From Chitinophaga niabensis (GTDB lineage Bacteria; Bacteroidota; Bacteroidia; Chitinophagales; Chitinophagaceae): 64,000 bases of DNA. The notes under the pieces were generated by a model, which saw only the letters and a list, made by a program, of their open reading frames with translations, had not been told where the DNA came from and did not search any database. Each line of letters starts with the position of its first letter. Position 1 is the stretch's first letter. The position numbers were made by a program, and so were the translations under genes. Shown piece by piece: positions 1 through 64,000 of this stretch. Where the stretch lies: the NCBI RefSeq assembly GCF_039545795.1, contig NZ_CP154260.1, positions 7,073,001 to 7,137,000 of the forward strand. Direction: 5' to 3'.

Positions 1-1
1 A

Positions 2-292
2 GGGATTGCGGCGATCAACGCAGCCAGGAAGAACAAACTGCAGACAAGCCTGAACCTGGCATTGGGATCTGCACTGGCGAGTATCGGGTTGACCATTCCC
101 TGTGTTTCCATCGTGAGCACGCTGTATAATATGAATATCATTTTAGGGTTGGATATCAAGTCCATGATCTTACTGGGACTTTCAGTGTTCACGGTGATGC
201 TGTCACTCGCCAGCGGGCGGACGAATATTGTGTATGGAGCAGTATTGCTGGTGAATTTAGCAGCGTTTATATTTCTGATCATTCATCCCTGA
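2..292 (+). CDS. chaA: ChaA-type Ca2+(Na+)/H+ antiporter, C-terminal fragment
   Basis: An open frame runs from the window edge to a TGA at 290-292 and gives about 96 residues; the start lies outside the window. It shows the family-typical order INAARKNKLQTSLN, then ALGSALASIGLTIP, then hydrophobic helices containing LGLDIKSMILLGL and the SGRTN turn. This matches the last membrane helices of ChaA-family calcium/sodium:proton antiporters, which extrude cations across the inner membrane. The second conserved acidic repeat and the end of the helix bundle are present. A terminator follows at once, so this is the last gene of its unit. Confidence 0.88.
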   Translation, partial: GIAAINAARKNKLQTSLNLALGSALASIGLTIPCVSIVSTLYNMNIILGLDIKSMILLGLSVFTVMLSLASGRTNIVYGAVLLVNLAAFIFLIIHP

Positions 293-314
293 TAACGTTA
301 TATTATTATAATAG

Positions 315-350
315 AAAAAAGGGCTTCTCTATAACGGAGAGCCCTTTTTT
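315..350 (+). terminator. Rho-independent terminator after the antiporter gene
   Basis: A run of six A, then GGGCT-TCTC, a short loop, GAGAGCCC and six T form a hairpin with one bulged T. The A and T runs make it usable in both directions. It sits 23 nt after the antiporter stop codon. Confidence 0.85.
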
Positions 351-421
351 CGTTTCTCAACATATGTAAATGTTTTTCCGGGCCGGGTTTGTGAATTTAG
401 CATTTACAAATACTATAAAAT

Positions 422-778
422 ATGCGTTCAAAAAAAGTAGATGAGTTCCTGGCAAAACTGGACCATCCATTAAGAGAAGAGCTCGCAGCACTGCGGGAGA
501 TAATTATGAAGACCCACCCTGAAATTACAGAAGATGTAAAATGGGGTGGCCCCAGCTTCTATTACAAAGGCGACATTGCCACTTTTAGCCCGCGGGTGAA
601 AGATGCAGCAACACTGGTCTTTCACCAGGCAGAAGGGTTGACGCCGGGCGCTGTGCTGGAGCCGGCGCCCAAAGGTAAAGCGTATGCCAGATTCAAAAGT
701 ATGGCAGAAGTAAAGGCTAAAAGCAAAGACCTCCAGGCTATTATTAAGCAATGGATTAAACTCATGAACAAATCATAA
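422..778 (+). CDS. DUF1801 (YdhG/YdeI-like) domain protein
   Basis: 118 residues, with no signal peptide or membrane segment, so it is probably cytoplasmic. The pattern LREELAALREIIMKTHPEI, then the WGGPSFYYKG core and the FHQ segment near residue 68, is characteristic of DUF1801, a small frataxin-like fold. Its molecular role is not established. It starts at ATG 422 with no obvious Shine-Dalgarno sequence and ends 3 nt before the following DUF4199 gene, so the two are likely co-transcribed. Confidence 0.8.
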   Translation: MRSKKVDEFLAKLDHPLREELAALREIIMKTHPEITEDVKWGGPSFYYKGDIATFSPRVKDAATLVFHQAEGLTPGAVLEPAPKGKAYARFKSMAEVKAKSKDLQAIIKQWIKLMNKS

Positions 779-781
779 GCC

Positions 782-1261
782 ATGAAAAACATTCGAACTG
801 AACTTAAATGGGCAGGGATTTTCTCTCTGATGTACCTGGCCTGGATGTTTACAGAGCATTTATGTGGATTGCATGGGCGCCATATCCAGTACCAGCAGCT
901 GGTATCAACGTTTATTCTTTTGCCATCATTATTGATCTATGTGTTCGCCATACGCGAAAAGAAAATGAAGGCCTTCCAGGGAGCAATCACCTTCAGGCAG
1001 GCCTTTAAAAGCGGCCTGTTGCTGACCTTGTTCATCGTTATCCTTAGTCCGGTGAACCAACTCATCACACAGGGGCTTATTGCCCCGGAGTATTTTGAGA
1101 ATATGCGGGAATTTGCGGTGTCCAAACAACAAATGTCAGCGGAGGAAGCAGCATCAAGGCTGAACACCGGGGCTTTTATTGTGCAAAGCATTATTGGCGG
1201 GTTAGTTACCGGCGCGGTTTTCTCAGCGCTTATTGCCCTGGTGATCAGAAGCAGAAAGTAA
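782..1261 (+). CDS. DUF4199 family integral membrane protein
   Basis: 159 residues with four hydrophobic segments: about residues 10-27, 40-57, 75-95 and 130-155. They are separated by the charged AIREKKMKAFQG loop and a long loop rich in Glu and Ala. This matches DUF4199, a Bacteroidota-typical inner-membrane family of unknown function. The gene starts 3 nt after the DUF1801 stop codon. The family assignment rests on overall pattern, not on a catalytic motif. Confidence 0.75.
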   Translation: MKNIRTELKWAGIFSLMYLAWMFTEHLCGLHGRHIQYQQLVSTFILLPSLLIYVFAIREKKMKAFQGAITFRQAFKSGLLLTLFIVILSPVNQLITQGLIAPEYFENMREFAVSKQQMSAEEAASRLNTGAFIVQSIIGGLVTGAVFSALIALVIRSRK

Positions 1262-1319
1262 CGGATAATACGATGAAAACGCTCTTACTTCCGCGAACGC
1301 TGCAATATGCCCGCGAAGT

Positions 1320-2381
1320 TTAAAAGTCGATAACCTTCCGGTAAGCTTTTTTAGGCTGCAGGTTTTCATCGAATAACAGTGGATAGTTCTTCCGGCCCTT
1401 TACCGGAAAATTATCCAGCCAGCTCGAACGATCTGAGAGGTTCCAGAAAGTAACGCCGCTGATTACGTCACGATATTTCCTGAATGTATCGAAAAGCATG
1501 GCATATTGCTGTTCCTGCAGCTGCTCCTGTTCTGGTGTGAAATTGTGATGCTCCGGCATTTTATCGTTGGAGAAAACGGATACGTCCAGCTCAGTGATCT
1601 GTATTTTTATGCCAAGCGATGCATATTGATCGATCGTGGACGCCAGCAATTCCCTGGAAGGATTTTTGATGGACCAGTGGCCTTGCAGGCCTATGGCATG
1701 AACTGGGATGTTTGCATCGCGCAGCTTTTTAAGCAGGCGATATATCTTTTCTCTTTTTGCCGGGCTTTCTGTATTATAATCATTGTAGAATAGTACCGCA
1801 TCCGGGTCAGCTTCATGCGCATACAGAAATGCCTGAGCAATAAAGTCTTCCCCGCAGATCTGGTGCCACAGGGAGTTGCGGAGAAACTCGTTGTGGTTGT
1901 CTGATACGGCTTCATTTACTACGTCCCAAGCATATATTTTACCTTTATAACGGCCCACAACATTATGGATGTGTTTGCGCAATCTGTGCAACAAGGTATC
2001 TTTGCTTACCATTTTGCCTTCGGAATCATAAAACATCCATTTCGGAGCCTGATTATGCCAGCAGAGGGTATGCCCCCTGACCTTCAAACCGTTTTCCGTT
2101 GCAAAATGAACGATTGCATCAGCGCCAGACCAGTTGTACCGATCTTCCTGCGGATGTATGGGCTCCATTTTCATCACGTTTTCGGCCGTTAGGCTATTGA
2201 AATGCCTGCGTATGAAAGCACTCGTGGCCGAGTCCTGTAGATGGCGTGGTGTGATAGCTACACCAACCGGGAAGTAATTTTTGTAATAGTCTTTGAGCCC
2301 TTTATCGGCATGCTGTGCGTTTGTTACAACAGATGTAAATAGGAGTAAAACTGAAACGAGCAAGGTTTTTGATCTTATCAT
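1320..2381 (-). CDS. Secreted endo-1,4-beta-xylanase, GH10
   Basis: 353 residues from the chosen ATG at 2381; an ATG five codons upstream (2396) would only lengthen the signal peptide. After a Sec signal ending near TNAQ, a single GH10 barrel is visible: FNSLTAENVMK (substrate groove), RGHTLCWHNQ, WDVVNEAV with the acid/base Glu at about residue 157, and ITELDV with the nucleophile Glu at about 264. The length is normal for a one-domain GH10 enzyme without a binding module. It should cleave xylan backbones in the periplasm or outside the cell. No SusC/D pair is adjacent, so it is a solitary enzyme. The gene is convergent with DUF4199. Confidence 0.93.
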   Translation of the reverse strand: MIRSKTLLVSVLLLFTSVVTNAQHADKGLKDYYKNYFPVGVAITPRHLQDSATSAFIRRHFNSLTAENVMKMEPIHPQEDRYNWSGADAIVHFATENGLKVRGHTLCWHNQAPKWMFYDSEGKMVSKDTLLHRLRKHIHNVVGRYKGKIYAWDVVNEAVSDNHNEFLRNSLWHQICGEDFIAQAFLYAHEADPDAVLFYNDYNTESPAKREKIYRLLKKLRDANIPVHAIGLQGHWSIKNPSRELLASTIDQYASLGIKIQITELDVSVFSNDKMPEHHNFTPEQEQLQEQQYAMLFDTFRKYRDVISGVTFWNLSDRSSWLDNFPVKGRKNYPLLFDENLQPKKAYRKVIDF

Positions 2382-2482
2382 AATTCTAAAATACAAACCC
2401 AGACAATTTTCCGCAATAGTATTTCGATTTTGGGGCTATTCTGCGCTGTTCGCAAACTTTGCCAAACGGACAGAGGGATAAT

Positions 2483-2513
2483 AAAAAAGGTTGTCCTTTT
2501 TAGAACAACCTTT
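2483..2513 (-). terminator. Rho-independent terminator of the tRNA-Glu gene
   Basis: On the minus strand, AAAGGTTGT and ACAACCTTT pair around a 13-nt spacer and are followed by a T run. It starts 4 nt after the encoded CCA of the tRNA. Confidence 0.85.
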
Positions 2514-2516
2514 CCC

Positions 2517-2591
2517 TGGTACCGCGTACGGGAATCGAACCCGTCATTCCTCCGTGAAAGGGAGGCGTCTTAACCGCTTGACCAACGCGGC
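2517..2591 (-). tRNA. tRNA-Glu (anticodon UUC), CCA encoded
   Basis: The reverse complement folds as a complete cloverleaf. The acceptor stem GCCGCGU/ACGCGGU starts with a G-U pair. The D-loop has the GGUCAAGCGG pattern, the anticodon stem is CCUCC/GGAGG with loop CUUUCAC (anticodon UUC), and the T arm is ACGGGUUCGAUUCCCGU. The 3' CCA is encoded at 2519-2517. It reads GAA/GAG glutamate codons. It is a single tRNA gene with its own terminator. I saw no integrated element using it as an attachment site. Confidence 0.97.
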
Positions 2592-2665
2592 ATTTGCCGT
2601 TTTTGGGATGGCAAAGGTAAGAGAAATCTTTATAAATCCAAAAATATTTGAAATAACTCGGAAGC

Positions 2666-3025
2666 TTAGGAAAGGATGGCTACTTCCCGGTTCTTATTAC
2701 CCCAGTCGGACATCATGTTTAGCATAGGTTCTGTAGAATACCCCAGCTCGGTTAACTCATATTCCACCTTTGGCGGAACTTCAGGATAGATGATCCTTTT
2801 CACCAGGCCAAATTCTTCCAGTTCTCTTAACTGTGCTACCAGCATTCGTTCAGAAACCCCATCAATGGCTTTGCGTAATTCATTATACCGCATTTTGCCT
2901 TTCAGCAGGCAATACAGGATATTAGGTTTCCAGCGGCCGCCGATCACGGAAAGGGCATAAGCCATTCCACAATTCCTGATCAGTGCAGCCTCATTCTGTG
3001 CATTGGTAGACTCTTCCTTCCGCAT
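2666..3025 (-). CDS. HxlR-family winged-helix transcriptional regulator
   Basis: 119 residues from ATG 3025; an upstream ATG at 3070 would overlap the shared promoter region. It begins with the conserved N-terminal Cys (RNCGMAYALSVIGGRWKP), followed by the winged helix NELRKAIDGVSERMLVAQLRELE and the wing GLVKRIIYPEVPPKVEYELT. HxlR proteins are small dimeric repressors or activators, often responsive to electrophiles or oxidants through that Cys. It is divergent from the SDR gene at 3100, its likely target. A near-perfect palindrome lies between them. Confidence 0.92.
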   Translation of the reverse strand: MRKEESTNAQNEAALIRNCGMAYALSVIGGRWKPNILYCLLKGKMRYNELRKAIDGVSERMLVAQLRELEEFGLVKRIIYPEVPPKVEYELTELGYSTEPMLNMMSDWGNKNREVAILS

Positions 3026-3035
3026 ACTTACTTTT

Positions 3036-3052
3036 TTGTTAGTACTTAACAA
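3036..3052. promoter_or_regulatory. Probable HxlR operator
   Basis: TTGTTA, 5-nt spacer, TAACAA: a perfect 6-bp inverted repeat 11 nt upstream of the hxlR-like start, in the 74-nt divergent promoter region shared with the SDR gene. The position suits autoregulation plus control of the SDR gene. Binding is inferred from position and symmetry only. Confidence 0.55.
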
Positions 3053-3087
3053 TTTTAGCTGTACCTGCAAATTTAATCATTCCATTT

Positions 3088-3095
3088 TACTTTTG
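3088..3095 (+). promoter_or_regulatory. TAnnTTTG promoter box for the SDR gene
   Basis: TACTTTTG fits the Bacteroidota -7 consensus TAnnTTTG exactly. Only 4 nt (GGGT) separate it from the ATG at 3100, which would make the transcript leaderless or nearly so. Confidence 0.6.
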
Positions 3096-3099
3096 GGGT

Positions 3100-3840
3100 A
3101 TGAAAAATTTAGCCAACAAAACAGCCCTGGTAACAGGAGGAAGCCGCGGTATTGGTGCGGCCATAGCAAAAAGACTTGCCCGTGAGGGAGCCAATGTAGC
3201 CATTACCTATCAGGCTTCTGCAGAAAAAGCAACCGCCCTGGTGAAAGAAATAGAACAACTGGGAGTGAAAAGTATCGCCATTCAGGCAGACAGTGCAGAT
3301 CCCCTGGCAGTGAAAAAAGCAGTGGACCAGACTGCTAAGGAATTGGGAGGTTTGGATATCCTGGTAAATAATGCAGGGATTGCAGCTTACAAAGATGTGT
3401 CTGAAATGACGATCGAGGATTTTGACCTGATCACTGCCGTGAACATCCGTGCTGTATTTGCCGGATCTCATGCTGCCCTGCCTTATCTGAAAAAAGGTGG
3501 AAGGATCATCAATATCGGCAGTTGCCAGGCGGAAAGGATGCCCACCCCCGGTGGCACTTTATATGCAATGAGTAAAAGTGCATTGATCGGCCTCACAAAA
3601 GGTATGGCGCGAGACCTGGGTAAAAAAGGCATTACGGTGAATGCTGTTCATCCCGGACCGATCGATACAGATATGAATCCGGCCAATGGCCCACATGCTG
3701 ATTTTCAACGCTCTCTGATGGCACTTTCAGCGTTTGGTACTGCGGATGATATTGCAGGTATGGTTTCGTATCTCGCTGGTCCTGAGAGTAGTTATGTAAC
3801 CGGTGCCGGTTTTGTAATAGACGGAGGGACTAATATTTAA
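3100..3840 (+). CDS. SDR family NAD(P)H oxidoreductase (3-oxoacyl-ACP reductase-like)
   Basis: 246 residues, a classical short-chain dehydrogenase. It has the cofactor motif TGGSRGIG near residues 12-19, NNAG near 90, a catalytic Ser in NIGSCQ, YAMSK with the catalytic Tyr and Lys near 157-161, and the C-terminal GPIDTDMNP and VTGAGFVIDGG segments. It is cytoplasmic and probably NADPH-dependent. The physiological substrate cannot be read from sequence. Control by the divergent HxlR regulator suggests a stress-induced carbonyl reductase rather than the housekeeping FabG. Confidence 0.9.
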   Translation: MKNLANKTALVTGGSRGIGAAIAKRLAREGANVAITYQASAEKATALVKEIEQLGVKSIAIQADSADPLAVKKAVDQTAKELGGLDILVNNAGIAAYKDVSEMTIEDFDLITAVNIRAVFAGSHAALPYLKKGGRIINIGSCQAERMPTPGGTLYAMSKSALIGLTKGMARDLGKKGITVNAVHPGPIDTDMNPANGPHADFQRSLMALSAFGTADDIAGMVSYLAGPESSYVTGAGFVIDGGTNI

Positions 3841-3880
3841 CAATATATATAGGTTTTCAATCAGCTATATATTGCTTTTA
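3841..3880 (+). terminator. Weak AT-rich hairpin after the SDR gene
   Basis: CAATATATATAG and CTATATATTG pair (with two unpaired bases) around a 12-nt loop and are followed by CTTTTA. The stem is entirely AT-rich, so termination strength is doubtful. The rest of the 138-nt gap before the desaturase gene shows no clear promoter box. Confidence 0.35.
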
Positions 3881-3978
3881 TGAGGATATTTTCGCTAGTT
3901 TTACAGAAAGGGTAAATATTATTTAAGGATGATGAAACTCATTCGTCATTTTGATCATACCTACCTTCTGTTACAATT

Positions 3979-5064
3979 ATGGCCAAAGTATCATTCAACA
4001 ACAAGAACGCGCTTTTTTTTCCTTCGTTAAAAGCGTCTGTGGAAGAGTATTTCCAAACCAACAATCTGAAGAAAACAGGTAATTTCCAGCTCTATCTTAA
4101 AACGATTGTGCTGTTGCCTGCAGCAGTTTTGCTCTATGTCAGCCTGCTGGTATTTCCTTTTCATGCTGCAGCGGGGATAGCGCTGAGTGCACTGCTTGGC
4201 TTTGTATTAGCCTGCATCGGGTTTAACGTGATGCACGATGCCTGCCATGGAAGTTATTCTACCAAAGGCTGGGTGAACGATACGCTGGGGCTTACTTTAA
4301 ATGCACTGGGCGGTAACGCCTTTATCTGGAAACAGAAACATAACATTATCCATCACACTTACACAAATGTGGATGGTATAGATGACGATATTGCAAAAAG
4401 CCCGATCATGCGCCAGTGCAGTACCCAAACATGGGTGCCGATGCACAGGATCCAGCATATTTATGTAGTGCTGGTATATGGCATCTCTTCTTTTGCATGG
4501 GTGTTTATCATGGATTTTGTAAAGTACCTGAGCCGTAAAGTATATAAAACGCCATTGCAGAACATGAAGGCGAGCGACCATCTTGTATTCTGGGGTAGCA
4601 AAGTATTATACGTGGTATTTTACATCGCATTGCCTATCTGGGTGGTAGGTGTTCAGTCCTGGCTGATCGGATTTATTTCCATGCACCTTGTAATGGGCTT
4701 TACGCTGGCTATCGTATTCCAATTGGCACACGTGGTAGAAGAAACCACATTTGAAGTAGTTGGAGAAGATGATATGGTGATAGAAAACGAATGGGCTATT
4801 CATCAGATCAAAACCACTGCGAATTTTGCACCGGAAGATAAAGTGGTATCATGGTTTGTAGGTGGCCTGAATTACCAGGTAGAGCATCACCTGTTTCCTA
4901 GGATCAGCCATGTGCATTATCCTGCACTGAGCAAGATCGTTGAAGCAAAGTGTAAAGAATTTGGTTTGCAGTATAATTCTATGCCTACTATGATGAGTGC
5001 AGTAAGATCGCATTTCCGGTTTATGCGTATGCTGGGGATGAAACCAGTAGCCGCTACAGCATAA
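3979..5064 (+). CDS. Membrane fatty acid desaturase (acyl-lipid/linoleoyl-CoA desaturase type)
   Basis: 361 residues with the three histidine clusters of membrane di-iron desaturases: HDACH at residues 86-90, HNIIHH at 121-126, and QVEHH at 300-304. The Gln in the third box marks the front-end (delta-5/6-like) acyl-lipid subgroup. Hydrophobic stretches at about 40-82 and 205-250 are the membrane hairpins. No N-terminal cytochrome b5 domain is present, so an external electron donor is needed. It probably adjusts membrane fluidity in the inner membrane. Its original terminator was split by the downstream insertion sequence. Confidence 0.9.
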   Translation: MAKVSFNNKNALFFPSLKASVEEYFQTNNLKKTGNFQLYLKTIVLLPAAVLLYVSLLVFPFHAAAGIALSALLGFVLACIGFNVMHDACHGSYSTKGWVNDTLGLTLNALGGNAFIWKQKHNIIHHTYTNVDGIDDDIAKSPIMRQCSTQTWVPMHRIQHIYVVLVYGISSFAWVFIMDFVKYLSRKVYKTPLQNMKASDHLVFWGSKVLYVVFYIALPIWVVGVQSWLIGFISMHLVMGFTLAIVFQLAHVVEETTFEVVGEDDMVIENEWAIHQIKTTANFAPEDKVVSWFVGGLNYQVEHHLFPRISHVHYPALSKIVEAKCKEFGLQYNSMPTMMSAVRSHFRFMRMLGMKPVAATA

Positions 5065-5084
5065 GAATATTGTATAAAAATATT

Positions 5085-5102
5085 AAAGCCCCCCGATACA
5101 AT
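5085..5102 (+). other. Left half of a terminator split by the IS, with target-site copy
   Basis: AAAGCCCCCCGAT followed by ACA, then the end of the target copy AAT (5100-5102). The complementary arm ATCGGGGGGCTTT lies at 6541-6553, on the far side of the insertion sequence. Removing the element and one AAT restores a perfect 13-bp stem with a 3-nt loop and a T tail. Confidence 0.85.
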
Positions 5103-5107
5103 TGGAG

Positions 5108-5144
5108 TGCCCCCAAAAAGTTAGACACTATTGGGGGCATTTTT
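5108..5144 (+). terminator. Terminator-like hairpin inside the IS left end
   Basis: TGCCCCCAA (5108-5116) and TTGGGGGCA (5131-5139) form a perfect 9-bp stem around a 14-nt loop and are followed by TTTTT, ending 1 nt before the OrfA ATG. It would stop or structure transcripts entering from the desaturase gene, limiting transposase expression from outside promoters. Confidence 0.6.
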
Positions 5145-5675
5145 ATGAGTAGACAACAAAAGTATAGTTTGGCCTATAAGCTTGATGCGGTCAGGCAGGT
5201 GGTCGCAGGTAGATCATCAGTACGCCAAAAGGCAGATCTGCTGCAGATCAATATTGATATGCTACGCAGGTGGGTCAGCTACTACCGGGCATTCGGCACA
5301 GCCGGGCTTGAGCGGCAGAACAACCGTTACCCTGCTTCTTTTAAAATGGAGGTGATAAGGACTTATTTGCAGGAAAGCTTATCTTTAAAAGCAACCTGCC
5401 TACGTTTCCATATTCCTTGTACGGCTGTACTGAGCAGATGGCTTCGTATATACGAACAGGAAGGTAATGTAGGGTTAAAGCAGGAGAAAAGAGGTAAACG
5501 TAAGTCTATGGCACCGAAGAAGCCTGCAACAAAAGGCGCAAAAGTTAAAACAAGGGAACAGGAACTGGAAGAAGAGCTTGCTTATCTTCGGCTTGAAAAT
5601 CAATACCTAAAAAAGCTTCAGGCCTTAATTCAAAAGAAACAGGAGGAGAAAGCCAAAGAGAAAAAGCGCTCATAG
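5145..5675 (+). CDS. IS3-family transposase OrfA
   Basis: 176 residues from ATG 5145, directly after the end hairpin. It contains two helix-turn-helix regions (YSLAYKLDAVRQVVAG near 6-21 and FKMEVIRTYLQESLSLKATC near 66-85) for binding the inverted repeats. A basic linker and a C-terminal leucine-zipper-like coiled coil (EQELEEELAYLRLENQYLKKL) follow, used for multimerisation. It ends in TAG at 5673-5675. The TAG shares its G with the GTG of OrfB. A G-AAA-AAG run sits just before the stop. Confidence 0.92.
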   Translation: MSRQQKYSLAYKLDAVRQVVAGRSSVRQKADLLQINIDMLRRWVSYYRAFGTAGLERQNNRYPASFKMEVIRTYLQESLSLKATCLRFHIPCTAVLSRWLRIYEQEGNVGLKQEKRGKRKSMAPKKPATKGAKVKTREQELEEELAYLRLENQYLKKLQALIQKKQEEKAKEKKRS

Positions 5676-5677
5676 TG
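5641..5677 (+). promoter_or_regulatory. OrfA/OrfB translational junction (possible -1 frameshift or coupled restart)
   Basis: AGGAGG at 5641-5646 lies 13 nt before GAAAAAG at 5660-5666. The OrfA stop TAG and the OrfB GTG overlap by one base (TAGTG). OrfB is in the -1 frame and stays open upstream past the A run, so either frameshifting or stop/restart coupling could make the transposase. Confidence 0.5.
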
Positions 5678-6511
5678 CTTGAATTAAGGCAAAAAGGGAA
5701 TTTAGCGCAACTACTGCATATAGCCTCCATGGCCCGCAGTTCTTTCTACTATTACATCAACCACAAGCCCGTTGCAGACCGGTATGAGGTTATAAAATGC
5801 CGGATTGTCCAACTCTATCAACGTCATAAAGGGCTTTTGGGCTACCGGCGGATACTGCTGGCCTTACGCTCAAAAGGACTTAAGATCAATCACAAAACGG
5901 TACTAAAGCTCATGCAACAGCTCCGGCTTAAAAGCGTGATCCGACGGAAGAAATACCGGTCATACAAAGGGGAAGTAGGGAAAACTACGCCGAATTTGCT
6001 GCAGCGGAAGTTTAAAGCAGACCGGCCTATGCAAAAATTGGCTACCGACATTACCGAGTTCAAAGTAAAAGATCAGAAACTATATCTTTCCCCGGTAATC
6101 GACCTGTTTAATGGTGAGATCATTAGCTATAAGCTATCTGAGCGTCCTAACTTCGAGCAAATAACACAGATGTTAAAAGGCACTATCAGGCGGCTTACCA
6201 GCGATCTTAAACCCATTCTGCATTCTGATCAGGGATGGCAATACCAAATGAAACAATACCAGCAAATATTGCTGGAAAACAACATCTCTCCCAGCATGTC
6301 CAGGAAAGGTAATTGCCTGGACAATGCCATCATTGAGAACTTTTTCGGCACAATCAAAGCAGAAATGTTTTACCTGAAAAAGTATCAATCCATCCAGGAG
6401 TTAGCCAGTGACATCAAAGAATACATTCATTATTACAATCATACCAGGATTAGAATTAACCTAAAAGGAAAGAGCCCGGTACAATACCGAGCTCAATACT
6501 TAAAAAATTAA
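5675..6511 (+). CDS. IS3-family transposase OrfB (DDE/rve integrase)
   Basis: 278 residues from GTG 5675. After an HTH_21 segment (HKGLLGYRRILLAL) comes the integrase core: catalytic Asp in TDITEF, second Asp in HSDQGWQY, and Glu in GNCLDNAIIENFFGTIK. The C-terminal YNHTRIRINLKGKSPVQYR segment is typical of the IS150 group. All three acidic residues are present, so catalysis should be possible. It makes the strand cuts and joins during transposition, as a fusion with OrfA or as a separate product. Confidence 0.94.
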   Translation: MLELRQKGNLAQLLHIASMARSSFYYYINHKPVADRYEVIKCRIVQLYQRHKGLLGYRRILLALRSKGLKINHKTVLKLMQQLRLKSVIRRKKYRSYKGEVGKTTPNLLQRKFKADRPMQKLATDITEFKVKDQKLYLSPVIDLFNGEIISYKLSERPNFEQITQMLKGTIRRLTSDLKPILHSDQGWQYQMKQYQQILLENNISPSMSRKGNCLDNAIIENFFGTIKAEMFYLKKYQSIQELASDIKEYIHYYNHTRIRINLKGKSPVQYRAQYLKN

Positions 6512-6539
6512 AAAAGTCCAACTATTGGGGGCTAGTCCA

Positions 6540-6558
6540 AATCGGGGGGCTTTTTTTT
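6540..6558 (+). other. Right half of the split terminator, with target-site copy
   Basis: The target copy AAT (6540-6542) overlaps the start of ATCGGGGGGCTTT, which is followed by more T. It lies 10 nt before the stop of the convergent fecR-like gene. Before insertion the hairpin probably served both genes. Confidence 0.8.
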
Positions 6559-6567
6559 GTACGATGA

Positions 6568-7701
6568 CTATTTACAATGTAAAACGTTATTCTTCCAGTA
6601 GAACTGCACCAGGCCAAGGCTGTTCAACTGGTCCAGGAAGTTTTGCAGGGGACGGTGCCGGTATAACTTACCACGCAGCCGCATATTACCAGCTTCCGGG
6701 TTATCAATCACCAGGTCTACATCATACCAGCGGCTCATCATTTCTCCTATCTCGCGGATAGAAGCATCCCTGAAGTAATGTTCGCCCTGGCGCCATGCAA
6801 GGGTGGTTTGCTGGTCAAAATCACGCATCACCAGTGGTTCGCCGGTAGCTACCACCACTTCTTTACCCGGATCCAGGAGCAGTTTGCCGGAGCCAGACTG
6901 AACGGCCACTTTACCCTGTACCAGTGAAGTGATCACTTGTGTGGCCCTGTAAGCATTCACGTTGAAGGAAGTACCTAATACCTGGATATCTGCCTGCCCT
7001 GCATGTACAATAAAAGGGCGGGCAGCGTCCTGTTTCACGGTGAAGTAGGCTTCCCCTTCTATGAACACTTCCCTTTGATTACCCGGGAATTTAAAAGGAA
7101 AACGGATCTTGGAAGTGCTGTTCAGCCATACCTGGGTACCGTCTGACAGTACTACCTGGTAGTCCAGCGTAGGAGGAACAGTAAGCGTGTTCCAGCCGGT
7201 GGCGCCTTCATTATCCTGTACGTCAAATTTCAGGACGCGGTTATTATTCTGAACATTGGTATTCTGCAGGTTGATGTTCTGCTGGCCGGAATCGCTCATG
7301 GTGATCACCTGTCCGTTTGCCAGTTGCAGGGTAGCGGAGCCTTCTGCTGCCTGGGCTATTTGCTGTGGCTGCAGGTTAGCTTTTTTACCGGGCATCCAGA
7401 TATAGGCGCCTACAGCCACTGCTGCCAGCAATGCAGCGGCAGAAACCCAGCGGGTACGATTGCGCCGCCTGGCCCTTTGGGCATTATATCGTTCATAAAC
7501 ATTATCCAGGCCGGCCCGGAGGTTCACATTTTCCAGGTATTCACGTGCATCATCTGCCGGAACCTGCTGAACTTCTTCGCGGATCTTCCTTGCTTCCTCA
7601 CTGGTGGCCAGTATGCCGTCCAATTCAAGCTGTTCCTCTTCGGAAATGATCCCGAAGTGTTCCTTTATGATTAATTCCCGTATGTACAGTTCATTCTCCA
7701 T
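6568..7701 (-). CDS. FecR-family anti-sigma factor
   Basis: 377 residues. The N-terminal cytoplasmic part (about 1-80) has the FecR N-terminal pattern IIKEHFGIISEEEQLELDGILA. One membrane helix (VSAAALLAAVAVGAYIWM) follows at about 86-103. The periplasmic FecR domain has LSDGTQVWLNSTSKIRFPFKF and VFIEGEAYFTV, and a C-terminal DUF4974-like domain ends with WRQGEHYF...LRGKLYRHRPLQNFLDQL. It should hold the divergent ECF sigma factor until a TonB-dependent transporter signals. Unusually, no susC-like gene follows on either side. A GATATTTG box lies about 23 nt before the ATG. Confidence 0.93.
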   Translation of the reverse strand: MENELYIRELIIKEHFGIISEEEQLELDGILATSEEARKIREEVQQVPADDAREYLENVNLRAGLDNVYERYNAQRARRRNRTRWVSAAALLAAVAVGAYIWMPGKKANLQPQQIAQAAEGSATLQLANGQVITMSDSGQQNINLQNTNVQNNNRVLKFDVQDNEGATGWNTLTVPPTLDYQVVLSDGTQVWLNSTSKIRFPFKFPGNQREVFIEGEAYFTVKQDAARPFIVHAGQADIQVLGTSFNVNAYRATQVITSLVQGKVAVQSGSGKLLLDPGKEVVVATGEPLVMRDFDQQTTLAWRQGEHYFRDASIREIGEMMSRWYDVDLVIDNPEAGNMRLRGKLYRHRPLQNFLDQLNSLGLVQFYWKNNVLHCK

Positions 7702-7948
7702 GCTGCTTATAAGATTCCATTTACCAAATATCAGGGTGAATTTAAGTGTAATATATTTCCGCTTATCCCTATTTTAGTCTTCATTAACGGGCATTTAACG
7801 TTCAAATTTGTTTTTTTGATAAAAATTGCGACTTGATGAGACTATCAAAGCATACATCTTTGTCTAAATAACAGCACAACAATATCAACCAACTTCTCTG
7901 TACAGCACGCATACTGCTTTATTAACCAGACGTACTATTTTAAACCAT
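7702..7948. promoter_or_regulatory. Divergent promoter region between fecR-like and ECF sigma genes
   Basis: A 247-nt AT-rich gap. On the minus strand GATATTTG (one mismatch to TAnnTTTG) precedes fecR. On the plus strand CATCTTTG near 7855 is a one-mismatch box for the sigma gene. No clear operator was found. Confidence 0.4.
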
Positions 7949-8533
7949 ATGGACGACAAATGCATCATAGCAGAAATGAAAAAAGGTAATACGGCCGCTT
8001 TCAATCACTTGTATGACAAATACTATAAGCCGCTATTTGCCTTTGCCTATACAAAAATGGGAAATATTCAGGATGCTGAAGATATTGTGCAGGAGCGTTT
8101 CCTGGTACTACTCACCAATGAAGGCATCTGGGCACGTATCACAGATCTGCGTCCTTACCTTTACAGGATGGTGAACAATGCCTGCCTCCATGAACTTTCT
8201 GCACATGAGTCCAAATCAAAGAAAGAACAACTATATGGCCAGTATCTCGTTGCCGGTCATGAAAACGAACTTCCGGAGGTGCTCCGGCAAATGAATGAAG
8301 AGTCCCGCAGCCGTGTTATGACACCATTACTATCCAACCTGGGCCGCCAATGCAGAAGAGCGCTGGAACTCGTTTATATGGAAGATAAATCCTATGTAGA
8401 AGCAGGGAAGATCATGGGCGTTTCCAAAGAAAGTATCAAAACACATCTTAGTATAGGGAAAAGCTATTTCAGGAAAAGAATAGATACCCTTATTAATCTC
8501 GCGGCACTGGTTTGCCTCGTTCGCTTATGGTAG
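7949..8533 (+). CDS. RNA polymerase ECF sigma factor
   Basis: 194 residues. Region 2 is visible as FNHLYDKYYKPLFAFAYTKMGNIQDAEDIVQERFLVLL (residues about 18-55), and region 4 as RRALELVYMEDKSYVEAGKIMGVSKESIKTHLSIGKSYFRKRI (about 137-180). The region 2 motif reads QERFLVL where QEVF is usual. The C-terminal tail LINLAALVCLVRLW is hydrophobic. It is divergent from its probable anti-sigma partner. With no transporter gene nearby, its regulon cannot be inferred from context. Confidence 0.92.
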   Translation: MDDKCIIAEMKKGNTAAFNHLYDKYYKPLFAFAYTKMGNIQDAEDIVQERFLVLLTNEGIWARITDLRPYLYRMVNNACLHELSAHESKSKKEQLYGQYLVAGHENELPEVLRQMNEESRSRVMTPLLSNLGRQCRRALELVYMEDKSYVEAGKIMGVSKESIKTHLSIGKSYFRKRIDTLINLAALVCLVRLW

Positions 8534-8731
8534 ATCATGCATATTCACCTCACGTTAATTTTCCCGGCATTAACAAAAACACCTTCCCCCTAACTTTCAA
8601 TTTGATCATCTTATAATCAATAGAGTTTTGATTTAGATTTATTATGGTTAATAAAGAGTAGCGCCGGATTATTCCTGGTCTGGCTTACCTTTTGATTAAA
8701 CGGTTTGGTAGCCCTCAAATATCCGGTATGC

Positions 8732-8961
8732 ATGAGTACATCGAGAAGTAAGATCAGGCATCTGACCTATAAAAAATACGAGAACATAACATTATACTAC
8801 TTTCAGTCAACAACCTGGAAGCAACCCGAAGTAAAGGAAACGCTTGTGAAAAAGCCAATACAAAAAACGCAGCCTCTAATGTTCCTGTGTTAATATTTTG
8901 TATCAGTCTTTTATTAATACTGGCTGTTTTATCAGCCATTTTTTTAATCAGATTGAATTAA
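8732..8961 (+). pseudogene. Possible frameshifted small membrane protein gene
   Basis: In the 439-nt gap between the sigma gene and 8973, two frames look coding but do not join. From ATG 8732 a basic stretch (MSTSRSKIRHLTYKKYENI) runs to a stop at 8893. In the next frame, a Lys/Asn-rich stretch leads into NVPVLIFCISLLLILAVLSA and IFLIRLN, a clear C-terminal membrane helix that stops at 8961, 11 nt before the next gene. No ATG opens the second frame. One indel would join the two halves. It could instead be a short gene with a non-standard start. The rest of the gap shows nothing recognisable. Confidence 0.3.
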
Positions 8962-8972
8962 CCTGAACCCGT

Positions 8973-9824
8973 ATGCACACCTTACAACAGATCATTTTAG
9001 AAAAAGTATGCCCCGGCATATTGATCAGTACCAAAGAACAAATGCCTATTCTGCTGGAAGAGGTCAGAGCGCAGAAACTGGCCATTACAGCCAATTTAAA
9101 AGAACTTTCTGATGACGACAGTAAGAAAGAACATATCACAAAGGATGTGCAGGAATGCCAGTTTCAAATGATCCTCTGGCTGGAGATACTGCATAAATAC
9201 CAACAACATTCGGATGATTCGCTGATTGCTTTTTATCTGGAGCTGGAAGGGATGCTGCATGGTATCTTAATGGGCCTGGAACAGCATTTCTCCGAATATC
9301 TCGCCATTGATTACCAGTTACCGCAAAGTTATGTGGTGATCGTTAGCCGCCAGATGGAAGAACGTATTGCAGATATGAAAGCGTTCCTGCGTAAACGTAA
9401 TGTAGAAGAACCTTTACTGGATATCATGTTCAGTCCTATGCTGAACCATAGAGGAAATCTTTCTTTCAGAATGGTGATGTACTACAGGAGATTACTGTTC
9501 CTGCTGAATGATCACGGCAGCTTATCCAATGAAGAATACATTGATCAGCTGCATTACATCCTGTACGAATACAATTTCAACTCACCGGAGTACTTTATTT
9601 ACTGTACAAACCTGATGCGCAAAAAATTAAAAGGATTCCATACTATCCGCGAAAAAAGAGCCTGCCTTAACTGGCATGAAAAAGAACTGAAGGGCCTGCC
9701 GGAGAGAGACATTGTATTAAGTGAGATGCAATCTTCTATCAGAACACGGATGCTCAACTGGCTGAAAGATGAGAAGCAATATGTACAATCATTGCAGTCC
9801 ACTCCACAGTCGCAGGTCCGATAG
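8973..9824 (+). CDS. Unknown soluble alpha-helical protein
   Basis: 283 residues with no signal peptide and no membrane helix. It is strongly helical and acidic, with a leading segment LQQIILEKVCPGILISTKEQ, a Tyr-rich middle (MVMYYRRLLFLLNDHGSLSNEEYIDQLHYILYEYNFNSPEYFIYC) and a charged C-terminus. The middle part is loosely reminiscent of RteC-like proteins of Bacteroidota elements, but the match is not convincing and no other mobile-element gene is near. It lies 11 nt after the putative small membrane frame and 56 nt before the GH20 gene. Its function is not assigned. Confidence 0.6.
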   Translation: MHTLQQIILEKVCPGILISTKEQMPILLEEVRAQKLAITANLKELSDDDSKKEHITKDVQECQFQMILWLEILHKYQQHSDDSLIAFYLELEGMLHGILMGLEQHFSEYLAIDYQLPQSYVVIVSRQMEERIADMKAFLRKRNVEEPLLDIMFSPMLNHRGNLSFRMVMYYRRLLFLLNDHGSLSNEEYIDQLHYILYEYNFNSPEYFIYCTNLMRKKLKGFHTIREKRACLNWHEKELKGLPERDIVLSEMQSSIRTRMLNWLKDEKQYVQSLQSTPQSQVR

Positions 9825-9880
9825 AAATTTTTCATGAAGATTATTATCTTTAATGCTTTATCAACAAGGAAGTAATCTAC

Positions 9881-11449
9881 ATGAAAAAATCATTATTGCT
9901 AATACTGGTATGCATTTTCGCAAGCCGGGTGGTGGTTGCACAGGAGCAGAGTTGCCCGGTGATCCCTATGCCAGACCAAGCCACTTTTGCCCAGGATCAT
10001 TTCTTATTGCAGGATAATACCCCTATCATCGCCAATGACCCTGCATTACAGGGCACTGCACATTCCCTTCAAAAATTATTACTGCGTTACACAGGTGTTC
10101 GCACTGCCATTCAGGATAAGAGTGAGCAGCCTGCCATTATTTTTCAGCTGGAGAAAGTAAGCAATCTGGAAGGGTATAACCTGCAGATGAGTAAAAAGGC
10201 GGTTGTGATCAGTGCAGGAAATGAAACCGGTCTTTTTTACGGTGCGATCTCTTTTTTACAGCTCGCAAGGAAGTTTCCCGGTAAACCCATTCCCTGCTGG
10301 AATATCAAGGATGCACCGCTGTACAAGTGGAGAGGTTTTATGTTGGATGAATCCCGCCAGTTCTTCGGAAAAGAAGAAGTGAAAAAGATCCTGGATGAAA
10401 TGGCTTTCTATAAACTGAACCGTTTCCACTGGCATCTTACAGATCAGCCGGGCTGGAGGATAGAGATCAAACAATATCCCCGTCTTGCCCTTGTGGGCGG
10501 CATCGGTAATTACCACGATTCCATTGCGCCTGCTCAATATTATACCCAGCAGGATGTAGCAGAGATTGTTGCTTATGCGGCTGCACTGCACATTTCCGTT
10601 ATTCCTGAAATTGATATGCCGGGCCATGCAACTGCCGCTAACAGGGCTTATCCGCAATTCAGTGGCGGTGGCTCTGTAAAACATCCTGAATTCACGTTCA
10701 ATCCCGGAAAGGAGGAAACATACCAGTACCTCAGTAATATCCTGAAGGAAGTGGATGTGCTCTTTCCTTCCCAGATGATCCATATTGGTGGTGATGAAGT
10801 AAGTTTTGGAAACGAGAAATGGAAAACAGATCCCGCTGTGCAGGACCTGATGAAACGCCAGAAATTGAACTCCCTCCTGGATGTAGAGCATTATTTCCTT
10901 AAAAGGATGGCCGATACGGTTGTGAAGCTAAACAACAGCATCCTGGGCTGGGATGAAGTAACTGCTTCTGCTTTGCCTCCCGGTAAAACCATCGTTTTCT
11001 GGTGGCGCCATGAAAAAAAGGATGAACTAAAGAATGCTTTGGAGAAAGGATATAAAGTAGTGCTTTGCCCGCGCCTTCCTTTCTATTTTGATTTTGTGCA
11101 GGATAGTGCCGCTACGGTTGGCCGCAGATGGCCGGGTAACCAGTTCAATGAACTGAAAAGCGTGTATGATTTTTCCCTGAATAGTTTACCCGATAACGTT
11201 AACAGGAACAGCCCGCTGATAGAAGGTATACAGGCTAATCTCTGGACGGAAACAATTGCTTCCAGGGAGCGGATGTATTACCTTACTTTCCCCAGGTTGA
11301 TTGCATTGGCAGAAGCTGCATGGACCCAACCGGCTAAGAAGGATTTTGTACAATTTCAAAAGCGGCTTAAAACAGCACTACCCTTGCTGAAAGCCCGGGG
11401 AATCTATTATTTTGAGAATTCTAAGCTAACACCGGAACCAGTAAAATAA
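9881..11449 (+). CDS. Secreted beta-N-acetylhexosaminidase, GH20
   Basis: 522 residues. A Sec signal ends near residue 20 (VVVAQ). The GH20b N-terminal domain spans about 26-140, and the catalytic barrel begins at YKWRGFMLDESRQFFG. Key motifs are HWHLTDQPGWRIEI, EIDMPGHA near 243-250 and the catalytic Asp-Glu pair in HIGGDEVSFGN (D305, E306). The C-terminal LWTETI and AEAAWTQP segments close the active site. It should release terminal GlcNAc or GalNAc from chitin oligomers or glycans by substrate-assisted catalysis in the periplasm. A near-consensus box TATCTTTA (9845-9852) lies upstream. Confidence 0.95.
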   Translation: MKKSLLLILVCIFASRVVVAQEQSCPVIPMPDQATFAQDHFLLQDNTPIIANDPALQGTAHSLQKLLLRYTGVRTAIQDKSEQPAIIFQLEKVSNLEGYNLQMSKKAVVISAGNETGLFYGAISFLQLARKFPGKPIPCWNIKDAPLYKWRGFMLDESRQFFGKEEVKKILDEMAFYKLNRFHWHLTDQPGWRIEIKQYPRLALVGGIGNYHDSIAPAQYYTQQDVAEIVAYAAALHISVIPEIDMPGHATAANRAYPQFSGGGSVKHPEFTFNPGKEETYQYLSNILKEVDVLFPSQMIHIGGDEVSFGNEKWKTDPAVQDLMKRQKLNSLLDVEHYFLKRMADTVVKLNNSILGWDEVTASALPPGKTIVFWWRHEKKDELKNALEKGYKVVLCPRLPFYFDFVQDSAATVGRRWPGNQFNELKSVYDFSLNSLPDNVNRNSPLIEGIQANLWTETIASRERMYYLTFPRLIALAEAAWTQPAKKDFVQFQKRLKTALPLLKARGIYYFENSKLTPEPVK

Positions 11450-11451
11450 GT

Positions 11452-11482
11452 AAAGCCCCGATCGTACGATCGGGGCTTTTTT
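11452..11482 (+). terminator. Rho-independent terminator after GH20
   Basis: AAAGCCCCGATCGT and ACGATCGGGGCTTT pair almost without a loop, and a T run follows. It sits 2 nt after the stop codon. Confidence 0.92.
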
Positions 11483-11528
11483 AATACCTGAATTGTAATA
11501 TCTTCGGATACTTAACAAAATCTGCTTC

Positions 11529-13376
11529 ATGAAATACGCAATACCGGTGGCCCTGCTCTTCACTGCAGCTGCCTGTAATCAACCTCCTGCAACCCAGGCA
11601 GCCCAGGACTCTGCTGTAAATGTAAAAGACAGGCATACTTTGTCCAATGCGGACAGTATCAGCGTGCAACACCTGGACCTGGATATTGCCGTGAACTTTG
11701 ATAAACACCTGATCAGCGGCAGCGCTGCCTGGACGATCGAGAATAAAGCCAAGGCTGACACACTACACCTGGACACGGATGGATTAACGATTGACAGTGT
11801 TACGGTAGACGGAAAGAAAGTAACACATAGCCTTGATGCTGTATTACCTAACCTGGGCAGCAGGTTGAACATTCCTGTGGAAGCGGCTTCGCACCAGGTG
11901 GTGATCTGGTATGGCACAAGCAGTAAAGCAACAGCCCTGCAATGGCTGGAACCTTCACAAACACTGGGTAAAAAACAACCCTTCCTTTATACACAATCTG
12001 AATCCATTTATGCCCGCACCTGGATCCCCTGTGCAGACGGGCCCGGTATCCGTTTTACTTACAATGCCCGCGTGACGGTACCTAAAGGCCTGATGGCTTT
12101 AATGAGTGCAGAGAACGCACAGCAGAAGAATGATAGCGGTGTATATCATTTTAAGATGGAACAACCCGTGCCTGCCTACCTGATGGCACTGGCAGTAGGG
12201 GATATTGGCTTTAAGTCCATCGACCAACGGACAGGTGTATACGCAGAACCGGCTATGCTGGAAAAAGCGCATTACGAATTTGCTGAAGTGGGTAAGATGG
12301 TGACTACGGCAGAATCTTTGTACGGCCCATACAGATGGGGGCGTTATGATGTACTGGTATTACCTCCCGGTTTCCCGCTGGGGGGTATGGAAAACCCACG
12401 CCTCACTTTCTGTACACCTACCATCATAGCAGGAGACCGTTCACTGGTAAGCCTCATTGCACACGAACTCGCGCATAGCTGGAGTGGCAACCTGGTGACC
12501 AATGCCACCTGGGAAGATTTCTGGCTCAATGAAGGCTTCACTGTTTACTTTGAACGCCGCATTATGGAAGCCATGATGGGAGCGGATTATGCGGATATGT
12601 TATGGGAACTGGGTTACCAGGACCTGGAAGAAACTGTGAATGAACTGGGTAAGAACAGCAGGGATACCTGGTTAAAACTGGACCTTACCAACCGCAACCC
12701 GGATGATGGTTTAACGGATATCGCCTATGAGAAGGGTGCACACTTCCTGCGACTGGCAGAAGAAACTACCGGCCGTACCAGGCTGGATTCTTTCCTGCGC
12801 AATTACTTCGATACCCATGCATTTAAAACCATGCACACGGCACAGTTCCTGCAATATTTAAATGAGCACCTCCTGAAAGGAGATACGGCTTTAGCTAATA
12901 AGATCAATATCGATGCCTGGGTATATGGACCTGGCATACCTGCTAACTGCCCGCGTGTACCGCAGAAACGTTTTGAAAAGGTAGATGCTGAACGCAAACA
13001 CTTCCTGGAAGGAGCGCCGGTAGCAACGGAAGGCTGGACTTCTCACGAATGGCTGCACTTCCTGCGTAAAATGCCTAAACCTTTAACAGTAGCACAGATG
13101 GAGCAGCTGGATAAAGCATATCATTTTACCCAAACGGGCAATAGTGAGGTGGCGGACCTTTGGTTCATTATGTCCGTAGCGGCGGATTACACACCTGCAT
13201 TCAGGAATATGGAAACCTTCCTGAGTACGGTGGGGCGCCGTAAATTCCTGACGCCTTTATATACAGAGATGATGAAAACGCCGAAAGGGCAGGAGATGGC
13301 GAAGAGGATCTATTCAAAATACAAACAGAATTACCATCCTATAGCACAGGAAACACTAAACAAACTGATCAAATAA
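11529..13376 (+). CDS. M1-family zinc aminopeptidase, lipoprotein (LTA4H-like)
   Basis: 615 residues. The signal peptide ends in the lipobox TAAAC (Cys near 16), so it is predicted to be lipid-anchored and periplasm- or outer-membrane-facing. The M1 architecture is clear: an N-terminal beta domain, the exopeptidase motif GGMENPRLTF, and the zinc site HELAH at 312-316 with the third ligand in LNEGF at 335. A C-terminal helical domain follows as in leukotriene A4 hydrolase/aminopeptidase B. It should remove N-terminal residues from peptides. TATCTTCG at 11499-11506 is a one-mismatch promoter box. A terminator follows the gene. Confidence 0.94.
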   Translation: MKYAIPVALLFTAAACNQPPATQAAQDSAVNVKDRHTLSNADSISVQHLDLDIAVNFDKHLISGSAAWTIENKAKADTLHLDTDGLTIDSVTVDGKKVTHSLDAVLPNLGSRLNIPVEAASHQVVIWYGTSSKATALQWLEPSQTLGKKQPFLYTQSESIYARTWIPCADGPGIRFTYNARVTVPKGLMALMSAENAQQKNDSGVYHFKMEQPVPAYLMALAVGDIGFKSIDQRTGVYAEPAMLEKAHYEFAEVGKMVTTAESLYGPYRWGRYDVLVLPPGFPLGGMENPRLTFCTPTIIAGDRSLVSLIAHELAHSWSGNLVTNATWEDFWLNEGFTVYFERRIMEAMMGADYADMLWELGYQDLEETVNELGKNSRDTWLKLDLTNRNPDDGLTDIAYEKGAHFLRLAEETTGRTRLDSFLRNYFDTHAFKTMHTAQFLQYLNEHLLKGDTALANKINIDAWVYGPGIPANCPRVPQKRFEKVDAERKHFLEGAPVATEGWTSHEWLHFLRKMPKPLTVAQMEQLDKAYHFTQTGNSEVADLWFIMSVAADYTPAFRNMETFLSTVGRRKFLTPLYTEMMKTPKGQEMAKRIYSKYKQNYHPIAQETLNKLIK

Positions 13377-13380
13377 TCTC

Positions 13381-13410
13381 AAAGGCCCCGATCATATCGG
13401 GGCCTTTTTT
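13381..13410. terminator. Bidirectional terminator between M1 peptidase and DUF1345 genes
   Basis: AAAGGCCCCGAT and ATCGGGGCCTTT form a long stem with a short loop and T runs in both directions. It serves the convergent genes that end at 13376 and 13409. Confidence 0.92.
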
Positions 13411-14089
13411 ATTTCTTCAATCCGGCGATCAGGTTGATGGTAAGCGCTACTACAAAGGTGTTCAGGATAAAAGACAAAAGGGCGTGAACAAGGGACATCC
13501 GCCTGATAATGCGGGATTCTATCTGTACATCAGATACCTGGAAGGTCATGCCGATCACAAAAGAGAAGTAAGCAAAATCCAGGTAGTCCGGTTTTTTCTC
13601 TTTAGGGAAATTAAGTCCTTCTGCATGTTTTGTATTATCGCCGATGGCATCATCATAATATAAATGCGCGTAGTGTACAGTGAAGGTGGTATGTACCATT
13701 GCCCAGGAAAGTAACATCCCTCCAACGGCTACGGGTATATAAAGCGCTTTGGCTGTATTACTGGTATCTTCTGAGAGCATCAGCAGCAATACCGTGAACA
13801 TGCTGGAAAAGGCGGCGATCAATATGATCAGGAATACGTACAACATGCTGCCATCATCTTCCCTGGCCACTTTCCTGATCTGTTCCGGCGGGCGGTAGAA
13901 AAAGACCGTCCAGCTGATAATGATGTAAGTAAGGGCAAACACATCCCAAAGCAGGGTGTATAATAACAGGGGATTCAGTTCAGCATTCCTGACAAAAAAG
14001 AAGGTGAGCAGCGCCAGCCCAAGGCTTATCAATATCTTGTACGTGGGGTGCGTGAAGATCAGCAGGTCAGTGATGCGGGTTTTAGTCAT
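13409..14089 (-). CDS. DUF1345 family inner-membrane protein
   Basis: 226 residues from the ATG at 14089. The longer start at 14122 would place the first codons inside the neighbouring terminator hairpin, so it is unlikely. About five hydrophobic helices are visible. The conserved [13 protein letters not shown] and [21 protein letters not shown] motifs are diagnostic of DUF1345, a family of unknown function found near transporters and stress genes in many bacteria. Confidence 0.85.
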
Positions 14090-14100
14090 ACTTAAAGTTA

Positions 14101-14137
14101 AAAAAAACAGCTGTCTCTGCAAAGAGAGACAGCTGTG
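14101..14137 (-). terminator. Rho-independent terminator after the PepSY-like gene
   Basis: On the minus strand ACAGCTGTCTCT pairs with AGAGACAGCTGT around a short loop, followed by an eight-base T run. It lies between the PepSY-like gene and DUF1345. Confidence 0.9.
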
Positions 14138-14162
14138 CTAAGTTAAAATGGCGTGATAGAAC

Positions 14163-14606
14163 CTATGCTTTTTGCAGTTTCTTGAGTGTGGTCAGCGGAA
14201 TACCGTTCTGAGCCTTTATGATGGTCCATTGGGTTTTGCTTTCCAGGGTGATCACGTAAGTATTTTCTCCTTCAACATTGTATTCAACAATAGTTCTGAT
14301 ATTTTGATCAGGGAAATGTTTGATCAGCTTATTGATCACATTTACCGGTAACTCTGTATCTGTAATATAACGGGAGGTAGCGAGCAATTCACCTGCTTTA
14401 TTGAAGTGTGCAGTTACCTTGGAGTTTTTCAGATTGAATTTGGCAATAGTGCTTTCTTCTGAATGATACCATGCAACATCGGAAGCACCTGCGAATTCCC
14501 TCTTGAAAGTATTCATGGCTTTTTTGTTTTCAGTAACGTTGTCATTACTTGCAAAAGCTGCACCTGCGGTGAACATGATAGCGAGGATAGTGATGATCTT
14601 TTTCAT
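14163..14606 (-). CDS. Secreted PepSY-like (putative BLIP-like) protein
   Basis: 147 residues: a Sec signal (MKKIITILAIMFTAGAAFA), then a small alpha/beta domain with FKREFAGASDVAWYHSEES, VTAHFNKAGELLATSRYI and ITLESKTQWTIIKAQNG. This is the pattern of the Bacteroidota PepSY-like, beta-lactamase-inhibitor-like family, usually periplasmic and of unknown role. It is transcribed alone and has its own terminator. Confidence 0.75.
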   Translation of the reverse strand: MKKIITILAIMFTAGAAFASNDNVTENKKAMNTFKREFAGASDVAWYHSEESTIAKFNLKNSKVTAHFNKAGELLATSRYITDTELPVNVINKLIKHFPDQNIRTIVEYNVEGENTYVITLESKTQWTIIKAQNGIPLTTLKKLQKA

Positions 14607-14973
14607 AATATTTTGTTTTTAGAGTTTTAAATTTTGTGTTGTTGTTGATGATGTAAAAGTAATCCGCGATGAAGGGGGCAACAAGCTAATAGTTAGGAAT
14701 GGTTCCATCACGAAGGGGTGTTGAAATGCTTTGAATGCCTTACTGGTAAAGGTTTGTGAGGGATTGGAAAAGTGATGGGGATGTTATGTTGTTACGGACG
14801 GTTGGTTATGCTAAAAACGGGATTTTCGAAATCGGACACGTATTCTCAAAAGCGGACAAAAAAGGGGTAGTTGAGGGCTGAAAATGGGTGTATTTAAGGG
14901 GAGAGTGGGAAAAGGCATTCTCAAAAGCGGACACTTATTTGCAAAAATGAACGAAAAAGAGGCTTTTTTAGCA
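14607..14973. other. Non-coding gap with three TGTCCG-type repeats
   Basis: 367 nt with no credible gene. It holds the promoter of the PepSY-like gene on its left side and three 17-bp repeats (14822-14933) on its right. The minus-strand operon ends at 14974 with no strong terminator visible. Confidence 0.6.
14822..14933 (-). repeat. Three direct copies of a 17-bp motif (TGTCCGMTTTYGARAAT)
   Basis: Copies at 14822-14838, 14842-14858 and 14917-14933 are all in the same orientation. Read on the minus strand they are TGTCCGATTTCGAAAAT once and TGTCCGCTTTTGAGAAT twice. The first two start exactly 20 bp apart, about two helical turns. They could be operator sites or remnants of a repeat family. 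Confidence 0.65.
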
Positions 14974-15453
14974 TTATAAGTCCTTCAGCATCCAGTTATC
15001 ACAGCTAAAATGCCCTGTATTCCCCATAGGGCCGTCCAGGTAAATGAAGCCAAGGTGTTCATATAACTTCCGGGCCTTTTCCAGTGCAGGCATTGTTTCA
15101 AGGTAACATTGGGTATAGCCGTTCTCACGGGCAAAATCAAGGCATTGGGCAATCAGGGTGCGGGCAATACCTTTCCCCCTGGTAGCAGGTAGCAGGTACA
15201 TTTTCTGCAATTCACAAACATGATCCGGGCCTCCGTCCAATGGATGGATCCCTGCGCCTCCCGCAATCACACCATCTACCAGGGCTACAAAGTAAATAGC
15301 GCGTGGTTTGGCAAACACGACAGACAAGTGATCAGTAGCTGCATCCGCGAATGCAGTACCGGGTTTATTGGCACCGAATTCTGTGAGCGTACTTCTAACG
15401 ATATGTGCAATGGTAGCATCGTCTTCCGGCTGAATGGGTCTGATGGTAATCAT
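14974..15453 (-). CDS. GNAT-family N-acetyltransferase
   Basis: 159 residues, cytoplasmic. The acetyl-CoA site is visible as the TRGKGIARTLIAQCL helix-loop (about residues 95-110), with the later ARKLYEHLGF motif of the C-terminal half. The substrate is unknown. It lies 14 nt after the FAD oxidoreductase gene on the same strand and is probably the last gene of the SusC/SoxC-like operon, or a passenger. Confidence 0.9.
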   Translation of the reverse strand: MITIRPIQPEDDATIAHIVRSTLTEFGANKPGTAFADAATDHLSVVFAKPRAIYFVALVDGVIAGGAGIHPLDGGPDHVCELQKMYLLPATRGKGIARTLIAQCLDFARENGYTQCYLETMPALEKARKLYEHLGFIYLDGPMGNTGHFSCDNWMLKDL

Positions 15454-15467
15454 GCCGGCAAATTACA

Positions 15468-16895
15468 TTATTTACCGAACACATCTTTCAGGGCACGTTT
15501 GGCAGCATGATAACCACACATGCCATGTACACCGCCACCGGGAGGAGTAGAAGAGGAACATATATAAAGGCCTTTGGCGGATGTCCGGTAAGGAGAGGAA
15601 CGTAAGGCAGGCCGGGTGAAAAGCTGGGCAAGGTCCATGATCCCGCCATTGATGTCTCCGCCGATGTAATTGGCATTATAGGCTTCCATATCTGCGGTGT
15701 TCATCACATGTTTGGATAAGATGGTATCCCTGAAGCCGGGAGCATAACGCTCTACCTGGTTTTCGATAATGCTCGTCATGTCTTTAGTAGAGCCATTAGG
15801 CACATGGCAATAAGCCCAGGCTACCTGTTTGCCTGAGGGAGCGCGGGAAGTATCAAAGCGGCTTTGTTGTGCCAGCAGTACAAATGGTTTCTCTGCATGT
15901 TGACCATTGGAAGATTGCTGTTCAGATAATCTGATCTCTTCCAGGGTACTGCCCAGGTGTACCGTGCCGGCCTCTCTGCATTCGGGAGCTGTAAAAGGAA
16001 TAGGCTGATCCAGCGCCCAGTCTATTTTAAATACACCCATACCGTAGCGGTATTTTTCCAGCTGCCATTTATAAATGGAAGAGAAGCGGTGCCCTGCAAT
16101 CTGCAGGAGTTGTTTGGGAGTTACATCAAACAATATAGTATGGGAAGAAGGTAGCTGATCTAAAGAACGTATGTATTGGTCCACTTCAATCCTGCCGCCG
16201 ATGGACAGGAAATAGGAGGCCAGTGCATTGGCGATGGATTGTGCCCCTCCTTTTGGAATGGGCCATCCCTGCCGGTGCCCTGCGATCATTAAAGCCAGTG
16301 CAATGGCGGAAGTGGAAGTATTGGTTAAAGGTTGTATGGCATGTGCTGCCATGCCTGCCCATAGGCCCCGGGCTTTTTGTGTTTTGAAACGTTGGGCCAG
16401 GTAGGTGGCGGAGGTTAATGCTTTCAGGCCAAAACGGGCCATGGCAAATGGATGTTTAGGGAAATGAAGCGGACCTAATGCATCGTCTGCTATCAGCGGC
16501 CAGTCTTTCACCAGTGGGCTGATCAGTTGCTTATAGCTTTGTGCATCCTCACCCAGCAAGCGCGCAGTGTCTTCAATAGAATGCTTTAATACTGCGGCTG
16601 TTCCATCATCAAAAGGATGGGCAGCATCAACAGGCGAATGTATGAATTGTAATCCGTGATCTTTCAGGGGAAGGGCGGAGAAGAATGGAGAGCTGAGCGC
16701 CATGGGATGGATGGCGGAACAAACATCATGTACAAAACCCGGCAGGGTCAGCTCTTTGGAGCGTAAACCGCCGCCGATGGTGCTTTTCGCTTCTATCAGC
16801 AGAACGGCCAGGCCGGCCTGTTGTAAAGTAATAGCAGCAGCAAGCCCATTTGGTCCTGCGCCTACAACAATTGCGTCATAATCCCTTTTCTCCAT
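15468..16895 (-). CDS. FAD-dependent oxidoreductase of the phytoene desaturase/PYROXD2 type
   Basis: 475 residues. The N-terminal Rossmann motif VVGAGPNGLAAAITL (about residues 10-24) is followed by an acidic residue (LIEAKSTIGGG) that binds the FAD ribose. The C-terminal FAD-closing segment reads PPGGGVHGMCGYHAAKRAL. This is the NAD(P)/FAD amine-oxidase-like group that includes carotenoid desaturases and PYROXD2. There are no carotenoid synthesis genes nearby, so a carotenoid role is unlikely. It starts 1 nt after the SoxC-like gene, so translation is probably coupled. The substrate is unknown. Confidence 0.88.
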   Translation of the reverse strand: MEKRDYDAIVVGAGPNGLAAAITLQQAGLAVLLIEAKSTIGGGLRSKELTLPGFVHDVCSAIHPMALSSPFFSALPLKDHGLQFIHSPVDAAHPFDDGTAAVLKHSIEDTARLLGEDAQSYKQLISPLVKDWPLIADDALGPLHFPKHPFAMARFGLKALTSATYLAQRFKTQKARGLWAGMAAHAIQPLTNTSTSAIALALMIAGHRQGWPIPKGGAQSIANALASYFLSIGGRIEVDQYIRSLDQLPSSHTILFDVTPKQLLQIAGHRFSSIYKWQLEKYRYGMGVFKIDWALDQPIPFTAPECREAGTVHLGSTLEEIRLSEQQSSNGQHAEKPFVLLAQQSRFDTSRAPSGKQVAWAYCHVPNGSTKDMTSIIENQVERYAPGFRDTILSKHVMNTADMEAYNANYIGGDINGGIMDLAQLFTRPALRSSPYRTSAKGLYICSSSTPPGGGVHGMCGYHAAKRALKDVFGK

Positions 16896-16896
16896 A

Positions 16897-18105
16897 CTAT
16901 TTCCATTTTTCAGGTTTGAATAATACCTGTCCGTCTCTTTTTATGATCCAGGCCGTTACGGGGTTGAGGTGATAACCTCCCATATCGTTACCCCTTGCGG
17001 TTACGAGTTGTTTTAAAGTAGGCTGGCTGTATCCTGTTTCATCTACAGCCCTGCTCATGATCGCTGTTTCACTGCCATCCCATTGCCAAAGATACCGGAA
17101 AGCTACATGTGCTTTATCCAGTACCGGCTCCTGTAATTTTGCAGGGTACCAGTTCTTTCCGGCATCTGTACTGATCTCCACGGTTGTTATTTTACCGCGG
17201 CCGCTCCAGGCAATTCCTCTTATCTCTACCCATCCTTTTTCCAGTTGTACCGGGTAGGCGGGGAAGGTAATGATGGAACGGGCGTCCATATCAAAACTGA
17301 ACTGGCGGATCTTGCCATCTTTGATCTCTTCTGTGTATTTGGATGTTTCTTCACGGGTCATAAACGGCTGGTCTGACAACTCTATGCGCCTGAGCCATTT
17401 CACATTGGTGTTCCCTTCCCAGCCAGGCAGGAACAACCTTGCAGGATATCCCTGCTGCGGGCGGAGGGCTTCTCCATTCTGGCCGTAAGCGATCATGGCA
17501 TCGTCCCAGCCTTTCTTTACAGGAATGCTGCGCGTCATCACAGCGGCATCCGATCCTTCTGCCAGAAACCAGGTGGCTTTTGGATGTATACCTACTTCCC
17601 GGAAAAGGGTGGAAAGCATTACGCCCGTCCATTCACTCTGGCTGGTCAAACCACAGATTTCCTGGGGCGTCATTTTCTCTTTCCCCGATCTGAAGTTACC
17701 GGAACATTCCAGAAAAGCAATGCGTGATACAGAAGGAAATCTTTTCAGGTCTGCCAGTGTAAAGATCATGGGTTTGTCCACCATGCCATGGATCAATAAT
17801 TCATAGCGATGCGGATCAATGGCAGGTACCCCTCCGTGATGCCGTTCAAAATGAAGGTCTGAAGGCGTGATGGTGCCGAAGAGGTCCTGCAGCGGTGTGC
17901 GGGAAGAAGTATCTGAAGTGATCTTCAGCGGCTTCTCAAAAGGAGAGCGTGTACCTATTTCTCCGGGAGGCGGTCCGAGTGTTTTTGTAGGGTCGGCAGT
18001 TTGTACGGGCACCAATTGCCCGGAAGCTATTTTCATAAAGGCCAGCGAAGCTGCTGCTGCGGCTCCTGCTAACAGTGTACGGCGTTTGATCTTCTTTTCT
18101 TCCAT
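16897..18105 (-). CDS. SoxC-like molybdopterin sulfite/sulfane dehydrogenase
   Basis: 402 residues. A twin-arginine signal (KRRTLLAGAAAAASLAF) predicts export of a folded cofactor enzyme. The Oxidored_molyb domain has the molybdenum-ligand Cys in FLECSGN (C134) and the PGWEGNTNVKWLRRIEL and MTREETSKYTEEI segments that are highly typical of SoxC. The C-terminal part is the Mo-co dimerisation domain (FSFDMDARSIITFP onward). SoxC with SoxD oxidises sulfane sulfur or sulfite and passes electrons to cytochrome c. Here the partner is the cytochrome lipoprotein encoded 6 nt upstream. No SoxXA, YZ or B genes are in the window. Confidence 0.93.
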   Translation of the reverse strand: MEEKKIKRRTLLAGAAAAASLAFMKIASGQLVPVQTADPTKTLGPPPGEIGTRSPFEKPLKITSDTSSRTPLQDLFGTITPSDLHFERHHGGVPAIDPHRYELLIHGMVDKPMIFTLADLKRFPSVSRIAFLECSGNFRSGKEKMTPQEICGLTSQSEWTGVMLSTLFREVGIHPKATWFLAEGSDAAVMTRSIPVKKGWDDAMIAYGQNGEALRPQQGYPARLFLPGWEGNTNVKWLRRIELSDQPFMTREETSKYTEEIKDGKIRQFSFDMDARSIITFPAYPVQLEKGWVEIRGIAWSGRGKITTVEISTDAGKNWYPAKLQEPVLDKAHVAFRYLWQWDGSETAIMSRAVDETGYSQPTLKQLVTARGNDMGGYHLNPVTAWIIKRDGQVLFKPEKWK

Positions 18106-18111
18106 GTGTGC

Positions 18112-18624
18112 TTACTTTACCTCCGGCCCGCCCTGCCTGTCGTCATCCACAAAATGTTTACGTGCAGGCATTACGATAGCAGGCAGGCTGCGTTTATTCA
18201 TCTCCGTAGTGGAATCAATGATCTTGTTGGCATGCAATAAAAAAGCGGTAATGCTGTATACTTCATTATCCGTTAAAGAGCCAGGCAGGTTATACGGCAT
18301 GGCCCTGCGCGTATAATCGAACAGGGTAGTGGCATAGGGCCAGTAATTGCCGATGGTTTTTGCTTTGGTGGTATCATCTATAGCACCTACCAGTATGTTG
18401 TAGGGACCTTCAGTACCTGTTTTGCCATGGCAGATTGCACATTTTGCAGCATAGATCTCCCTGCCCCTGCCAACAGTGCCGCTGCCCTCAGGTAAACCAG
18501 TTCCATCCGGCCGGACATCTATATCCCATGCTTTGATCTCTGAGGCAGTAGCTGCTCTGCCTAAATTAAAACGTACAGGTTGCTTACATGCCAGCAATGC
18601 AAAAACGATCAATAAGTATCTCAA
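18112..18624 (-). CDS. Monohaem cytochrome c lipoprotein (SoxD-like)
   Basis: 170 residues. A short signal with lipobox LLAC (Cys near 13) suggests membrane anchoring. A single c-type haem site CAICH is at 62-66, with a probable axial Met in RRAMPYNLPGSL (M109), followed by LTDNEVYSITAFLLHANKII, the usual C-terminal helix. This is the architecture of SoxD/SorB-type electron acceptors. Its start overlaps the stop of the preceding DoxX-like gene by 4 nt (ATGA), so translation is coupled. Confidence 0.92.
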   Translation of the reverse strand: MRYLLIVFALLACKQPVRFNLGRAATASEIKAWDIDVRPDGTGLPEGSGTVGRGREIYAAKCAICHGKTGTEGPYNILVGAIDDTTKAKTIGNYWPYATTLFDYTRRAMPYNLPGSLTDNEVYSITAFLLHANKIIDSTTEMNKRSLPAIVMPARKHFVDDDRQGGPEVK

Positions 18625-20234
18625 TATTTTCCGGCTTTTAAACTGCTTTCAGAGAGCGCATATTTCCTTTGCACTTTATCCAGCACCACATAAATGGAAT
18701 CTTTGTTTTCATTGATACCATGCAGGATGATCCTGTTGCCATCCTTCGTATCGTATTGCAGGATCATGCGGTTCCTTTTCTCGTTGTTCTTTGCAGTGGC
18801 AAACTCTCTGTTCCTGCGGGTGGAAGCGGCACGCGGATCTATCCTGTTCACTTCATCCTGCCATATTTCCTTGGGGATCCAGTTATCCGGTAATGCAGCA
18901 GTAGCAGCAAGACTGCTATCTGTTTTCAGGTTCCGGGCTGTTCCGCCATCTCCGCCAACACCTGCTGCGCGGTTCCTGCGTTCAGGGTTTGCTTTGAATT
19001 TATCCTGGAGGTATAATACATGGTTCTTTGGATCTGCATAGTAATGGAAAACCCTTTGCCCTCCACCTACACCAGCCACTTCAAATGTTCTGTTAAGGTC
19101 TCTTTGCGGATCACCACCACCGTTAGAGAGGTCCAGGAATACCGGGCGGTTCACACGGAAAGTGAAAGTGGTCCAGTCTTCAAAGGTGGCTTCCTGCCAG
19201 CGCACAGAATCCAGGGGAGAATAAGGGATCACCTGGTTATTGAGCCGGAATTCCGTTACGGTATAATTGCCACGCAATTCTTTTTCTCCTGCAACGGATG
19301 GTTGTTTGTAGGGGTCATACAGGAAGTTGATCAATTGCAGGTAGAAGAACCAGCCGAGGAAAACAAAGAGGGTTGCTGCTTTGATCCCAAAGCGGGTGTA
19401 CTTTTTCCATCCGGAAAAGTCAGGGTAGAAGTTAACGGGAACGGTGTAACGTTCCAGGATGAGCAGGTTGTATAATTTGGGCAGGTCATTTACCAGCAGG
19501 AAGGCAGCCAGTAATACAAAGTAACTGCTGTATACATGTACACCACCGTCATATGCAAAGTTCACATACACAATATCTCCCAGTGCTGCGAATAACAGGA
19601 TGGCACCGAGTGTGGTGGTTTTTCTGAAGAGTAATAAGGAACCTGCGGTTATTTCAACAACACCGGCAAAGATCTGGTACCAGGGCACAATGCCAACAGA
19701 CAGCCAGTATATTTTCTGTGCGGTGAGATCGCCAAAGTTGGTGTTGAGGATACCGAGAGAAGGGTAGGGCATTTGTACCGGCAGTAATTTGGTGAAACCG
19801 AAACCGATGATACCTATGCCTGCCCTGTAACGTACGATCGCTCTTAACCAGTAGTACATTACATTATATTCTTCCCGTTCTGTTTTCCGCCATTGCACAA
19901 TAGCCGTCCAGAGGAATCCGCCGGCTATGGCAATGATGGCAGTGGTGATCCAGTTGGCATAACCCAGGAGATTGCTGCCAAAGATGCTGTCGCCAAATAA
20001 GTTGATGCCGGAACCAAAGCGGGCGATGTCATAAAGATCGCGGTAATGCAGATGCGTCCAGTCTATATTCAGTACCAGTTTATACCATTCTGTACTGTTA
20101 GGTATGCAGATGGCAATGAAGAATATAAATGCTATCCGGAAGAGCACTTTGTGCCATGGTTTCCAGGCATCCACCGGGTTTGGTGCAGTGGTAGTACGGG
20201 CATCCTGTTGAAGGACAGTTTCAATAACTGACAT
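18621..20234 (-). CDS. DoxX-like multi-spanning membrane protein with extended C-terminal domain
   Basis: 537 residues. About seven or eight hydrophobic helices occupy residues 30-310, including a DoxX-like core (YRAGIGIIGFGFTKLLPVQMP, then IFAGVVEITAGSLLLF). A soluble domain follows, with FTFRVNRPVFLDLSNG and IILHGINENKDSIYVVLDKV. An insert rich in Gly, Asn and Arg (about residues 425-500) is absent from its 432-residue paralogue. DoxX/DoxD proteins include the membrane subunit of thiosulfate:quinone oxidoreductase, so a quinone-linked role next to SoxC-like and cytochrome genes is plausible but unproven. Confidence 0.7.
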   Translation of the reverse strand: MSVIETVLQQDARTTTAPNPVDAWKPWHKVLFRIAFIFFIAICIPNSTEWYKLVLNIDWTHLHYRDLYDIARFGSGINLFGDSIFGSNLLGYANWITTAIIAIAGGFLWTAIVQWRKTEREEYNVMYYWLRAIVRYRAGIGIIGFGFTKLLPVQMPYPSLGILNTNFGDLTAQKIYWLSVGIVPWYQIFAGVVEITAGSLLLFRKTTTLGAILLFAALGDIVYVNFAYDGGVHVYSSYFVLLAAFLLVNDLPKLYNLLILERYTVPVNFYPDFSGWKKYTRFGIKAATLFVFLGWFFYLQLINFLYDPYKQPSVAGEKELRGNYTVTEFRLNNQVIPYSPLDSVRWQEATFEDWTTFTFRVNRPVFLDLSNGGGDPQRDLNRTFEVAGVGGGQRVFHYYADPKNHVLYLQDKFKANPERRNRAAGVGGDGGTARNLKTDSSLAATAALPDNWIPKEIWQDEVNRIDPRAASTRRNREFATAKNNEKRNRMILQYDTKDGNRIILHGINENKDSIYVVLDKVQRKYALSESSLKAGKY

Positions 20235-20244
20235 AGTAATAGAT

Positions 20245-21543
20245 TTATAGTTTGATAGATTTTCTGCGGCCTTCGCGGGCCACTTCTTCCAGCAACCATT
20301 TTTTAGGGATCTTGTCCAGCACTACATAAAGTGAATCATTGCTGAGCAGTAGTTTTGAATCATTCAGCCTGCTGTAATGCAATACCAGTTGTTCTCCCTT
20401 ATAGTGTTTGTTTTTATTATGAAGTGTGAGTACCTGTTTGAGCGTGTCCACATCATAACTGTAATAGTGCCTGCCTGCCGTGCCTTCCAGTTCATAGGTC
20501 CTGTCGTTTTCCACAGCGGATACTCTTTCTGTATTGTTGGAATCAATGATCACGGGGCGGTTGGAACGAATGCTGATGGTGGCCCATTTTTCAAACACCA
20601 CATCCTGCCAGCGAACGGGATCTGTTTTGGAATAGGGCAGCGTATCCTGGTTCCTGCTGAACTGTGTAACATTGTAGATGCCTTCAGCACCTGCTAAACC
20701 AGCGGTGCTGGGGAACTGGTAGGTTTGACTCATGGAGAGCTTAAAGGCATAAGCGAGTACAAAGAAAAAGATCACGAACGATTTCAAGGCTAACCTGCCA
20801 TAACGCTGCCAGTTCTTAGTAAGCGTTACATGGAAGCGGTTGGGGAAAGCAGGTTTTTGCAGGATGAGCAGCTGCACCAAACGTTTAAGATCGAAGCTGA
20901 GCACAAAGAGCGCCAATGTGATCAGGTATAAACTGTATACCTGTTCGCCACCTTCATAAGCGATGTTGGATACGAACACATTTCCTGTAAAGATCAATAC
21001 AATGAAGGCGCCTACGCTCGCGGTTCTCCTGTATAATAGTAAACCGCCTGTAATGATCTCCACCAGGCCCAGGAAAGACTGGTAGTCCGGTACAATGCCA
21101 AGGCTCAGTGAGAATAACTTCCACCTTGTATAATCACCGTAGTAGGTATTCAGGTTACTGAGTGAAGGATATGGCGCCTGCAGCGGATAGAATTTAAGAA
21201 AGCCATAGGCAAATAATGCAATGGCCAGCCGGTATCTTACGGCTACACGGATCCAGTAATAAAGGCGATCATAAGAGATGCGTTTATCGCGGTCTGTGTA
21301 AGTCCAGATAGCGGCGCCAACCAGCGCCACTATGGCTATGATCCACCCCAATCGGGGGTAGTAATGTGCTATGTTGAAAATATCTCCATAGTGGAGCTGC
21401 GTCCAGTTGATGGAAGAAAAGTACGTAGGGTCTAATGGTACAACCTGCAGCAGGAAGTAAATGAAGAAGAACCGAAAGAAGATCTTCTCCCGGTTGTTCC
21501 ACTCCACGGCGGGAGTTGTGTGATGTAATTCAGGCATATACAA
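20245..21543 (-). CDS. DoxX-like multi-spanning membrane protein (paralogue)
   Basis: 432 residues, with the same layout as the next gene. The shared landmarks are the N-terminal helix after EKIFFRFFFIYFLLQVVPLD, INWTQLHYGDIF, YRLAIALFAYGFLKFYPLQAPYPS, LVEIITGGLLLYRR, and a C-terminal soluble domain ending LYVVLDKIPKKWLLEE. The corresponding WTHLHYRDLY, FTKLLPVQMPYPS and YVVLDKV motifs in the neighbour show tandem duplication and divergence. It starts 13 nt after susD and ends 10 nt before its paralogue. Confidence 0.7.
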   Translation of the reverse strand: MYMPELHHTTPAVEWNNREKIFFRFFFIYFLLQVVPLDPTYFSSINWTQLHYGDIFNIAHYYPRLGWIIAIVALVGAAIWTYTDRDKRISYDRLYYWIRVAVRYRLAIALFAYGFLKFYPLQAPYPSLSNLNTYYGDYTRWKLFSLSLGIVPDYQSFLGLVEIITGGLLLYRRTASVGAFIVLIFTGNVFVSNIAYEGGEQVYSLYLITLALFVLSFDLKRLVQLLILQKPAFPNRFHVTLTKNWQRYGRLALKSFVIFFFVLAYAFKLSMSQTYQFPSTAGLAGAEGIYNVTQFSRNQDTLPYSKTDPVRWQDVVFEKWATISIRSNRPVIIDSNNTERVSAVENDRTYELEGTAGRHYYSYDVDTLKQVLTLHNKNKHYKGEQLVLHYSRLNDSKLLLSNDSLYVVLDKIPKKWLLEEVAREGRRKSIKL

Positions 21544-21556
21544 AAACTTTTACTGT

Positions 21557-22897
21557 TTAATAACCATCGTTGGGTTCAAGGGCAGGATCTATCGTTAATT
21601 CATTGGCCGGAATGGGCAGCACATACCGTTTGGGATCTGTAAGGTTCAGTACAGTTCCTGCTCTGCCGGTTCTGATGAGATCATACCAGCGGTGTGGTTC
21701 AAAAACAAATTCCACCCTCCTTTCATTTTCAATGGCCAGCAACAGATCTGCTTTCGTAGCTGCCGTGCTGGGAATAAGTCCGGCCCTGTCGCGCACGGCA
21801 TCCAGGTCTTGTTTGGCCTCAATGGTTTTTTCCAGGTTGGCGCGTGCTTCTGCCCTGATCAGGTATAATTCTGCAATGCGGATAAGGTATGCAGGATCTG
21901 TGGCAGGACTGCGATAGTATAGATTGGCGTACCAGAGTCCAGCTGAGGTTTTGGCTAACAGCGTACTCCTTGTACCGCCAATGAGCGGGTCGTTTAATAA
22001 AGCTATCACGGCACTGTTAGGAGCAATCTGGCGTGTACCGCCATTAGCAGGAGGCTGCCATTGATTCCTGTGCGCACTGGTGTAAGTAGCGCTGTAGGAC
22101 AATTCAAATACCGATTCTTTTGTGGCCACTGCACTGGCTGGTGCAAAGAAAGAATTGAAAGGTTTCAGCAACTGGTAATTAGTGGTATTGCTGATCACTT
22201 TTGCAGCATAACTTTCCGCCAGTGCCCATTCTTTCTGATAGAGATGAAAACGTGCGCGTAAAGCCCACACCGTTTCTCTGTTCACTCTAACGGGGTTCTG
22301 CACTGTAGGCAATGCTACCAAAGGTTCTGCTGCTTCCAGGTCTGCCAGTACCTGTGCATAGGTTTGTGCCAGTGTGCTGCGTTTGATCCCTTTTTTATCA
22401 GCCGCGGAAGTGGTTGGTGTGAGTACGATCTGTACGCCACCCCATGTACGGGCAAGATCGAAATAAGCCAGTGCACGGATAAAGCGTGCTTCACCGATCA
22501 TTTGATCACGTTCTGCAACGGTAAGTGTTGCATCCTTTAGTTCAGGTACTTTCGCGATCACGTTGTTGGCTTTATTAATGGTGGCATAAATGGCTACCCA
22601 TACAGCCGCAACGGTGGCGTTATCTGCTTTTACTTTGTGGTCAATGAATTGCTGCACAATAGATTGTGAACCCGTCCATTGAATATTATCGCCGGAAAGG
22701 TAACCGACAGACTGAAAGGAATTACCATAGTAACCATCAGATGCCAGGCCTCTGTATACACCGCGTAAAGCAGCCTGTGCAGAAGCTTTGTCAACAATGG
22801 CTACATCATCCGGGATAGAATCCTTGGGTTTTACTTCCAGGAATTTGTTGCAGGAAGTGAGTGTTACGAACAGGAGTATATATTGTAGTGTTTTCAT
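21557..22897 (-). CDS. SusD/RagB-family outer-membrane nutrient-binding lipoprotein
   Basis: 446 residues. The lipobox LTSC (Cys near 16) is followed by NKFLEVKPKDSI, the standard SusD start. The TPR-like helices EARFIRALAYFDLARTWGGVQIV and the C-terminal ERRVEFVFEPHRWYDLIRTGRA are SusD hallmarks. It caps the SusC barrel encoded just upstream (5 nt gap). It is short for a polysaccharide-binding SusD, and the cluster has no glycoside hydrolase, so the ligand may not be a glycan. Confidence 0.93.
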   Translation of the reverse strand: MKTLQYILLFVTLTSCNKFLEVKPKDSIPDDVAIVDKASAQAALRGVYRGLASDGYYGNSFQSVGYLSGDNIQWTGSQSIVQQFIDHKVKADNATVAAVWVAIYATINKANNVIAKVPELKDATLTVAERDQMIGEARFIRALAYFDLARTWGGVQIVLTPTTSAADKKGIKRSTLAQTYAQVLADLEAAEPLVALPTVQNPVRVNRETVWALRARFHLYQKEWALAESYAAKVISNTTNYQLLKPFNSFFAPASAVATKESVFELSYSATYTSAHRNQWQPPANGGTRQIAPNSAVIALLNDPLIGGTRSTLLAKTSAGLWYANLYYRSPATDPAYLIRIAELYLIRAEARANLEKTIEAKQDLDAVRDRAGLIPSTAATKADLLLAIENERRVEFVFEPHRWYDLIRTGRAGTVLNLTDPKRYVLPIPANELTIDPALEPNDGY

Positions 22898-22902
22898 GGT
22901 TA

Positions 22903-25900
22903 TTACAGTGTTACGTTAAGGCCAAATTGAAAGGAGCGGGGCTGTGGCGGTGTACCAATATCAAGGCCCAGGATATTCTGATTACTGCTCACATTCAGTT
23001 CAGGATCTGGCCCCGAATAATTGGTTAATGTGAACAGGTTGCTGGCGGTGAAATAAACCCGTACGCTTTGCAGTTTGGGAATCTTTGGCAGTTTGTAGCC
23101 AAGTGTGAGTGTACGCAGTTTCAGGAATGAACCATCTTCGAGGAAGCGGCTGTTCTGCTCCAGCGTATAGTTATTGCCGAAAGCCGTGAGGCGTGGCACA
23201 TCTGTTATATCGCCTGGTTTCTGCCATCTCCTGAGCTGGTTGGCAAAGAGCACACGGTTGGCATCACGTGTTCCTCCGCCTTCTCCGAAGAAACGGTTGA
23301 GGTTGAAGATGTCGTTTCCATATTGGTAACTGATCAGTACGCCGAGGTCAAAACCTTTCCAGGAGAGCGTGTTATTCAACCCGCCAAAGAATTCAGGTGC
23401 GGCATTGCCCAGGATCTGGCGGTCTGCCACATTGATGCTGCCATCTTTCACCACATCTTCAAACACGGCATTCCCCGTTTGCGGATCTACATACAACTGT
23501 TTGTATAACCAGAAGGAATAAAGTGAATATCCTTCCTGGATACGTACCCAATCCCTGCTGTATTGATTTATGGGGATAGGCAGTTTTTCTACCCTGTTCA
23601 CATTCCGTGAAATATTGAAACTGCTGCTCCAACGGAAGTGGCGCGACTTTACATTCACGGAATTAATGGACAGTTCAAAGCCCTTGTTACTGATCTCACC
23701 TGCGTTAGCATAATAAGAAGTATAACCGGTGATCGCAGAAACGGGTAACTGTAGCAGGTTATCTGTTGTGTATTTTGAATAGACATTGAATTCGATACCC
23801 AGGCGGTCTTTTAAGAGGCCAAGGTCGATACCGGCATTGAGCTGCCTTGTTTTCTCCCATTGCAGGTCGGGGTTGGCCAGTTGTTGTGGTGCGGTGCCGG
23901 GTTTATCTCCGCTGCTGTTATCAGGATAGCCGGCTCCACCGGTCCAGTTTCCCTGTGCTGCAAAATTATTAATACCATTCTGGTTACCGGTAAGCCCTGC
24001 GCTGACCCTTAACTTCAGGTCGCTGATAGCATCCAGTCCTTTCAGGAAAGGTTCTTCTTTCAGGCGCCATCCTGCCCCGATAGCAGGGAAGTAACCAAAC
24101 TTCCTGTTCTCTCCGAAACGGGAGGAGCCATCTGCACGGATAGTGAATTCCAGGAAGTATTTATCAGCATAGCTGTAATCGATCCTTGAAAAAAAGGAGG
24201 TGAGATTGTACTTCGTCCAGGTTTGAGAGGCAGTTCTGGTGGCTGCAGCAGAGATGAGTGTGAAGGCATTACCCGGGAAACCGGAGCCTTGCGCAAAGGT
24301 GCTTTTGGTGATATTGCTTTGGATGGTATTTCCTATCAGTATGCCAAAATCATGTTTACGGCCAAACGTTGTACGGTAGGAAAGTGTTTGCTCATTGATC
24401 CAGGTACTGTTCTGTGTGATGTTGGAAGTGGCGAGACCATTGGTTGGTGCGGCACCTAGTTGCATCTGGTCGTTCCAGTATTCTGATTCATCATAGTTGT
24501 TATAGTCCAGGCTCCAGCTGCTGCGGAATTTTAAACCGGGCAGCAGTTCCGCATCCACATAAAGATTTCCAATGTAGCGAAGGCTGGTGGTGTTCACGTT
24601 ATAGTTGTCTATCAATACCTGCAGATTGTCGAACCCGGCCCAGCGTGCAGGCGTGCCATCTGCATTTACTTCCGGCAGATAAGTGGGCGTATGGAGCGCT
24701 GATTGCAGCATACCACCTGCAGGGCCATCACCTGTTCTGCCCTGGTTCCTGTAAGAACGGGTGAGGCCATTGCTAACACCTACCTGTACTTTGCTATTGA
24801 GCTTATGGTCCACATTCAGGCGAAAGCTTCCACGGTTAAAGCCCAGTGGTTTTACAATCGCTTCCTGGTCTGTATAACTGGCGCCGATGAAATATTTTGT
24901 ATTGGCACCACCACCGCTGAGAGAAAGATTATAGTTGCTGATCCTTGCTGTGCGGAATAATTTATGGAGGCGGTCGTATGTTTTCTGCTCTTGCGGTAAA
25001 CCTCTGCCTCCCTGGCTGACAGGGCGGAAAGGAGGAAGTGCATATTTTGTTTTATCTGCAGCGCTGGTAGCATCTGCCAGCGAATTGGCGTAAAATTCAT
25101 TGATAAGTGTGGCGTGCTCAGGGCCTGTGGTGAGATCCCATAACTCAGCAGCCTTTGCCCAGCCGGTTGAATAGTTGACGCTAACAGTTGGTTTAGAATT
25201 GAAGTTGCCGCGTTTGGTGGAAATGATCACTACGCCGTTTGCACCACGGGCACCATAGATAGCAGTAGCGCTGGCATCTTTTAGTATCTCTATATTCTGG
25301 ATATCATCCGGGTTGATGTCTGCAATGGGGGAGGTGGCACGGCCGCCGCTGTTGACGGTTTGCAGACTGGTGTTGTTGATGAACACACCATCTACGATGT
25401 ATAAGGGATCATTGCTGGCATTAATGGAAGTAGTGCCGCGCACACGTACAAAAGCACCATCGCCGGGGATACCTGTATTGGAATTGATCTGTACGCCGGA
25501 AGCTTTTCCCTGCAGTTGTTCATTGAAACCGGCTACCGGAATATCTTTCACTTCCGCAGCATTGATGGAAGAGATGGCGCTGGTTAATGTCTTTCTTTTT
25601 TGGGTGCCATATCCCACCACCACAATTTCATCGATCGTGCGATTGCCCGGCTGCAGGGAGATCTGTGCATTGGCTGCATTTATCTTCACATCCCGGCTTT
25701 GATAACCCACAAGGCTTACAAACAGCACATATTCTTTTGCAGTGCCGGGGATCTTATATTTACCATCTGCATCAGACACGATCTCTGTGTTAGATCCTTT
25801 TATAAAGATGCTGACGCCCGACAGGGGTTGTTTGCTAACGGCATCTGTAACAGTGCCGCTCACTGTTGGGGCTTGCTGGGCCCAACTGTACGAGCTGATA

Positions 25901-25929
25901 AACAGGAGAAAAACATAAAACTGTTTCAT
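22903..25929 (-). CDS. SusC/RagA-family TonB-dependent outer-membrane transporter
   Basis: 1008 residues from the ATG at 25929, which begins a proper signal peptide (MKQFYVFLLFISSYSWAQ). A further 15 in-frame codons upstream add only a non-signal stretch. It has a carboxypeptidase-regulatory-like domain (VSGTVTDAVSKQPLSGVSIFI), a TonB-box/plug region (IDEIVVVGYGTQKRKTLTSA) with DASATAIYGARGANGVVIIST, then a 22-strand barrel ending in Phe-rich segments and VTL. No STN signalling domain is present, so it is not expected to talk to a FecR. It heads the SoxC-like operon. Confidence 0.94.
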   Translation of the reverse strand: MKQFYVFLLFISSYSWAQQAPTVSGTVTDAVSKQPLSGVSIFIKGSNTEIVSDADGKYKIPGTAKEYVLFVSLVGYQSRDVKINAANAQISLQPGNRTIDEIVVVGYGTQKRKTLTSAISSINAAEVKDIPVAGFNEQLQGKASGVQINSNTGIPGDGAFVRVRGTTSINASNDPLYIVDGVFINNTSLQTVNSGGRATSPIADINPDDIQNIEILKDASATAIYGARGANGVVIISTKRGNFNSKPTVSVNYSTGWAKAAELWDLTTGPEHATLINEFYANSLADATSAADKTKYALPPFRPVSQGGRGLPQEQKTYDRLHKLFRTARISNYNLSLSGGGANTKYFIGASYTDQEAIVKPLGFNRGSFRLNVDHKLNSKVQVGVSNGLTRSYRNQGRTGDGPAGGMLQSALHTPTYLPEVNADGTPARWAGFDNLQVLIDNYNVNTTSLRYIGNLYVDAELLPGLKFRSSWSLDYNNYDESEYWNDQMQLGAAPTNGLATSNITQNSTWINEQTLSYRTTFGRKHDFGILIGNTIQSNITKSTFAQGSGFPGNAFTLISAAATRTASQTWTKYNLTSFFSRIDYSYADKYFLEFTIRADGSSRFGENRKFGYFPAIGAGWRLKEEPFLKGLDAISDLKLRVSAGLTGNQNGINNFAAQGNWTGGAGYPDNSSGDKPGTAPQQLANPDLQWEKTRQLNAGIDLGLLKDRLGIEFNVYSKYTTDNLLQLPVSAITGYTSYYANAGEISNKGFELSINSVNVKSRHFRWSSSFNISRNVNRVEKLPIPINQYSRDWVRIQEGYSLYSFWLYKQLYVDPQTGNAVFEDVVKDGSINVADRQILGNAAPEFFGGLNNTLSWKGFDLGVLISYQYGNDIFNLNRFFGEGGGTRDANRVLFANQLRRWQKPGDITDVPRLTAFGNNYTLEQNSRFLEDGSFLKLRTLTLGYKLPKIPKLQSVRVYFTASNLFTLTNYSGPDPELNVSSNQNILGLDIGTPPQPRSFQFGLNVTL

Positions 25930-26290
25930 AAAATAGATTACTGGTTGGAAGAAAGCAGCGGCTTGGAGAAACACGGAGGCCTCACCAGTGGCTTGCTATG
26001 ATGCAGGAATAAAATTGGTACGGATGTTACGGCCGGATCAGCAGCAACAACTAAAACGCATGGGGGGATATAAAGTATGTATTGCCACCATGGGTTGGAT
26101 TGAACATGTGTGTAAAGGTTTCATCCCGATTGATTTTACGAAACGCCTTTGATAAGGATCTACTGCTGGTGGTGGACAGTTACCCTTACATTCAGGAGTG
26201 GTTTTTTAATACGTTGGCTTATTAGTCTACTAAAACTGTAGACAAAATAAAGGATTTATATCCTATTCTCCAAGTGTTCGGGAAAAAAAA
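25930..26290. other. Regulatory gap upstream of the susC-like operon
   Basis: 361 nt between the aminotransferase stop and susC. It holds two adjacent inverted repeats near 26225-26264. Two short plus-strand frames (42 codons at 26024-26152 and 39 codons at 26106-26225) are too short to support, though their composition is protein-like. No perfect TAnnTTTG box was seen on the minus strand. Confidence 0.5.
26225..26264. promoter_or_regulatory. Two adjacent palindromes, possible operators
   Basis: GTCTAC, 7-nt spacer, GTAGAC at 26225-26243, then AGGAT, 4-nt spacer, ATCCT at 26251-26264. They lie between the MocR-like aminotransferase gene and the susC-like operon. There is no T-rich tail, so they are more likely protein-binding sites than terminators. 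Confidence 0.4.
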
Positions 26291-27328
26291 CTATTTCAGG
26301 GAGTCTGCAATGGCCTGTAAACCAGGTAACAGTTCCTCCTGGTCCCAGGACATTCCCAGGGCAACCCTGATATGATCTGTATGGTCTGTAACGGAGAATC
26401 CTGCTCCGGGGGGAATGTCAATATTCTTATCCTTCCATTGCTCCGCTATAGCAGGATCTGCTTTCAGCCAGATATGATAGGAGCTGGGGAATGTTTTGTA
26501 GGTGAGGCCGTTAAAGATACGCCTGATCTTTTCCTGCAAGGCCTGTGCGGCTTGTTGTTTATCACGGATGATCCCCTTCAGCAGTTCTCCTTTCATCAGG
26601 TAAATACTGAAATCGGTAAAAAGCTGGGAGGTACCGCTGGAAGTAAGTTGTACAAGGTTTTCGATGCCTTTGAGCAGTCCTTTCGGTGCTGCAAGATAAG
26701 CAGCACGCAGCATGGGGTTAAAGGGTTTGGACATACTATGCACATGCATGGTACGCTCCGGGAAGATAGTGAGGAAAGAAGGCGGAGGATCAGGATGCAG
26801 GAAACGGTAAGCATCATCTTCGAGGATATATACATCTTCATAAGCCCGTACAACCTCCGCAATGGCCTGCCGCCTTTCTAAAGACATTACGCTGCAGGTG
26901 GGATTGTGGATAGTGGGTTGCAGGTAGATGAGTTTACTCTTACCGGTTTTAAGATGTTCTGCCAATGCTTCCGGCAGCATACCTTCTTCATCAGTGGCTA
27001 TGATATGGAACTGGTAATTCATACTGGCCGCGCCCATTTTAAAGCCGGGGAAAGTAGTGGGTTCTATGGCAATATGTTCTGTGATGCTTCTGAAGAAAGA
27101 AAGTACACAGTAAAGTGCATTGTTACCACTGGGCAGGGAAATAAGGTCTGAGTGTTCCGGTGTCGCGCGTAACCAGTTAAACACAACCGCTTCGCCGGCC
27201 GCATCCAGGGATTGATAAGGTACGTGCAGCAATTTGCTGGCAAGTGAAGGGTTAATGTTACTGCAGTATTCCAAAAATACATCCATTTCGCGGGGAATGG
27301 AAGGATAGTTTACACGTAAATTAAGCAT
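26291..27328 (-). CDS. PLP-dependent aminotransferase (MocR-like domain without HTH)
   Basis: 345 residues. The fold-type I aminotransferase is shown by ISLPSGNNALYCVLSFF, YLQPTIHNPTCSVMSLERR, LEDDAYRFLHPD and HSMSKPFNPMLRAAY, with the PLP-binding Lys in SMSKP. The sequence resembles the aminotransferase half of MocR/GntR regulators but has no N-terminal winged helix. It is therefore either a free-standing enzyme or a truncated regulator. Palindromes lie downstream toward the susC-like operon. A degenerate box TACCTTCA ends 4 nt before the ATG. Confidence 0.85.
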   Translation of the reverse strand: MLNLRVNYPSIPREMDVFLEYCSNINPSLASKLLHVPYQSLDAAGEAVVFNWLRATPEHSDLISLPSGNNALYCVLSFFRSITEHIAIEPTTFPGFKMGAASMNYQFHIIATDEEGMLPEALAEHLKTGKSKLIYLQPTIHNPTCSVMSLERRQAIAEVVRAYEDVYILEDDAYRFLHPDPPPSFLTIFPERTMHVHSMSKPFNPMLRAAYLAAPKGLLKGIENLVQLTSSGTSQLFTDFSIYLMKGELLKGIIRDKQQAAQALQEKIRRIFNGLTYKTFPSSYHIWLKADPAIAEQWKDKNIDIPPGAGFSVTDHTDHIRVALGMSWDQEELLPGLQAIADSLK

Positions 27329-27350
27329 ACCCTGAAGGTAGGAAAAATGT

Positions 27351-27446
27351 TTAATCTTCCAGCGAGCGATGATATTGCATCAGTATACCTGCGAGTACAG
27401 CAAGAACAGCAAAAAGGAATAGTATGGTGATAAGAGCGATGATCAT
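27351..27446 (-). CDS. 31-residue single-helix membrane peptide, coupled to the acyltransferase
   Basis: The reading is MIIALITILFLFAVLAVLAG followed by ILMQYHRSLED: one strong membrane helix with a short polar C-terminal tail. Its ATG overlaps the TGA of the acyltransferase gene (ATGA at 27446-27443), a classic translational coupling. It ends 22 nt before the start of the aminotransferase gene. It is too small for family recognition. The coupling and clean hydrophobic composition argue for a real small protein, perhaps a partner of the acyltransferase. Confidence 0.6.
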   Translation of the reverse strand: MIIALITILFLFAVLAVLAGILMQYHRSLED

Positions 27447-28222
27447 GATCTGTTATTTTTCCAGCGGCGGTGGCTCCACAGCCAGTATTCAGGTGATCTG
27501 CGGATATCTTGTTCCAGGAATTCCGAGAATGTTTTAGTGATGGCATGTTCTTTTGTTGCAGCAGCCTGGTCTGTGATCAATGAAAAGGAGATCTCCCAAT
27601 GAGAAGAGGCATCTCTTTTATTAATCACGGCATACACCACCACGGCATCCAGTTTTTTAGCGATCCGTTCTGCACCGGTAATAACATTGGTAGGCTGATG
27701 AAGGAAATCCATAGTGAAGCGGTTTTCCTGCGAAGGCGATTGATCTGATACAAAGATGTAAGCACCCGGCCGTTCCCTGTTGGCATGCATGTACCGTACC
27801 ACTTTGTCCATGGAGAGTAATTTTAAACCAAAGCGGGAGCGGAGCTTGCGCATGATCCTGTCGAACAGCCTGTTGGATAAAGGTTTGAATACGGCGTGCA
27901 CATCAAATGAAACATAAGAAGGGAGGATGTTGGCGTATTCCCAGTTGCCATAATGCCCTAACATGATGATGATGTTCCGTTGCTGTGCATGATAATGCTC
28001 CAGCAAAGCGGCATTATTCACCTGCACCCGTTTCTTCATCTGTTTTTCAGAGAGCAGGATCATTTGCAGCCATTCCAGGAACATGTGACTGAAATACCGG
28101 TAGAACCGGCCGGCGATGTGATTGATCTCTTCGTATGATCTTTCCGGGAAGGAGCGGGCCAGGTTTTGCATCACTACTGCGAACCGGTAGCGCAATATGG
28201 TATGAAAAAGAAAATAAAGCAT
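27443..28222 (-). CDS. Lysophospholipid/lipid A acyltransferase, LpxL-HtrB family
   Basis: 259 residues from the ATG at 28222. The frame is open up to 28420, but that would overlap the divergent AraC gene. Family marks are VVMQNLARSFPERSYEEI, the catalytic HxxxxE in LGHYGNWEYA, PLSNRLFDRIMRKLRSRFG and the end EFLEQDIRRSPEYWLWSHRRWK. It is predicted to acylate lipid A or related lipids at the inner membrane. The N-terminal helix is shorter than usual from this start. A hydrophobic in-frame stretch upstream (GYFVLYLTYS) hints that a non-ATG start between 28222 and 28330 may be real. Confidence 0.85.
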   Translation of the reverse strand: MLYFLFHTILRYRFAVVMQNLARSFPERSYEEINHIAGRFYRYFSHMFLEWLQMILLSEKQMKKRVQVNNAALLEHYHAQQRNIIIMLGHYGNWEYANILPSYVSFDVHAVFKPLSNRLFDRIMRKLRSRFGLKLLSMDKVVRYMHANRERPGAYIFVSDQSPSQENRFTMDFLHQPTNVITGAERIAKKLDAVVVYAVINKRDASSHWEISFSLITDQAAATKEHAITKTFSEFLEQDIRRSPEYWLWSHRRWKNNRS

Positions 28223-28370
28223 GCTGTATGTTAAATAAAGTACAAAGTACCCCGAATGATGGGGGTATCCAGGAAATATGCCGTTATAGAGTATACAAAG
28301 CAAAATTGGCAAATGATGGATGAGAAATGTTGCGGGATCGGGATTAAAATTTGCGTAAAACGAATTAATT

Positions 28371-29369
28371 ATGGAAGTAGTGTTCAGGAACAGTGCCTGC
28401 GAGGTATTGCATAAAGACAAATTATTACTAAACAGGGAGCAATTAATGGATTGCTCCGCCTGGGAAACTGTTCAGGAAGATCGAAAGCCTTTCTGGGACG
28501 TGCGTTTCCGCCAGTTTTATTCAGATGGTATCCATATGGGTTATTGTAATGTTGATGTACATGAGGAGCTGCATGTGTCTACTGTTGAGCAGGCACCTAT
28601 GCCCTGCATTGCTTTTTTGCAGCAGGGGGATATTGTGACCAGGCCGCATGGAGAACGTAAACCGCAACACTTTACTTCAGGCGAGCATAATATTTTCCTG
28701 AATGCCTATACAACGGAAGCAACGGTGTATAAACAGCAGCAGGACCTGCAGGTGTTTGTGCTCAGCTTTCTGCCGGAGCGGTTCCTGGCGCTGGCAGAGA
28801 ATACCAGCCCGGTAATGGAAGCACTGGCGGAGTATATTGCAGGTAAAAAGCCCTCTTTCCAAAAGGATTGTCAAAATCTTCCTTTAACGCCAAAGATGCA
28901 TATGCTGATAGAAAGCATGAAGGAATGTGGTTACCGGGGCGGATTGCGTAAGCTTTTTCTGCAATCGAAAGCGCTGGAGCTGCTGGCATTGCAATGTGCG
29001 CAGCTGGAAGAAAGGGAAAACCAGCCGGTGCGCAGCGCAAAATTATTCCCGGAAGATATAAGGAAGGTGCACCTGGCCCGGGAGATCCTGCTGCAGGATC
29101 TGCAGAGCCCGCCCTCCATGTCAGTACTGGCCCGGCAATCAGGCCTGAATACTTTTAAGCTGAAAGCCGGTTTTAAACATGTTTTTGGGAATACCGTTTT
29201 CGGGTATTTAAAGGATCACCGGCTGGAGCAGGCGAGGAATATGATCCGGGAAGGGGATAGGACCGTAACGGCGGTAGCTTATGAAACGGGGTATAGTACC
29301 CTGCAGCACTTTAGTAATGAGTTTAAGAAGAAATACGGGTTGAGTCCCAAAGAGGTGAAAAAAGGGTAA
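28371..29369 (+). CDS. AraC-family transcriptional regulator
   Basis: 332 residues. An N-terminal effector domain (to about 225) is followed by the double HTH: LAREILLQDLQSPPSMSVLARQSGLNTFKLKAGFKHVFGNTVFGYLKDHRLEQARNMI, then VTAVAYETGYSTLQHFSNEFKKKYGLSPKEV. It is a clear paralogue of the regulator at 30531, sharing FKLK-GFK and NTVFGYL segments. It is divergent from the acyltransferase gene. The inducer is unknown. Confidence 0.92.
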   Translation: MEVVFRNSACEVLHKDKLLLNREQLMDCSAWETVQEDRKPFWDVRFRQFYSDGIHMGYCNVDVHEELHVSTVEQAPMPCIAFLQQGDIVTRPHGERKPQHFTSGEHNIFLNAYTTEATVYKQQQDLQVFVLSFLPERFLALAENTSPVMEALAEYIAGKKPSFQKDCQNLPLTPKMHMLIESMKECGYRGGLRKLFLQSKALELLALQCAQLEERENQPVRSAKLFPEDIRKVHLAREILLQDLQSPPSMSVLARQSGLNTFKLKAGFKHVFGNTVFGYLKDHRLEQARNMIREGDRTVTAVAYETGYSTLQHFSNEFKKKYGLSPKEVKKG

Positions 29370-29398
29370 AAAGTAAATATCTCATACGCTTTTACTAC

Positions 29399-29449
29399 GC
29401 TTCATCTATGCCTTTGATATGGGTTATCTATGCTTCATCTATGCTTTTG
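29399..29449 (+). repeat. Direct repeat GCTTCATCTATGCYTTTG, two copies
   Basis: Copies at 29399-29416 and 29432-29449 differ by one base and start 33 bp apart, in the 151-nt gap upstream of the repeat-bearing gene at 29521. Confidence 0.7.
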
Positions 29450-29508
29450 CCAGGGGTTTACCCTGAAAAAAGTTGCTATATATCAATTTTTTGGATAACC
29501 CTTCTTCC

Positions 29509-29516
29509 TAACTTTG
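29509..29516 (+). promoter_or_regulatory. TAnnTTTG promoter box 4 nt before the start at 29521
   Basis: TAACTTTG matches the consensus exactly. CATA separates it from the ATG. A TTTG at 29490-29493, 15 nt upstream, may serve as the -33 element. The mRNA is probably leaderless. Confidence 0.6.
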
Positions 29517-29520
29517 CATA

Positions 29521-30216
29521 ATGGCAAAGCAAACAGGCCCAGTAAAACTGGAAGGTACTATCGGCAACATCTGTTTTTATAAAATGGGTGACGAGTACTA
29601 TGCCCGTTTGAAAAGCTCCTTAACTGGCAAACGGGTGAAGAAAGATCCCCGGTTCAGAAGGACCATGGAATTTGCTTCCTTCCTGGCACTGGCTGCAAAG
29701 ATTGCTTCAGAGATCTACTGCACCCTGCCTAAGCAGCGCGGTCTCTACCGTAAGATAGTAGGCATGGCCATGGAACTGCTCAAGCTGGGAATTGAAAAAG
29801 AGGAAACGATGTTGCAGTTGCAGGCAATACTGGCTGCGGCATCGCTGAAAGAAACCGCAGCACAATTGGCGGAACCCAAGCAACAATTGGCAAGAGCTAC
29901 AGCGCAATTGGAGGAATCTACACAACAATTGGAAGGATCCACCTTACAATTGGAGGCTCCCCTTCCTCCCTTAGAAACGGAACAGCGGCCTGCCGAACTC
30001 CATGGAAGGCCAGGGGATATTAGCCATCACCACCAGGAACACAATGAGCGTAAAAATAAACCAGGTCCGAAACTTAACCGCAGGCAGCAACGATTTTCCC
30101 GCCCGCTTTTTTCCTGCATTGCATATCAGAACAGCTATGAACATAAGAAGCGGATGCCGCAGCGTAAAAAAAGTAATGCCCGGATCAGAGGTGATACCTT
30201 TAATGTTATGATATAA
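29521..30216 (+). CDS. Unknown protein with 7-residue repeats and a read-through C-terminus
   Basis: 231 residues, not recognised as a named family. Residues 1-100 form a compact basic domain (VKLEGTIGNICFYKMGDEYY, then KDPRFRRTMEFASFLALAAKIASEIY). Residues 114-155 are six exact 7-residue repeats of the type QQLEEST, coiled-coil-like. From about residue 151 to the stop the frame is antisense to the membrane protein gene at 29971-30438, and its composition changes to His/Arg/Lys-rich, so this tail is probably not ancestral. It starts right after a perfect promoter box. Confidence 0.55.
   Translation: MAKQTGPVKLEGTIGNICFYKMGDEYYARLKSSLTGKRVKKDPRFRRTMEFASFLALAAKIASEIYCTLPKQRGLYRKIVGMAMELLKLGIEKEETMLQLQAILAAASLKETAAQLAEPKQQLARATAQLEESTQQLEGSTLQLEAPLPPLETEQRPAELHGRPGDISHHHQEHNERKNKPGPKLNRRQQRFSRPLFSCIAYQNSYEHKKRMPQRKKSNARIRGDTFNVMI
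29860..29985 (+). repeat. Six 21-bp coding tandem repeats (CAATTGG core)
   Basis: Units start at 29860, 29881, 29902, 29923, 29944 and 29965, exactly 21 bp apart. The first five share CAATTGG. They encode AQLAEPK, QQLARAT, AQLEEST, QQLEGST, LQLEAPL and PPLETEQ. Confidence 0.9.
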
Positions 30217-30438
30217 GATATAGGTAGTGATAGGGCTGGTAACAAAGAATAATACCAAACCTACAATACCCTGTATGCCCAGCATCCCGCTGTAGAAGGC
30301 AAACAACTTCTGGTGTTTATCCGTAAATGGTTTTTTAGCCAGCCAGCCATATAAACTTAGGAATAAGGTGGCCAGTAATAACAACATCACCGGCCAGCGC
30401 AGCCAGGAGTGCAGGAATAATGTGATCTGGTAAAACAT
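29971..30438 (-). CDS. Four-helix inner-membrane protein, cytochrome b561-like
   Basis: 155 residues with four hydrophobic helices (about 15-32, 45-67, 90-108 and 123-142). The conserved LHSWLRWPVMLLLL start and the C-terminal FVVMANIPWP segment recur in the protein at 48778-49233 (LHSLFRWLVLISLI, then LIAIPWPF), so the two are paralogues. Several conserved His could bind haem, but this is not certain. It is convergent with the gene at 29521 and overlaps it by 246 nt. Confidence 0.75.
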   Translation of the reverse strand: MFYQITLFLHSWLRWPVMLLLLATLFLSLYGWLAKKPFTDKHQKLFAFYSGMLGIQGIVGLVLFFVTSPITTYILYHNIKGITSDPGITFFTLRHPLLMFIAVLICNAGKKRAGKSLLPAVKFRTWFIFTLIVFLVVMANIPWPSMEFGRPLFRF

Positions 30439-30530
30439 CTGGTCTTTTATTTTACAGGCAAAGCTGCTTCAGAATTTTATATTTACTTTTATACCATACG
30501 GAGCATGTTTTATACTAAACGGATTCTTTT

Positions 30531-31526
30531 ATGATCGTAAGTGTTTATGATGCTAAAGGGCGTGCAGGGAAAGTTAACCAGGGAACAACGGCAACAGTGA
30601 TCGATCAGACGCAGGTTATAGAGAGAAGGAATAAGATCAAGTTCCCTTTTGGCGATGCGGAAATGGTACAATTATCCTTTGCTGGTATTTTTGTAAAGTA
30701 TGGTGATATTGCGCTACGTGAGCAGATCAACCTGCATATGGACATGGAAGATGAACCTCCTGTAGTAGAGTTACATTTCACCTTATCCGGTTATGGCTTC
30801 CTGCAGAACGACAGAAGCGGCGACAGGTACGATTTTGTAGAGAACTTTTGCAATATGCATTACCTGCCGCAGTTCACCGGTGCCGGGGAGTATGCAAAGA
30901 ATACACGATACCGTTTCTTTGAAGTACACTTCACCACCGATGCTTTTCTTGCACTGGCACAGAACAGCTCCCCGCTACTGATGGACCTGGCTAACAGGAT
31001 CTCCACTAACAGTAAAATAGATATCAACAAGGAGAACATGCCTATTACAATGGCTATGCATCAGTGTATCCAGGATATTATGTATTGCCGGTTCAGTGGC
31101 GGCTTGAAAATGATGTACCTGCAATCCAAATGTGTTGAACTGCTGGCATTGCAGGCGCAGGCATATGAAAGTCTTACCGGTAAAACACCTTTCTCTTCCA
31201 GTATAACGTCGGACGATATTGAACGGATCCGTTATGCACAATCCTATTTAATTCAGCATTCACTACAACCTCCTTCTCTCATGGAACTCTCCCGCATTGC
31301 AGGGATCAATGAGTTCAAACTGAAGAAAGGGTTCAAAGAAGTTTTTAATAATACTGTGTTCGGGTACCTGGCAGATCATAAACTGAGTGAGGCCAGGGAA
31401 ATGTTGTTATACCGGCAGATGCCCATCAAAGAAGTGGCGGATCAATTGGGATATTCTTCTGTGCAGCATTTCAGCAAAGCTTTTAAAAAGAAGTTCGGCG
31501 TTGCGCCCGGGCAGGCGAAGGGTTGA
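30531..31526 (+). CDS. AraC-family transcriptional regulator (paralogue of 28371)
   Basis: 331 residues. The N-terminal domain contains FFEVHFTTDAFLALAQNSSPLLMDL, closely parallel to the LPERFLALAENTSPVMEAL segment of the earlier regulator. The C-terminal AraC domain has LMELSRIAGINEFKLKKGFKEVFNNTVFGYL and IKEVADQLGYSSVQHFSKAFKKKFGVAPGQ. It is divergent from the b561-like gene. It was probably duplicated together with neighbouring accessory genes. Confidence 0.92.
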   Translation: MIVSVYDAKGRAGKVNQGTTATVIDQTQVIERRNKIKFPFGDAEMVQLSFAGIFVKYGDIALREQINLHMDMEDEPPVVELHFTLSGYGFLQNDRSGDRYDFVENFCNMHYLPQFTGAGEYAKNTRYRFFEVHFTTDAFLALAQNSSPLLMDLANRISTNSKIDINKENMPITMAMHQCIQDIMYCRFSGGLKMMYLQSKCVELLALQAQAYESLTGKTPFSSSITSDDIERIRYAQSYLIQHSLQPPSLMELSRIAGINEFKLKKGFKEVFNNTVFGYLADHKLSEAREMLLYRQMPIKEVADQLGYSSVQHFSKAFKKKFGVAPGQAKG

Positions 31527-31588
31527 GGGCTGGCTATGATCGAATGCAGCAAGCAACATTGAAAATATATTGCAGAGAAATAAATCAT

Positions 31589-31945
31589 ATGGAAACAAAT
31601 AAACATTACCCTTTTACCTTAGGGAACAATGATGACGTGTATAGCGTATCAGCCGACCTTGAAAGTGATGATCTCTATAACAGGTACTACACTTTCTTTC
31701 AAAAGCACGACTATGAAGGAAATGGTTACTGCTGGGAAGGACATATTACACAGATACTGGAAAAGCTGGATGAAGACCTGTTATCGGAAATAGAATTTGA
31801 TCCTGAAGCCGGTGGTTTTTATGCTTATTTCCCCTCAGAAGAAACACAGTTGAAGTTTGCGGCTTTGCTTTCTCCTATATTTTCGGATCTGAATAAATTG
31901 GAGGAATGGGTATTACAGGCAGACAGAGACCGTGTAGACGATTAG
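31589..31945 (+). CDS. Imm51-like immunity protein, orphan
   Basis: 118 residues from the ATG at 31589; the frame is open upstream into the AraC gene, but METNKHYPF is a more natural start. It is acidic and soluble. The core FFQKHDYEGNGYCWEGHITQIL and the end SEETQLKFAALLSPIFSDLNKLEEWV fit the Immunity protein 51 family, which is usually encoded beside polymorphic or contact-dependent toxins. No toxin, Rhs, VgrG or PAAR gene is within the window, so it may be a stand-alone defence against toxins of neighbours. Confidence 0.7.
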   Translation: METNKHYPFTLGNNDDVYSVSADLESDDLYNRYYTFFQKHDYEGNGYCWEGHITQILEKLDEDLLSEIEFDPEAGGFYAYFPSEETQLKFAALLSPIFSDLNKLEEWVLQADRDRVDD

Positions 31946-31977
31946 GTTGGCAGGAATTTTGGGGCGGAATAGCAATT

Positions 31978-32841
31978 ATGAACCCTATTATCCAACATAA
32001 ATTCACGGCAGACCCAACTGTTGTTTCCCACAATGGCACCGTATATCTGTATACCGGCCACGATGAAGCGCCGATAGGTTCGCAGGAATATGTGATGAAG
32101 GAATGGTTATGCTTTTCCTCCACAGACCTGCTGAACTGGAGGGAACACCCCAGCCCCCTGAAAGCCACTGATTTTTCCTGGGCTAAAGGAGATGCATACG
32201 CTTCAAAGGTGATCCACCATGAGCGGAAGTTTTACTGGTATGCAGCCGTAACCCACGCCACTATTGATGGCAAAGCCATTGGTGTGGCACAGGCAGATAA
32301 TCCTGCAGGGCCGTTTACAGATGCGCGCGGTACTGCATTGATCACGTCGTTGAATACGATCAATGGTGGTGATAATTTCGATCCCACCGTGCTGATAGAT
32401 GATGATGGCAGGGCCTATATCTTCTGGGGTAAACAGCAATGTTACTATGCAGAGCTGAAGAAGAATATGATAGAACTGCAAAGCCCTGTCAGAACTATTC
32501 AGCTGCCGGAATTCCAGGAAGGTGCGCATATCCATAAGAGGAATGGCTGGTATTATTTATCTTATGGCTACGGCTTCCCGGAAAAGGTGGCTTATATGAT
32601 GAGCCGTAGTATTCACGGCCCCTGGGAGTTCAAAGGCATCCTCAATGAAATTGCCGGTAACTGTGAAACCAACAGGCCCGCCATCCTTGATTTCAAAGGC
32701 GGTACTTACTTCTTCTATCATAATGGCGGGCTTGAAAAAGGCGACAGTCATCATCGCTCCGTGTGCATCGATGTATTGCATTATAATGAAGATGATACGA
32801 TTCAACGGGTAGCCATGACTTCAGAAGGCATCTCCGGGTAA
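31978..32841 (+). CDS. Cytoplasmic GH43-like glycosidase
   Basis: 287 residues from ATG 31978, which removes a low-quality upstream stretch overlapping the Imm51-like gene. Five-bladed propeller marks are the early FTADPTVVSHNGTVYLYTGHDEA (catalytic Asp), NFDPTVLIDDDGRAYIFWG, and QEGAHIHKRNGWYYLSYGYG carrying the general-acid Glu. There is no signal peptide, so it acts inside the cell, perhaps on imported arabino- or xylo-oligosaccharides. Its 3' end overlaps the convergent oxidoreductase gene by 40 nt. Confidence 0.85.
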   Translation: MNPIIQHKFTADPTVVSHNGTVYLYTGHDEAPIGSQEYVMKEWLCFSSTDLLNWREHPSPLKATDFSWAKGDAYASKVIHHERKFYWYAAVTHATIDGKAIGVAQADNPAGPFTDARGTALITSLNTINGGDNFDPTVLIDDDGRAYIFWGKQQCYYAELKKNMIELQSPVRTIQLPEFQEGAHIHKRNGWYYLSYGYGFPEKVAYMMSRSIHGPWEFKGILNEIAGNCETNRPAILDFKGGTYFFYHNGGLEKGDSHHRSVCIDVLHYNEDDTIQRVAMTSEGISG

Positions 32842-33896
32842 TCGATATATCCCTTATCTCCTCCTTCATAAAAGGTTTCTTTATTCGCAGCCGCTAAAGG
32901 TACATTGTGCCTGAAACGTTCCACCAGGTCAGGATTGGAAATAAAAGGCCTGCCAAAAGCAATGAGGTCTGCCAGGTTTTCCTGTAAAGCGGCTTCAGCA
33001 GAAGCAGCTGTATAATCACCTGCCAGGATCAACAGATTGTGGAAACGTTTACGCACATCCTGTATGTATGACTTGGGTATAGAGGAGGCCTGACTGGAAA
33101 GATGGATGTACAGGATATCCATTTCGCGTAAAGCATCTATGATATACTGGTGTGTAGCTTCTTCTTCCTCATAAGCCGGCAGATCATTCAGGATAGCAAA
33201 AGGTGAAAGCCTCACTCCGGTACGTTCTTTACCAATAGCTGCTGCCACCCCTTCCATAATTTCCAACAGAAAGCGGCTGCGGTTCGCAATGCTGCCGCCA
33301 TATTGATCTGTTCTCTGATTGGTACGGGGGTGAAGGAATTGTTCCGGTAAAAAACCATGGGCACCATGTATTTCCACGCCGTCAAAACCTACTTCGATAG
33401 CAGTAACAGCAGCCTGTATATGTGCTTTTATCATATCCTGTGCACCGGCAGTGCTCAGGGCTTCCGGTTGTGTGGCAGGTAAATGAATACCTCCGGGCGT
33501 ACGTATGATTTCTGCTGCTGTAAGGGCGGAAGGTGCTACTAACGGAACAGCTCCTTCCTGGTTCAGCGGATGCCCTATACGGCCTGTATGTACCAGTTGA
33601 ATAAAGATCTTTCCATTCCTGGCATGCACTTCTTCCACCACTTTTTTCCATGCCGCCTGCTGCGTGGTATTATAAATACCCGGTGCATGCAGATAACCAA
33701 CGCCATTTGCCGCCACAGCGGTGTTCTCTGCAATAATTAAACCTGCGCCAGCCCTTTGCCCGTAATATACAGCTACGGAATTACCCGGAATACCATTCTC
33801 TGACCGCCGCCTGCTCATAGGGGCCATTACCACACGATTGCGTAAAGTAATGGAAGGTGTAATGAGGGAAGAAAGCAGCTTTTCTTTTAAACGCAT
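32802..33896 (-). CDS. Old Yellow Enzyme family FMN alkene reductase (NemA-like)
   Basis: 364 residues from the ATG at 33896. A (beta/alpha)8 FMN barrel is shown by LRNRVVMAPMSRRR, QLVHTGRIGHP, GFDGVEIHGAHGFLPEQFLHPRTNQRTDQYGGS and a phosphate-binding LIAFGRPFISNPDLVER end. It reduces activated C=C bonds of enones or nitro-compounds with NAD(P)H. It is divergent from an AraC regulator 89 nt away that may control it. Its 3' end overlaps the GH43-like gene. Confidence 0.93.
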   Translation of the reverse strand: MRLKEKLLSSLITPSITLRNRVVMAPMSRRRSENGIPGNSVAVYYGQRAGAGLIIAENTAVAANGVGYLHAPGIYNTTQQAAWKKVVEEVHARNGKIFIQLVHTGRIGHPLNQEGAVPLVAPSALTAAEIIRTPGGIHLPATQPEALSTAGAQDMIKAHIQAAVTAIEVGFDGVEIHGAHGFLPEQFLHPRTNQRTDQYGGSIANRSRFLLEIMEGVAAAIGKERTGVRLSPFAILNDLPAYEEEEATHQYIIDALREMDILYIHLSSQASSIPKSYIQDVRKRFHNLLILAGDYTAASAEAALQENLADLIAFGRPFISNPDLVERFRHNVPLAAANKETFYEGGDKGYIDYPEMPSEVMATR

Positions 33897-33985
33897 ATGA
33901 TGTTTGTTTTTGATCCTCAAAATTAGACCGTGCTGTGCTGGCGGAACAGTGATAAAGAAGGGTTTGTTTTGTAATTTTACAGGTT

Positions 33986-34852
33986 ATGGAGCATAAAGCG
34001 TTACACCAGCCATTTGAGTTGTATGTGTCAGATATGGATTGCTGGCATGAGCGCCCCCTGATCTATCATTTCTTTGAGATCGTGCAGATCCTGGAAGGAG
34101 AGGGCACCCGGGAAGTGAACCGCAACAGGTTCCCTTATCAGAAGGGAAGCATCTTTCTTTTTACGCCATTGGACTGCCGGGGATTTGATATCTCCATCCC
34201 CACACGTTTCTGTTCCATCCGTTTCTCAGAAGTTTTCCTGGCACAGTTCAAAAATGCACAGGACCGCGAAAGGATCGCGCAATGGCTTAAACAACTCGAA
34301 CACATCTTTGCACATCATAACCGTTTCCAGGAACTGCTGATCAAAAGACCGGGAGATTGTAAGATGATCTCCGCACTCATAGGAAATATGGTACAGGAAT
34401 ATGAGGAAAAACAATCCTACCATGAAGAGAACCTGCAACATTTTGTAACCCTGATCCTGAACATCCTTGCGCGTAACGTAACAGAGGATGCAGAAACAAC
34501 GGCTACCGGGCTGGAGCCGGAACCCCTGATCAACAGGATGCTGGTACATATCCGCCAGCATATTAATGATCCTGAAAAACTGCGGGTAGAATATCTGGCT
34601 GCAAGCTTTAATCTCTCCGCTAATTATGTGGGGGAATATTTCAGGAAGTTCACAGGAGAAAGCCTGCAGCATTACATTACACAGTATAAGATAAAGCTGG
34701 TACAGCAACGGCTGGCTTACAGCACGATGACCATTGGCCAGATAGCAGATGAACTGGGCTTTACAGATGAAAGTCATCTGAGCAGGCAGTTCAAAAAACA
34801 TAACGGTGTGAGCCCGGTTGAATACAGGAAAAATAAAAGCCAAAAGAACTGA
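33986..34852 (+). CDS. AraC-family transcriptional regulator with cupin domain
   Basis: 288 residues. An N-terminal cupin (HERPLIYHFFEIVQILEGEGTREVN, residues about 20-45, continuing to YQKGSIFLFTPLDC) is followed by a linker and the HTH pair VEYLAASFNLSANYVGEYFRKFTGESLQHYI and IGQIADELGFTDESHLSRQFKKHNGVSPVEYR. It is probably the regulator of the divergent OYE gene. A box TAATTTTA (one mismatch) ends 6 nt before the ATG. Confidence 0.92.
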   Translation: MEHKALHQPFELYVSDMDCWHERPLIYHFFEIVQILEGEGTREVNRNRFPYQKGSIFLFTPLDCRGFDISIPTRFCSIRFSEVFLAQFKNAQDRERIAQWLKQLEHIFAHHNRFQELLIKRPGDCKMISALIGNMVQEYEEKQSYHEENLQHFVTLILNILARNVTEDAETTATGLEPEPLINRMLVHIRQHINDPEKLRVEYLAASFNLSANYVGEYFRKFTGESLQHYITQYKIKLVQQRLAYSTMTIGQIADELGFTDESHLSRQFKKHNGVSPVEYRKNKSQKN

Positions 34853-34915
34853 AAGTACCCCTGAACCATCCTGTACTGTCCTGTTTCTTCGGTTAAGTGT
34901 TTCATTTACACTAAA

Positions 34916-34946
34916 TTTGATATAAACCTTTAGGGTGTTATATTTG
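34916..34946 (+). promoter_or_regulatory. Bacteroidota-type promoter for the ECF sigma/FecR genes
   Basis: TTTG at 34916-34919 and TATATTTG at 34939-34946 are separated by 19 nt, which fits the -33/-7 pair of the primary sigma factor. The predicted start near 34952 leaves a leader of about 105 nt before the TTG codon at 35060. Confidence 0.7.
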
Positions 34947-35059
34947 AGGGATCAATCAACCAAAGAAAAAGAGCTATTCTTTTAAAAGTGATCTTTTCGG
35001 GATATTGTTTTTTAGTAATTATTTTTCCTAAGTTTACTTGAATAAAAGCCGCTGTTCAT

Positions 35060-35644
35060 TTGTCCAGTCTACCTTATACTGATCAATTGTTGCTACAGGA
35101 GATGGCTGCCGGAAGCGAAGACGCTTTCTGCCGGCTCTTTGATCATTACTGGAACAGGGTATACACCTCTGCAATGGTATTAACAAAGTCATCACAGATG
35201 GCGCAGGACATTGCGCAGGAAGTATTTCTTCAGTTATGGCAGAACAGGGAAAAGGCTGCAGACATCCAAAAGCTGGATGGTTTCCTTTTCATCAGTGCCC
35301 GTAACCTCATCTTTAAAAAGATGAGCCGGTTAAAACTGGAAGAAGCTTATCAGCATTATCTTACCTATCAGGCAAGGCTTGAATCCGGCGATACTTCCGT
35401 GTCCACGGAATTCAAGGAACTGCAAACCCTGGTGGAATTAGGGATCAGCCAGTTACCACCACAGCAGCAAAAAGCTTTCCGCCTTAGCCGTGAAAGGGGC
35501 CTCAGCCATGAGGAGATCAGTTTCCAGATGGGTGTTAGCCGTGCGGCTGTAAAAGATTATATCGTCCGTTCCCTCGCTTTCCTCAGAAAATACCTCCGGG
35601 AGCATGCCTTACTGGCTACTGCGCTCCTTTCCAGGTTCCTTTAA
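35060..35644 (+). CDS. RNA polymerase ECF sigma factor of the rhamnoside PUL
   Basis: 194 residues from TTG 35060. An in-frame stop at 35039-35041 and the lack of any ATG before the conserved YTDQLLLQEMAAGSEDAFCRLFDHYW segment force a non-ATG start. Region 2 (MAQDIAQEVFLQLW, residues about 46-60) and region 4 (LPPQQQKAFRLSRERGLSHEEISFQMGVSRAAVKDYI) are canonical. It should activate the downstream SusC/SusD genes when released by FecR. Confidence 0.92.
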   Translation: MSSLPYTDQLLLQEMAAGSEDAFCRLFDHYWNRVYTSAMVLTKSSQMAQDIAQEVFLQLWQNREKAADIQKLDGFLFISARNLIFKKMSRLKLEEAYQHYLTYQARLESGDTSVSTEFKELQTLVELGISQLPPQQQKAFRLSRERGLSHEEISFQMGVSRAAVKDYIVRSLAFLRKYLREHALLATALLSRFL

Positions 35645-35713
35645 AATATTTTTTTTATCCGGCACTTCCTTTTGTGCTTTTCAATGGTCTTCATACCACA
35701 GGAGCTAATCATT

Positions 35714-36904
35714 ATGCATGCAGATCTGAAGAATTTACTGGAAAAATACCTGGCGGGTGAATTATCCGCAGAGGAGTTCCGTAGGCTATGGTCTGCATCC
35801 CGGGAACCGGGTAGCCGGCAAACCTGGGAATCCTTTATGAAGGAGATCTGGAACGATCCGCGTTATCACCAGTTGGAAGACAACGGTGCCAAAGATGCTG
35901 TACTGGAAAAACTACGGCCGGTTTTGAAAGATGTTCCCCGCAAACGGGCGCCTTTCATTAACAGGCGAACCTGGTGGGCTGCCGCAGCCAGTTTATTACT
36001 CCTTGCAGGCGGTGCTTCTTATTTCCTCCAATCTAAAAAACCAGTTCAGCTGGCTTCCACGCCGCCACCGCCCATTAAAAAAAATGAAGTGCAACCGGGA
36101 GGGGACAAAGCCATACTTACGCTGGCAGATGGTACCACCATTACGCTGGACAGTGCATCCAATGGTATGCTGAGCCAGCAGGGGAATACAAAAGTGGTGA
36201 AACTGGCTAACGGAAAACTGGAATATAATACCTCCGGTGCCCCGGCTTCCGAAGTGATGTTCAATACCATGCGCACGCCGCGGGGTGGCCAATACCGGAT
36301 CACTTTACCGGATGGTACACAGGTATGGCTCAATGCAGCTTCTTCCATTACTTATCCTACCGCATTCTCCGGTGAGGAAAGGATGGTGAAAGTAACAGGG
36401 GAAGCCTATTTTGAAGTGGCGCCTTTGGAGCATAAAACACCTTTTAAGGTAAAGATCATGTCCGGCGCAGGAGAGGAAAAGGCACAGGTGACGGTGTTGG
36501 GAACGCATTTCAATATCAATGCGTATGATAATGAAGGGGATATCAAAACCACGCTGCTGGAAGGTTCCGTGAAAATAAGCCAGGGGGCCTTCAGTATAAA
36601 CCTGAAGCCCAGGCAGCAGGCTAAGATCGCGCAGAAAATAGAGGTTGTGGAGCCGGATGACCTGGAAGAGATAACTGCATGGAAGGAAGGGTACTTCAAA
36701 TTCAATGAAGCCGATATCGGCAGCATATTACGGCAGGCAGAAAGATGGTATGATATTACCGTTGCTTATCCCAACGGCGTACCGAAAGACCTTTTCAGTG
36801 GGTCATTACCAAGACATGTGAGCCTGACTAAATTCCTGGAAATACTAGTTTACAGTGATATAAATGCCAAAATCAAGGAAAGAACAGTCATTATAAATCC
36901 TTAG
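35714..36904 (+). CDS. FecR-family anti-sigma factor of the rhamnoside PUL
   Basis: 396 residues from ATG 35714; an upstream ATG at 35672 adds 14 residues that do not fit the family start. It has an N-terminal sigma-binding helix bundle, one membrane helix WWAAAASLLLLAGGASYFL, the periplasmic FecR domain (TLADGTTITLDSASNG, ITLPDGTQVWLNAASSITYP, VTGEAYFEVAP, VTVLGTHFNINAY) and a C-terminal DUF4974-like domain that contacts the STN domain of the transporter. It lies 69 nt after the sigma gene and 151 nt before the susC gene. Confidence 0.94.
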   Translation: MHADLKNLLEKYLAGELSAEEFRRLWSASREPGSRQTWESFMKEIWNDPRYHQLEDNGAKDAVLEKLRPVLKDVPRKRAPFINRRTWWAAAASLLLLAGGASYFLQSKKPVQLASTPPPPIKKNEVQPGGDKAILTLADGTTITLDSASNGMLSQQGNTKVVKLANGKLEYNTSGAPASEVMFNTMRTPRGGQYRITLPDGTQVWLNAASSITYPTAFSGEERMVKVTGEAYFEVAPLEHKTPFKVKIMSGAGEEKAQVTVLGTHFNINAYDNEGDIKTTLLEGSVKISQGAFSINLKPRQQAKIAQKIEVVEPDDLEEITAWKEGYFKFNEADIGSILRQAERWYDITVAYPNGVPKDLFSGSLPRHVSLTKFLEILVYSDINAKIKERTVIINP

Positions 36905-37055
36905 GAACAAGCTAAAAATACCTAACTGAGTTTAATTATCGGATTCAAGAAAAAGGCCGGAAGTATGAGGGTACAACCGGCCGGATGCTTGCGTCTGCGT
37001 ATCAATCAATTTGCTAACTGTTGAAACGGGCAAAACCCAAACAAACCACGAAGTT
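36905..37055 (+). promoter_or_regulatory. Spacer between fecR and susC, likely ECF-dependent promoter
   Basis: 151 nt with no TAnnTTTG box, as expected if transcription here depends on the ECF sigma factor. It contains the inverted repeat GGCCGG (36955-36960) and CCGGCC (36977-36982) with a 16-nt loop and no T tail, so not a convincing terminator. Confidence 0.35.
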
Positions 37056-40000
37056 ATGAAATTAAGATTTACGAATTCCACAAGGTCTAAGGGCCTCCGC
37101 GGTCTGTTGCAATCCAGGCTGTGGCCAACCGGAAAAATTCTTCTGATCATGAAGCTAACCGCCATCCTGCTCTTTATTACGTGCCTCCAGGTGAGCGCAG
37201 AGGGATATAGCCAGCAGATCACCATTAACATTAAAAATGGTTCGCTGGAAAAAGTGTTTGCACAAATAGGGAAACAAAGTGGCTATCACTTCTTCTTCAA
37301 CCAGCGGTTGATGAAAGATGCTAAAAAGGTTTCCCTGCAATTGAAGGATGCTTCTTTTAAAGAAGCGCTGGAAGCATGTTTCCACAATCAGCCATTTAAT
37401 TATGTAATTGTTGAGCAAACTGTAGTGGTGCGCAAAAAGGATGAACCAATGCCAATTGTAAATCCTTCGCTATTGCCGGCGCCACTAATACTGATAAAAG
37501 GAAGAGTGACCAGCGAATCGGGGGAACCTTTACCCGGCGCCACCGTTAGGCTGAAGAACAGCACCAAAGGCGCTACCACGGATGCCAAAGGGGAGTTTTC
37601 CTTTACCCTGCCCGATGGTACGGACGTGGAACTGGAGGTAACCATGCTGGGTTATAAAACCATTACGCTAAAACCAGAGAACCTGGGCAATGTTATCATC
37701 GCACTCAAAGAAGAGTCCACTACCCTGGAGAACTTTGTGGTGATAGGATATGGTACTGCCAAGCGCAAGGACTTCACAGGATCTGTGAGTTCTGTGAGAA
37801 TGGAGAATTCGCCCATGGCATCGTTACCTAACCTGAATGCACTGGAGTCATTAAAAGGGAATGTACCCGGTTTGAGCATCGGCGCAAGCAATTCCGCCGG
37901 AGACCAGCCAACTATGCTATTGCGCGGAAAGAACTCTATTAATGGTAATAATGATCCCTTGATCGTGCTGGATGGAACCGTGTTTTTGGGCAGTCTTGGC
38001 GATATTAATCCAAACGACATTGCCAGCTTTGATATCCTTAAGGACGCTACATCAGCAGCTGCATACGGTTCCCGTTCTGCTAATGGTGTAATCGCCATTA
38101 CCACTAAAAAAGGCCGTTCAGGGAAACCATCTGTTGCTTTCAATACATCAACAGGGATACAAACCTGGCAACGCAGGCCGGTGATGATGAAAGGAGAAGA
38201 ATGGTTAGAGGTAGTGAACGCACGTAATAAATATACCCCTGGTTCTACCAACTGGCTGAAACCGGGAGAAATAGCTAACAGGGATGCCGGAAAAGAAATC
38301 AACTGGCTGGATGAAACTACCCGTACAGGGCTGATCCAAAGCTACCAGGCTGCTGTATCAGGCGCTACGTCCACAGTGAACTATTATCTTTCCTCTTCCT
38401 TTGACCAAAACAAGAGCATTGTGGTAGGGGATGATTTTAAAAGGATCTCTGTATTGGCAAAACTGAATGCAAACATTACTTCCTGGCTGGAAATAGGTGT
38501 AGATGGAGGTTTTTCCAGGAGGGATTATTCCGGTATCCCGGCTGATATCGGAGGTGCACAGATCATGTCTCCATATGGTGTGATGTTCCGGGACGATAAG
38601 GGGAACCTGGAAAAATACCCTTACACCCAATCTTTGGTGAATCCTTTATGGGGTGTAAATGATGGTACGCGCGACAACAAGGATATCAGGAATAACTACC
38701 GTCTCAATTCTCATCTTGTGTTAAAAGCGCCATGGGTAAAAGGGCTTACTTACCGGCTGAATTATTTGCTGAACCAGGACAGGAACCAGGCGGGGGACTT
38801 TACCTATGAATCTAGTTTTATTGCGGAAGGAGAAGGCATTGCCCGTTATTCCCCTGCAGCCATCCAGGGATTTTTAACCCGTGCTACAGGGAATATTAAT
38901 AATAATTCTACTTACAGTTATGTAATAGATAATATCCTGAACTACAAGCAGGATTTTGGTAAACATAGCATAGATGTTACAGCTGTGGCTACAAGGGATT
39001 ACACGAGATATGAAATGACGAGGGCAACAGGAACGGACTTTGCCGCTAATGGTAATACTGCGCTGGGTATGTACGGCCTCTCTAAAGCCACTGTACAGAG
39101 GATAGAGATGAATGGTGAGGAAAAGGCCAATATCGGGTATCTTGGCCGCTTAAGTTATTCCTATAATGATAAATATTTCTTCACAGGTTCTTATCGCCGG
39201 GACGGAGCATCCGTGTTTGGTGCAAATAACAAATGGGCGAACTTCTCTGCTGCCGGTGTTGCCTGGAGGATCTCTAATGAAGAATTCATGAAAGGAATTA
39301 GGTCCCTGAACAGCCTGAAACTGAAAGTTTCCTGGGGGCAGAACGGGAATCAGAGTGGAGCTCCTTATAGCACACTCTCTACCATTGCCAATGGTACTTC
39401 AGGTGGTGTAAGGTATCAATTCACTAATACAGGTAGTGCAATTCAATATGGCCTCTTCCAGAATGCATTAGGTAACTCAAACCTGGGTTGGGAAAAAACA
39501 GCTGCATGGAACGCCGGTTTTGAATCTGCCTGGTTAGATGAAAGGTTATTTGTAGACGTAGACCTGTACAGTTCACAAACCACCGACCAGATATTCGTTC
39601 GCAACATCCCGGTAATGACAGGTTTCAAGACTATGAGAACTTCCATGGGCCAGGTGAATAATAAGGGGATTGAAGTGACGGTAAGATCAGTGAATGTAAG
39701 AAAGAGTAACTGGGGCTGGAACACTTCGCTTACCTTCTGGATGAATCGGAACCGCGTGGTTAATTTGTATGGAGATGATCTGAATAAAGATGGTAAAGAA
39801 GACGATGACCTGGCGAATAATTTATTTATCGGATATCCGCTCGATCCGATCTTTGGATATGAACAGATCGGTATTGTGCAGGCAGATGATGCGGAATATA
39901 TCGCTGCAACAGGTGCTGCTCCCGGAGCCCCTAAATACAGGGATATTGACAAACAGCCTGGTATCAGTGCCGGCGACCGTAAGATCCTGGGAAACGAGAA

Positions 40001-40472
40001 TGAAAATTTCAGGATGAGCATGAGTAACAACTTTAATTATAAAAACTTTGATCTCTATGTGATGATCTCCGGCACGTTTGGTGGCAATGGCTATTTTATG
40101 AGGGCTAACCAGGCAGCCTACCTTACTGCAGGTACCGGTCGTTTTAACGATAATATGACGTCCAAGCCTTATTGGACCCCGGAGAACAAAAGTAACATAT
40201 ATCCATCTGCCTACTTTGCAGGGGACGGGCGTTTCCTGGGATTGCAATCACGTGGATTTGTAAGAGTACAGGACATTGTACTGTCTTACAAGGTGAATGC
40301 GGGGTTGTTAAAAAGGCTGCATGTCAACGCTGCGAAATTCTTTTTAAGTGCGAAAAACGTAGCCACTTTTACTAACTGGCATGGCGGAGATCCGGAGGAA
40401 GGTGTTACGGTAAGGCAAAATACCTTCCCGGTTCCTTCATCTTATTCCTTTGGCGCCAACATCAGTTTCTAA
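37056..40472 (+). CDS. SusC-family TonB-dependent transporter with STN signalling domain
   Basis: 1138 residues from ATG 37056; ATG 37149 (MKLTAILLFITCLQVSA) would also give a complete signal peptide. After the signal, the STN domain ITINIKNGSLEKVFAQIGKQSGYHFFF...VVVRKK spans about residues 50-125. Then come the carboxypeptidase-like domain (IKGRVTSESGEPLPGATVRLKN), TonB box/plug (ENFVVIGYGTAKRKDFTGS, ILKDATSAAAYGSRSANGVIAITT) and the barrel ending in Phe. The STN domain senses import and signals to FecR and the ECF sigma factor. The associated GH78 and GH106-like enzymes suggest rhamnose-containing oligosaccharides as substrate. Confidence 0.95.
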   Translation: MKLRFTNSTRSKGLRGLLQSRLWPTGKILLIMKLTAILLFITCLQVSAEGYSQQITINIKNGSLEKVFAQIGKQSGYHFFFNQRLMKDAKKVSLQLKDASFKEALEACFHNQPFNYVIVEQTVVVRKKDEPMPIVNPSLLPAPLILIKGRVTSESGEPLPGATVRLKNSTKGATTDAKGEFSFTLPDGTDVELEVTMLGYKTITLKPENLGNVIIALKEESTTLENFVVIGYGTAKRKDFTGSVSSVRMENSPMASLPNLNALESLKGNVPGLSIGASNSAGDQPTMLLRGKNSINGNNDPLIVLDGTVFLGSLGDINPNDIASFDILKDATSAAAYGSRSANGVIAITTKKGRSGKPSVAFNTSTGIQTWQRRPVMMKGEEWLEVVNARNKYTPGSTNWLKPGEIANRDAGKEINWLDETTRTGLIQSYQAAVSGATSTVNYYLSSSFDQNKSIVVGDDFKRISVLAKLNANITSWLEIGVDGGFSRRDYSGIPADIGGAQIMSPYGVMFRDDKGNLEKYPYTQSLVNPLWGVNDGTRDNKDIRNNYRLNSHLVLKAPWVKGLTYRLNYLLNQDRNQAGDFTYESSFIAEGEGIARYSPAAIQGFLTRATGNINNNSTYSYVIDNILNYKQDFGKHSIDVTAVATRDYTRYEMTRATGTDFAANGNTALGMYGLSKATVQRIEMNGEEKANIGYLGRLSYSYNDKYFFTGSYRRDGASVFGANNKWANFSAAGVAWRISNEEFMKGIRSLNSLKLKVSWGQNGNQSGAPYSTLSTIANGTSGGVRYQFTNTGSAIQYGLFQNALGNSNLGWEKTAAWNAGFESAWLDERLFVDVDLYSSQTTDQIFVRNIPVMTGFKTMRTSMGQVNNKGIEVTVRSVNVRKSNWGWNTSLTFWMNRNRVVNLYGDDLNKDGKEDDDLANNLFIGYPLDPIFGYEQIGIVQADDAEYIAATGAAPGAPKYRDIDKQPGISAGDRKILGNENENFRMSMSNNFNYKNFDLYVMISGTFGGNGYFMRANQAAYLTAGTGRFNDNMTSKPYWTPENKSNIYPSAYFAGDGRFLGLQSRGFVRVQDIVLSYKVNAGLLKRLHVNAAKFFLSAKNVATFTNWHGGDPEEGVTVRQNTFPVPSSYSFGANISF

Positions 40473-40492
40473 TCCAATTCAACGAGTTCAAC

Positions 40493-42229
40493 ATGAAAAA
40501 GATCATTCATCATTATTATAATTATACTACCTGGGCATTGCTGCTATTGTTGTCAGGGATCGTAAGCTGTAAATCAGATAAGGATTTCCTTATGGAGAAA
40601 CCGACTACCTTCTACACAGTTGAAAATGCCTACTCCACTTCCGCCCAGATAGACCAGTCACTGGTTGCCATCTATTCCCAGCTGCGCGACCTTTGGGCAA
40701 ACCCTTCGGAAGAAGGCTGGATCTTTGTATTCCGCGGAAATGGAACGGATATGTACGATGTGGCCAGTATCAGAAGAGGGGCTACTTTCAACAACTATGG
40801 TCTCATCAATCCGGATAACGGTACTTTCTTTAATTTTTACAGCACCTGGTACCAACTGATCGCCAGAGCAAACCTGGCGATATCGGCTGCGGACCTTCCA
40901 CAGATCTCATGGGCTACCCCGGCTGATAAAGCATATGCTTTAGCGCAGGCCAGGTTCTTCCGTGCATTTGCTTACCGTAACCTGGGAGAGATCTTTGGTG
41001 GTGTACCTATTGTAACACAGCCATCCACTGTGCCGCAGTATAATTTTAAAAGATCTACCCGCGTAGAAACATACCAGTTCGCGATAGATGAACTGCTGGC
41101 TATTGAAAACGACCTTCCGGTTACAACAACCGCCGGAGGCCGTTTAGTAAGAGGTGCCGCACAGCATAATCTTTGCGAACTCTATCTTGCCCTGGGTACA
41201 CAACTGGCAGCAGAATCAAAAACAACAGAGGCCAATGCTGCCTTTGCACAATCCATCGCATACGGCAATAAGGTGATAGACGGTGGTACCTTCTCCCTGA
41301 TGAAGAACCGCTTTGGTGCAAGAAGTACGGAAGCGCAGGGGAATGTATACTGGGACCTTTTCCAGGAAAAGAACGTGAACTACCAGGATGGCAATAAAGA
41401 ATGCATCTGGGCTATACAGATCGATTATGCAGCGTACAGAGCTGAAGATGGTAAATCCAAACTCCCTTATTCCCGTACTTATAGTCCTGTTTTCCGTGAT
41501 GGTGCAAAAGACCACCTGACCGGAACAGCAGAGAATGTAGGAGGAAGGGGTATTGCGCAGATGATACCTACCATGTACACCCGCGATGAAATATATGCAG
41601 GGCAGTGGGCGGCAGATATGCGTAATTCAGATATCGTATTCCGCAGGAACTTTATCGGAAACGTGGCTTCTTCTCCTTACTTCGGCCAGATCGTTCCCTG
41701 GAACGTGATATACAATGGCAGTGCAGATCCTGTTACCAATATGAACAACAGGAGCCTTTGCTATCCTGTATCCTGCAAGATCGCCACAGATAAATACACT
41801 GGTATAGCTGATGGCGAGAACATGAGCAATCTGTTCAGGGATGATTATTTCATCCGCCTGTCTGAAACTATCCTCCTGCGTGCAGAAGCCAAACAACGCA
41901 GCGGAAATAAACAAGGGGCGGCTGATGACGTGAATTTGCTGAGGGACCGCGCTAACTGTACTTACAGAGTAACGGCAGCGGATATGGACGATAACTTCAA
42001 TCTTATCCTGGATGAACGTGCCCGTGAGCTGGTATATGAAGAATGCCGCTGGAATACTTTGCTGCGGATGGGTGGAACCATTGCGGTAGACCGCATTAAA
42101 AAATACGCTTACTGGCCTGAAGCAAAGGCAACCCTTACTTTCAATTATAACCTGTGGCCTATCCCGCAAACCGTCATCGATACCAATAAAGATGAGAAGC
42201 TGGAGCAAAATCAGGGCTGGCAGCGATAA
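40493..42229 (+). CDS. SusD-family nutrient-binding lipoprotein of the rhamnoside PUL
   Basis: 578 residues. The signal peptide ends in the lipobox IVSC (Cys near 26). SusD helices include AYALAQARFFRAFAYRNLGEIFGGVPIV and the C-terminal LILDERARELVYEECRWNTLLRMG and NYNLWPIPQTVIDTN. It forms the lid of the SusC transporter encoded 20 nt upstream. It is followed by a hairpin before the enzyme genes. Confidence 0.94.
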   Translation: MKKIIHHYYNYTTWALLLLLSGIVSCKSDKDFLMEKPTTFYTVENAYSTSAQIDQSLVAIYSQLRDLWANPSEEGWIFVFRGNGTDMYDVASIRRGATFNNYGLINPDNGTFFNFYSTWYQLIARANLAISAADLPQISWATPADKAYALAQARFFRAFAYRNLGEIFGGVPIVTQPSTVPQYNFKRSTRVETYQFAIDELLAIENDLPVTTTAGGRLVRGAAQHNLCELYLALGTQLAAESKTTEANAAFAQSIAYGNKVIDGGTFSLMKNRFGARSTEAQGNVYWDLFQEKNVNYQDGNKECIWAIQIDYAAYRAEDGKSKLPYSRTYSPVFRDGAKDHLTGTAENVGGRGIAQMIPTMYTRDEIYAGQWAADMRNSDIVFRRNFIGNVASSPYFGQIVPWNVIYNGSADPVTNMNNRSLCYPVSCKIATDKYTGIADGENMSNLFRDDYFIRLSETILLRAEAKQRSGNKQGAADDVNLLRDRANCTYRVTAADMDDNFNLILDERARELVYEECRWNTLLRMGGTIAVDRIKKYAYWPEAKATLTFNYNLWPIPQTVIDTNKDEKLEQNQGWQR

Positions 42230-42248
42230 TCTTTTTTTATATTGTAGT

Positions 42249-42280
42249 AAGAAAGCCAGGAACTTATTCCCGGCTTTCTT
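42249..42280 (+). terminator. Intercistronic hairpin between susD and GH78
   Basis: AAGAAAGCC-A-GGAA pairs with TTCC-C-GGCTTTCTT around a 4-nt loop with one mismatch, followed by ATCATTTTAT. It is probably a partial terminator or mRNA-stabilising structure that sets SusCD levels above the enzymes. Confidence 0.6.
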
Positions 42281-42299
42281 ATCATTTTATACTATTACC

Positions 42300-44534
42300 A
42301 TGCGCAGGAAGACTCTTTTTTTTCTCTTTATCATTATTAATTCGGTACAAAGTTATGCCCAGCAAGCTGTTCCTGAGGGATTGATGTGTGATCTGCTGGC
42401 TTATACAGATCAGCAGTATGTGAATGGATATCCTGTGCAACCGGTCAGGAAATTTTCAGGCGGGCAGTATGTACGCATCGCGAACCGCCAGCCTGCTTTC
42501 AGCTGGGCTATCGGAGGAGCGCCTGTGCAACAGACAGCCTACAGGATATTGGTTTCAGACCAGCCAGAAAACCAGGGGAATATATGGGACTCTAAAAAAG
42601 TAACCTCCGCACAGTCTGCCGGTGTTGTATTTGCCGGTAAGGCATTACAGCCCAACACTACTTATTACTGGATGGTACAGATCTGGGATGAAAAGGATCA
42701 GGAAAGCCGTTTCTCTAAGCCTGCCATATTCTTTACAGATTCCGTAATGGTGGATTATGCCACTCCAAAATATCCTTTGCAGAAAACAGATCAGTTCCCG
42801 GTAGCTGTTCGTGATGGCCGGATAGATTTTGGCAAAGCCGCATTCGGGCAATTGAAATTACGCCTGTCTGCCAAAGGAGATGGAGATACCGTAACCGTGC
42901 ATCTTGGTGAAGTAGTGAATGCAGATGGCAGTATCAACCGGAAACCGGGAGGCAGCATGCGTTACCAGGCGTACCGTTTGCCTTTACGTGCAGGTACTCA
43001 TACTTACCAGGTATACATCAGGCCCGATATGCGGAACACCGGTGCACAGGCTATTAAAATACCATCTTATATCGGGGAGGTATTGCCTTTCCGGTATTGT
43101 GAACTGGAAGGTTATACAGGTACTTTGCAACCTACAGATATTATCCGCTCTGCCGTGAATTATCCTTTTAATGATGCAGCGGCTTCGTTTGAAAGTGCAG
43201 ATACTATTTTGAATGCGGTGTGGGAATTATGTAAATACAGCATGAAGGCCACTTCCTTTGCAGGTGTTTTTGTTGATGGCGACAGGGAGCGTATTCCCTA
43301 TGAGGCAGATGCTTATATCAACCAGTTAGGTTATTATGCTACAGACCGGGAATATAGTCTTGCCCGCAGTTCACATGAATACCTCCTGTATCATGCCACC
43401 TGGCCCACAGAGTGGATCCTGCAATCTGTATTAATGGCCTATAATGACTATCTCTATACAGGAGATATCCGTTCTGCCCGGCATTACTATACGGAGCTGA
43501 AAGCAAAACTGCTGATGGCACTGGAAGATTCCAGCGGATTGATCAGTACCCGCACCGGCAGGCAGAACGCAGCACTCCTGCAATCCATTCACTTTAATGG
43601 CAAAGAGCTCAGGGATATTGTAGACTGGCCGCATACCGGTATTTTAGGATTAGGGAACGAAGAAGGTGGTGAAACAGATGGTTTCATCTTCACCACACAT
43701 AATGCAGTAGTGAATGCCTATTACTATAAAGCCCTGCGCGATATGCAGGTGATGGCAGGAGTCTTAGGTAATAAAACGGATGAAAGCATGTTTGCCGCAC
43801 GCGCAGATCAGGTGAAAAAAGCTTTCCGCAAATTGTTCTGGGATGCCAAACGAAAAGTAGTATTGGATGGAAACGGCACCACACATGCTTCCCTGCATGC
43901 CAATATGTTCGCATTGGTTTTCGGATTGGTGGAAGAACAACACCAGAAAGCGGTAGGTGATTTTATCCGTTCCCGCGGAATGGCCTGTAGTGTGTATGGC
44001 AGCCAGTTCCTGATGGATGCGGTGTATGATGCCGGAGATGACCAGTACGGCCTTTCCCTGTTGAATTCACAGGCATTACGCAGCTGGTATAATATGATCC
44101 GTGCCGGCAGTACTATTACCATGGAAGCATGGGATAATAAATACAAACCTAACCAGGACTGGAACCATGCATGGGGCGCCGTGCCTGCCAATATCATTCC
44201 CCGTAAGCTGATGGGCATAGAGCCTATAGCGCCGGGATGGGCTGCATGCAGGATAAAACCACAGCTGGGTGATCTGCCCTGGGCTAAAATAAAAGTACCC
44301 ACTATCAAAGGAGATATCCTTGCAGCATATGAACAATCTCCCGGCAGGCTGGTGATGAAAATCACCATTCCTTCCAATACTACTGCTCAGGTAGTATTGC
44401 CTGCCAGACTTACACAGCAAAAGTTCACCGTTCTTATGGATGGTAAGGTCATTAAACCTTCCGGTTCCAAAGGCGCATATTTTCTCCCGGATGTGCGTGG
44501 TGAACATGAAATAATCATTAATCACGAAAAATGA
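42300..44534 (+). CDS. Secreted alpha-L-rhamnosidase, GH78
   Basis: 744 residues from ATG 42300 with a Sec signal (MRRKTLFFLFIIINSVQSYAQ). Beta-sandwich domains come first (YRILVSDQPENQGNIWDSKKV and TTYYWMVQIWD). The (alpha/alpha)6 barrel has the family motif DGDRERIPYEADAYINQLGYY with catalytic acidic residues, then WILQSVLMAYNDYLYTGD and MEAWDNKYKPNQDWNHAWGAVP. It should remove terminal alpha-L-rhamnose in the periplasm. Its stop overlaps the start of the next gene by 4 nt (ATGA). Confidence 0.92.
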   Translation: MRRKTLFFLFIIINSVQSYAQQAVPEGLMCDLLAYTDQQYVNGYPVQPVRKFSGGQYVRIANRQPAFSWAIGGAPVQQTAYRILVSDQPENQGNIWDSKKVTSAQSAGVVFAGKALQPNTTYYWMVQIWDEKDQESRFSKPAIFFTDSVMVDYATPKYPLQKTDQFPVAVRDGRIDFGKAAFGQLKLRLSAKGDGDTVTVHLGEVVNADGSINRKPGGSMRYQAYRLPLRAGTHTYQVYIRPDMRNTGAQAIKIPSYIGEVLPFRYCELEGYTGTLQPTDIIRSAVNYPFNDAAASFESADTILNAVWELCKYSMKATSFAGVFVDGDRERIPYEADAYINQLGYYATDREYSLARSSHEYLLYHATWPTEWILQSVLMAYNDYLYTGDIRSARHYYTELKAKLLMALEDSSGLISTRTGRQNAALLQSIHFNGKELRDIVDWPHTGILGLGNEEGGETDGFIFTTHNAVVNAYYYKALRDMQVMAGVLGNKTDESMFAARADQVKKAFRKLFWDAKRKVVLDGNGTTHASLHANMFALVFGLVEEQHQKAVGDFIRSRGMACSVYGSQFLMDAVYDAGDDQYGLSLLNSQALRSWYNMIRAGSTITMEAWDNKYKPNQDWNHAWGAVPANIIPRKLMGIEPIAPGWAACRIKPQLGDLPWAKIKVPTIKGDILAAYEQSPGRLVMKITIPSNTTAQVVLPARLTQQKFTVLMDGKVIKPSGSKGAYFLPDVRGEHEIIINHEK

Positions 44535-47452
44535 AAAAAATACTGATATGGGGGGCAGCGCTTTGCTGTTTCATTAACGGATGCACCAATAGCAAGCAGG
44601 TAACGGAAGTACAAGGTGATCTTGCCATGGGATTCATGAATCCCCCGGATGAAGCAAAACCCCGGGTATTCTGGTGGTGGCTGGAAGGCTATCAAACGAA
44701 GGAAGGTGTTTTAGCAGACCTTGTTGCCATGAAAGAAGCAGGCATCAAAGGTGCGATCATTTTCGATGCAGGTTCTTCTTCTTACAATAAAATGGAAAAA
44801 ACAGAAAGCGGTCCCGTATTCCTGGGGCCGGAGTGGAAAGCGCTGTTCCATTATGCCTGTGATGTGGCAGACAGTCTGAACCTGGAGATCAGCCTGAATA
44901 TTGGCAGCGGCTGGAATGATGGCGGGCCATGGGTTACGCCGGAGCTGGCATCCAAGAAACTCGTATGGAGCGATACCATGATCCAGGGTCCGCGGAAATT
45001 AAACATGCAGCTGCCCATGCCGGCTAAGCTGGATAAAGCAGGTTATTATAAACCCATTGCAATACTGGCCGTTAAACTGAATGAGAACAGCGAGCAGATC
45101 AAGCCACTGGAAAACATGAATATCAAAGCGGTGCACAGTATCTATTCTATTCCGATGACGAAGAACGGATTGGGATACGACTGGAACCTCTTCATGAAAG
45201 AAGAAGCTTCTCCGCCACATGAAGCCAATGCAACTTTGGATAATGTGATAGATGTAAGTAGTTATGTAGATGCACAAGGCAATATCAACTGGGATGTACC
45301 AGCTGGTAATTACCAGATCATGCGGTTTGGGTACAGTGGTACCGGTATTGAAGTATCCACCCACAGCCCCGGTGGTGGTGGCCTCGCTATTGATTACATG
45401 AGCAAAGAAGCCATGGATGTGCAGTACGATAAGGTGGTCACTTCGTTGATCAAAGGTCATAAGAACGCCAGCCTTAAATACCTGCATGACGATAGCTGGG
45501 AACTCGGCGCCTCCAACTGGACACCTGCTTTTGTAGACGCTTTCCAAAAACAGAATGGCTATGATATCAAAAAGTACCTTCCTATATTAACCGGAAAGAT
45601 CATTGAAAGCAGGGATGTTTCCAATCGTTTCCTCTATGATTTCAGAAGAACGATTGCGGATGTGATCTGGGAAAATCACTATAAACGATTTGATGAACTG
45701 GCGAAGAAGGATGGCTTGGCGCTGCACTCAGAAAGTGGCGGCCCGCATCCTGCACCCATCGATGCATTGAAGAATCTTGGCCTGAATGCGATCCCGATGG
45801 GAGAGTTCTGGATCAGGGCGAAAACACATAGGGTGGAGGACTTCCGCCGCATCTTTATCAAACAACCTGCTGCAGCTGCACACATCTATGGAAAACGTTT
45901 TGTGCAGGCAGAAGGCCCTACGAGCATTGGCCCACATTGGGAAGAGGATTTCGCATTTATGAAACCCACTTTAGACAGGGCTTATTGCGAAGGACTCAAC
46001 AGGCTGGTGATCCATACCTTCACCCATTCTCCTAAAAAAGCAGGTATACCGGGTAATGAATATTTTGCCGGTACCCACTTCAATCAGAATGTAACCTGGT
46101 GGAAACAGGCGCCCGCCTTCCTGAAATGGAACAGCCGGGTATCTTACATGCTTTCCCGTGGACTGTTTGTTGGAGATGTATGTTATTACTACGGCGATAA
46201 TGTTCCTAACCAGGTGCCCCTGAAACATATTCATCCTGAACTGGGTGAAGGATATGATTATGATGTATGTAATACAGAAGTGATCCTTACCCGCATGAAA
46301 GTAGCAGATGGAAAGATCGTACTGCCGGATGGCATGCGTTATGAAGTACTGGCTTTGCCGGATTGGAAAGTAGTGAATGTAGATGTGATGGTGAAGCTGG
46401 CGCAACTGGTGAAAGACGGTGCCACGATCGTTGGTCCGAAACCACTGACTACAGTAGGTTTAAAAGACAGGGCAGCAGGAGAACAAAAGGTGAAAGAATT
46501 ATCCGCAGCATTGTGGGGTGATATTAATGGTACCACTATTACAGAACATACTTACGGAAAGGGAAAAGTGGTATTTGGTAAAACCATCCGCCAGGTATTG
46601 CAGGATAAAGGCAAGGGACCGGATTTTGCATACCAGAGCCGCAAACCCGGTGCATTGATCGATTACATTCACCGTACCACGCCGGATGCAGAGATCTATT
46701 ATGTAGTGAACAGGAATGAACGTCCTGAATATATCCATACTACTTTCCGCGTAGATGGTAAAGTACCGGAGTTATGGAACCCGGATAAAGGCACCATCGT
46801 TCCGCAAACGGTATATGCTACCAAAGGTAAAACAGTAGAACTGCCTTTGTTCTTAGATCCCTTCGGCTCTGTGTTTGTGGTATTCCGGAAAAACAGTACA
46901 GGTGATCATTCCAGTATTCCTGCATTGCCGATGGATACTTTTGATGTAGCGCCATCCCTGGGCACACCTGAGAATGTAGCCGTTACTGGTCCCTGGACAG
47001 TGAACTTTGCGAAGGAATGGGGTGGCCCGGAAAGCACCGTATTCAATCAACTGATCTCCTGGACGGATCATACAGATCCGGGAATTAAATATTATTCCGG
47101 TACAGCAGTGTATCATCAGACATTTACGGTAAGTGCAGCACAATTACAGAAGAAGGTTTTCCTGGACCTGGGAGAAATGTACAACCTCGCGGAAGTGATC
47201 ATCAATGGAAAACATACCGGCGTTTGGTGGACGCATCCATTCCGGGGAGATATTTCTGCTTATGTGAAAGAGGGGCAGAACACACTGGAATTAAAGGTAG
47301 TGAACCTCTGGCCCAACAGGATCATTGGTGATAATTACCTGCCTGCGGACAAGCGGTTCACTAAAACGAATGTGAAGAAGTTTGATAAGGATTATCCCTT
47401 AAGGAAATCCGGTTTGATCGGCCCTGTGCGGTTGCAGTTTTATGCGCGTTAG
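44531..47452 (+). CDS. GH106-like alpha-L-rhamnosidase lipoprotein
   Basis: 973 residues. The lipobox INGC (Cys near 18) predicts a lipid-anchored enzyme. A barrel opens with PRVFWWWLEGYQTKEGVLADLVAMKEAGIKGAIIFDAG and continues with EISLNIGSGWNDGGPWVTPELASKKLVW, a typical GH106 opening. Acidic candidates lie in LHSESGGPHPAPID and FVQAEGPTS. A C-terminal jelly-roll (VFLDLGEMYNLAEVIINGKHTGVWW) completes the family layout. Translation is coupled to GH78. Together the two enzymes point to rhamnogalacturonan-type or other rhamnose-rich glycans. Confidence 0.87.
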   Translation: MKKILIWGAALCCFINGCTNSKQVTEVQGDLAMGFMNPPDEAKPRVFWWWLEGYQTKEGVLADLVAMKEAGIKGAIIFDAGSSSYNKMEKTESGPVFLGPEWKALFHYACDVADSLNLEISLNIGSGWNDGGPWVTPELASKKLVWSDTMIQGPRKLNMQLPMPAKLDKAGYYKPIAILAVKLNENSEQIKPLENMNIKAVHSIYSIPMTKNGLGYDWNLFMKEEASPPHEANATLDNVIDVSSYVDAQGNINWDVPAGNYQIMRFGYSGTGIEVSTHSPGGGGLAIDYMSKEAMDVQYDKVVTSLIKGHKNASLKYLHDDSWELGASNWTPAFVDAFQKQNGYDIKKYLPILTGKIIESRDVSNRFLYDFRRTIADVIWENHYKRFDELAKKDGLALHSESGGPHPAPIDALKNLGLNAIPMGEFWIRAKTHRVEDFRRIFIKQPAAAAHIYGKRFVQAEGPTSIGPHWEEDFAFMKPTLDRAYCEGLNRLVIHTFTHSPKKAGIPGNEYFAGTHFNQNVTWWKQAPAFLKWNSRVSYMLSRGLFVGDVCYYYGDNVPNQVPLKHIHPELGEGYDYDVCNTEVILTRMKVADGKIVLPDGMRYEVLALPDWKVVNVDVMVKLAQLVKDGATIVGPKPLTTVGLKDRAAGEQKVKELSAALWGDINGTTITEHTYGKGKVVFGKTIRQVLQDKGKGPDFAYQSRKPGALIDYIHRTTPDAEIYYVVNRNERPEYIHTTFRVDGKVPELWNPDKGTIVPQTVYATKGKTVELPLFLDPFGSVFVVFRKNSTGDHSSIPALPMDTFDVAPSLGTPENVAVTGPWTVNFAKEWGGPESTVFNQLISWTDHTDPGIKYYSGTAVYHQTFTVSAAQLQKKVFLDLGEMYNLAEVIINGKHTGVWWTHPFRGDISAYVKEGQNTLELKVVNLWPNRIIGDNYLPADKRFTKTNVKKFDKDYPLRKSGLIGPVRLQFYAR

Positions 47453-48426
47453 ACTAGTTTGATCTTACGTTCAGAAATATAAGGCACTATTTCATAAGGC
47501 ATATCATGTTTGGTCATCCCCAATTCTTTTGGGGATGGCCCGACAAATGAAGTGCTCGAGCCTTTAAGATAAAAGTTGCCACGGTGATCTATCTCCGCGA
47601 TAGTATAGATAGGATCTTTGTAAGGCACCGTGTATTTTATCATTGGATATTTTTCATCCACCTCTTTAGCGTACCGTATCCGCACATAATCATCTCCCAG
47701 CCATTGGTAGGACATGCTGTTGATCTGCACATAAAAGATACCATTGATCTCATTCACATAATCCAGGTGATGGTGACCGCTGAACACCAGTTGTACTTTC
47801 TTTGCACGTTCTAAGATCAATCTTATCTGTGTGGCATTTTCTATGCCGCCCATATCATTATCCAAACCCTGGTGGCAGCAAACAATCACAGGCAGGGTAG
47901 TGGTTGCAAGATCTTTCTCCAGCCAGTCCTGCTGCTCAATACCAATGTAGCGGGCATAGCCCGGAGGCCTGTCCTTAGAGGGATTTTTTTCATTCCCGTT
48001 CAATATCACAAAATGATAACCGTTCTGATCAAATGAATAGTAGGCGCCGTTTGCTTTCCAGTAAGCGATCACCTGTTCATGGGTGAACCCGCCATCATTA
48101 TCATGGTTGCCTATTACATGATATTTAGGGCCGGGGAAGCTGTTCCATATATTCATGAAAGGAAGGTTCTTTTCATAAGGGCGGCAGAAATCTCCCAGCT
48201 GGATAATGAAATCCACCTGCTGTGATTTCATGTCATCTATAAAGGTTTTCAAACGCGCTTCCCCATCGTGCATAATATCCTGGTGCACATCCGTGCAGAT
48301 GCCAAACCTGATCTTCGTTTTACGGTTTGCTGGCGCTGGCATAGCGGCCAGTTGATTGAGCGGAGTAAGCGCAAGGCTTCCCAATGCAATACTTTGCAGG
48401 AAGTTCCGCCTGTTTTGATGCTGCAT
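47449..48426 (-). CDS. Tat-exported calcineurin-like metallophosphoesterase
   Basis: 325 residues. A twin-arginine signal (RRNFLQSIALGSLALTP) is followed by the dinuclear metal motifs GICTDVHQD, IQLGDFCRP, VIGNHDND and FSGHHHLDYV. It is a predicted periplasmic phosphatase or phosphodiesterase. Its 3' end overlaps the GH106-like gene by 4 nt in convergent orientation. The substrate is unknown; such genes often accompany PULs. Confidence 0.92.
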   Translation of the reverse strand: MQHQNRRNFLQSIALGSLALTPLNQLAAMPAPANRKTKIRFGICTDVHQDIMHDGEARLKTFIDDMKSQQVDFIIQLGDFCRPYEKNLPFMNIWNSFPGPKYHVIGNHDNDGGFTHEQVIAYWKANGAYYSFDQNGYHFVILNGNEKNPSKDRPPGYARYIGIEQQDWLEKDLATTTLPVIVCCHQGLDNDMGGIENATQIRLILERAKKVQLVFSGHHHLDYVNEINGIFYVQINSMSYQWLGDDYVRIRYAKEVDEKYPMIKYTVPYKDPIYTIAEIDHRGNFYLKGSSTSFVGPSPKELGMTKHDMPYEIVPYISERKIKLV

Positions 48427-48466
48427 ACAAACAAATAGTTTAAAAGGATTGTATAAATATACTAAA

Positions 48467-48775
48467 CTATTGTTTACAAATTCTTAAAATCTTTTTATCT
48501 ATATAAAAGGTGCCGAAAGGAATGATGCAGGCCAGTAAGACCTTCCAGGTAGTATGTTTGAACTGCCATCCCTGTTCTACGCCTACGCTCAGGGTATTAA
48601 AGATAAACAGCAGGAACAGGGCGCCATGGATAGTGCCCATGATACTGGTGGCAACGGGGTAATGAAAGATATATTTCAAAGGCATGGCCACAAAAAGCAG
48701 CAGTAAAAGGGATATACCTTCCAGGAATCCGATGATCCGCAATCTTCCGATATTGGTTTTAAGCAGTTGGTTCAT
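48467..48775 (-). CDS. DUF3817 small membrane protein
   Basis: 102 residues with three hydrophobic helices: GRLRIIGFLEGISLLLLLFVAMPLKY, the HGALFLLFIFNTL segment, and the LLACIIPFGTFYIDKKI end. This is the DUF3817 pattern, unknown function. It starts 2 nt after the b561-like gene, in the TetR-controlled operon. Confidence 0.85.
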   Translation of the reverse strand: MNQLLKTNIGRLRIIGFLEGISLLLLLFVAMPLKYIFHYPVATSIMGTIHGALFLLFIFNTLSVGVEQGWQFKHTTWKVLLACIIPFGTFYIDKKILRICKQ

Positions 48776-48777
48776 GA

Positions 48778-49233
48778 TTAGAATGATCTGAAATATGGTC
48801 TGTGAGAAAAGGGTGAAAATGGCCAGGGGATAGCAATAAGGATGATGAATAAGGCGATGGAGAACCAGAAAAGCATGGTGCGGAATTTCTGTTTGCTGAA
48901 AGGTTTCCGTTTGGATAGGCCGGAGCCAATGGTAATCAGCACAATGGCAATGATCATCAGGCTGATGTGGATGATGCTGAAGAAGCTGAGTTCCATGCTT
49001 TGCAGGGTGTCTTTCAATGGTGCTCCTGTGAATGGGCTTTTAAAATATAATACGAACCCAAGCACCAGTTGAATATGTGCAATAGTAGCCGTCCAGTGAC
49101 GGATGGAATTATCCGTTCGGGTAAATGGTTTATTTCCTGTATACCCCTTCCAGGCGCGGTATATGGAGAGTATAAGGCTGATCAGCACTAACCAGCGGAA
49201 TAAAGAATGTAAGTGCAGCAATATCTGGTACAT
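48778..49233 (-). CDS. Four-helix membrane protein, cytochrome b561-like (TetR-controlled)
   Basis: 151 residues from the ATG at 49233. An ATG at 49257 would start inside the operator and upstream of the promoter box, so it is rejected. Four helices and the LHSLFRWLVLISLI and ALFIILIAIPWPF segments make it a paralogue of the protein at 29971. It heads a two-gene operon with DUF3817. The box TATATTTG lies 4 nt before the ATG and a near-ideal TetR palindrome just upstream, so repression by the TetR protein encoded nearby is likely. Confidence 0.78.
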   Translation of the reverse strand: MYQILLHLHSLFRWLVLISLILSIYRAWKGYTGNKPFTRTDNSIRHWTATIAHIQLVLGFVLYFKSPFTGAPLKDTLQSMELSFFSIIHISLMIIAIVLITIGSGLSKRKPFSKQKFRTMLFWFSIALFIILIAIPWPFSPFSHRPYFRSF

Positions 49234-49237
49234 GCTG

Positions 49238-49245
49238 CAAATATA
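49238..49245 (-). promoter_or_regulatory. TAnnTTTG promoter box of the membrane operon
   Basis: TATATTTG on the minus strand, separated by CAGC (4 nt) from the ATG at 49233. A bound repressor at 49251-49274 would cover the region just upstream, where the -33 contact is made. Confidence 0.65.
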
Positions 49246-49250
49246 TATCG

Positions 49251-49274
49251 AAAACATACCGATTGGTATGTTTT
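49251..49274. promoter_or_regulatory. TetR-type operator, perfect 10-bp arms
   Basis: AAAACATACC and GGTATGTTTT flank GATT. It is a perfect palindrome of the type bound by TetR/AcrR dimers. It lies between the promoter box of the b561-like operon and the tandem array that follows the tetR gene. Confidence 0.8.
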
Positions 49275-49283
49275 AGGGGAAAA

Positions 49284-49669
49284 AATTATTGAAGATGGGG
49301 AGGCTGGGCAATTTTTATTAGTGGCTGGTGAAGTGGAGCAATGCTTATTAGAGGCTGGTGAGGTAACGTTTCAATTCTTATCGAAGATGGTAAGGTGGGG
49401 CATTATTATTGGAGACTGGTAAGGTTTCAATTCTTATTGAAGGCAGTAATGTGAGGCAATTATTACTGGAGGCTGGTAAGGTTTCAATTCTTATCGAAGG
49501 GGGTAAGGTGGGATTCAATTCTTATTGAAGGCGGTAATGTGGGGCAATTCTTACTGGAGGCTGTAAGGTTTCAATTCTTATCGAAGGCGATAAGGTGTGG
49601 TTCAATTCTTACTGGAGACTTGTAAGGTGCCGTTTCTTATTGGAGGCCCGTGAGGTAACGTTTCAACTC
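49284..49669 (-). repeat. Degenerate tandem array derived from the tetR 3' end
   Basis: About 13 units of roughly 24-33 bp fill the space between the operator and the tetR stop codon and run into the coding end. The core on the plus strand is TTCTTATTGAAGGCGGTAAG with variants. The segment 49344-49377 matches the coding end plus stop of tetR (49636-49669) at 30 of 34 positions by hand count. Confidence 0.85.
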
Positions 49670-50224
49670 TTTCAGGTACACTGTGTAGCTATCCTTCCCG
49701 TATAGCTTTCCGAGATTCCGGATACCACCGTAGCCGGACATAATGAAGAACGCTGTTTGCGTAGCGTTCACGTCTTTCCTTATTTTACCGGTAGCCTTTC
49801 CGTTCTTTATAGTCAGCTCAATAGCCTCCTGCCATTGGGTGGCCAGCTTTGAAAGTGCTTTATTGAAAGTGCTGTTCAGGGGAGACATTTCTTCTATCAG
49901 GTTAATTGCCGGGCAGCCGTACTTAGGGATCAGGTGTGGATTTTCTATCAATAGTCCTTTCATCATCTTATAAATTTCCTGCACCGGATTTTCTGCTTTA
50001 GTGAGTGGTAATACCATGGCTGCATACATGGCCGGGTGCATCACCTCCTGGATCATGGCCAGTCCCATATCATCCTTATTCTTAAAATGATAAAAGAAAG
50101 CGCCTTTGGTAACTGCGGTTTTTATGAGAATATCATCTATGCTCGTGGCCTGGTAGCCGTTTGCATAGACCAGCTCAAATGCTTTTTGCAGGATTGTTAA
50201 CCGGGTTGCGGCTGCTTTGGACAT
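49637..50224 (-). CDS. TetR/AcrR-family transcriptional repressor
   Basis: 195 residues. The HTH is near residues 22-52 (GYQATSIDDILIKTAVTKGAFFYHFKNKDDM), followed by a C-terminal ligand-binding helical domain of the TetR_C type ending LKELKRYLTGLQ. The last nine codons and stop are the template-like unit of the tandem array downstream. A half-conserved operator just upstream of its ATG suggests autoregulation. It probably represses the b561-like/DUF3817 operon. The inducer is unknown. Confidence 0.93.
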   Translation of the reverse strand: MSKAAATRLTILQKAFELVYANGYQATSIDDILIKTAVTKGAFFYHFKNKDDMGLAMIQEVMHPAMYAAMVLPLTKAENPVQEIYKMMKGLLIENPHLIPKYGCPAINLIEEMSPLNSTFNKALSKLATQWQEAIELTIKNGKATGKIRKDVNATQTAFFIMSGYGGIRNLGKLYGKDSYTVYLKELKRYLTGLQ

Positions 50225-50225
50225 A

Positions 50226-50243
50226 AAGTACTAATTGGTATGT
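50226..50243. promoter_or_regulatory. Degenerate TetR operator at the tetR start
   Basis: The right arm AATTGGTATGT matches the perfect operator at 49251-49274. The left arm keeps only 4 of 7 positions. It lies 2-19 nt upstream of the tetR ATG, so weak autoregulation is plausible. Confidence 0.5.
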
Positions 50244-50275
50244 AATGACAAATGTATTAAAAATGAAAATAGGGA

Positions 50276-50304
50276 TTGGCTTACAGCGTGATAAATTATA
50301 TTTG
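50276..50304 (+). promoter_or_regulatory. Promoter of the AraC gene at 50322
   Basis: TTG at 50276-50278 and TATATTTG at 50297-50304 are 18 nt apart, a good Bacteroidota -33/-7 pair, with a leader of roughly 11 nt. Confidence 0.65.
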
Positions 50305-50321
50305 TTCCAACGCCAGCTAAT

Positions 50322-51161
50322 ATGTCCAAAAGAAATAAGATCCCCCTTCATTCACTCGGGAGCAATACCTCTGGTATTGAAGTGAGGCAGTTGACAGAAG
50401 TGGGAGAAGAAGAAACATCATTCATCAATCATATACACCGGGATGATCACTATATTTTCCTTTTCCATAAGAAAGGGCATGCCCGTATGATCATAGACTT
50501 CAAAGAAGTGGAAGCCAGTGGCACAGGTGTTTTCTGCATCCTTCCGGGGCAGGTGCATTATGGTATTTCCATGAAAGATACCCTCGCCTGGTTCCTGGCG
50601 GTGGACGGGGCTTTAGTTCAGGAGCAGTTCCGTACTGTTTTTGAAGAGCGCAGCGGTCTGCTGAAGATTTCTTCGGCAACAGCAGAGCGGCTGGAGGCTT
50701 GTTTCTCTGTGCTAAAGGGACTATGCCAGGAGCCGGACCAATTGATGGTGACGCGTTCCATGACGGATGTAGTGATCGGTTTGTTTGCAGGGATCTTTTC
50801 CGCCACGGAGGAAAGCAGGAATGATGCACATTCCAGGACAACCATTATCACCCGTCAGTTTAAAAGCCTGCTGAAAGGCGGCTTCAGAGAAATGAAACGC
50901 CCTTCCGCTTACGCGGAAGCATTGAATATCTCTCCCTCTTATTTAAATGAAGCCGTGAAGTTAACTACGGGTCTTCCCGTGAGCCACTGGATCCAGGAAG
51001 AAGTAATGATGGAGGCAAAACGCTTGTTGTTCTATACAGACAATACCGTTAAACAGATTGCAGATGATCTGGGCTTTGAAGACCATACTTATTTCAGCAG
51101 GGTGTTCAACCGGGCGGAGGGAACGCCACCGCTGGCCTTCCGGAAGAAATACCGCAAATAA
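50322..51161 (+). CDS. AraC-family transcriptional regulator with cupin domain
   Basis: 279 residues. An N-terminal cupin (FINHIHRDDHYIFLFHKKGHARMIIDF, then GTGVFCILPGQVHYGI) is followed by a linker and the AraC HTH pair with YAEALNISPSYLNEAVKLTTGLPVSHWI and VKQIADDLGFEDHTYFSRVFNRAEGTPPLAFRKKYRK. It is upstream of and co-directional with the siderophore-interacting protein gene, which it may control. It is divergent from tetR. Confidence 0.92.
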   Translation: MSKRNKIPLHSLGSNTSGIEVRQLTEVGEEETSFINHIHRDDHYIFLFHKKGHARMIIDFKEVEASGTGVFCILPGQVHYGISMKDTLAWFLAVDGALVQEQFRTVFEERSGLLKISSATAERLEACFSVLKGLCQEPDQLMVTRSMTDVVIGLFAGIFSATEESRNDAHSRTTIITRQFKSLLKGGFREMKRPSAYAEALNISPSYLNEAVKLTTGLPVSHWIQEEVMMEAKRLLFYTDNTVKQIADDLGFEDHTYFSRVFNRAEGTPPLAFRKKYRK

Positions 51162-51233
51162 TCCAATCTTTCCTTTTATTCCGCTATTGCCATGCCTTTC
51201 ATTTCTCGCGTGCTTTGCAGATAAATTAGCTAT

Positions 51234-51893
51234 ATGCCAAGAATGCCTAAATGGATGGGAGATGCAGTGGAGAGCCTTATGGCGTCCAAGTTCCTGACGG
51301 TAACAGTTACGGAGGTAGAATACTTAAGCCCGGAGGTGAAAAGGGTTTGTTTTACGGGAGATCTGTCCAGGGCGGATTTTGATGCAGGTTATGCAGTAAC
51401 CTTCAGGGTGAGTGCATTGGACCACAGGGACTATACACCTGGTGTATTTACAAAAGATACTTGTGAGATTATTTTTCATATCCACGGAAATGGCCCCGGA
51501 AGCGCTTTTGCAGATAGTTTGCAAGTGGGAGATACAACCAAGATGGTGATCCCCAGGGGCAGAAAGCTCTATCGCGAAGGCGTGGAGAATTTCTTCTTTG
51601 GAGATGAATCTTCTATTGGCACACTTAAAGCTATTATGCAGGAAGTACCTTGTACCGGTATTCTCGAATTGGATGAAGTTAATTTCCGTGTGCCGGAGAA
51701 ACTGGGCATGCAGGTAGATGTTGTGCGTAAAGGCAGCCATTCTTTTGACTTAGTTAATGAAAAGGCTGCTTATGTACTTACAGGGAATGGGGAGTCTATA
51801 CAACGGTTCCGGAAATTGTTGAAGGGAAAAGGGGTGAGCAGCAGCCAGATCATTACTAAGGCTTACTGGATACCGGGGAAGAAAGGACTGTAG
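51234..51893 (+). CDS. Siderophore-interacting (SIP) family flavoprotein
   Basis: 219 residues, cytoplasmic. An N-terminal FAD-binding barrel (LTVTVTEVEYLSPEVKRVCFTGD, then FRVSALDHRDYTPGVF) precedes a ferredoxin-reductase-like C-terminal domain (ENFFFGDESSIGTLKAIM, YVLTGNGESIQRFRKLLK, KAYWIPGKKGL). SIP/ViuB proteins reduce ferric siderophores or act as NAD(P)H:FAD reductases. There is no siderophore receptor gene nearby. The start ATG 51234 has no visible ribosome site. Confidence 0.88.
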   Translation: MPRMPKWMGDAVESLMASKFLTVTVTEVEYLSPEVKRVCFTGDLSRADFDAGYAVTFRVSALDHRDYTPGVFTKDTCEIIFHIHGNGPGSAFADSLQVGDTTKMVIPRGRKLYREGVENFFFGDESSIGTLKAIMQEVPCTGILELDEVNFRVPEKLGMQVDVVRKGSHSFDLVNEKAAYVLTGNGESIQRFRKLLKGKGVSSSQIITKAYWIPGKKGL

Positions 51894-51903
51894 GAATTTA
51901 CAT

Positions 51904-51933
51904 ATCCGGAAGCGTGGGGTAGCGCCTCCGGAT
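51904..51933. terminator. Hairpin between convergent SIP and GH32 genes
   Basis: ATCCGGA and TCCGGAT pair, with inner AGCG/GCGC pairing and a short loop. The flanks are only moderately T-rich. It probably terminates both genes. Confidence 0.65.
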
Positions 51934-51944
51934 TGATAGTTTTA

Positions 51945-53594
51945 TTACCAGGTGCTTTTCAGTTCATACACCGTCATCTTCTTTAACTGTGCATCGTCCC
52001 CTTTTGCAGACAGGGACAATGATTGCTTACTGGTATCAATGTTCACATTCACAGGCATGAACAGTAACCCGTCCGCCGTGAATAATTCCACTCCTATACG
52101 GTCTACATATAAGATCAGATCAAGTTTGCCATTCACCAATGGAGCGCTGGCATTTACACCATCGATCTGTAACTGTTGTTTGCTTACATCGTACACTACC
52201 GGGAGGCCATGAATATCCAGTGTTATTTCTTTGGCTTTCCCGGGTTCAATGGTTGTTCTGATCTCCAGCAATTCCGCATGGATATCGGAGAGGGGATTGG
52301 CGCCGCCTTCTTTCAATCGTGTTGGTTTCACTGTGAAGGTTTTCTCCCGGATGTTTTCCAGTTCCTTTACCGGTGTACGGGTTAATCTCAGGCCCTGTGC
52401 GGTCCGTACCAACTTTAATTCCAGGGGAATGCTCATGGCCTGGTTAAAGTTCATGTCTCCTTTATTGGTATGTGTTCTCCACCAGCCTATTTCTATGCGC
52501 CTGCTTTTTGGTTCGTTGTTGAAAGTCTGGGAAGCATAGAAGTCTCTGCCATGCTGACCATTCAGTCTTTCTATTTCCGGTTTGAAAGTGATGCCATCGA
52601 ATGTGCCGATGGCGTATTCACTATTTGCTGCTATGAGGATCCATTTCTTTTCAGCGGGATTGCCTTCTACGGGTAGTTCAAAGAACTCAGGGCATTCAAA
52701 GAGATAACGGTCATTGCCGATGCCGCCGAGGATGACGCTGGATTTTGTCCAGTTTTTCAGATCGGGCGAGGTGAGGAATTGCATGCTGTGTTGTTCTTTC
52801 TCTCTTTCCACATACAATACCATTACCCATTTTTTGGTGGGCTCATGCCAGATCACTTTGGGATCGCGGTTGTCTTTATTAATGCGGTGTACCACTGTGC
52901 GGTCCAGCTTTTTGAATGTTCTGCCATCGTTGCTCCAGGCAAGGCCCTGGCCCCAGGAGCCAGCGCCGGTGAAGAACATTACCATGGCGCCTTTGCCCAG
53001 GCCGCTGGTGTTGAAGCTGTCTACAATGGCACTGCCGCTGAACATGGTACCGAATTTATCAGGGTGGAGGGCATCGCCTACTTCTTTCCAGTGCAACATG
53101 TCTTTACTCACGGCATGCCCCCAGGTCATATTTCCCCATTCCCGGCCATATGGATTGTGCTGGAAGAAGAGGTGGTATTCTCCGTTGAAATATACCATGC
53201 CGTTGGGATCATTCGTCCAGCCGCGTTTGGGGGAGAAATGAAACTGGCCGCGCAGTTTTTCTTTGTAGAGGGGGAGGGCGTTTTTGTCTTCATCACTTTG
53301 CTGTACGGTGAAATTCGCTTTCCACTTGTCTACACGGAATTCAATGTCCTGGCCTTTCCAGGCGCTGATGTCCAGGTAGGCGAGCCAGTCTGGTTCTCCT
53401 TCTGCCAGTTCTATGTTAAGGTAACGTTCCTTCTCTCCGTCTATCCAGAGTTCTACATTATGTTTGGCTGCCCCGTTCTTTACCGGTAATACCAGGTATT
53501 TTTGAGAAGCTTTGAATACAGTGCTGAATTCCTGCGCGTGTGCGGTTTGGAAAAGTGTTGAGAGGCATAATAATGCTGTCCAAAAGATCTTCAT
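51945..53594 (-). CDS. Secreted fructan hydrolase, GH32
   Basis: 549 residues from the ATG at 53594 with a Sec signal ending near TAHAQ. After an N-terminal beta domain of about 110 residues comes the GH32 propeller: WTNDPNGM with the nucleophile Asp at about 129, FRDP-equivalent NRDPKVIWHE, and the acid/base Glu in ECPEFF. A C-terminal beta-sandwich domain ends the protein. It should act as an exo-fructanase or invertase in the periplasm, releasing fructose for the kinase and porter encoded upstream. It is separated from susD by the tandem array. Confidence 0.95.
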   Translation of the reverse strand: MKIFWTALLCLSTLFQTAHAQEFSTVFKASQKYLVLPVKNGAAKHNVELWIDGEKERYLNIELAEGEPDWLAYLDISAWKGQDIEFRVDKWKANFTVQQSDEDKNALPLYKEKLRGQFHFSPKRGWTNDPNGMVYFNGEYHLFFQHNPYGREWGNMTWGHAVSKDMLHWKEVGDALHPDKFGTMFSGSAIVDSFNTSGLGKGAMVMFFTGAGSWGQGLAWSNDGRTFKKLDRTVVHRINKDNRDPKVIWHEPTKKWVMVLYVEREKEQHSMQFLTSPDLKNWTKSSVILGGIGNDRYLFECPEFFELPVEGNPAEKKWILIAANSEYAIGTFDGITFKPEIERLNGQHGRDFYASQTFNNEPKSRRIEIGWWRTHTNKGDMNFNQAMSIPLELKLVRTAQGLRLTRTPVKELENIREKTFTVKPTRLKEGGANPLSDIHAELLEIRTTIEPGKAKEITLDIHGLPVVYDVSKQQLQIDGVNASAPLVNGKLDLILYVDRIGVELFTADGLLFMPVNVNIDTSKQSLSLSAKGDDAQLKKMTVYELKSTW

Positions 53595-53603
53595 GATGTA
53601 CAA

Positions 53604-53877
53604 TTTAATAAATACCGGTGTGATGGTTTTACTTTTTTACTGATAGTAATAATGCCGGCGTGATCATTTTTTTTGCTGATATGGATAATTGCGTGATCAT
53701 TCTGCTTTTTTGCTGATAGTGATTGTAATAGTACCGGCGTGATCATTTTTTATACTGATATAGATAATTGCGTGATCATTCTGTTTTTTTGCCGATAACG
53801 ATTGTGATAATACCGGCGTGATCATTTTTTGCCGATAGTGGTCATCACCATCCTGCATTTTGCTGATAGAGCCCGCG
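53604..53877 (-). repeat. Degenerate tandem array derived from the fructan susD 3' end
   Basis: Six degenerate units lie between the GH32 start and the susD stop. They alternate between about 36 and 43 bp, so a 79-bp higher-order unit appears twice. Shared landmarks are GTGATCATT and TTTTTTGCTGATA. The unit at 53693-53719 matches the susD coding end at 53841-53869 (CATCCTGCATTTTGCTGATA versus CATTCTGCTTTTTTGCTGAT). Confidence 0.82.
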
Positions 53878-55563
53878 GCTGTAATTGATCTGGTTTAAAG
53901 GTATTGGCAGGAATTCATCCCTGTTCTTTTTAAATAAAGCATCGTTGAGGTGGGCGGACCTTGTTTTTTCTACGGTGAAATATTTGTTGATGTATTCTGC
54001 TGCAATGCCCCAGCGTACAAGATCAAAGAAATGATAGCCTTCCGTAGCAAATTCCAGGCGGCGTTCCCAACGGAGGGCCTGCCTTGCAAAAGCCTGCGTC
54101 CAGGTGCAATTAACGCCGGGCTGGTAAGTGGCTATTTTGTAATTAGCAGAAGGTGTACCATCCGGTTGTTTCAGAAGGGCAGTACTATTTCCGGAACGGG
54201 TGCGCAGATCGTTGATCAGCGATAAGGCTTCATTTTGACGGCCCAGTTCTATCAGTGCTTCTGCTTTGAATAACAATACATCCGCATAACGGATCACATC
54301 CCAGTTCTTGGAGCTGGACATGAATGGCGGGATCTTCTGGAAAGAAGGATCATCCGGTGCTACGGCTTCTTTCAGACTGGCAAATGCATCATATACTTCC
54401 GGTGCACGTGCCCATGAACGCAGGAAGATGTAATTGCTTTTGTATTTGAAAGGTTTGCCGGGAATAGCCACTGTATGGTTCAGCCGGGGATCAAAAGAAC
54501 TGGTCATATAATCACCTGATGCTGCCACATCCACATTATTATACGTATCAAACATAGGCAGCCCGTTCGCATCTGTTTTGAATGCATTGATCAGATCATG
54601 ACTGGGAACATGAAACCCGCAGCAGCCAAATTCTTTGTTCATCGGGTAGTTCAGTGCATGACCATAATCCAGCCTGCCCTTGGGTGTACCATCATCCTTT
54701 GAATACTGAATAGCGAATACAGACTCTTTGCTGTTCTCAAACGGTGTGAGGAAGTTGTTGCCATAGTCTGCATTCGGCATGTATTTGCCGGAGATGATGA
54801 TATCATCGCAGAGTTTATTCACTTCTGTGAGCAGGGTGGTGCTGATACTGGTTACATTATTTGTTTCATCCTGTATGTAAGCCTGGTATAATAGTGTTTT
54901 AGCGAGATACGCTTTTGCAGAGAGTTGATTGGCGCGTCCTACTTCAGGTTGTGTTGGTGGCAGATCTGCTACAGCCGCACGGAAGTCGTCTGCTATTTTT
55001 GTCCAGAGGGCGTCATTGGAATACGTCTTGTTAGAGATGGTGTCATAAACATTCTTTGCTGCATTCTCATCAATATACGGAACGTATTTGAAGAGGATCT
55101 TTAACAGGAAATAGAAGTGCCCTCTCAGAAAGCGTAACTCTCCCTGGCGTTTCTTTTTATCCGGAAAAGCGGCTTCATCAATAGCATTCACCCGGCGTAA
55201 GGCATCATTAGCGCGTGCGATACCCACATATAAACGGAACCACAGTTCATCCGTTAATCCATTGTCTGCCCTGTTGAGGGAGAATGTTTCCAATAGATGG
55301 AACTCTGTAATGTCTCCGGGGCCATCGCCACCTTTATAAGCATCTCCGCCACGCACACTGCCATAAGGCCAGAGGTTGGTGTAGGGAGAAGTATAGTGAT
55401 CATTGCCGAGAGAAGAGTAAGCCGCTATCACGAGTTTGTTTACATTCTCCGGTGTGTTCAAATCGTTGTCTGATACAACACCCTGTGGTGTTTCATCCAG
55501 GATCCGTTTGCAGGATGCCGTGATCAGCAATACGGAGAAGATGAGTGATATGATCTTTTTCAT
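53845..55563 (-). CDS. SusD-family fructan-binding lipoprotein
   Basis: 572 residues from the ATG at 55563; an ATG at 55572 adds three residues. The lipobox ITASC (Cys near 18) is followed by KRILDETPQGVVSD, a standard SusD opening. LRFLRGHFYFLLKILFKYVPYIDE and ALRWERRLEFATEGYHFFDLVRWGIA are the family helices. The C-terminal LNQINYSRGLYQQNAGW ends in codons that recur, degraded, in the downstream array. It pairs with the SusC gene 12 nt upstream. Confidence 0.94.
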   Translation of the reverse strand: MKKIISLIFSVLLITASCKRILDETPQGVVSDNDLNTPENVNKLVIAAYSSLGNDHYTSPYTNLWPYGSVRGGDAYKGGDGPGDITEFHLLETFSLNRADNGLTDELWFRLYVGIARANDALRRVNAIDEAAFPDKKKRQGELRFLRGHFYFLLKILFKYVPYIDENAAKNVYDTISNKTYSNDALWTKIADDFRAAVADLPPTQPEVGRANQLSAKAYLAKTLLYQAYIQDETNNVTSISTTLLTEVNKLCDDIIISGKYMPNADYGNNFLTPFENSKESVFAIQYSKDDGTPKGRLDYGHALNYPMNKEFGCCGFHVPSHDLINAFKTDANGLPMFDTYNNVDVAASGDYMTSSFDPRLNHTVAIPGKPFKYKSNYIFLRSWARAPEVYDAFASLKEAVAPDDPSFQKIPPFMSSSKNWDVIRYADVLLFKAEALIELGRQNEALSLINDLRTRSGNSTALLKQPDGTPSANYKIATYQPGVNCTWTQAFARQALRWERRLEFATEGYHFFDLVRWGIAAEYINKYFTVEKTRSAHLNDALFKKNRDEFLPIPLNQINYSRGLYQQNAGW

Positions 55564-55575
55564 GGAATGCATTAT

Positions 55576-58500
55576 TTAGAATGATACATTGAAACCAGCG
55601 GTTACGATAGCAGGAATGGGGAACGATGTGCCTGGTGCTTCCGGATCGGCAGCTGTAAACCCTTTGCTTTTAATGGTGATCAGGTTGCTGCCTTGCAGGA
55701 ATACCCGGGCAGTTTGTACACCCACGTTGCGCAAAGCGTTCTTGAGGTTATAGCCTAACTGGATATTCCGGAGTTTCATGTAAGAGCCGTTCTCAAAGAA
55801 ATAAGTAGAAGAGCGCCCCTCGTTATTCCTGTTCACCAATGTGAGTGCAGGGATGGTAGAACCTGTGTTCGTGGATGTCCATGCACTGAGGGTTCTGTCT
55901 CCCCAGTTGCTACCTACCCAAAGGGAAGAAAAGTCTGTGAAGGTTTTGAAGGTGTTGTTCACCTCAATGCCCTGTACCCCTTGCAGGAAAAAGCTGAGAT
56001 CAAAATTCTTGTAGGACAGTTCAACATTTAATCCATACAGGAAATCCGGGTTGCCATCTGCAATGAAATCACGGTCTTTATCGTCTATTATCTTATCTCC
56101 GTTGAGGTCGCGGTAGCGGATCCTTCCGAGCCCTTTACCCACCTGTGCAGCAGATTCATCCAGTTCTTTTTGTGTAGTGAATAAACCATCTGCGATGTAA
56201 CCGAAAGATGAATTGATAGAACGGCCCAGGATGGTTTTATCTGTTCCGTTACCGGGGTAAGAAGTTAATACCTGTTTGGGCAGGTAAGTTACTTTGTTCT
56301 TGTAAGTAGAGAAATTACCGGTAACGGTAAAGCGCAGGTCTTTGGTAATATTACCATTGTAAGAAAGTAATACTTCCAACCCTTTGTTTTGCATGGAAGC
56401 GCCATTGAACCAATAGTTACCACCTTCTCCCTGTACGGCCAGGTAACCGGGGCTGATCAATATATCAGATGTTTTTTTGATGAAGTAATCTACAGAGCCG
56501 GTGAGGCGGTTTTCCAATAAACCGAAGTCCAGGCCGAAGTTCGCTTCTTCCGTTCCTTCCCATCTTAATGAATCATTTCCCTGCTGGATACGTGTAAAAC
56601 CTGATGGTAACTGTCCTGAGCCACTGCCACCAATATCATAAGCACTGCCATTGTCGAATCCCCAGGTGGGATCTACGCCATAGATGGAAGCATACAGGGC
56701 GTAGGTAGCGTTGTTGGCAATTTCCTGGTTGCCGGATTTACCCCAGCCGTATCTGAGTTTCAGGTCAGAGATGGTGTGTTGTTTTTTCATGAAGGCTTCT
56801 TCACTGATACGCCATCCCAGGGAGAAAGCAGGGAATGTACCATATCGGTATTCTTTACCGAAACGGGATGAGCCGTCCCTGCGAAGGGTAGCAGAAGCCA
56901 AATAGCGGTCTGCATACGCATAGTTGATCTTGCCGAAGTAAGATAACAGCGCATAACCAGAACCACCGCCGCCATTGTCTTTATTGGAAGAACCGGCATC
57001 GAGGTAAGCGTAATCGATGTTTTCCAGCGCATATCCCTGCCTGGATGCGTAGAACGACTGGTTCATGTATTTGATCTGCTCATGACCCACGAGGAATTCA
57101 AAGCGGTGTTTATCCAGTTCCAGTTTGTAGTTGAGGGTGTTCTGCCAGAGCCAGTTGCCATCATATCCCTGGTTAGTGGATGTTTGATTGGAAGGATCGG
57201 AAAGAAAACCTGACACGTAGGATTTACGAAGGGTGCGTTGGTAGTTACCATTGTAGTCAATACCCACACTGCTCCTGAAATGAAGATCAGGAAGGATATC
57301 TACATCAGCATACACGTTACCGAATACACGGTAAAAGTGGTTGAGGTTTTGCTTATTGTCTTCAATGAGGCGAACAGGATTGTGGCGGTCTGTCATACCA
57401 GGTGCGGGGCCACCCCATCCTCCATCAACGGTATGTACAGGTACAACAGGTTGTTGTACCAATGACGTGAACAATACATCTCCGATAGGAATGAGGGTAT
57501 TGCGGATATAGGAGAAGTTTAGGTTCTCACCTATCTTCAATTTGTTTTTAAAGAAGCTGTAATCTGAATTAAGGCGGGCCGTGATCTTTTTATTGTTGGA
57601 TGCTTTCACGATACCTTTGTTATCATAATACCCCAGCGAAAACAAAGCGCTTCCTCTTTCGCTGCCACTGCTTACAGATACATTGTATTGCTGGATGATG
57701 GCTGTTTGCTCAATCTGATCGTACCAGTATGTATCAGCGGGGCGCATGGTTTTAGCGCCATCGATAAACTCAGGGTAGATGATCTTATTGAGTACGGGAT
57801 TATTGTAATCGCCGTTCCAGTCGTATTGATAGATCTGGTTGTTGTTGGGATTAGTTCTGTCGTTCACAGCGGCCTGCCAGTAAGCTCTGCCGCGGCCGTC
57901 TGCATTCAGTGTTTTTTGTTTGGTGGTGTAATCCTGTGTGGAAAGGGAAGCGTCAAAATCTACGCGGGTAAAACCTTTGCGTGCTTTTTTTGTGGTAACA
58001 ATGATCACTCCATTTGCTGCACGGGAACCATAGATGGTAGCGGAGGAGGCATCTTTTAATACCTGTATGGATGCAATATCATCCTGGTTTAATTCCTGTA
58101 ATCCTCGTTTGGTGGGAACACCATCAATTACATAGAGGGGATCATTATTGCCGAGTGTACCAATTCCCCTGATGCGAACAGTGGCACCTCCTGAAGGAGA
58201 GCCATCAGTGGTGATGAATACGCCGGGCACTCTTCCCTGCAGGGCTTTTACTGGGTTGCCAAGTGGCACATCCCGAATGGCTTCCACATCTACAACTGAT
58301 ACGGCGCCGGTGAGGTCTGCTTTCTTTTGGGCCTGGTAACCGGTAACCACTACTTCATTGAGGTTGCTGGCATCGCGGTCCATTTCAACGATGATATTTC
58401 CGCTGGCAGGTACTTTGGCAGTGAATACTTTCATGCCTATATAGGAGAAAGTAAGGGTTTCATTTGTGGATGAGAGGATGGAGAATTTGCCTGTGCTGTC

Positions 58501-58653
58501 TGTGATCACTGCGGTAGAAGGACTTTGTACGCTAACACCGGGGAGCGGGATGCCGGTGTTTTTTTCTGTGACGGTGCCCGTCACTTTTTTTTGTTGCGCA
58601 GAACTGCTGAGCACTATCAGCAGAAGTGCCATCATTGTAATCCTGTATTTCAT
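55576..58653 (-). CDS. SusC-family TonB-dependent fructan transporter
   Basis: 1025 residues. A Sec signal ends near LSSSAQ, followed by a carboxypeptidase-like domain (VTGTVTEKNTGIPLPGVSVQSP), TonB box/plug (LNEVVVTGYQAQKKADLTGAVSV, IQVLKDASSATIYGSRAANGVIIVTT) and a long barrel ending AGFNVSF. There is no STN domain, consistent with control by the hybrid two-component sensor rather than by sigma/anti-sigma. The gene follows the fructokinase gene by 14 nt, in the order porter-kinase-susC-susD-GH32. Confidence 0.95.
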   Translation of the reverse strand: MKYRITMMALLLIVLSSSAQQKKVTGTVTEKNTGIPLPGVSVQSPSTAVITDSTGKFSILSSTNETLTFSYIGMKVFTAKVPASGNIIVEMDRDASNLNEVVVTGYQAQKKADLTGAVSVVDVEAIRDVPLGNPVKALQGRVPGVFITTDGSPSGGATVRIRGIGTLGNNDPLYVIDGVPTKRGLQELNQDDIASIQVLKDASSATIYGSRAANGVIIVTTKKARKGFTRVDFDASLSTQDYTTKQKTLNADGRGRAYWQAAVNDRTNPNNNQIYQYDWNGDYNNPVLNKIIYPEFIDGAKTMRPADTYWYDQIEQTAIIQQYNVSVSSGSERGSALFSLGYYDNKGIVKASNNKKITARLNSDYSFFKNKLKIGENLNFSYIRNTLIPIGDVLFTSLVQQPVVPVHTVDGGWGGPAPGMTDRHNPVRLIEDNKQNLNHFYRVFGNVYADVDILPDLHFRSSVGIDYNGNYQRTLRKSYVSGFLSDPSNQTSTNQGYDGNWLWQNTLNYKLELDKHRFEFLVGHEQIKYMNQSFYASRQGYALENIDYAYLDAGSSNKDNGGGGSGYALLSYFGKINYAYADRYLASATLRRDGSSRFGKEYRYGTFPAFSLGWRISEEAFMKKQHTISDLKLRYGWGKSGNQEIANNATYALYASIYGVDPTWGFDNGSAYDIGGSGSGQLPSGFTRIQQGNDSLRWEGTEEANFGLDFGLLENRLTGSVDYFIKKTSDILISPGYLAVQGEGGNYWFNGASMQNKGLEVLLSYNGNITKDLRFTVTGNFSTYKNKVTYLPKQVLTSYPGNGTDKTILGRSINSSFGYIADGLFTTQKELDESAAQVGKGLGRIRYRDLNGDKIIDDKDRDFIADGNPDFLYGLNVELSYKNFDLSFFLQGVQGIEVNNTFKTFTDFSSLWVGSNWGDRTLSAWTSTNTGSTIPALTLVNRNNEGRSSTYFFENGSYMKLRNIQLGYNLKNALRNVGVQTARVFLQGSNLITIKSKGFTAADPEAPGTSFPIPAIVTAGFNVSF

Positions 58654-58667
58654 AATACTACGTGGTT

Positions 58668-59546
58668 TTAATGTGAAATGGAATCCACTTCTTTGATATC
58701 ATAATCCGGCATTGCGCCTTTGTAGGTTGTGATGGTTGCTGCCAACCGGTTGGCGAAATCGAGCATTGCTTCAGGTGCTGCTTTGTCTATTGTTTTGGAG
58801 ATGATGGCGGCGAGGAAAGCATCTCCGCTGCCCACAGTGTCTGTTACGGGTACTTTATAACCCGGATGAGTATACGATTGGCCATTCAGGTGTAATTGCG
58901 CACCATTTGCTCCCATGGTAACGATCATATGGCGGATCCCGAATTTATCCTGCAGGAGGGATACGCGGTCTGCTGTATTATTATAACTGCCATACCAGCT
59001 GGTCACCAGTTCCAGTTCATCTATATTCAGTTTAAGGATATCGGCATATTGTAAAAGCGATTCAATGAGGGAGCGGCTGAAATGTGGTGTGCGCAGATTG
59101 ATGTCCAGCACTTTGGTATGTGCTAATTCCAGCAACTGGAAAAGTGTGTTGCGGGAAGTGGCATGGCGGGCACTCAGACTGCCAAACACAAAATACTCCG
59201 CCTGTTTCACCAATGCCTCCGTGGTATCGTCTGCAACAATATGGTCCCATGCAGAAGGGGAAACAATGTCGTACGACATATCTCCGTTGGGATGTTGCGT
59301 TGCTTTTACGATACCTGTTGGTACTGCTTCATCTATTTGAATATATTTCGTGTTCAGGCCTTTGTTTTGCAATACTTTCATCAGTTCATCCCCTCTTTCG
59401 TCTTTACCTATGCGGCTGATCATGGCAGGGCTTTTTCCCAGCCTGTGCAGCTGATAAGCAACATTCATGGGTGCTCCGCCAGGTTGTGGGCCGGAAGGGA
59501 GCAGGTCCCATAATATTTCTCCATAACAAACGATACCGTGGTTCAT
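58668..59546 (-). CDS. PfkB-family fructokinase
   Basis: 292 residues from the ATG at 59546; longer in-frame starts would run into the porter gene. PfkB signatures are CYGEILWDLLPSGPQPGGAPMNVAYQLHRLG at the N-terminus and TVGSGDAFLAAIIS with the catalytic Asp and anion hole at about residues 247-260. In this context it phosphorylates fructose to fructose-6-phosphate after import. It lies 10 nt after the porter gene. Confidence 0.93.
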   Translation of the reverse strand: MNHGIVCYGEILWDLLPSGPQPGGAPMNVAYQLHRLGKSPAMISRIGKDERGDELMKVLQNKGLNTKYIQIDEAVPTGIVKATQHPNGDMSYDIVSPSAWDHIVADDTTEALVKQAEYFVFGSLSARHATSRNTLFQLLELAHTKVLDINLRTPHFSRSLIESLLQYADILKLNIDELELVTSWYGSYNNTADRVSLLQDKFGIRHMIVTMGANGAQLHLNGQSYTHPGYKVPVTDTVGSGDAFLAAIISKTIDKAAPEAMLDFANRLAATITTYKGAMPDYDIKEVDSISH

Positions 59547-59556
59547 GAGCTTAGTA

Positions 59557-60876
59557 TTAATGCATGATAAGTGTGCCTTCCAGCTGTTCCAGTGATTTGC
59601 CTTTTGTTTCGGGCATGATCTTCCATACAAACAGCAATTGCAATACCATCATTACACAGAAGAAGAGAAAAGTGTTGCCGCCACCGAGGCTTTCTGTCAA
59701 CATGGGAAAAATGAAAGCGATCACTGCAGCCATTATCCAATGCGTCATACTACCCAGCGTCTGACCTTTTGCCCTTACCTGGTTGGGGAAGATCTCAGAG
59801 ATGAACACCCAGATCACAGCCCCCTGGGAAAAAGCAAAGAACGCAATATATACCAGCAGGAATATGGTGACCATAAATCCATTGAACTCATTCAGGTAAA
59901 AGGCACGGGATACCAGGCCCAGGGTAATGATCAGTCCAAGGGAACCGATCAGCATCAAAGTACGTCTGCCTACCCTATCAATGAAGCTAAGTGCCAGCAG
60001 GGTGAAAAGGAAGTTCACGAAGCCGATCCCCACACTGGATAACAGAGAGGATTGTTTACCAAGCCCCGTCATTTCAAAGATCCGGGGCGCGTAATAGATG
60101 ATGGCATTGATCCCGGATACCTGGTTAAAAACGGCAAAGGTAATAGCCAGGAAAACGGGGAAGCGGTTCTTCCGGGAGAAAAGGGCTTCGCTTTGGTGCT
60201 CACTTTGTACATCATTGCGGATGGCATACAGTTCCTCTTTATAACCGCTGGGATTGATCACTTTTAAAGTTTCTGTGGCTTCTGCTATCCGCCCTTTTCT
60301 CAGGATCAGCCAGCGGGGACTTTCCGGAACAAAACGTAATAATACCAGGAACAGGAGGGAAGGGAAGGCCTGTACGCCCATCATCCAGCGCCAGGAGGTG
60401 TCGCTTTCCTGGCCTATCAGGTAATTGGAAAGATAGGAGATGAGGATGCCCAGAACAATATTGAACTGGAAAAGTGCTACCAGTTTTCCTCTTGAGGCGG
60501 CAGGCGAGATCTCAGAGATATAAATGGGGGCTGTTACGGAAGATGCGCCCACACCAATACCTCCCAGGAAACGGAAAAGCAGGAAAACCGGCCAGCCGGT
60601 TGCAAGTGCAGTACCTAATGAAGAAAAGAGATATAGGATAGCAATCAGGATCAGTGTTTTCTTTCTGCCCAGTTTTTCAGAAGGCAGGCTGCCCAGCATG
60701 GAACCGATAATAGTTCCTATCAGGGCAATGGAAACGGTGAGGCCATGTTCAAAGCCGTCCAGTTGCCAGTATTGTTGAATAGATTGTTCAGCGCCGGAAA
60801 TAACTGCCGTATCAAAGCCGAATAGAAAACCACCAAGGGCTACCGTAATACTCCAGAAGAAAACTTTGTTTTTCAT
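59557..60876 (-). CDS. MFS sugar porter (fructose importer)
   Basis: 439 residues from the ATG at 60876, with twelve hydrophobic helices. Sugar-porter motifs: GGFLFGFDTAVISGAEQ in helix 1, KLGRKKTL after helix 2, PESPRWL after helix 6, DRVGRRTLML, and PETKGKSLEQLE at the C-terminus. It is a proton-coupled monosaccharide importer in the inner membrane. Its place between the sensor and the kinase suggests fructose. It is divergent from the sensor gene. Confidence 0.94.
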   Translation of the reverse strand: MKNKVFFWSITVALGGFLFGFDTAVISGAEQSIQQYWQLDGFEHGLTVSIALIGTIIGSMLGSLPSEKLGRKKTLILIAILYLFSSLGTALATGWPVFLLFRFLGGIGVGASSVTAPIYISEISPAASRGKLVALFQFNIVLGILISYLSNYLIGQESDTSWRWMMGVQAFPSLLFLVLLRFVPESPRWLILRKGRIAEATETLKVINPSGYKEELYAIRNDVQSEHQSEALFSRKNRFPVFLAITFAVFNQVSGINAIIYYAPRIFEMTGLGKQSSLLSSVGIGFVNFLFTLLALSFIDRVGRRTLMLIGSLGLIITLGLVSRAFYLNEFNGFMVTIFLLVYIAFFAFSQGAVIWVFISEIFPNQVRAKGQTLGSMTHWIMAAVIAFIFPMLTESLGGGNTFLFFCVMMVLQLLFVWKIMPETKGKSLEQLEGTLIMH

Positions 60877-61155
60877 ATAACGTGTTGTGGGAATTTCTAC
60901 CAACTTACGCGCCTTTTAAGGGGAAAACCTGCTGCCCTGTTTCAATCACTTCTAAAATCGTATCAATTTCCCATTATGCTGTATTTCAATTCCTTAGGGC
61001 CGATGTTTTTTTGAAGGTTTTTGATTTTGTATCCCCTATTTTCATTTTTGGATCAAATATCCGGGGATCGGGCTACGTTATGCTACAGGATAAGGAAAGA
61101 AAATTCTACATTGAGGGTATAATTCCACTGATCTTCCAAATAAACACGTGAAGAA
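60877..61155. promoter_or_regulatory. Divergent promoter region of the fructan PUL
   Basis: 279 nt between the porter and the hybrid sensor. I found no perfect TAnnTTTG box on either strand and no clear direct repeat. The activator site for the AraC output domain is expected here. Confidence 0.4.
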
Positions 61156-63879
61156 ATGAGAACGCTGGTAATATTAACCTTTCTGGCCGGCATTTTCGCA
61201 GGCTGCCGGCCTGCGCCTGCTCCCCGTCATTTCAGGATCGGCTTCTCCCAATGCGGGGATGCAGACCATTGGAGAAAATCCATGCTGGCAGAAATGCAAC
61301 GGGAACTTTCTTTCCACCCGGGTATGGAGCTGATCTATAAACAGGCGGATGATAACAGCAGTGTACAGGTAAAGCAGGTAAAGGAATTACTGGCGGAGGG
61401 CATCGACCTGCTCATTATTTCTCCCAATGAGGCCAGTCCGCTTACACCTGTAGTGGAAGAGGTATATAATAAAGGTATCCCGGTGATTGTGGTGGACAGG
61501 AAAATTGCTTCTACGAAATACACCAATTATATAGGGGCAGATAATTACGAGATAGGAAAGATAGCAGGGGAATATGTGGCAGGTTTGCTGAAAGGGAAAG
61601 GAAATGTAATAGAAGTGGTAGGCCTTCCGGCATCTTCACCGGCTATTGAAAGAAGGCGGGGTTTCCAGGATGGGTTGAGCAAATACCCGGAAGTGCAGAT
61701 CCTGGAGCAGGTGCATGGGGATTGGGTAAAACAGAAATCCGAAGCGGCTTTAAATAAGATCAGCACCAGCCTGCCATTGGCAGACCTGATCTTTGCGCAT
61801 AACGATGTGATGGCATTGGGAGCAAGGGAGGCTTGTTTGAAAGCCGGTGTGCAACATACCCGGATCATTGGAGTGGATGCTTTATCCGGTAAAGGGGGTG
61901 GATTGGAAATGGTGTCTGGTGGTTTGCTCACAGCATCTTTATTATATCCAACCGGAGGAACGGAAGCGATCCGTAATGCGCTGCATATCTTACAACATCA
62001 GCCACTTCCCAAAGAAACCTTCCTGCAAACGCTGGTGGTGGATTCCACCAATGTGCGGATGATGGTTTTGCAATCAGATAAGATCCTGAACCAGCAGAAG
62101 GATATAGAACTGCAGCAGCAGATGCTGGCAGAACAGAAAAGAGTGTATAACAGCCAGCGGACGATGTTGTATATACTGGGCATCACTTTGGCGTTTGCGC
62201 TGATCTTTGCCAGCCTGTTATGGTACTCCAGGAACCTGAACCAGAAGATCAATAAAAAACTGGCCCTGCAGAATGATGAGATCAGCCGGCAGAGTAAACA
62301 ACTCATGGAAATGAGTGCGGAAGCGGCCAAAGCCAATGAAGCGCGCATCGATTTCTTCACCAATATTTCCCATGAGATCAGAACACCACTTACACTGATC
62401 ATTGGGCCGCTGGATGAAATGCTGCAGCATTCAAAACTACAGGGGGCAGACAGGCAGCAGCTTTCGCTGGTGCGCAGGAATGCCAACCGCCTCTTGCACC
62501 TGGTGAATCAATTGATTGATTTCCGTAAACTGGAATTCAGTAAAATGCAGGTGAAGGCATCAGAGAATGACCTGGTGCAGTTCAGTAATGAGATCATTGA
62601 GATCTTTCAGCAGATAGCCCGGAAAAGAAGGATCGATTGCCGGTTGGTGACTTCGGAAAGAAGACTGCCGGTTTGGATGGATACGGGCATGATGGATAAA
62701 GTGTTGTTCAATCTCTTGTCCAACGCCTTTAAGTTTACAACGGACAATGGTTCCATCACGGTTATCCTGGAAAAGAAAGAGGGGCAGGCTTTGATAAAGG
62801 TGCAGGATACAGGTATTGGTATGTCTCCGGAAGTAATGCAGCATGCTTTTGATATCTTTTACCAGGGCGATGTAGATAATCACAAAGGCTCGGGGTTAGG
62901 GCTGGCGCTTTGTAAAGAGCTGGTGCAATTGCATCATGGTACTATTACTGCCAGCAGTGAAAAGCATAAAGGCACAGTATTCACGGTGGCGCTGCCTTTA
63001 GGGAAAGAGCATTTCCAGCTGGAGGAACTGGCTATTGCCGCTACCAAAGAAGAAGAACAGGAATTCTATATGGCGGACCTTATGCCTGTAACCGATCTGC
63101 CGGAAGAGCAGAAGGCGCAGGAAAAAAAAGGCGTACTGCTTTTGGTTGAAGATAATCCCGAGATGCGGAGCTTTATCAAATACCGTTTGTCCAATGAATA
63201 CGAGGTGCTGGAAGCGGAGAACGGACAGCAGGGATTGCAGCTGGCTTTTGAATACCTGCCGGATGGTATTATCTGTGATGTGATGATGCCGGTAAAAGAC
63301 GGGCATGCTTTGCTGAAGGAGATCAAAACCGATGTGCGCACGGCGCATATTCCTGTTATCTTATTAACGGCCCGTACTTCTGCAGAACAGCAGGTGGAAG
63401 GATTGCAGAATAAAGCGGATGCTTACATCACCAAACCCTTCGACTTTAAAATACTGCGGCATACCCTGAATAGTTTGCTGGTGAACAGGAACCAGCTAAA
63501 GGAACACTTCACGGCGGATATTCCGGCAGGATTGAGAGGTGCTATTTCTAAGAAGGCTGATCTTCGTTTTGTATCCGAATTCACTTCTATTGTAGAAAGT
63601 AATATCGGGAATGAAGAGTTCTCTATTGAGAATATCTACAAGCAGATGAATATTTCCAAAGTGCAGTTATACCGGAAAGTAAAAGCGCTGATCGGCACGA
63701 ATATCAATGAGTACATCCTAAATACGCGGTTGCAGAAGGCACGGTATTTCCTGCAGCATGAAGATATTTCAGTGGCAGAGGTAGCGTATAGAACAGGATT
63801 TTCCTCGCCAGCTTATTTTTCAACAGTGTTCAAATATAAGCTGGGAGTTTCTCCTACTGCGTTCAAAGGGAAGCGCTAG
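61156..63879 (+). CDS. Hybrid two-component sensor/regulator with periplasmic sugar-binding domain
   Basis: 907 residues. An N-terminal signal with lipobox-like IFAGC is followed by a LacI-type periplasmic binding domain (about 25-300: IGFSQCGDADHWRKSML, LLIISPNEASPL, VVDRKIASTKYTNYIGADN). A membrane helix (MLYILGITLAFALIFASLLWY, about 329-350), HisKA with phosphorylated His in FFTNISHEIRTPL (H406), HATPase_c, REC with Asp in CDVMMPVKDG (D708), and a C-terminal AraC HTH (IENIYKQMNISKVQLYRKVKALIG; VAEVAYRTGFSSPAYFSTVFK) follow. The layout is that of the B. thetaiotaomicron fructose sensor BT1754. It should bind fructose and activate this PUL. Confidence 0.95.
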   Translation: MRTLVILTFLAGIFAGCRPAPAPRHFRIGFSQCGDADHWRKSMLAEMQRELSFHPGMELIYKQADDNSSVQVKQVKELLAEGIDLLIISPNEASPLTPVVEEVYNKGIPVIVVDRKIASTKYTNYIGADNYEIGKIAGEYVAGLLKGKGNVIEVVGLPASSPAIERRRGFQDGLSKYPEVQILEQVHGDWVKQKSEAALNKISTSLPLADLIFAHNDVMALGAREACLKAGVQHTRIIGVDALSGKGGGLEMVSGGLLTASLLYPTGGTEAIRNALHILQHQPLPKETFLQTLVVDSTNVRMMVLQSDKILNQQKDIELQQQMLAEQKRVYNSQRTMLYILGITLAFALIFASLLWYSRNLNQKINKKLALQNDEISRQSKQLMEMSAEAAKANEARIDFFTNISHEIRTPLTLIIGPLDEMLQHSKLQGADRQQLSLVRRNANRLLHLVNQLIDFRKLEFSKMQVKASENDLVQFSNEIIEIFQQIARKRRIDCRLVTSERRLPVWMDTGMMDKVLFNLLSNAFKFTTDNGSITVILEKKEGQALIKVQDTGIGMSPEVMQHAFDIFYQGDVDNHKGSGLGLALCKELVQLHHGTITASSEKHKGTVFTVALPLGKEHFQLEELAIAATKEEEQEFYMADLMPVTDLPEEQKAQEKKGVLLLVEDNPEMRSFIKYRLSNEYEVLEAENGQQGLQLAFEYLPDGIICDVMMPVKDGHALLKEIKTDVRTAHIPVILLTARTSAEQQVEGLQNKADAYITKPFDFKILRHTLNSLLVNRNQLKEHFTADIPAGLRGAISKKADLRFVSEFTSIVESNIGNEEFSIENIYKQMNISKVQLYRKVKALIGTNINEYILNTRLQKARYFLQHEDISVAEVAYRTGFSSPAYFSTVFKYKLGVSPTAFKGKR

Positions 63880-64000
63880 TTATTTCTTCGCCGCGGTCAA
63901 AGGGAGAGCGTTGTGCCTTTCTCTTACTGCGTTCAAAAGGGAACGCTGTACCTTTCTCCTACTGTATTTAAAGGAAAGCGTTGAATTATTTCTTCGCTGC
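63848..64000 (+). repeat. 35-bp tandem array starting inside the hybrid sensor 3' end
   Basis: The units begin with TTTCT at 63848 (the gene's last ten codons plus stop), 63883, 63918, 63953 and 63989. Spacings are 35, 35, 35 and 36 bp. The third unit repeats TACTGCGTTCAAA of the coding end almost exactly. The array is cut by the window edge. Confidence 0.9.

Follow-up and report, generated by a model that had tools for sequence, protein, structure and literature searches.

The window, a 64,000-nt stretch of the Chitinophaga niabensis genome, holds three tandem arrays at gene 3′ ends, and so raises the question of whether some mechanism copies the ends of genes locally or whether such arrays come about in another way. 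The genes and arrays concerned are these:

49637..50224, minus strand: tetR-family gene (Pfam TetR_N and TetR_C_13), stop at 49637
49284..49664, minus strand: degenerate tetR array (TRF 49362-49664; left end at about 49284 by eye)
53845..55572, minus strand: susD-family gene (Pfam SusD_RagB), stop at 53845
53604..53870, minus strand: degenerate array in the susD-GH32 gap (TRF 53641-53830; ends by eye)
61156..63879, plus strand: hybrid sensor kinase with an AraC-type C-terminus (Pfam HisKA, HATPase_c, Response_reg and HTH_18), stop at 63879
63848..63985, plus strand: sensor array of ~35-nt units (TRF 35 nt x 3.4, 63848-63964; end at about 63985 by eye)

The window arrays and the adjoining gene ends

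All three arrays are real, as the original prediction had claimed; we located them by TRF and by eye. The tetR array overlaps the last codons and stop of its gene; TRF reports periods of 28, 29, 56, 57 and 88 nt (49362-49664), and together with the alignment of units this gives ~12-13 units, each of ~28 nt, on which higher-order periods of 57 and 88 nt are superimposed. The 3′ coding end of susD resembles the ~39/79-nt unit of the array next to it (TRF 79 nt x 2.4 across 53641-53830, sub-units 33-37 nt). The sensor array fills the gap between the sensor gene and a convergent gene, whose last 12 nt, TTATTTCTTCGC, are present at 63880 and at 63986; the copy at 63880 begins the sensor array.

We scored self-copies by comparing the last 60 nt of each CDS plus 12 nt with the next 300 nt. 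The tetR and sensor genes each scored 52 and susD 26. The background, taken from 856 gene 3′ ends in this genome, had a median of 15 and a 97.5th percentile of 23. With the shorter query of the genome counts susD again scored 26, below the cut of 34 that we applied there. The 3′ coding ends of tetR and of the sensor gene are the founders of the first and third arrays. The claim that the units are the adjacent gene's 3′ end is thus clear for these two genes and weak for susD. Placing the arrays just after the stop was slightly off: the first unit already starts within the coding sequence of the gene end, and in the sensor array the convergent-gene copy comes first.

Distribution of arrays across the genome

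We sampled 59 spaced stretches (1.18 Mb) of the genome carrying the window (G000). An own copy lay just downstream of 10/856 gene 3′ ends, compared with 0/840 5′ ends. There were 26 TRF arrays outside CDS. Twelve of them run across one of the 886 stops and none across any of the 893 starts, an asymmetry with a Fisher p of 2e-4. Enrichment at stop codons had been set beforehand as the test on which the original prediction could fail, and it was found; gene-end arrays also occur genome-wide, in agreement with the claim that the process recurs. About one in 100 genes in this genome has a small 3′ tandem array including its own last codons, which by extrapolation would amount to several dozen such loci per genome. 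The genes that carry arrays are functionally unrelated, and 5/12 arrays have units divisible by 3 in length, near chance.

Random placement of 30-80-nt units would be expected to give a stop-spanning share of 0.34-0.63 in convergent gaps and 0.25-0.57 in co-directional gaps. The observed share, 12/26, fits random placement in short gaps, so that special copying of 3′ ends is unnecessary. Units can also include the end of the opposing gene, spanning both stops of a convergent pair. At several loci (L025:13257, L030, L022 and L076:3659), inspection by eye places a terminator-like hairpin beyond the array, suggesting that the array is probably internal to the transcript and not terminal. On these grounds we do not uphold the proposed mechanism dedicated to copying gene 3′ ends.

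Array frequency differed with gap orientation. Arrays occupy 13/103 convergent, 9/538 co-directional and 1/127 divergent gaps (two of the array-holding gaps contain the tRNA-Val arrays of L094), giving an odds ratio of 8.5 for convergent versus co-directional gaps (p 3e-6); array-free convergent gaps have a median length of 61 bp. Between G000 and G068, gap length changed by at least 20 in 12/21 convergent, 19/127 co-directional and 1/24 divergent gaps, in stretches picked partly for their arrays, with not every change confirmed as an array and with 6 of the 19 co-directional changes being inserts of at least 600 bp. The same pair of genomes has no indel of 24 nt or more in 183 comparable CDS (210 kb). 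Substitutions per site were 0.16 in convergent gaps (404 sites only), 0.046 in divergent gaps and 0.20 at third codon positions; given that the first and last of these values are close, convergent gaps look near neutral. Small indels numbered 22 per kb in convergent gaps (404 sites) and 5.2 in divergent gaps, and in co-directional gaps 10 per kb in the 3′ halves and 5.5 in the 5′ halves. The 5′ deficit is greater for long duplications than for small indels, so that either selection on long duplications must be stronger or the mutation rate differs; this weighs against the explanation favoured below.

Array histories in related species

The corresponding gene ends in two related species often have just one copy or else bear a different array, indicating that arrays are recent and have been founded repeatedly. 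The comparison among relatives suggested in the original prediction was run between species, with one genome per species, and both copy number and unit differ between G000 and G068 or G021. The tetR end is single-copy at the G021 locus (L043), where TetR is 86% identical; the susD array is represented by two short copies in G068 (by eye) and by no TRF array in C. cymbidii; and the sensor gene end carries a different array in G068. For 12/13 corresponding ends in G021, the self-copy score was at background. Genes of the GntR family that are homologous to one another are followed by separate arrays in G000, G040 and G070 and by a degenerate one in G068 (by eye), which hints at a local proneness to arrays at these genes. 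At L069:18333, comparison of the units with the gene end shows ~9/41 positions changed (by eye), though G068 and G021 have no array there. An elevated rate in the G000 clade relative to the rest of the genus was not borne out: counts of 13/1105 versus 0/310 (p 0.08) were followed by 2/88 in further non-clade loci.

Arrays of different ages can be recognized. L077:12333 is at a near-identical two-copy stage (3% divergent), L087 and L066 are clean arrays of 3-5 copies, and old degenerate arrays occur too, with divergence between copies of an array ranging from ~3% to >20%. Hypermutation of copies seems unneeded, since the units of young arrays (L066, L077:12333, L025:13257 and L087) differ by just 3-5%, although the more divergent units at L069:18333 may be an exception. 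Scripted placement of breakpoints gave direct repeats of 0-12 nt (mean for random pairs, 0.7) and was too noisy to rely on, with poor junction scores of 17-26 of 32; by eye, the repeats are a 9-nt A-rich sequence at L025:777, 5 nt at L076:3659, and ~0-2 nt at L077:12333, L087 and L069:18333. A known cause of duplications is the absence of the 5′ exonuclease of Pol I; we rejected it as a candidate because the domain is present in 41/41 genomes searched, G000 included.

Origin of the arrays and relation to known repeats

We favour, with a probability of about 0.62, recurrent short tandem duplication that is tolerated almost exclusively 3′ of genes and is followed by minisatellite-like expansion and decay. 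Tandem duplications of about 28-130 bp would keep arising across the genome, most likely through replication slippage or template switching; to judge from the distribution of arrays, selection would purge them from coding sequence, promoters and starts and let them persist 3′ of genes. Given that 3′ gaps are short, units of this size would frequently extend into the coding end, and since the copy nearest the gene keeps its stop when a duplication spans it, the encoded protein would stay as it was and only the 3′ UTR would grow. Once two copies exist, slippage or unequal exchange may expand and partly homogenise the array, and point mutation and deletion may erode it, as the outcomes that we observe would suggest. 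That an array consists of a gene's own 3′ end would thus be incidental, reflecting only the places in which duplications can persist.

A possible but distinctly less probable explanation is that duplications are founded preferentially at 3′ ends, beyond any effect of selection. Template switching at such a mutational hot spot would be provoked by transcription that converges or terminates there, or by replication stalling at terminator hairpins. The excess of arrays in convergent gaps is what such a hot spot would predict, as are the separate arrays at homologous GntR-family genes in distant species and the units that by eye seem to end within a terminator-like hairpin at L153 (G040) and L076:3659. 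However, substitution rates mark convergent gaps as the ones under least constraint too, the stop-spanning share is explained without targeting, and at least two arrays lie between seemingly co-transcribed genes (susD-GH32 and L077:12333; by eye), and so apparently not at a transcript end. We regard it as possible, though not likely, that Chitinophaga 3′ ends, chiefly convergent ones, are a hot spot that refounds duplications from coding ends in connection with termination or converging transcription. It is improbable that selection maintains the arrays for some 3′ UTR function, such as insulating convergent genes, stabilizing the message or aiding termination. At the loci looked at, arrays do sit between the stop and a terminator or the next promoter, and RNA folding was stronger than in shuffles at 4/18 arrays (z -2.1 to -3.3); but with z at -2 or lower in just these four we rejected RNA structure as a common theme, and arrays share no sequence, unit length or structure, their copies are divergent, their carrier genes have no function in common, and the corresponding ends in G021 and G068 mostly have no array or another one.

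Copying from RNA, in which a reverse transcriptase, including that of a diversity-generating retroelement, would copy mRNA 3′ ends beside the gene, is very improbable. Units do bear the sense 3′ end with its stop, and one reverse-transcriptase match was found in each of G000 and G068. However, when we ran the check for shared enzymes, G021 (one self-copy hit) and G012 (two hits) had arrays and no RVT_1 match, which argues against the reverse-transcription step in the original prediction, and G007 had 11 RVT_1 matches yet 0/54 scoring 3′ ends. Furthermore, units carry sequence of the opposing convergent gene, and substitutions among copies in 15 arrays are not adenine-specific (C>T 51, G>A 49, A>G 43 and T>C 41). 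We found no support for insertion, at gene ends, of dispersed repeats or of a family of mobile elements, and this explanation is refuted for the sample studied. The sole cross match at E 0.01 among 33 entries (31 distinct, two being re-cut window arrays) was a tRNA-Val pair; at loci such as tetR, L069:18333 and L095, the relative has one copy of the gene end at this site and no array. In line with the original prediction, the window arrays are mutually unrelated, and the best further genome match to the tetR array was not significant (E 0.115).

The arrays have known parallels. Like bacterial minisatellites or VNTRs, the arrays consist of imperfect head-to-tail units of tens of bases with higher-order periods (TRF), and copy number differs in close relatives, here between species. 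Minisatellite and VNTR arrays are usually described locus by locus; unlike them, the Chitinophaga arrays lie systematically at gene 3′ ends, with units that include coding ends. MIRU of mycobacteria and REP/BIME of enterobacteria are also short and intergenic, and many of them lie close to stop codons or on the 3′ side of genes, but they are dispersed families with shared sequence, whereas the Chitinophaga arrays share none between loci. The general model for close direct repeats, with a short tandem duplication as founder and subsequent decay, describes a similar founding and decay; the strong placement at 3′ ends and the re-founding at related genes differ. In lake Planctomycetota, a different phylum, the main text of one study likewise describes intergenic tandem repeats with deletion variants, which lie behind many noncoding deletions and are ascribed to polymerase slippage; that main text has no mention of stop codons (PMC9426551). 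A search of open-licence papers gave no title on arrays at bacterial stop codons among the matches listed.

The Chitinophaga arrays provide a counted, comparative case of bacterial 3′ intergenic space growing, with ~1% of genes having satellites made from their own coding ends and with founding, expansion and decay all visible across related species. They also carry a warning for annotation, in that intergenic sequence taken as 'novel' may derive, by decay, from copies of a neighbouring gene's end. It becomes a testable question whether short tandem duplications have an even origin and are then filtered by selection, or arise preferentially at transcription ends; if the hot spot were true, the genus would be a natural recorder of termination-linked duplication and would steadily supply new 3′ UTRs.

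Tandem arrays at three gene ends

Tandem Repeats Finder (TRF) detected degenerate tandem arrays at all three places named in the original prediction, in the window (bases 7073001-7137000 of the 7.2-Mb single-contig genome):

tetR (stop 49637, minus strand): unit ~28 nt, with higher periods of 57 and 88 nt
susD (stop 53845, minus strand): unit ~39/79 nt
hybrid sensor (stop 63879, plus strand): unit ~35 nt

The tetR and susD arrays lie at lower coordinates than their genes because both genes are on the minus strand. As had been claimed, the three arrays share no sequence with one another. The further claim, that each unit is the 3′ end of its own gene, holds strongly for tetR and the sensor, with self-copy scores (match of a gene 3′ end to its own downstream 300 nt) of 52 each, but only weakly for susD (score 26; 97.5th percentile of background, 23). 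At its start the sensor array carries the final 12 nt of the convergent gene. For the sensor protein, a search limited to close relatives, which may omit the window's own record, gave a single locus among named genomes; it is from Chitinophaga cymbidii (82% identity over the best-matching segment), and Chitinophaga is accordingly the inferred genus. The palindrome AACATACCGATTGGTATGTT (window 49253-49272) sits between the tetR array and the following gene; in G021, a more distant relative, it is present with two changes. It is likely a TetR operator, so the tetR array would have grown in the space separating its gene from the promoter that TetR probably controls.

Enrichment at gene 3′ ends

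We sampled 60 stretches of 20 kb from the same genome (G000), of which 59 are distributed over the chromosome and clear of the window. For each CDS, a query made of its final 30 nt and the 10 nt beyond was compared with the next 300 nt, with a mirror version at starts and a cut-off score of at least 34; genes came from our own caller, omitting those shorter than 240 nt and ends less than 320 nt from a stretch border. In the window and all 60 stretches, 13/917 3′ ends reached the cut-off, as against 0/901 5′ ends; inner controls (0/837 and 0/825) and shuffles (0) gave no match. The stretch adjoining the window supplies two of these 13, one being the window's own sensor; susD, scoring 26, is not counted. 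The 59 stretches alone gave 10/856 3′ ends versus 0/840 5′ ends. TRF found 26 arrays of period at least 24 outside CDS in these 59 stretches, 12 spanning a stop (886 stops; 15 arrays with 6 nt tolerance) and none a start (893 starts; Fisher p = 2e-4). The proposed overlap of arrays with stop codons is thus borne out in the sampled stretches, and the original observation is confirmed, more strongly than was known when it was made. By extrapolation, we infer several dozen such loci genome-wide.

At the same cut-off, 3′ ends matched in G021 (1/125), in three further genomes pooled (G003, G012 and G048; 2/124, both in G012) and in further loci of the genus (2/88). Nine other genus members gave 0/310, and TRF on 460 kb of the same nine found one array at a stop and four in convergent gaps. 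The C. cymbidii locus (0/12), five other Bacteroidota (0/30) and E. coli K-12 (0/151) gave none, the samples outside the genus being small; no 5′ end matched in any of these comparison sets. Given matches in several genus sets, we conclude that gene-end arrays are present in Chitinophaga at large.

Other repeats were met in the sampled loci (L-numbers; positions within the locus follow the colon). Two ~79-nt arrays, 99% alike (L094:7993-8305 and 9843-10762), appear to consist of degenerate tRNA-Val gene copies; four tRNA-Val genes are called in L094 by ARAGORN, two of them above the Rfam cut-off, and by eye the place of the first array holds a single tRNA in G021 and in G068, a close relative. 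Two arrays (111 and 55/109 nt) occupy a 1.3-kb gap without a called gene (L026:4746-5174 and 5434-5705). A 276-nt repeat (L084:4960-7295; 8.5 copies within one very long reading frame) is probably a repeat protein. In the convergent gap L025:19133-19479 there are two long inverted repeats, hairpin-like and with many T runs; by eye, G068 has only the first. A separate class comprises ~22-nt (often 2 x 11) tandem repeats, differing in sequence by locus, whose spacing would presumably suit direct-repeat sites of LytTR-type regulators:

L064:3195-3322, L066:16262-16326, L078:15673-15716
L086:3890-3940, L088:9844-9898, L099:14016-14067

Counterparts and constraint in relatives

G068 shares 88-93% DNA identity over syntenic stretches (third-position divergence 0.20), and G021 is more distant. 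Searching with pieces of 15 array-bearing genes gave counterparts for 15 in G068 and 13 in G021, those of the L066 gene being only ~75% identical and of uncertain orthology. Self-copy scores were at background in 12/13 G021 counterparts, one with just 159 nt downstream and another (L030:13003) with downstream-segment repeats by eye. Only the ApbE gene of L025:13257 departs from this in G021, where it carries a separate duplication with different breakpoints. In G068, 4/15 scored at least 30, and several others have shorter or eroded repeats by eye. The L069 deacetylase gene is followed by about six units in G000; G068 and G021 have just one copy, and there the convergent gene adjoins it with a gap of 0. 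For the L087 GntR-family gene, G000 has an array of three 66-nt units; G068 has, by eye, a degenerate one of period ~34 nt (score 18, background), and G021 has none. Homologues with separate arrays occur in G040 (61% identical, score 139) and G070 (43%, score 62), and the other 27 of the 30 GntR-family homologue loci score at most 25. Among TetR (1/19 scored) and deacetylase (1/12) homologue loci, the only array is that of G000 itself. Units of the young arrays (L066, L077:12333, L025:13257, L087) are 3-5% apart. The arrays are tandem in orientation, contain gene ends, show expansion with higher-order periods, and decay; their founding is recent and repeated. There is also a reverse case, in which only G068 is expanded: the convergent gap at window 51893-51944 is 51 bp in G000 versus 406 bp in G068, with a repeated ~100-nt stretch (by eye).

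Comparison of G000 with G068 covered 183 CDS, each 300-4500 nt long and anchored at both ends (210 kb in total), and showed 55 short indels and none of 24 nt or more. Among 172 gaps, length changed by at least 20 in 12/21 convergent, 19/127 co-directional (6 of the 19 being inserts of at least 600 bp) and 1/24 divergent gaps, in stretches partly picked for holding arrays and with the array nature of each change not always checked. After dropping 32 gaps with large changes and 38 outside size limits, the remaining 102 gave 0.16 substitutions per site in convergent gaps (404 sites), 0.066 for the 3′ half and 0.062 for the 5′ half of co-directional gaps, and 0.046 in divergent gaps; small indels per kb were 22, 10, 5.5 and 5.2, respectively. 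From these rates, convergent gaps look close to neutral.

Origin of the arrays

Arrays occupied 13/103 convergent, 9/538 co-directional and 1/127 divergent gaps, the last a weak 24-nt x 2.1 repeat; the tRNA-Val arrays account for one convergent and one co-directional case. Median lengths of array-free gaps were 61, 74 and 194 bp, respectively. A unit of 30, 50 or 80 nt placed at random would include a stop 34, 49 or 63% of the time in convergent gaps, and 25, 40 or 57% of the time in co-directional gaps if start-spanning is forbidden. Set against these shares, the 12/26 seen mean that the link to coding ends needs no targeting beyond position 3′ of a gene, and the special mechanism for copying gene 3′ ends that had been suggested finds no support. 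The main rival, that 3′ ends are a true hot spot, we consider less likely. Both stops of a convergent pair are included in the arrays of L066 and L069:14786/15008, which, like the sensor array with its opposing gene's end, are consistent with plain tandem duplication.

A reverse-transcription step had also been suggested as a possibility. Reverse-transcriptase matches number one in G000, one in G068 and 11 in G007, but G021 and G012 have arrays and no such match, and we reject reverse transcriptase as a requirement. Nor did 13 carrier genes examined have Pfam content in common:

TetR, SusD, hybrid sensor, GntR, ApbE, thiolase, GH95, GH16
radical SAM with UPF0004, polysaccharide deacetylase, others

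By eye, breakpoint repeats were seen at two loci and were nearly absent at three. Arrays may be founded by slippage or template switching, and duplications elsewhere would be eliminated by selection. The best reading, to which we give a probability of roughly 0.6, is recurrent short tandem duplication, with selection confining the survivors to 3′ gaps.
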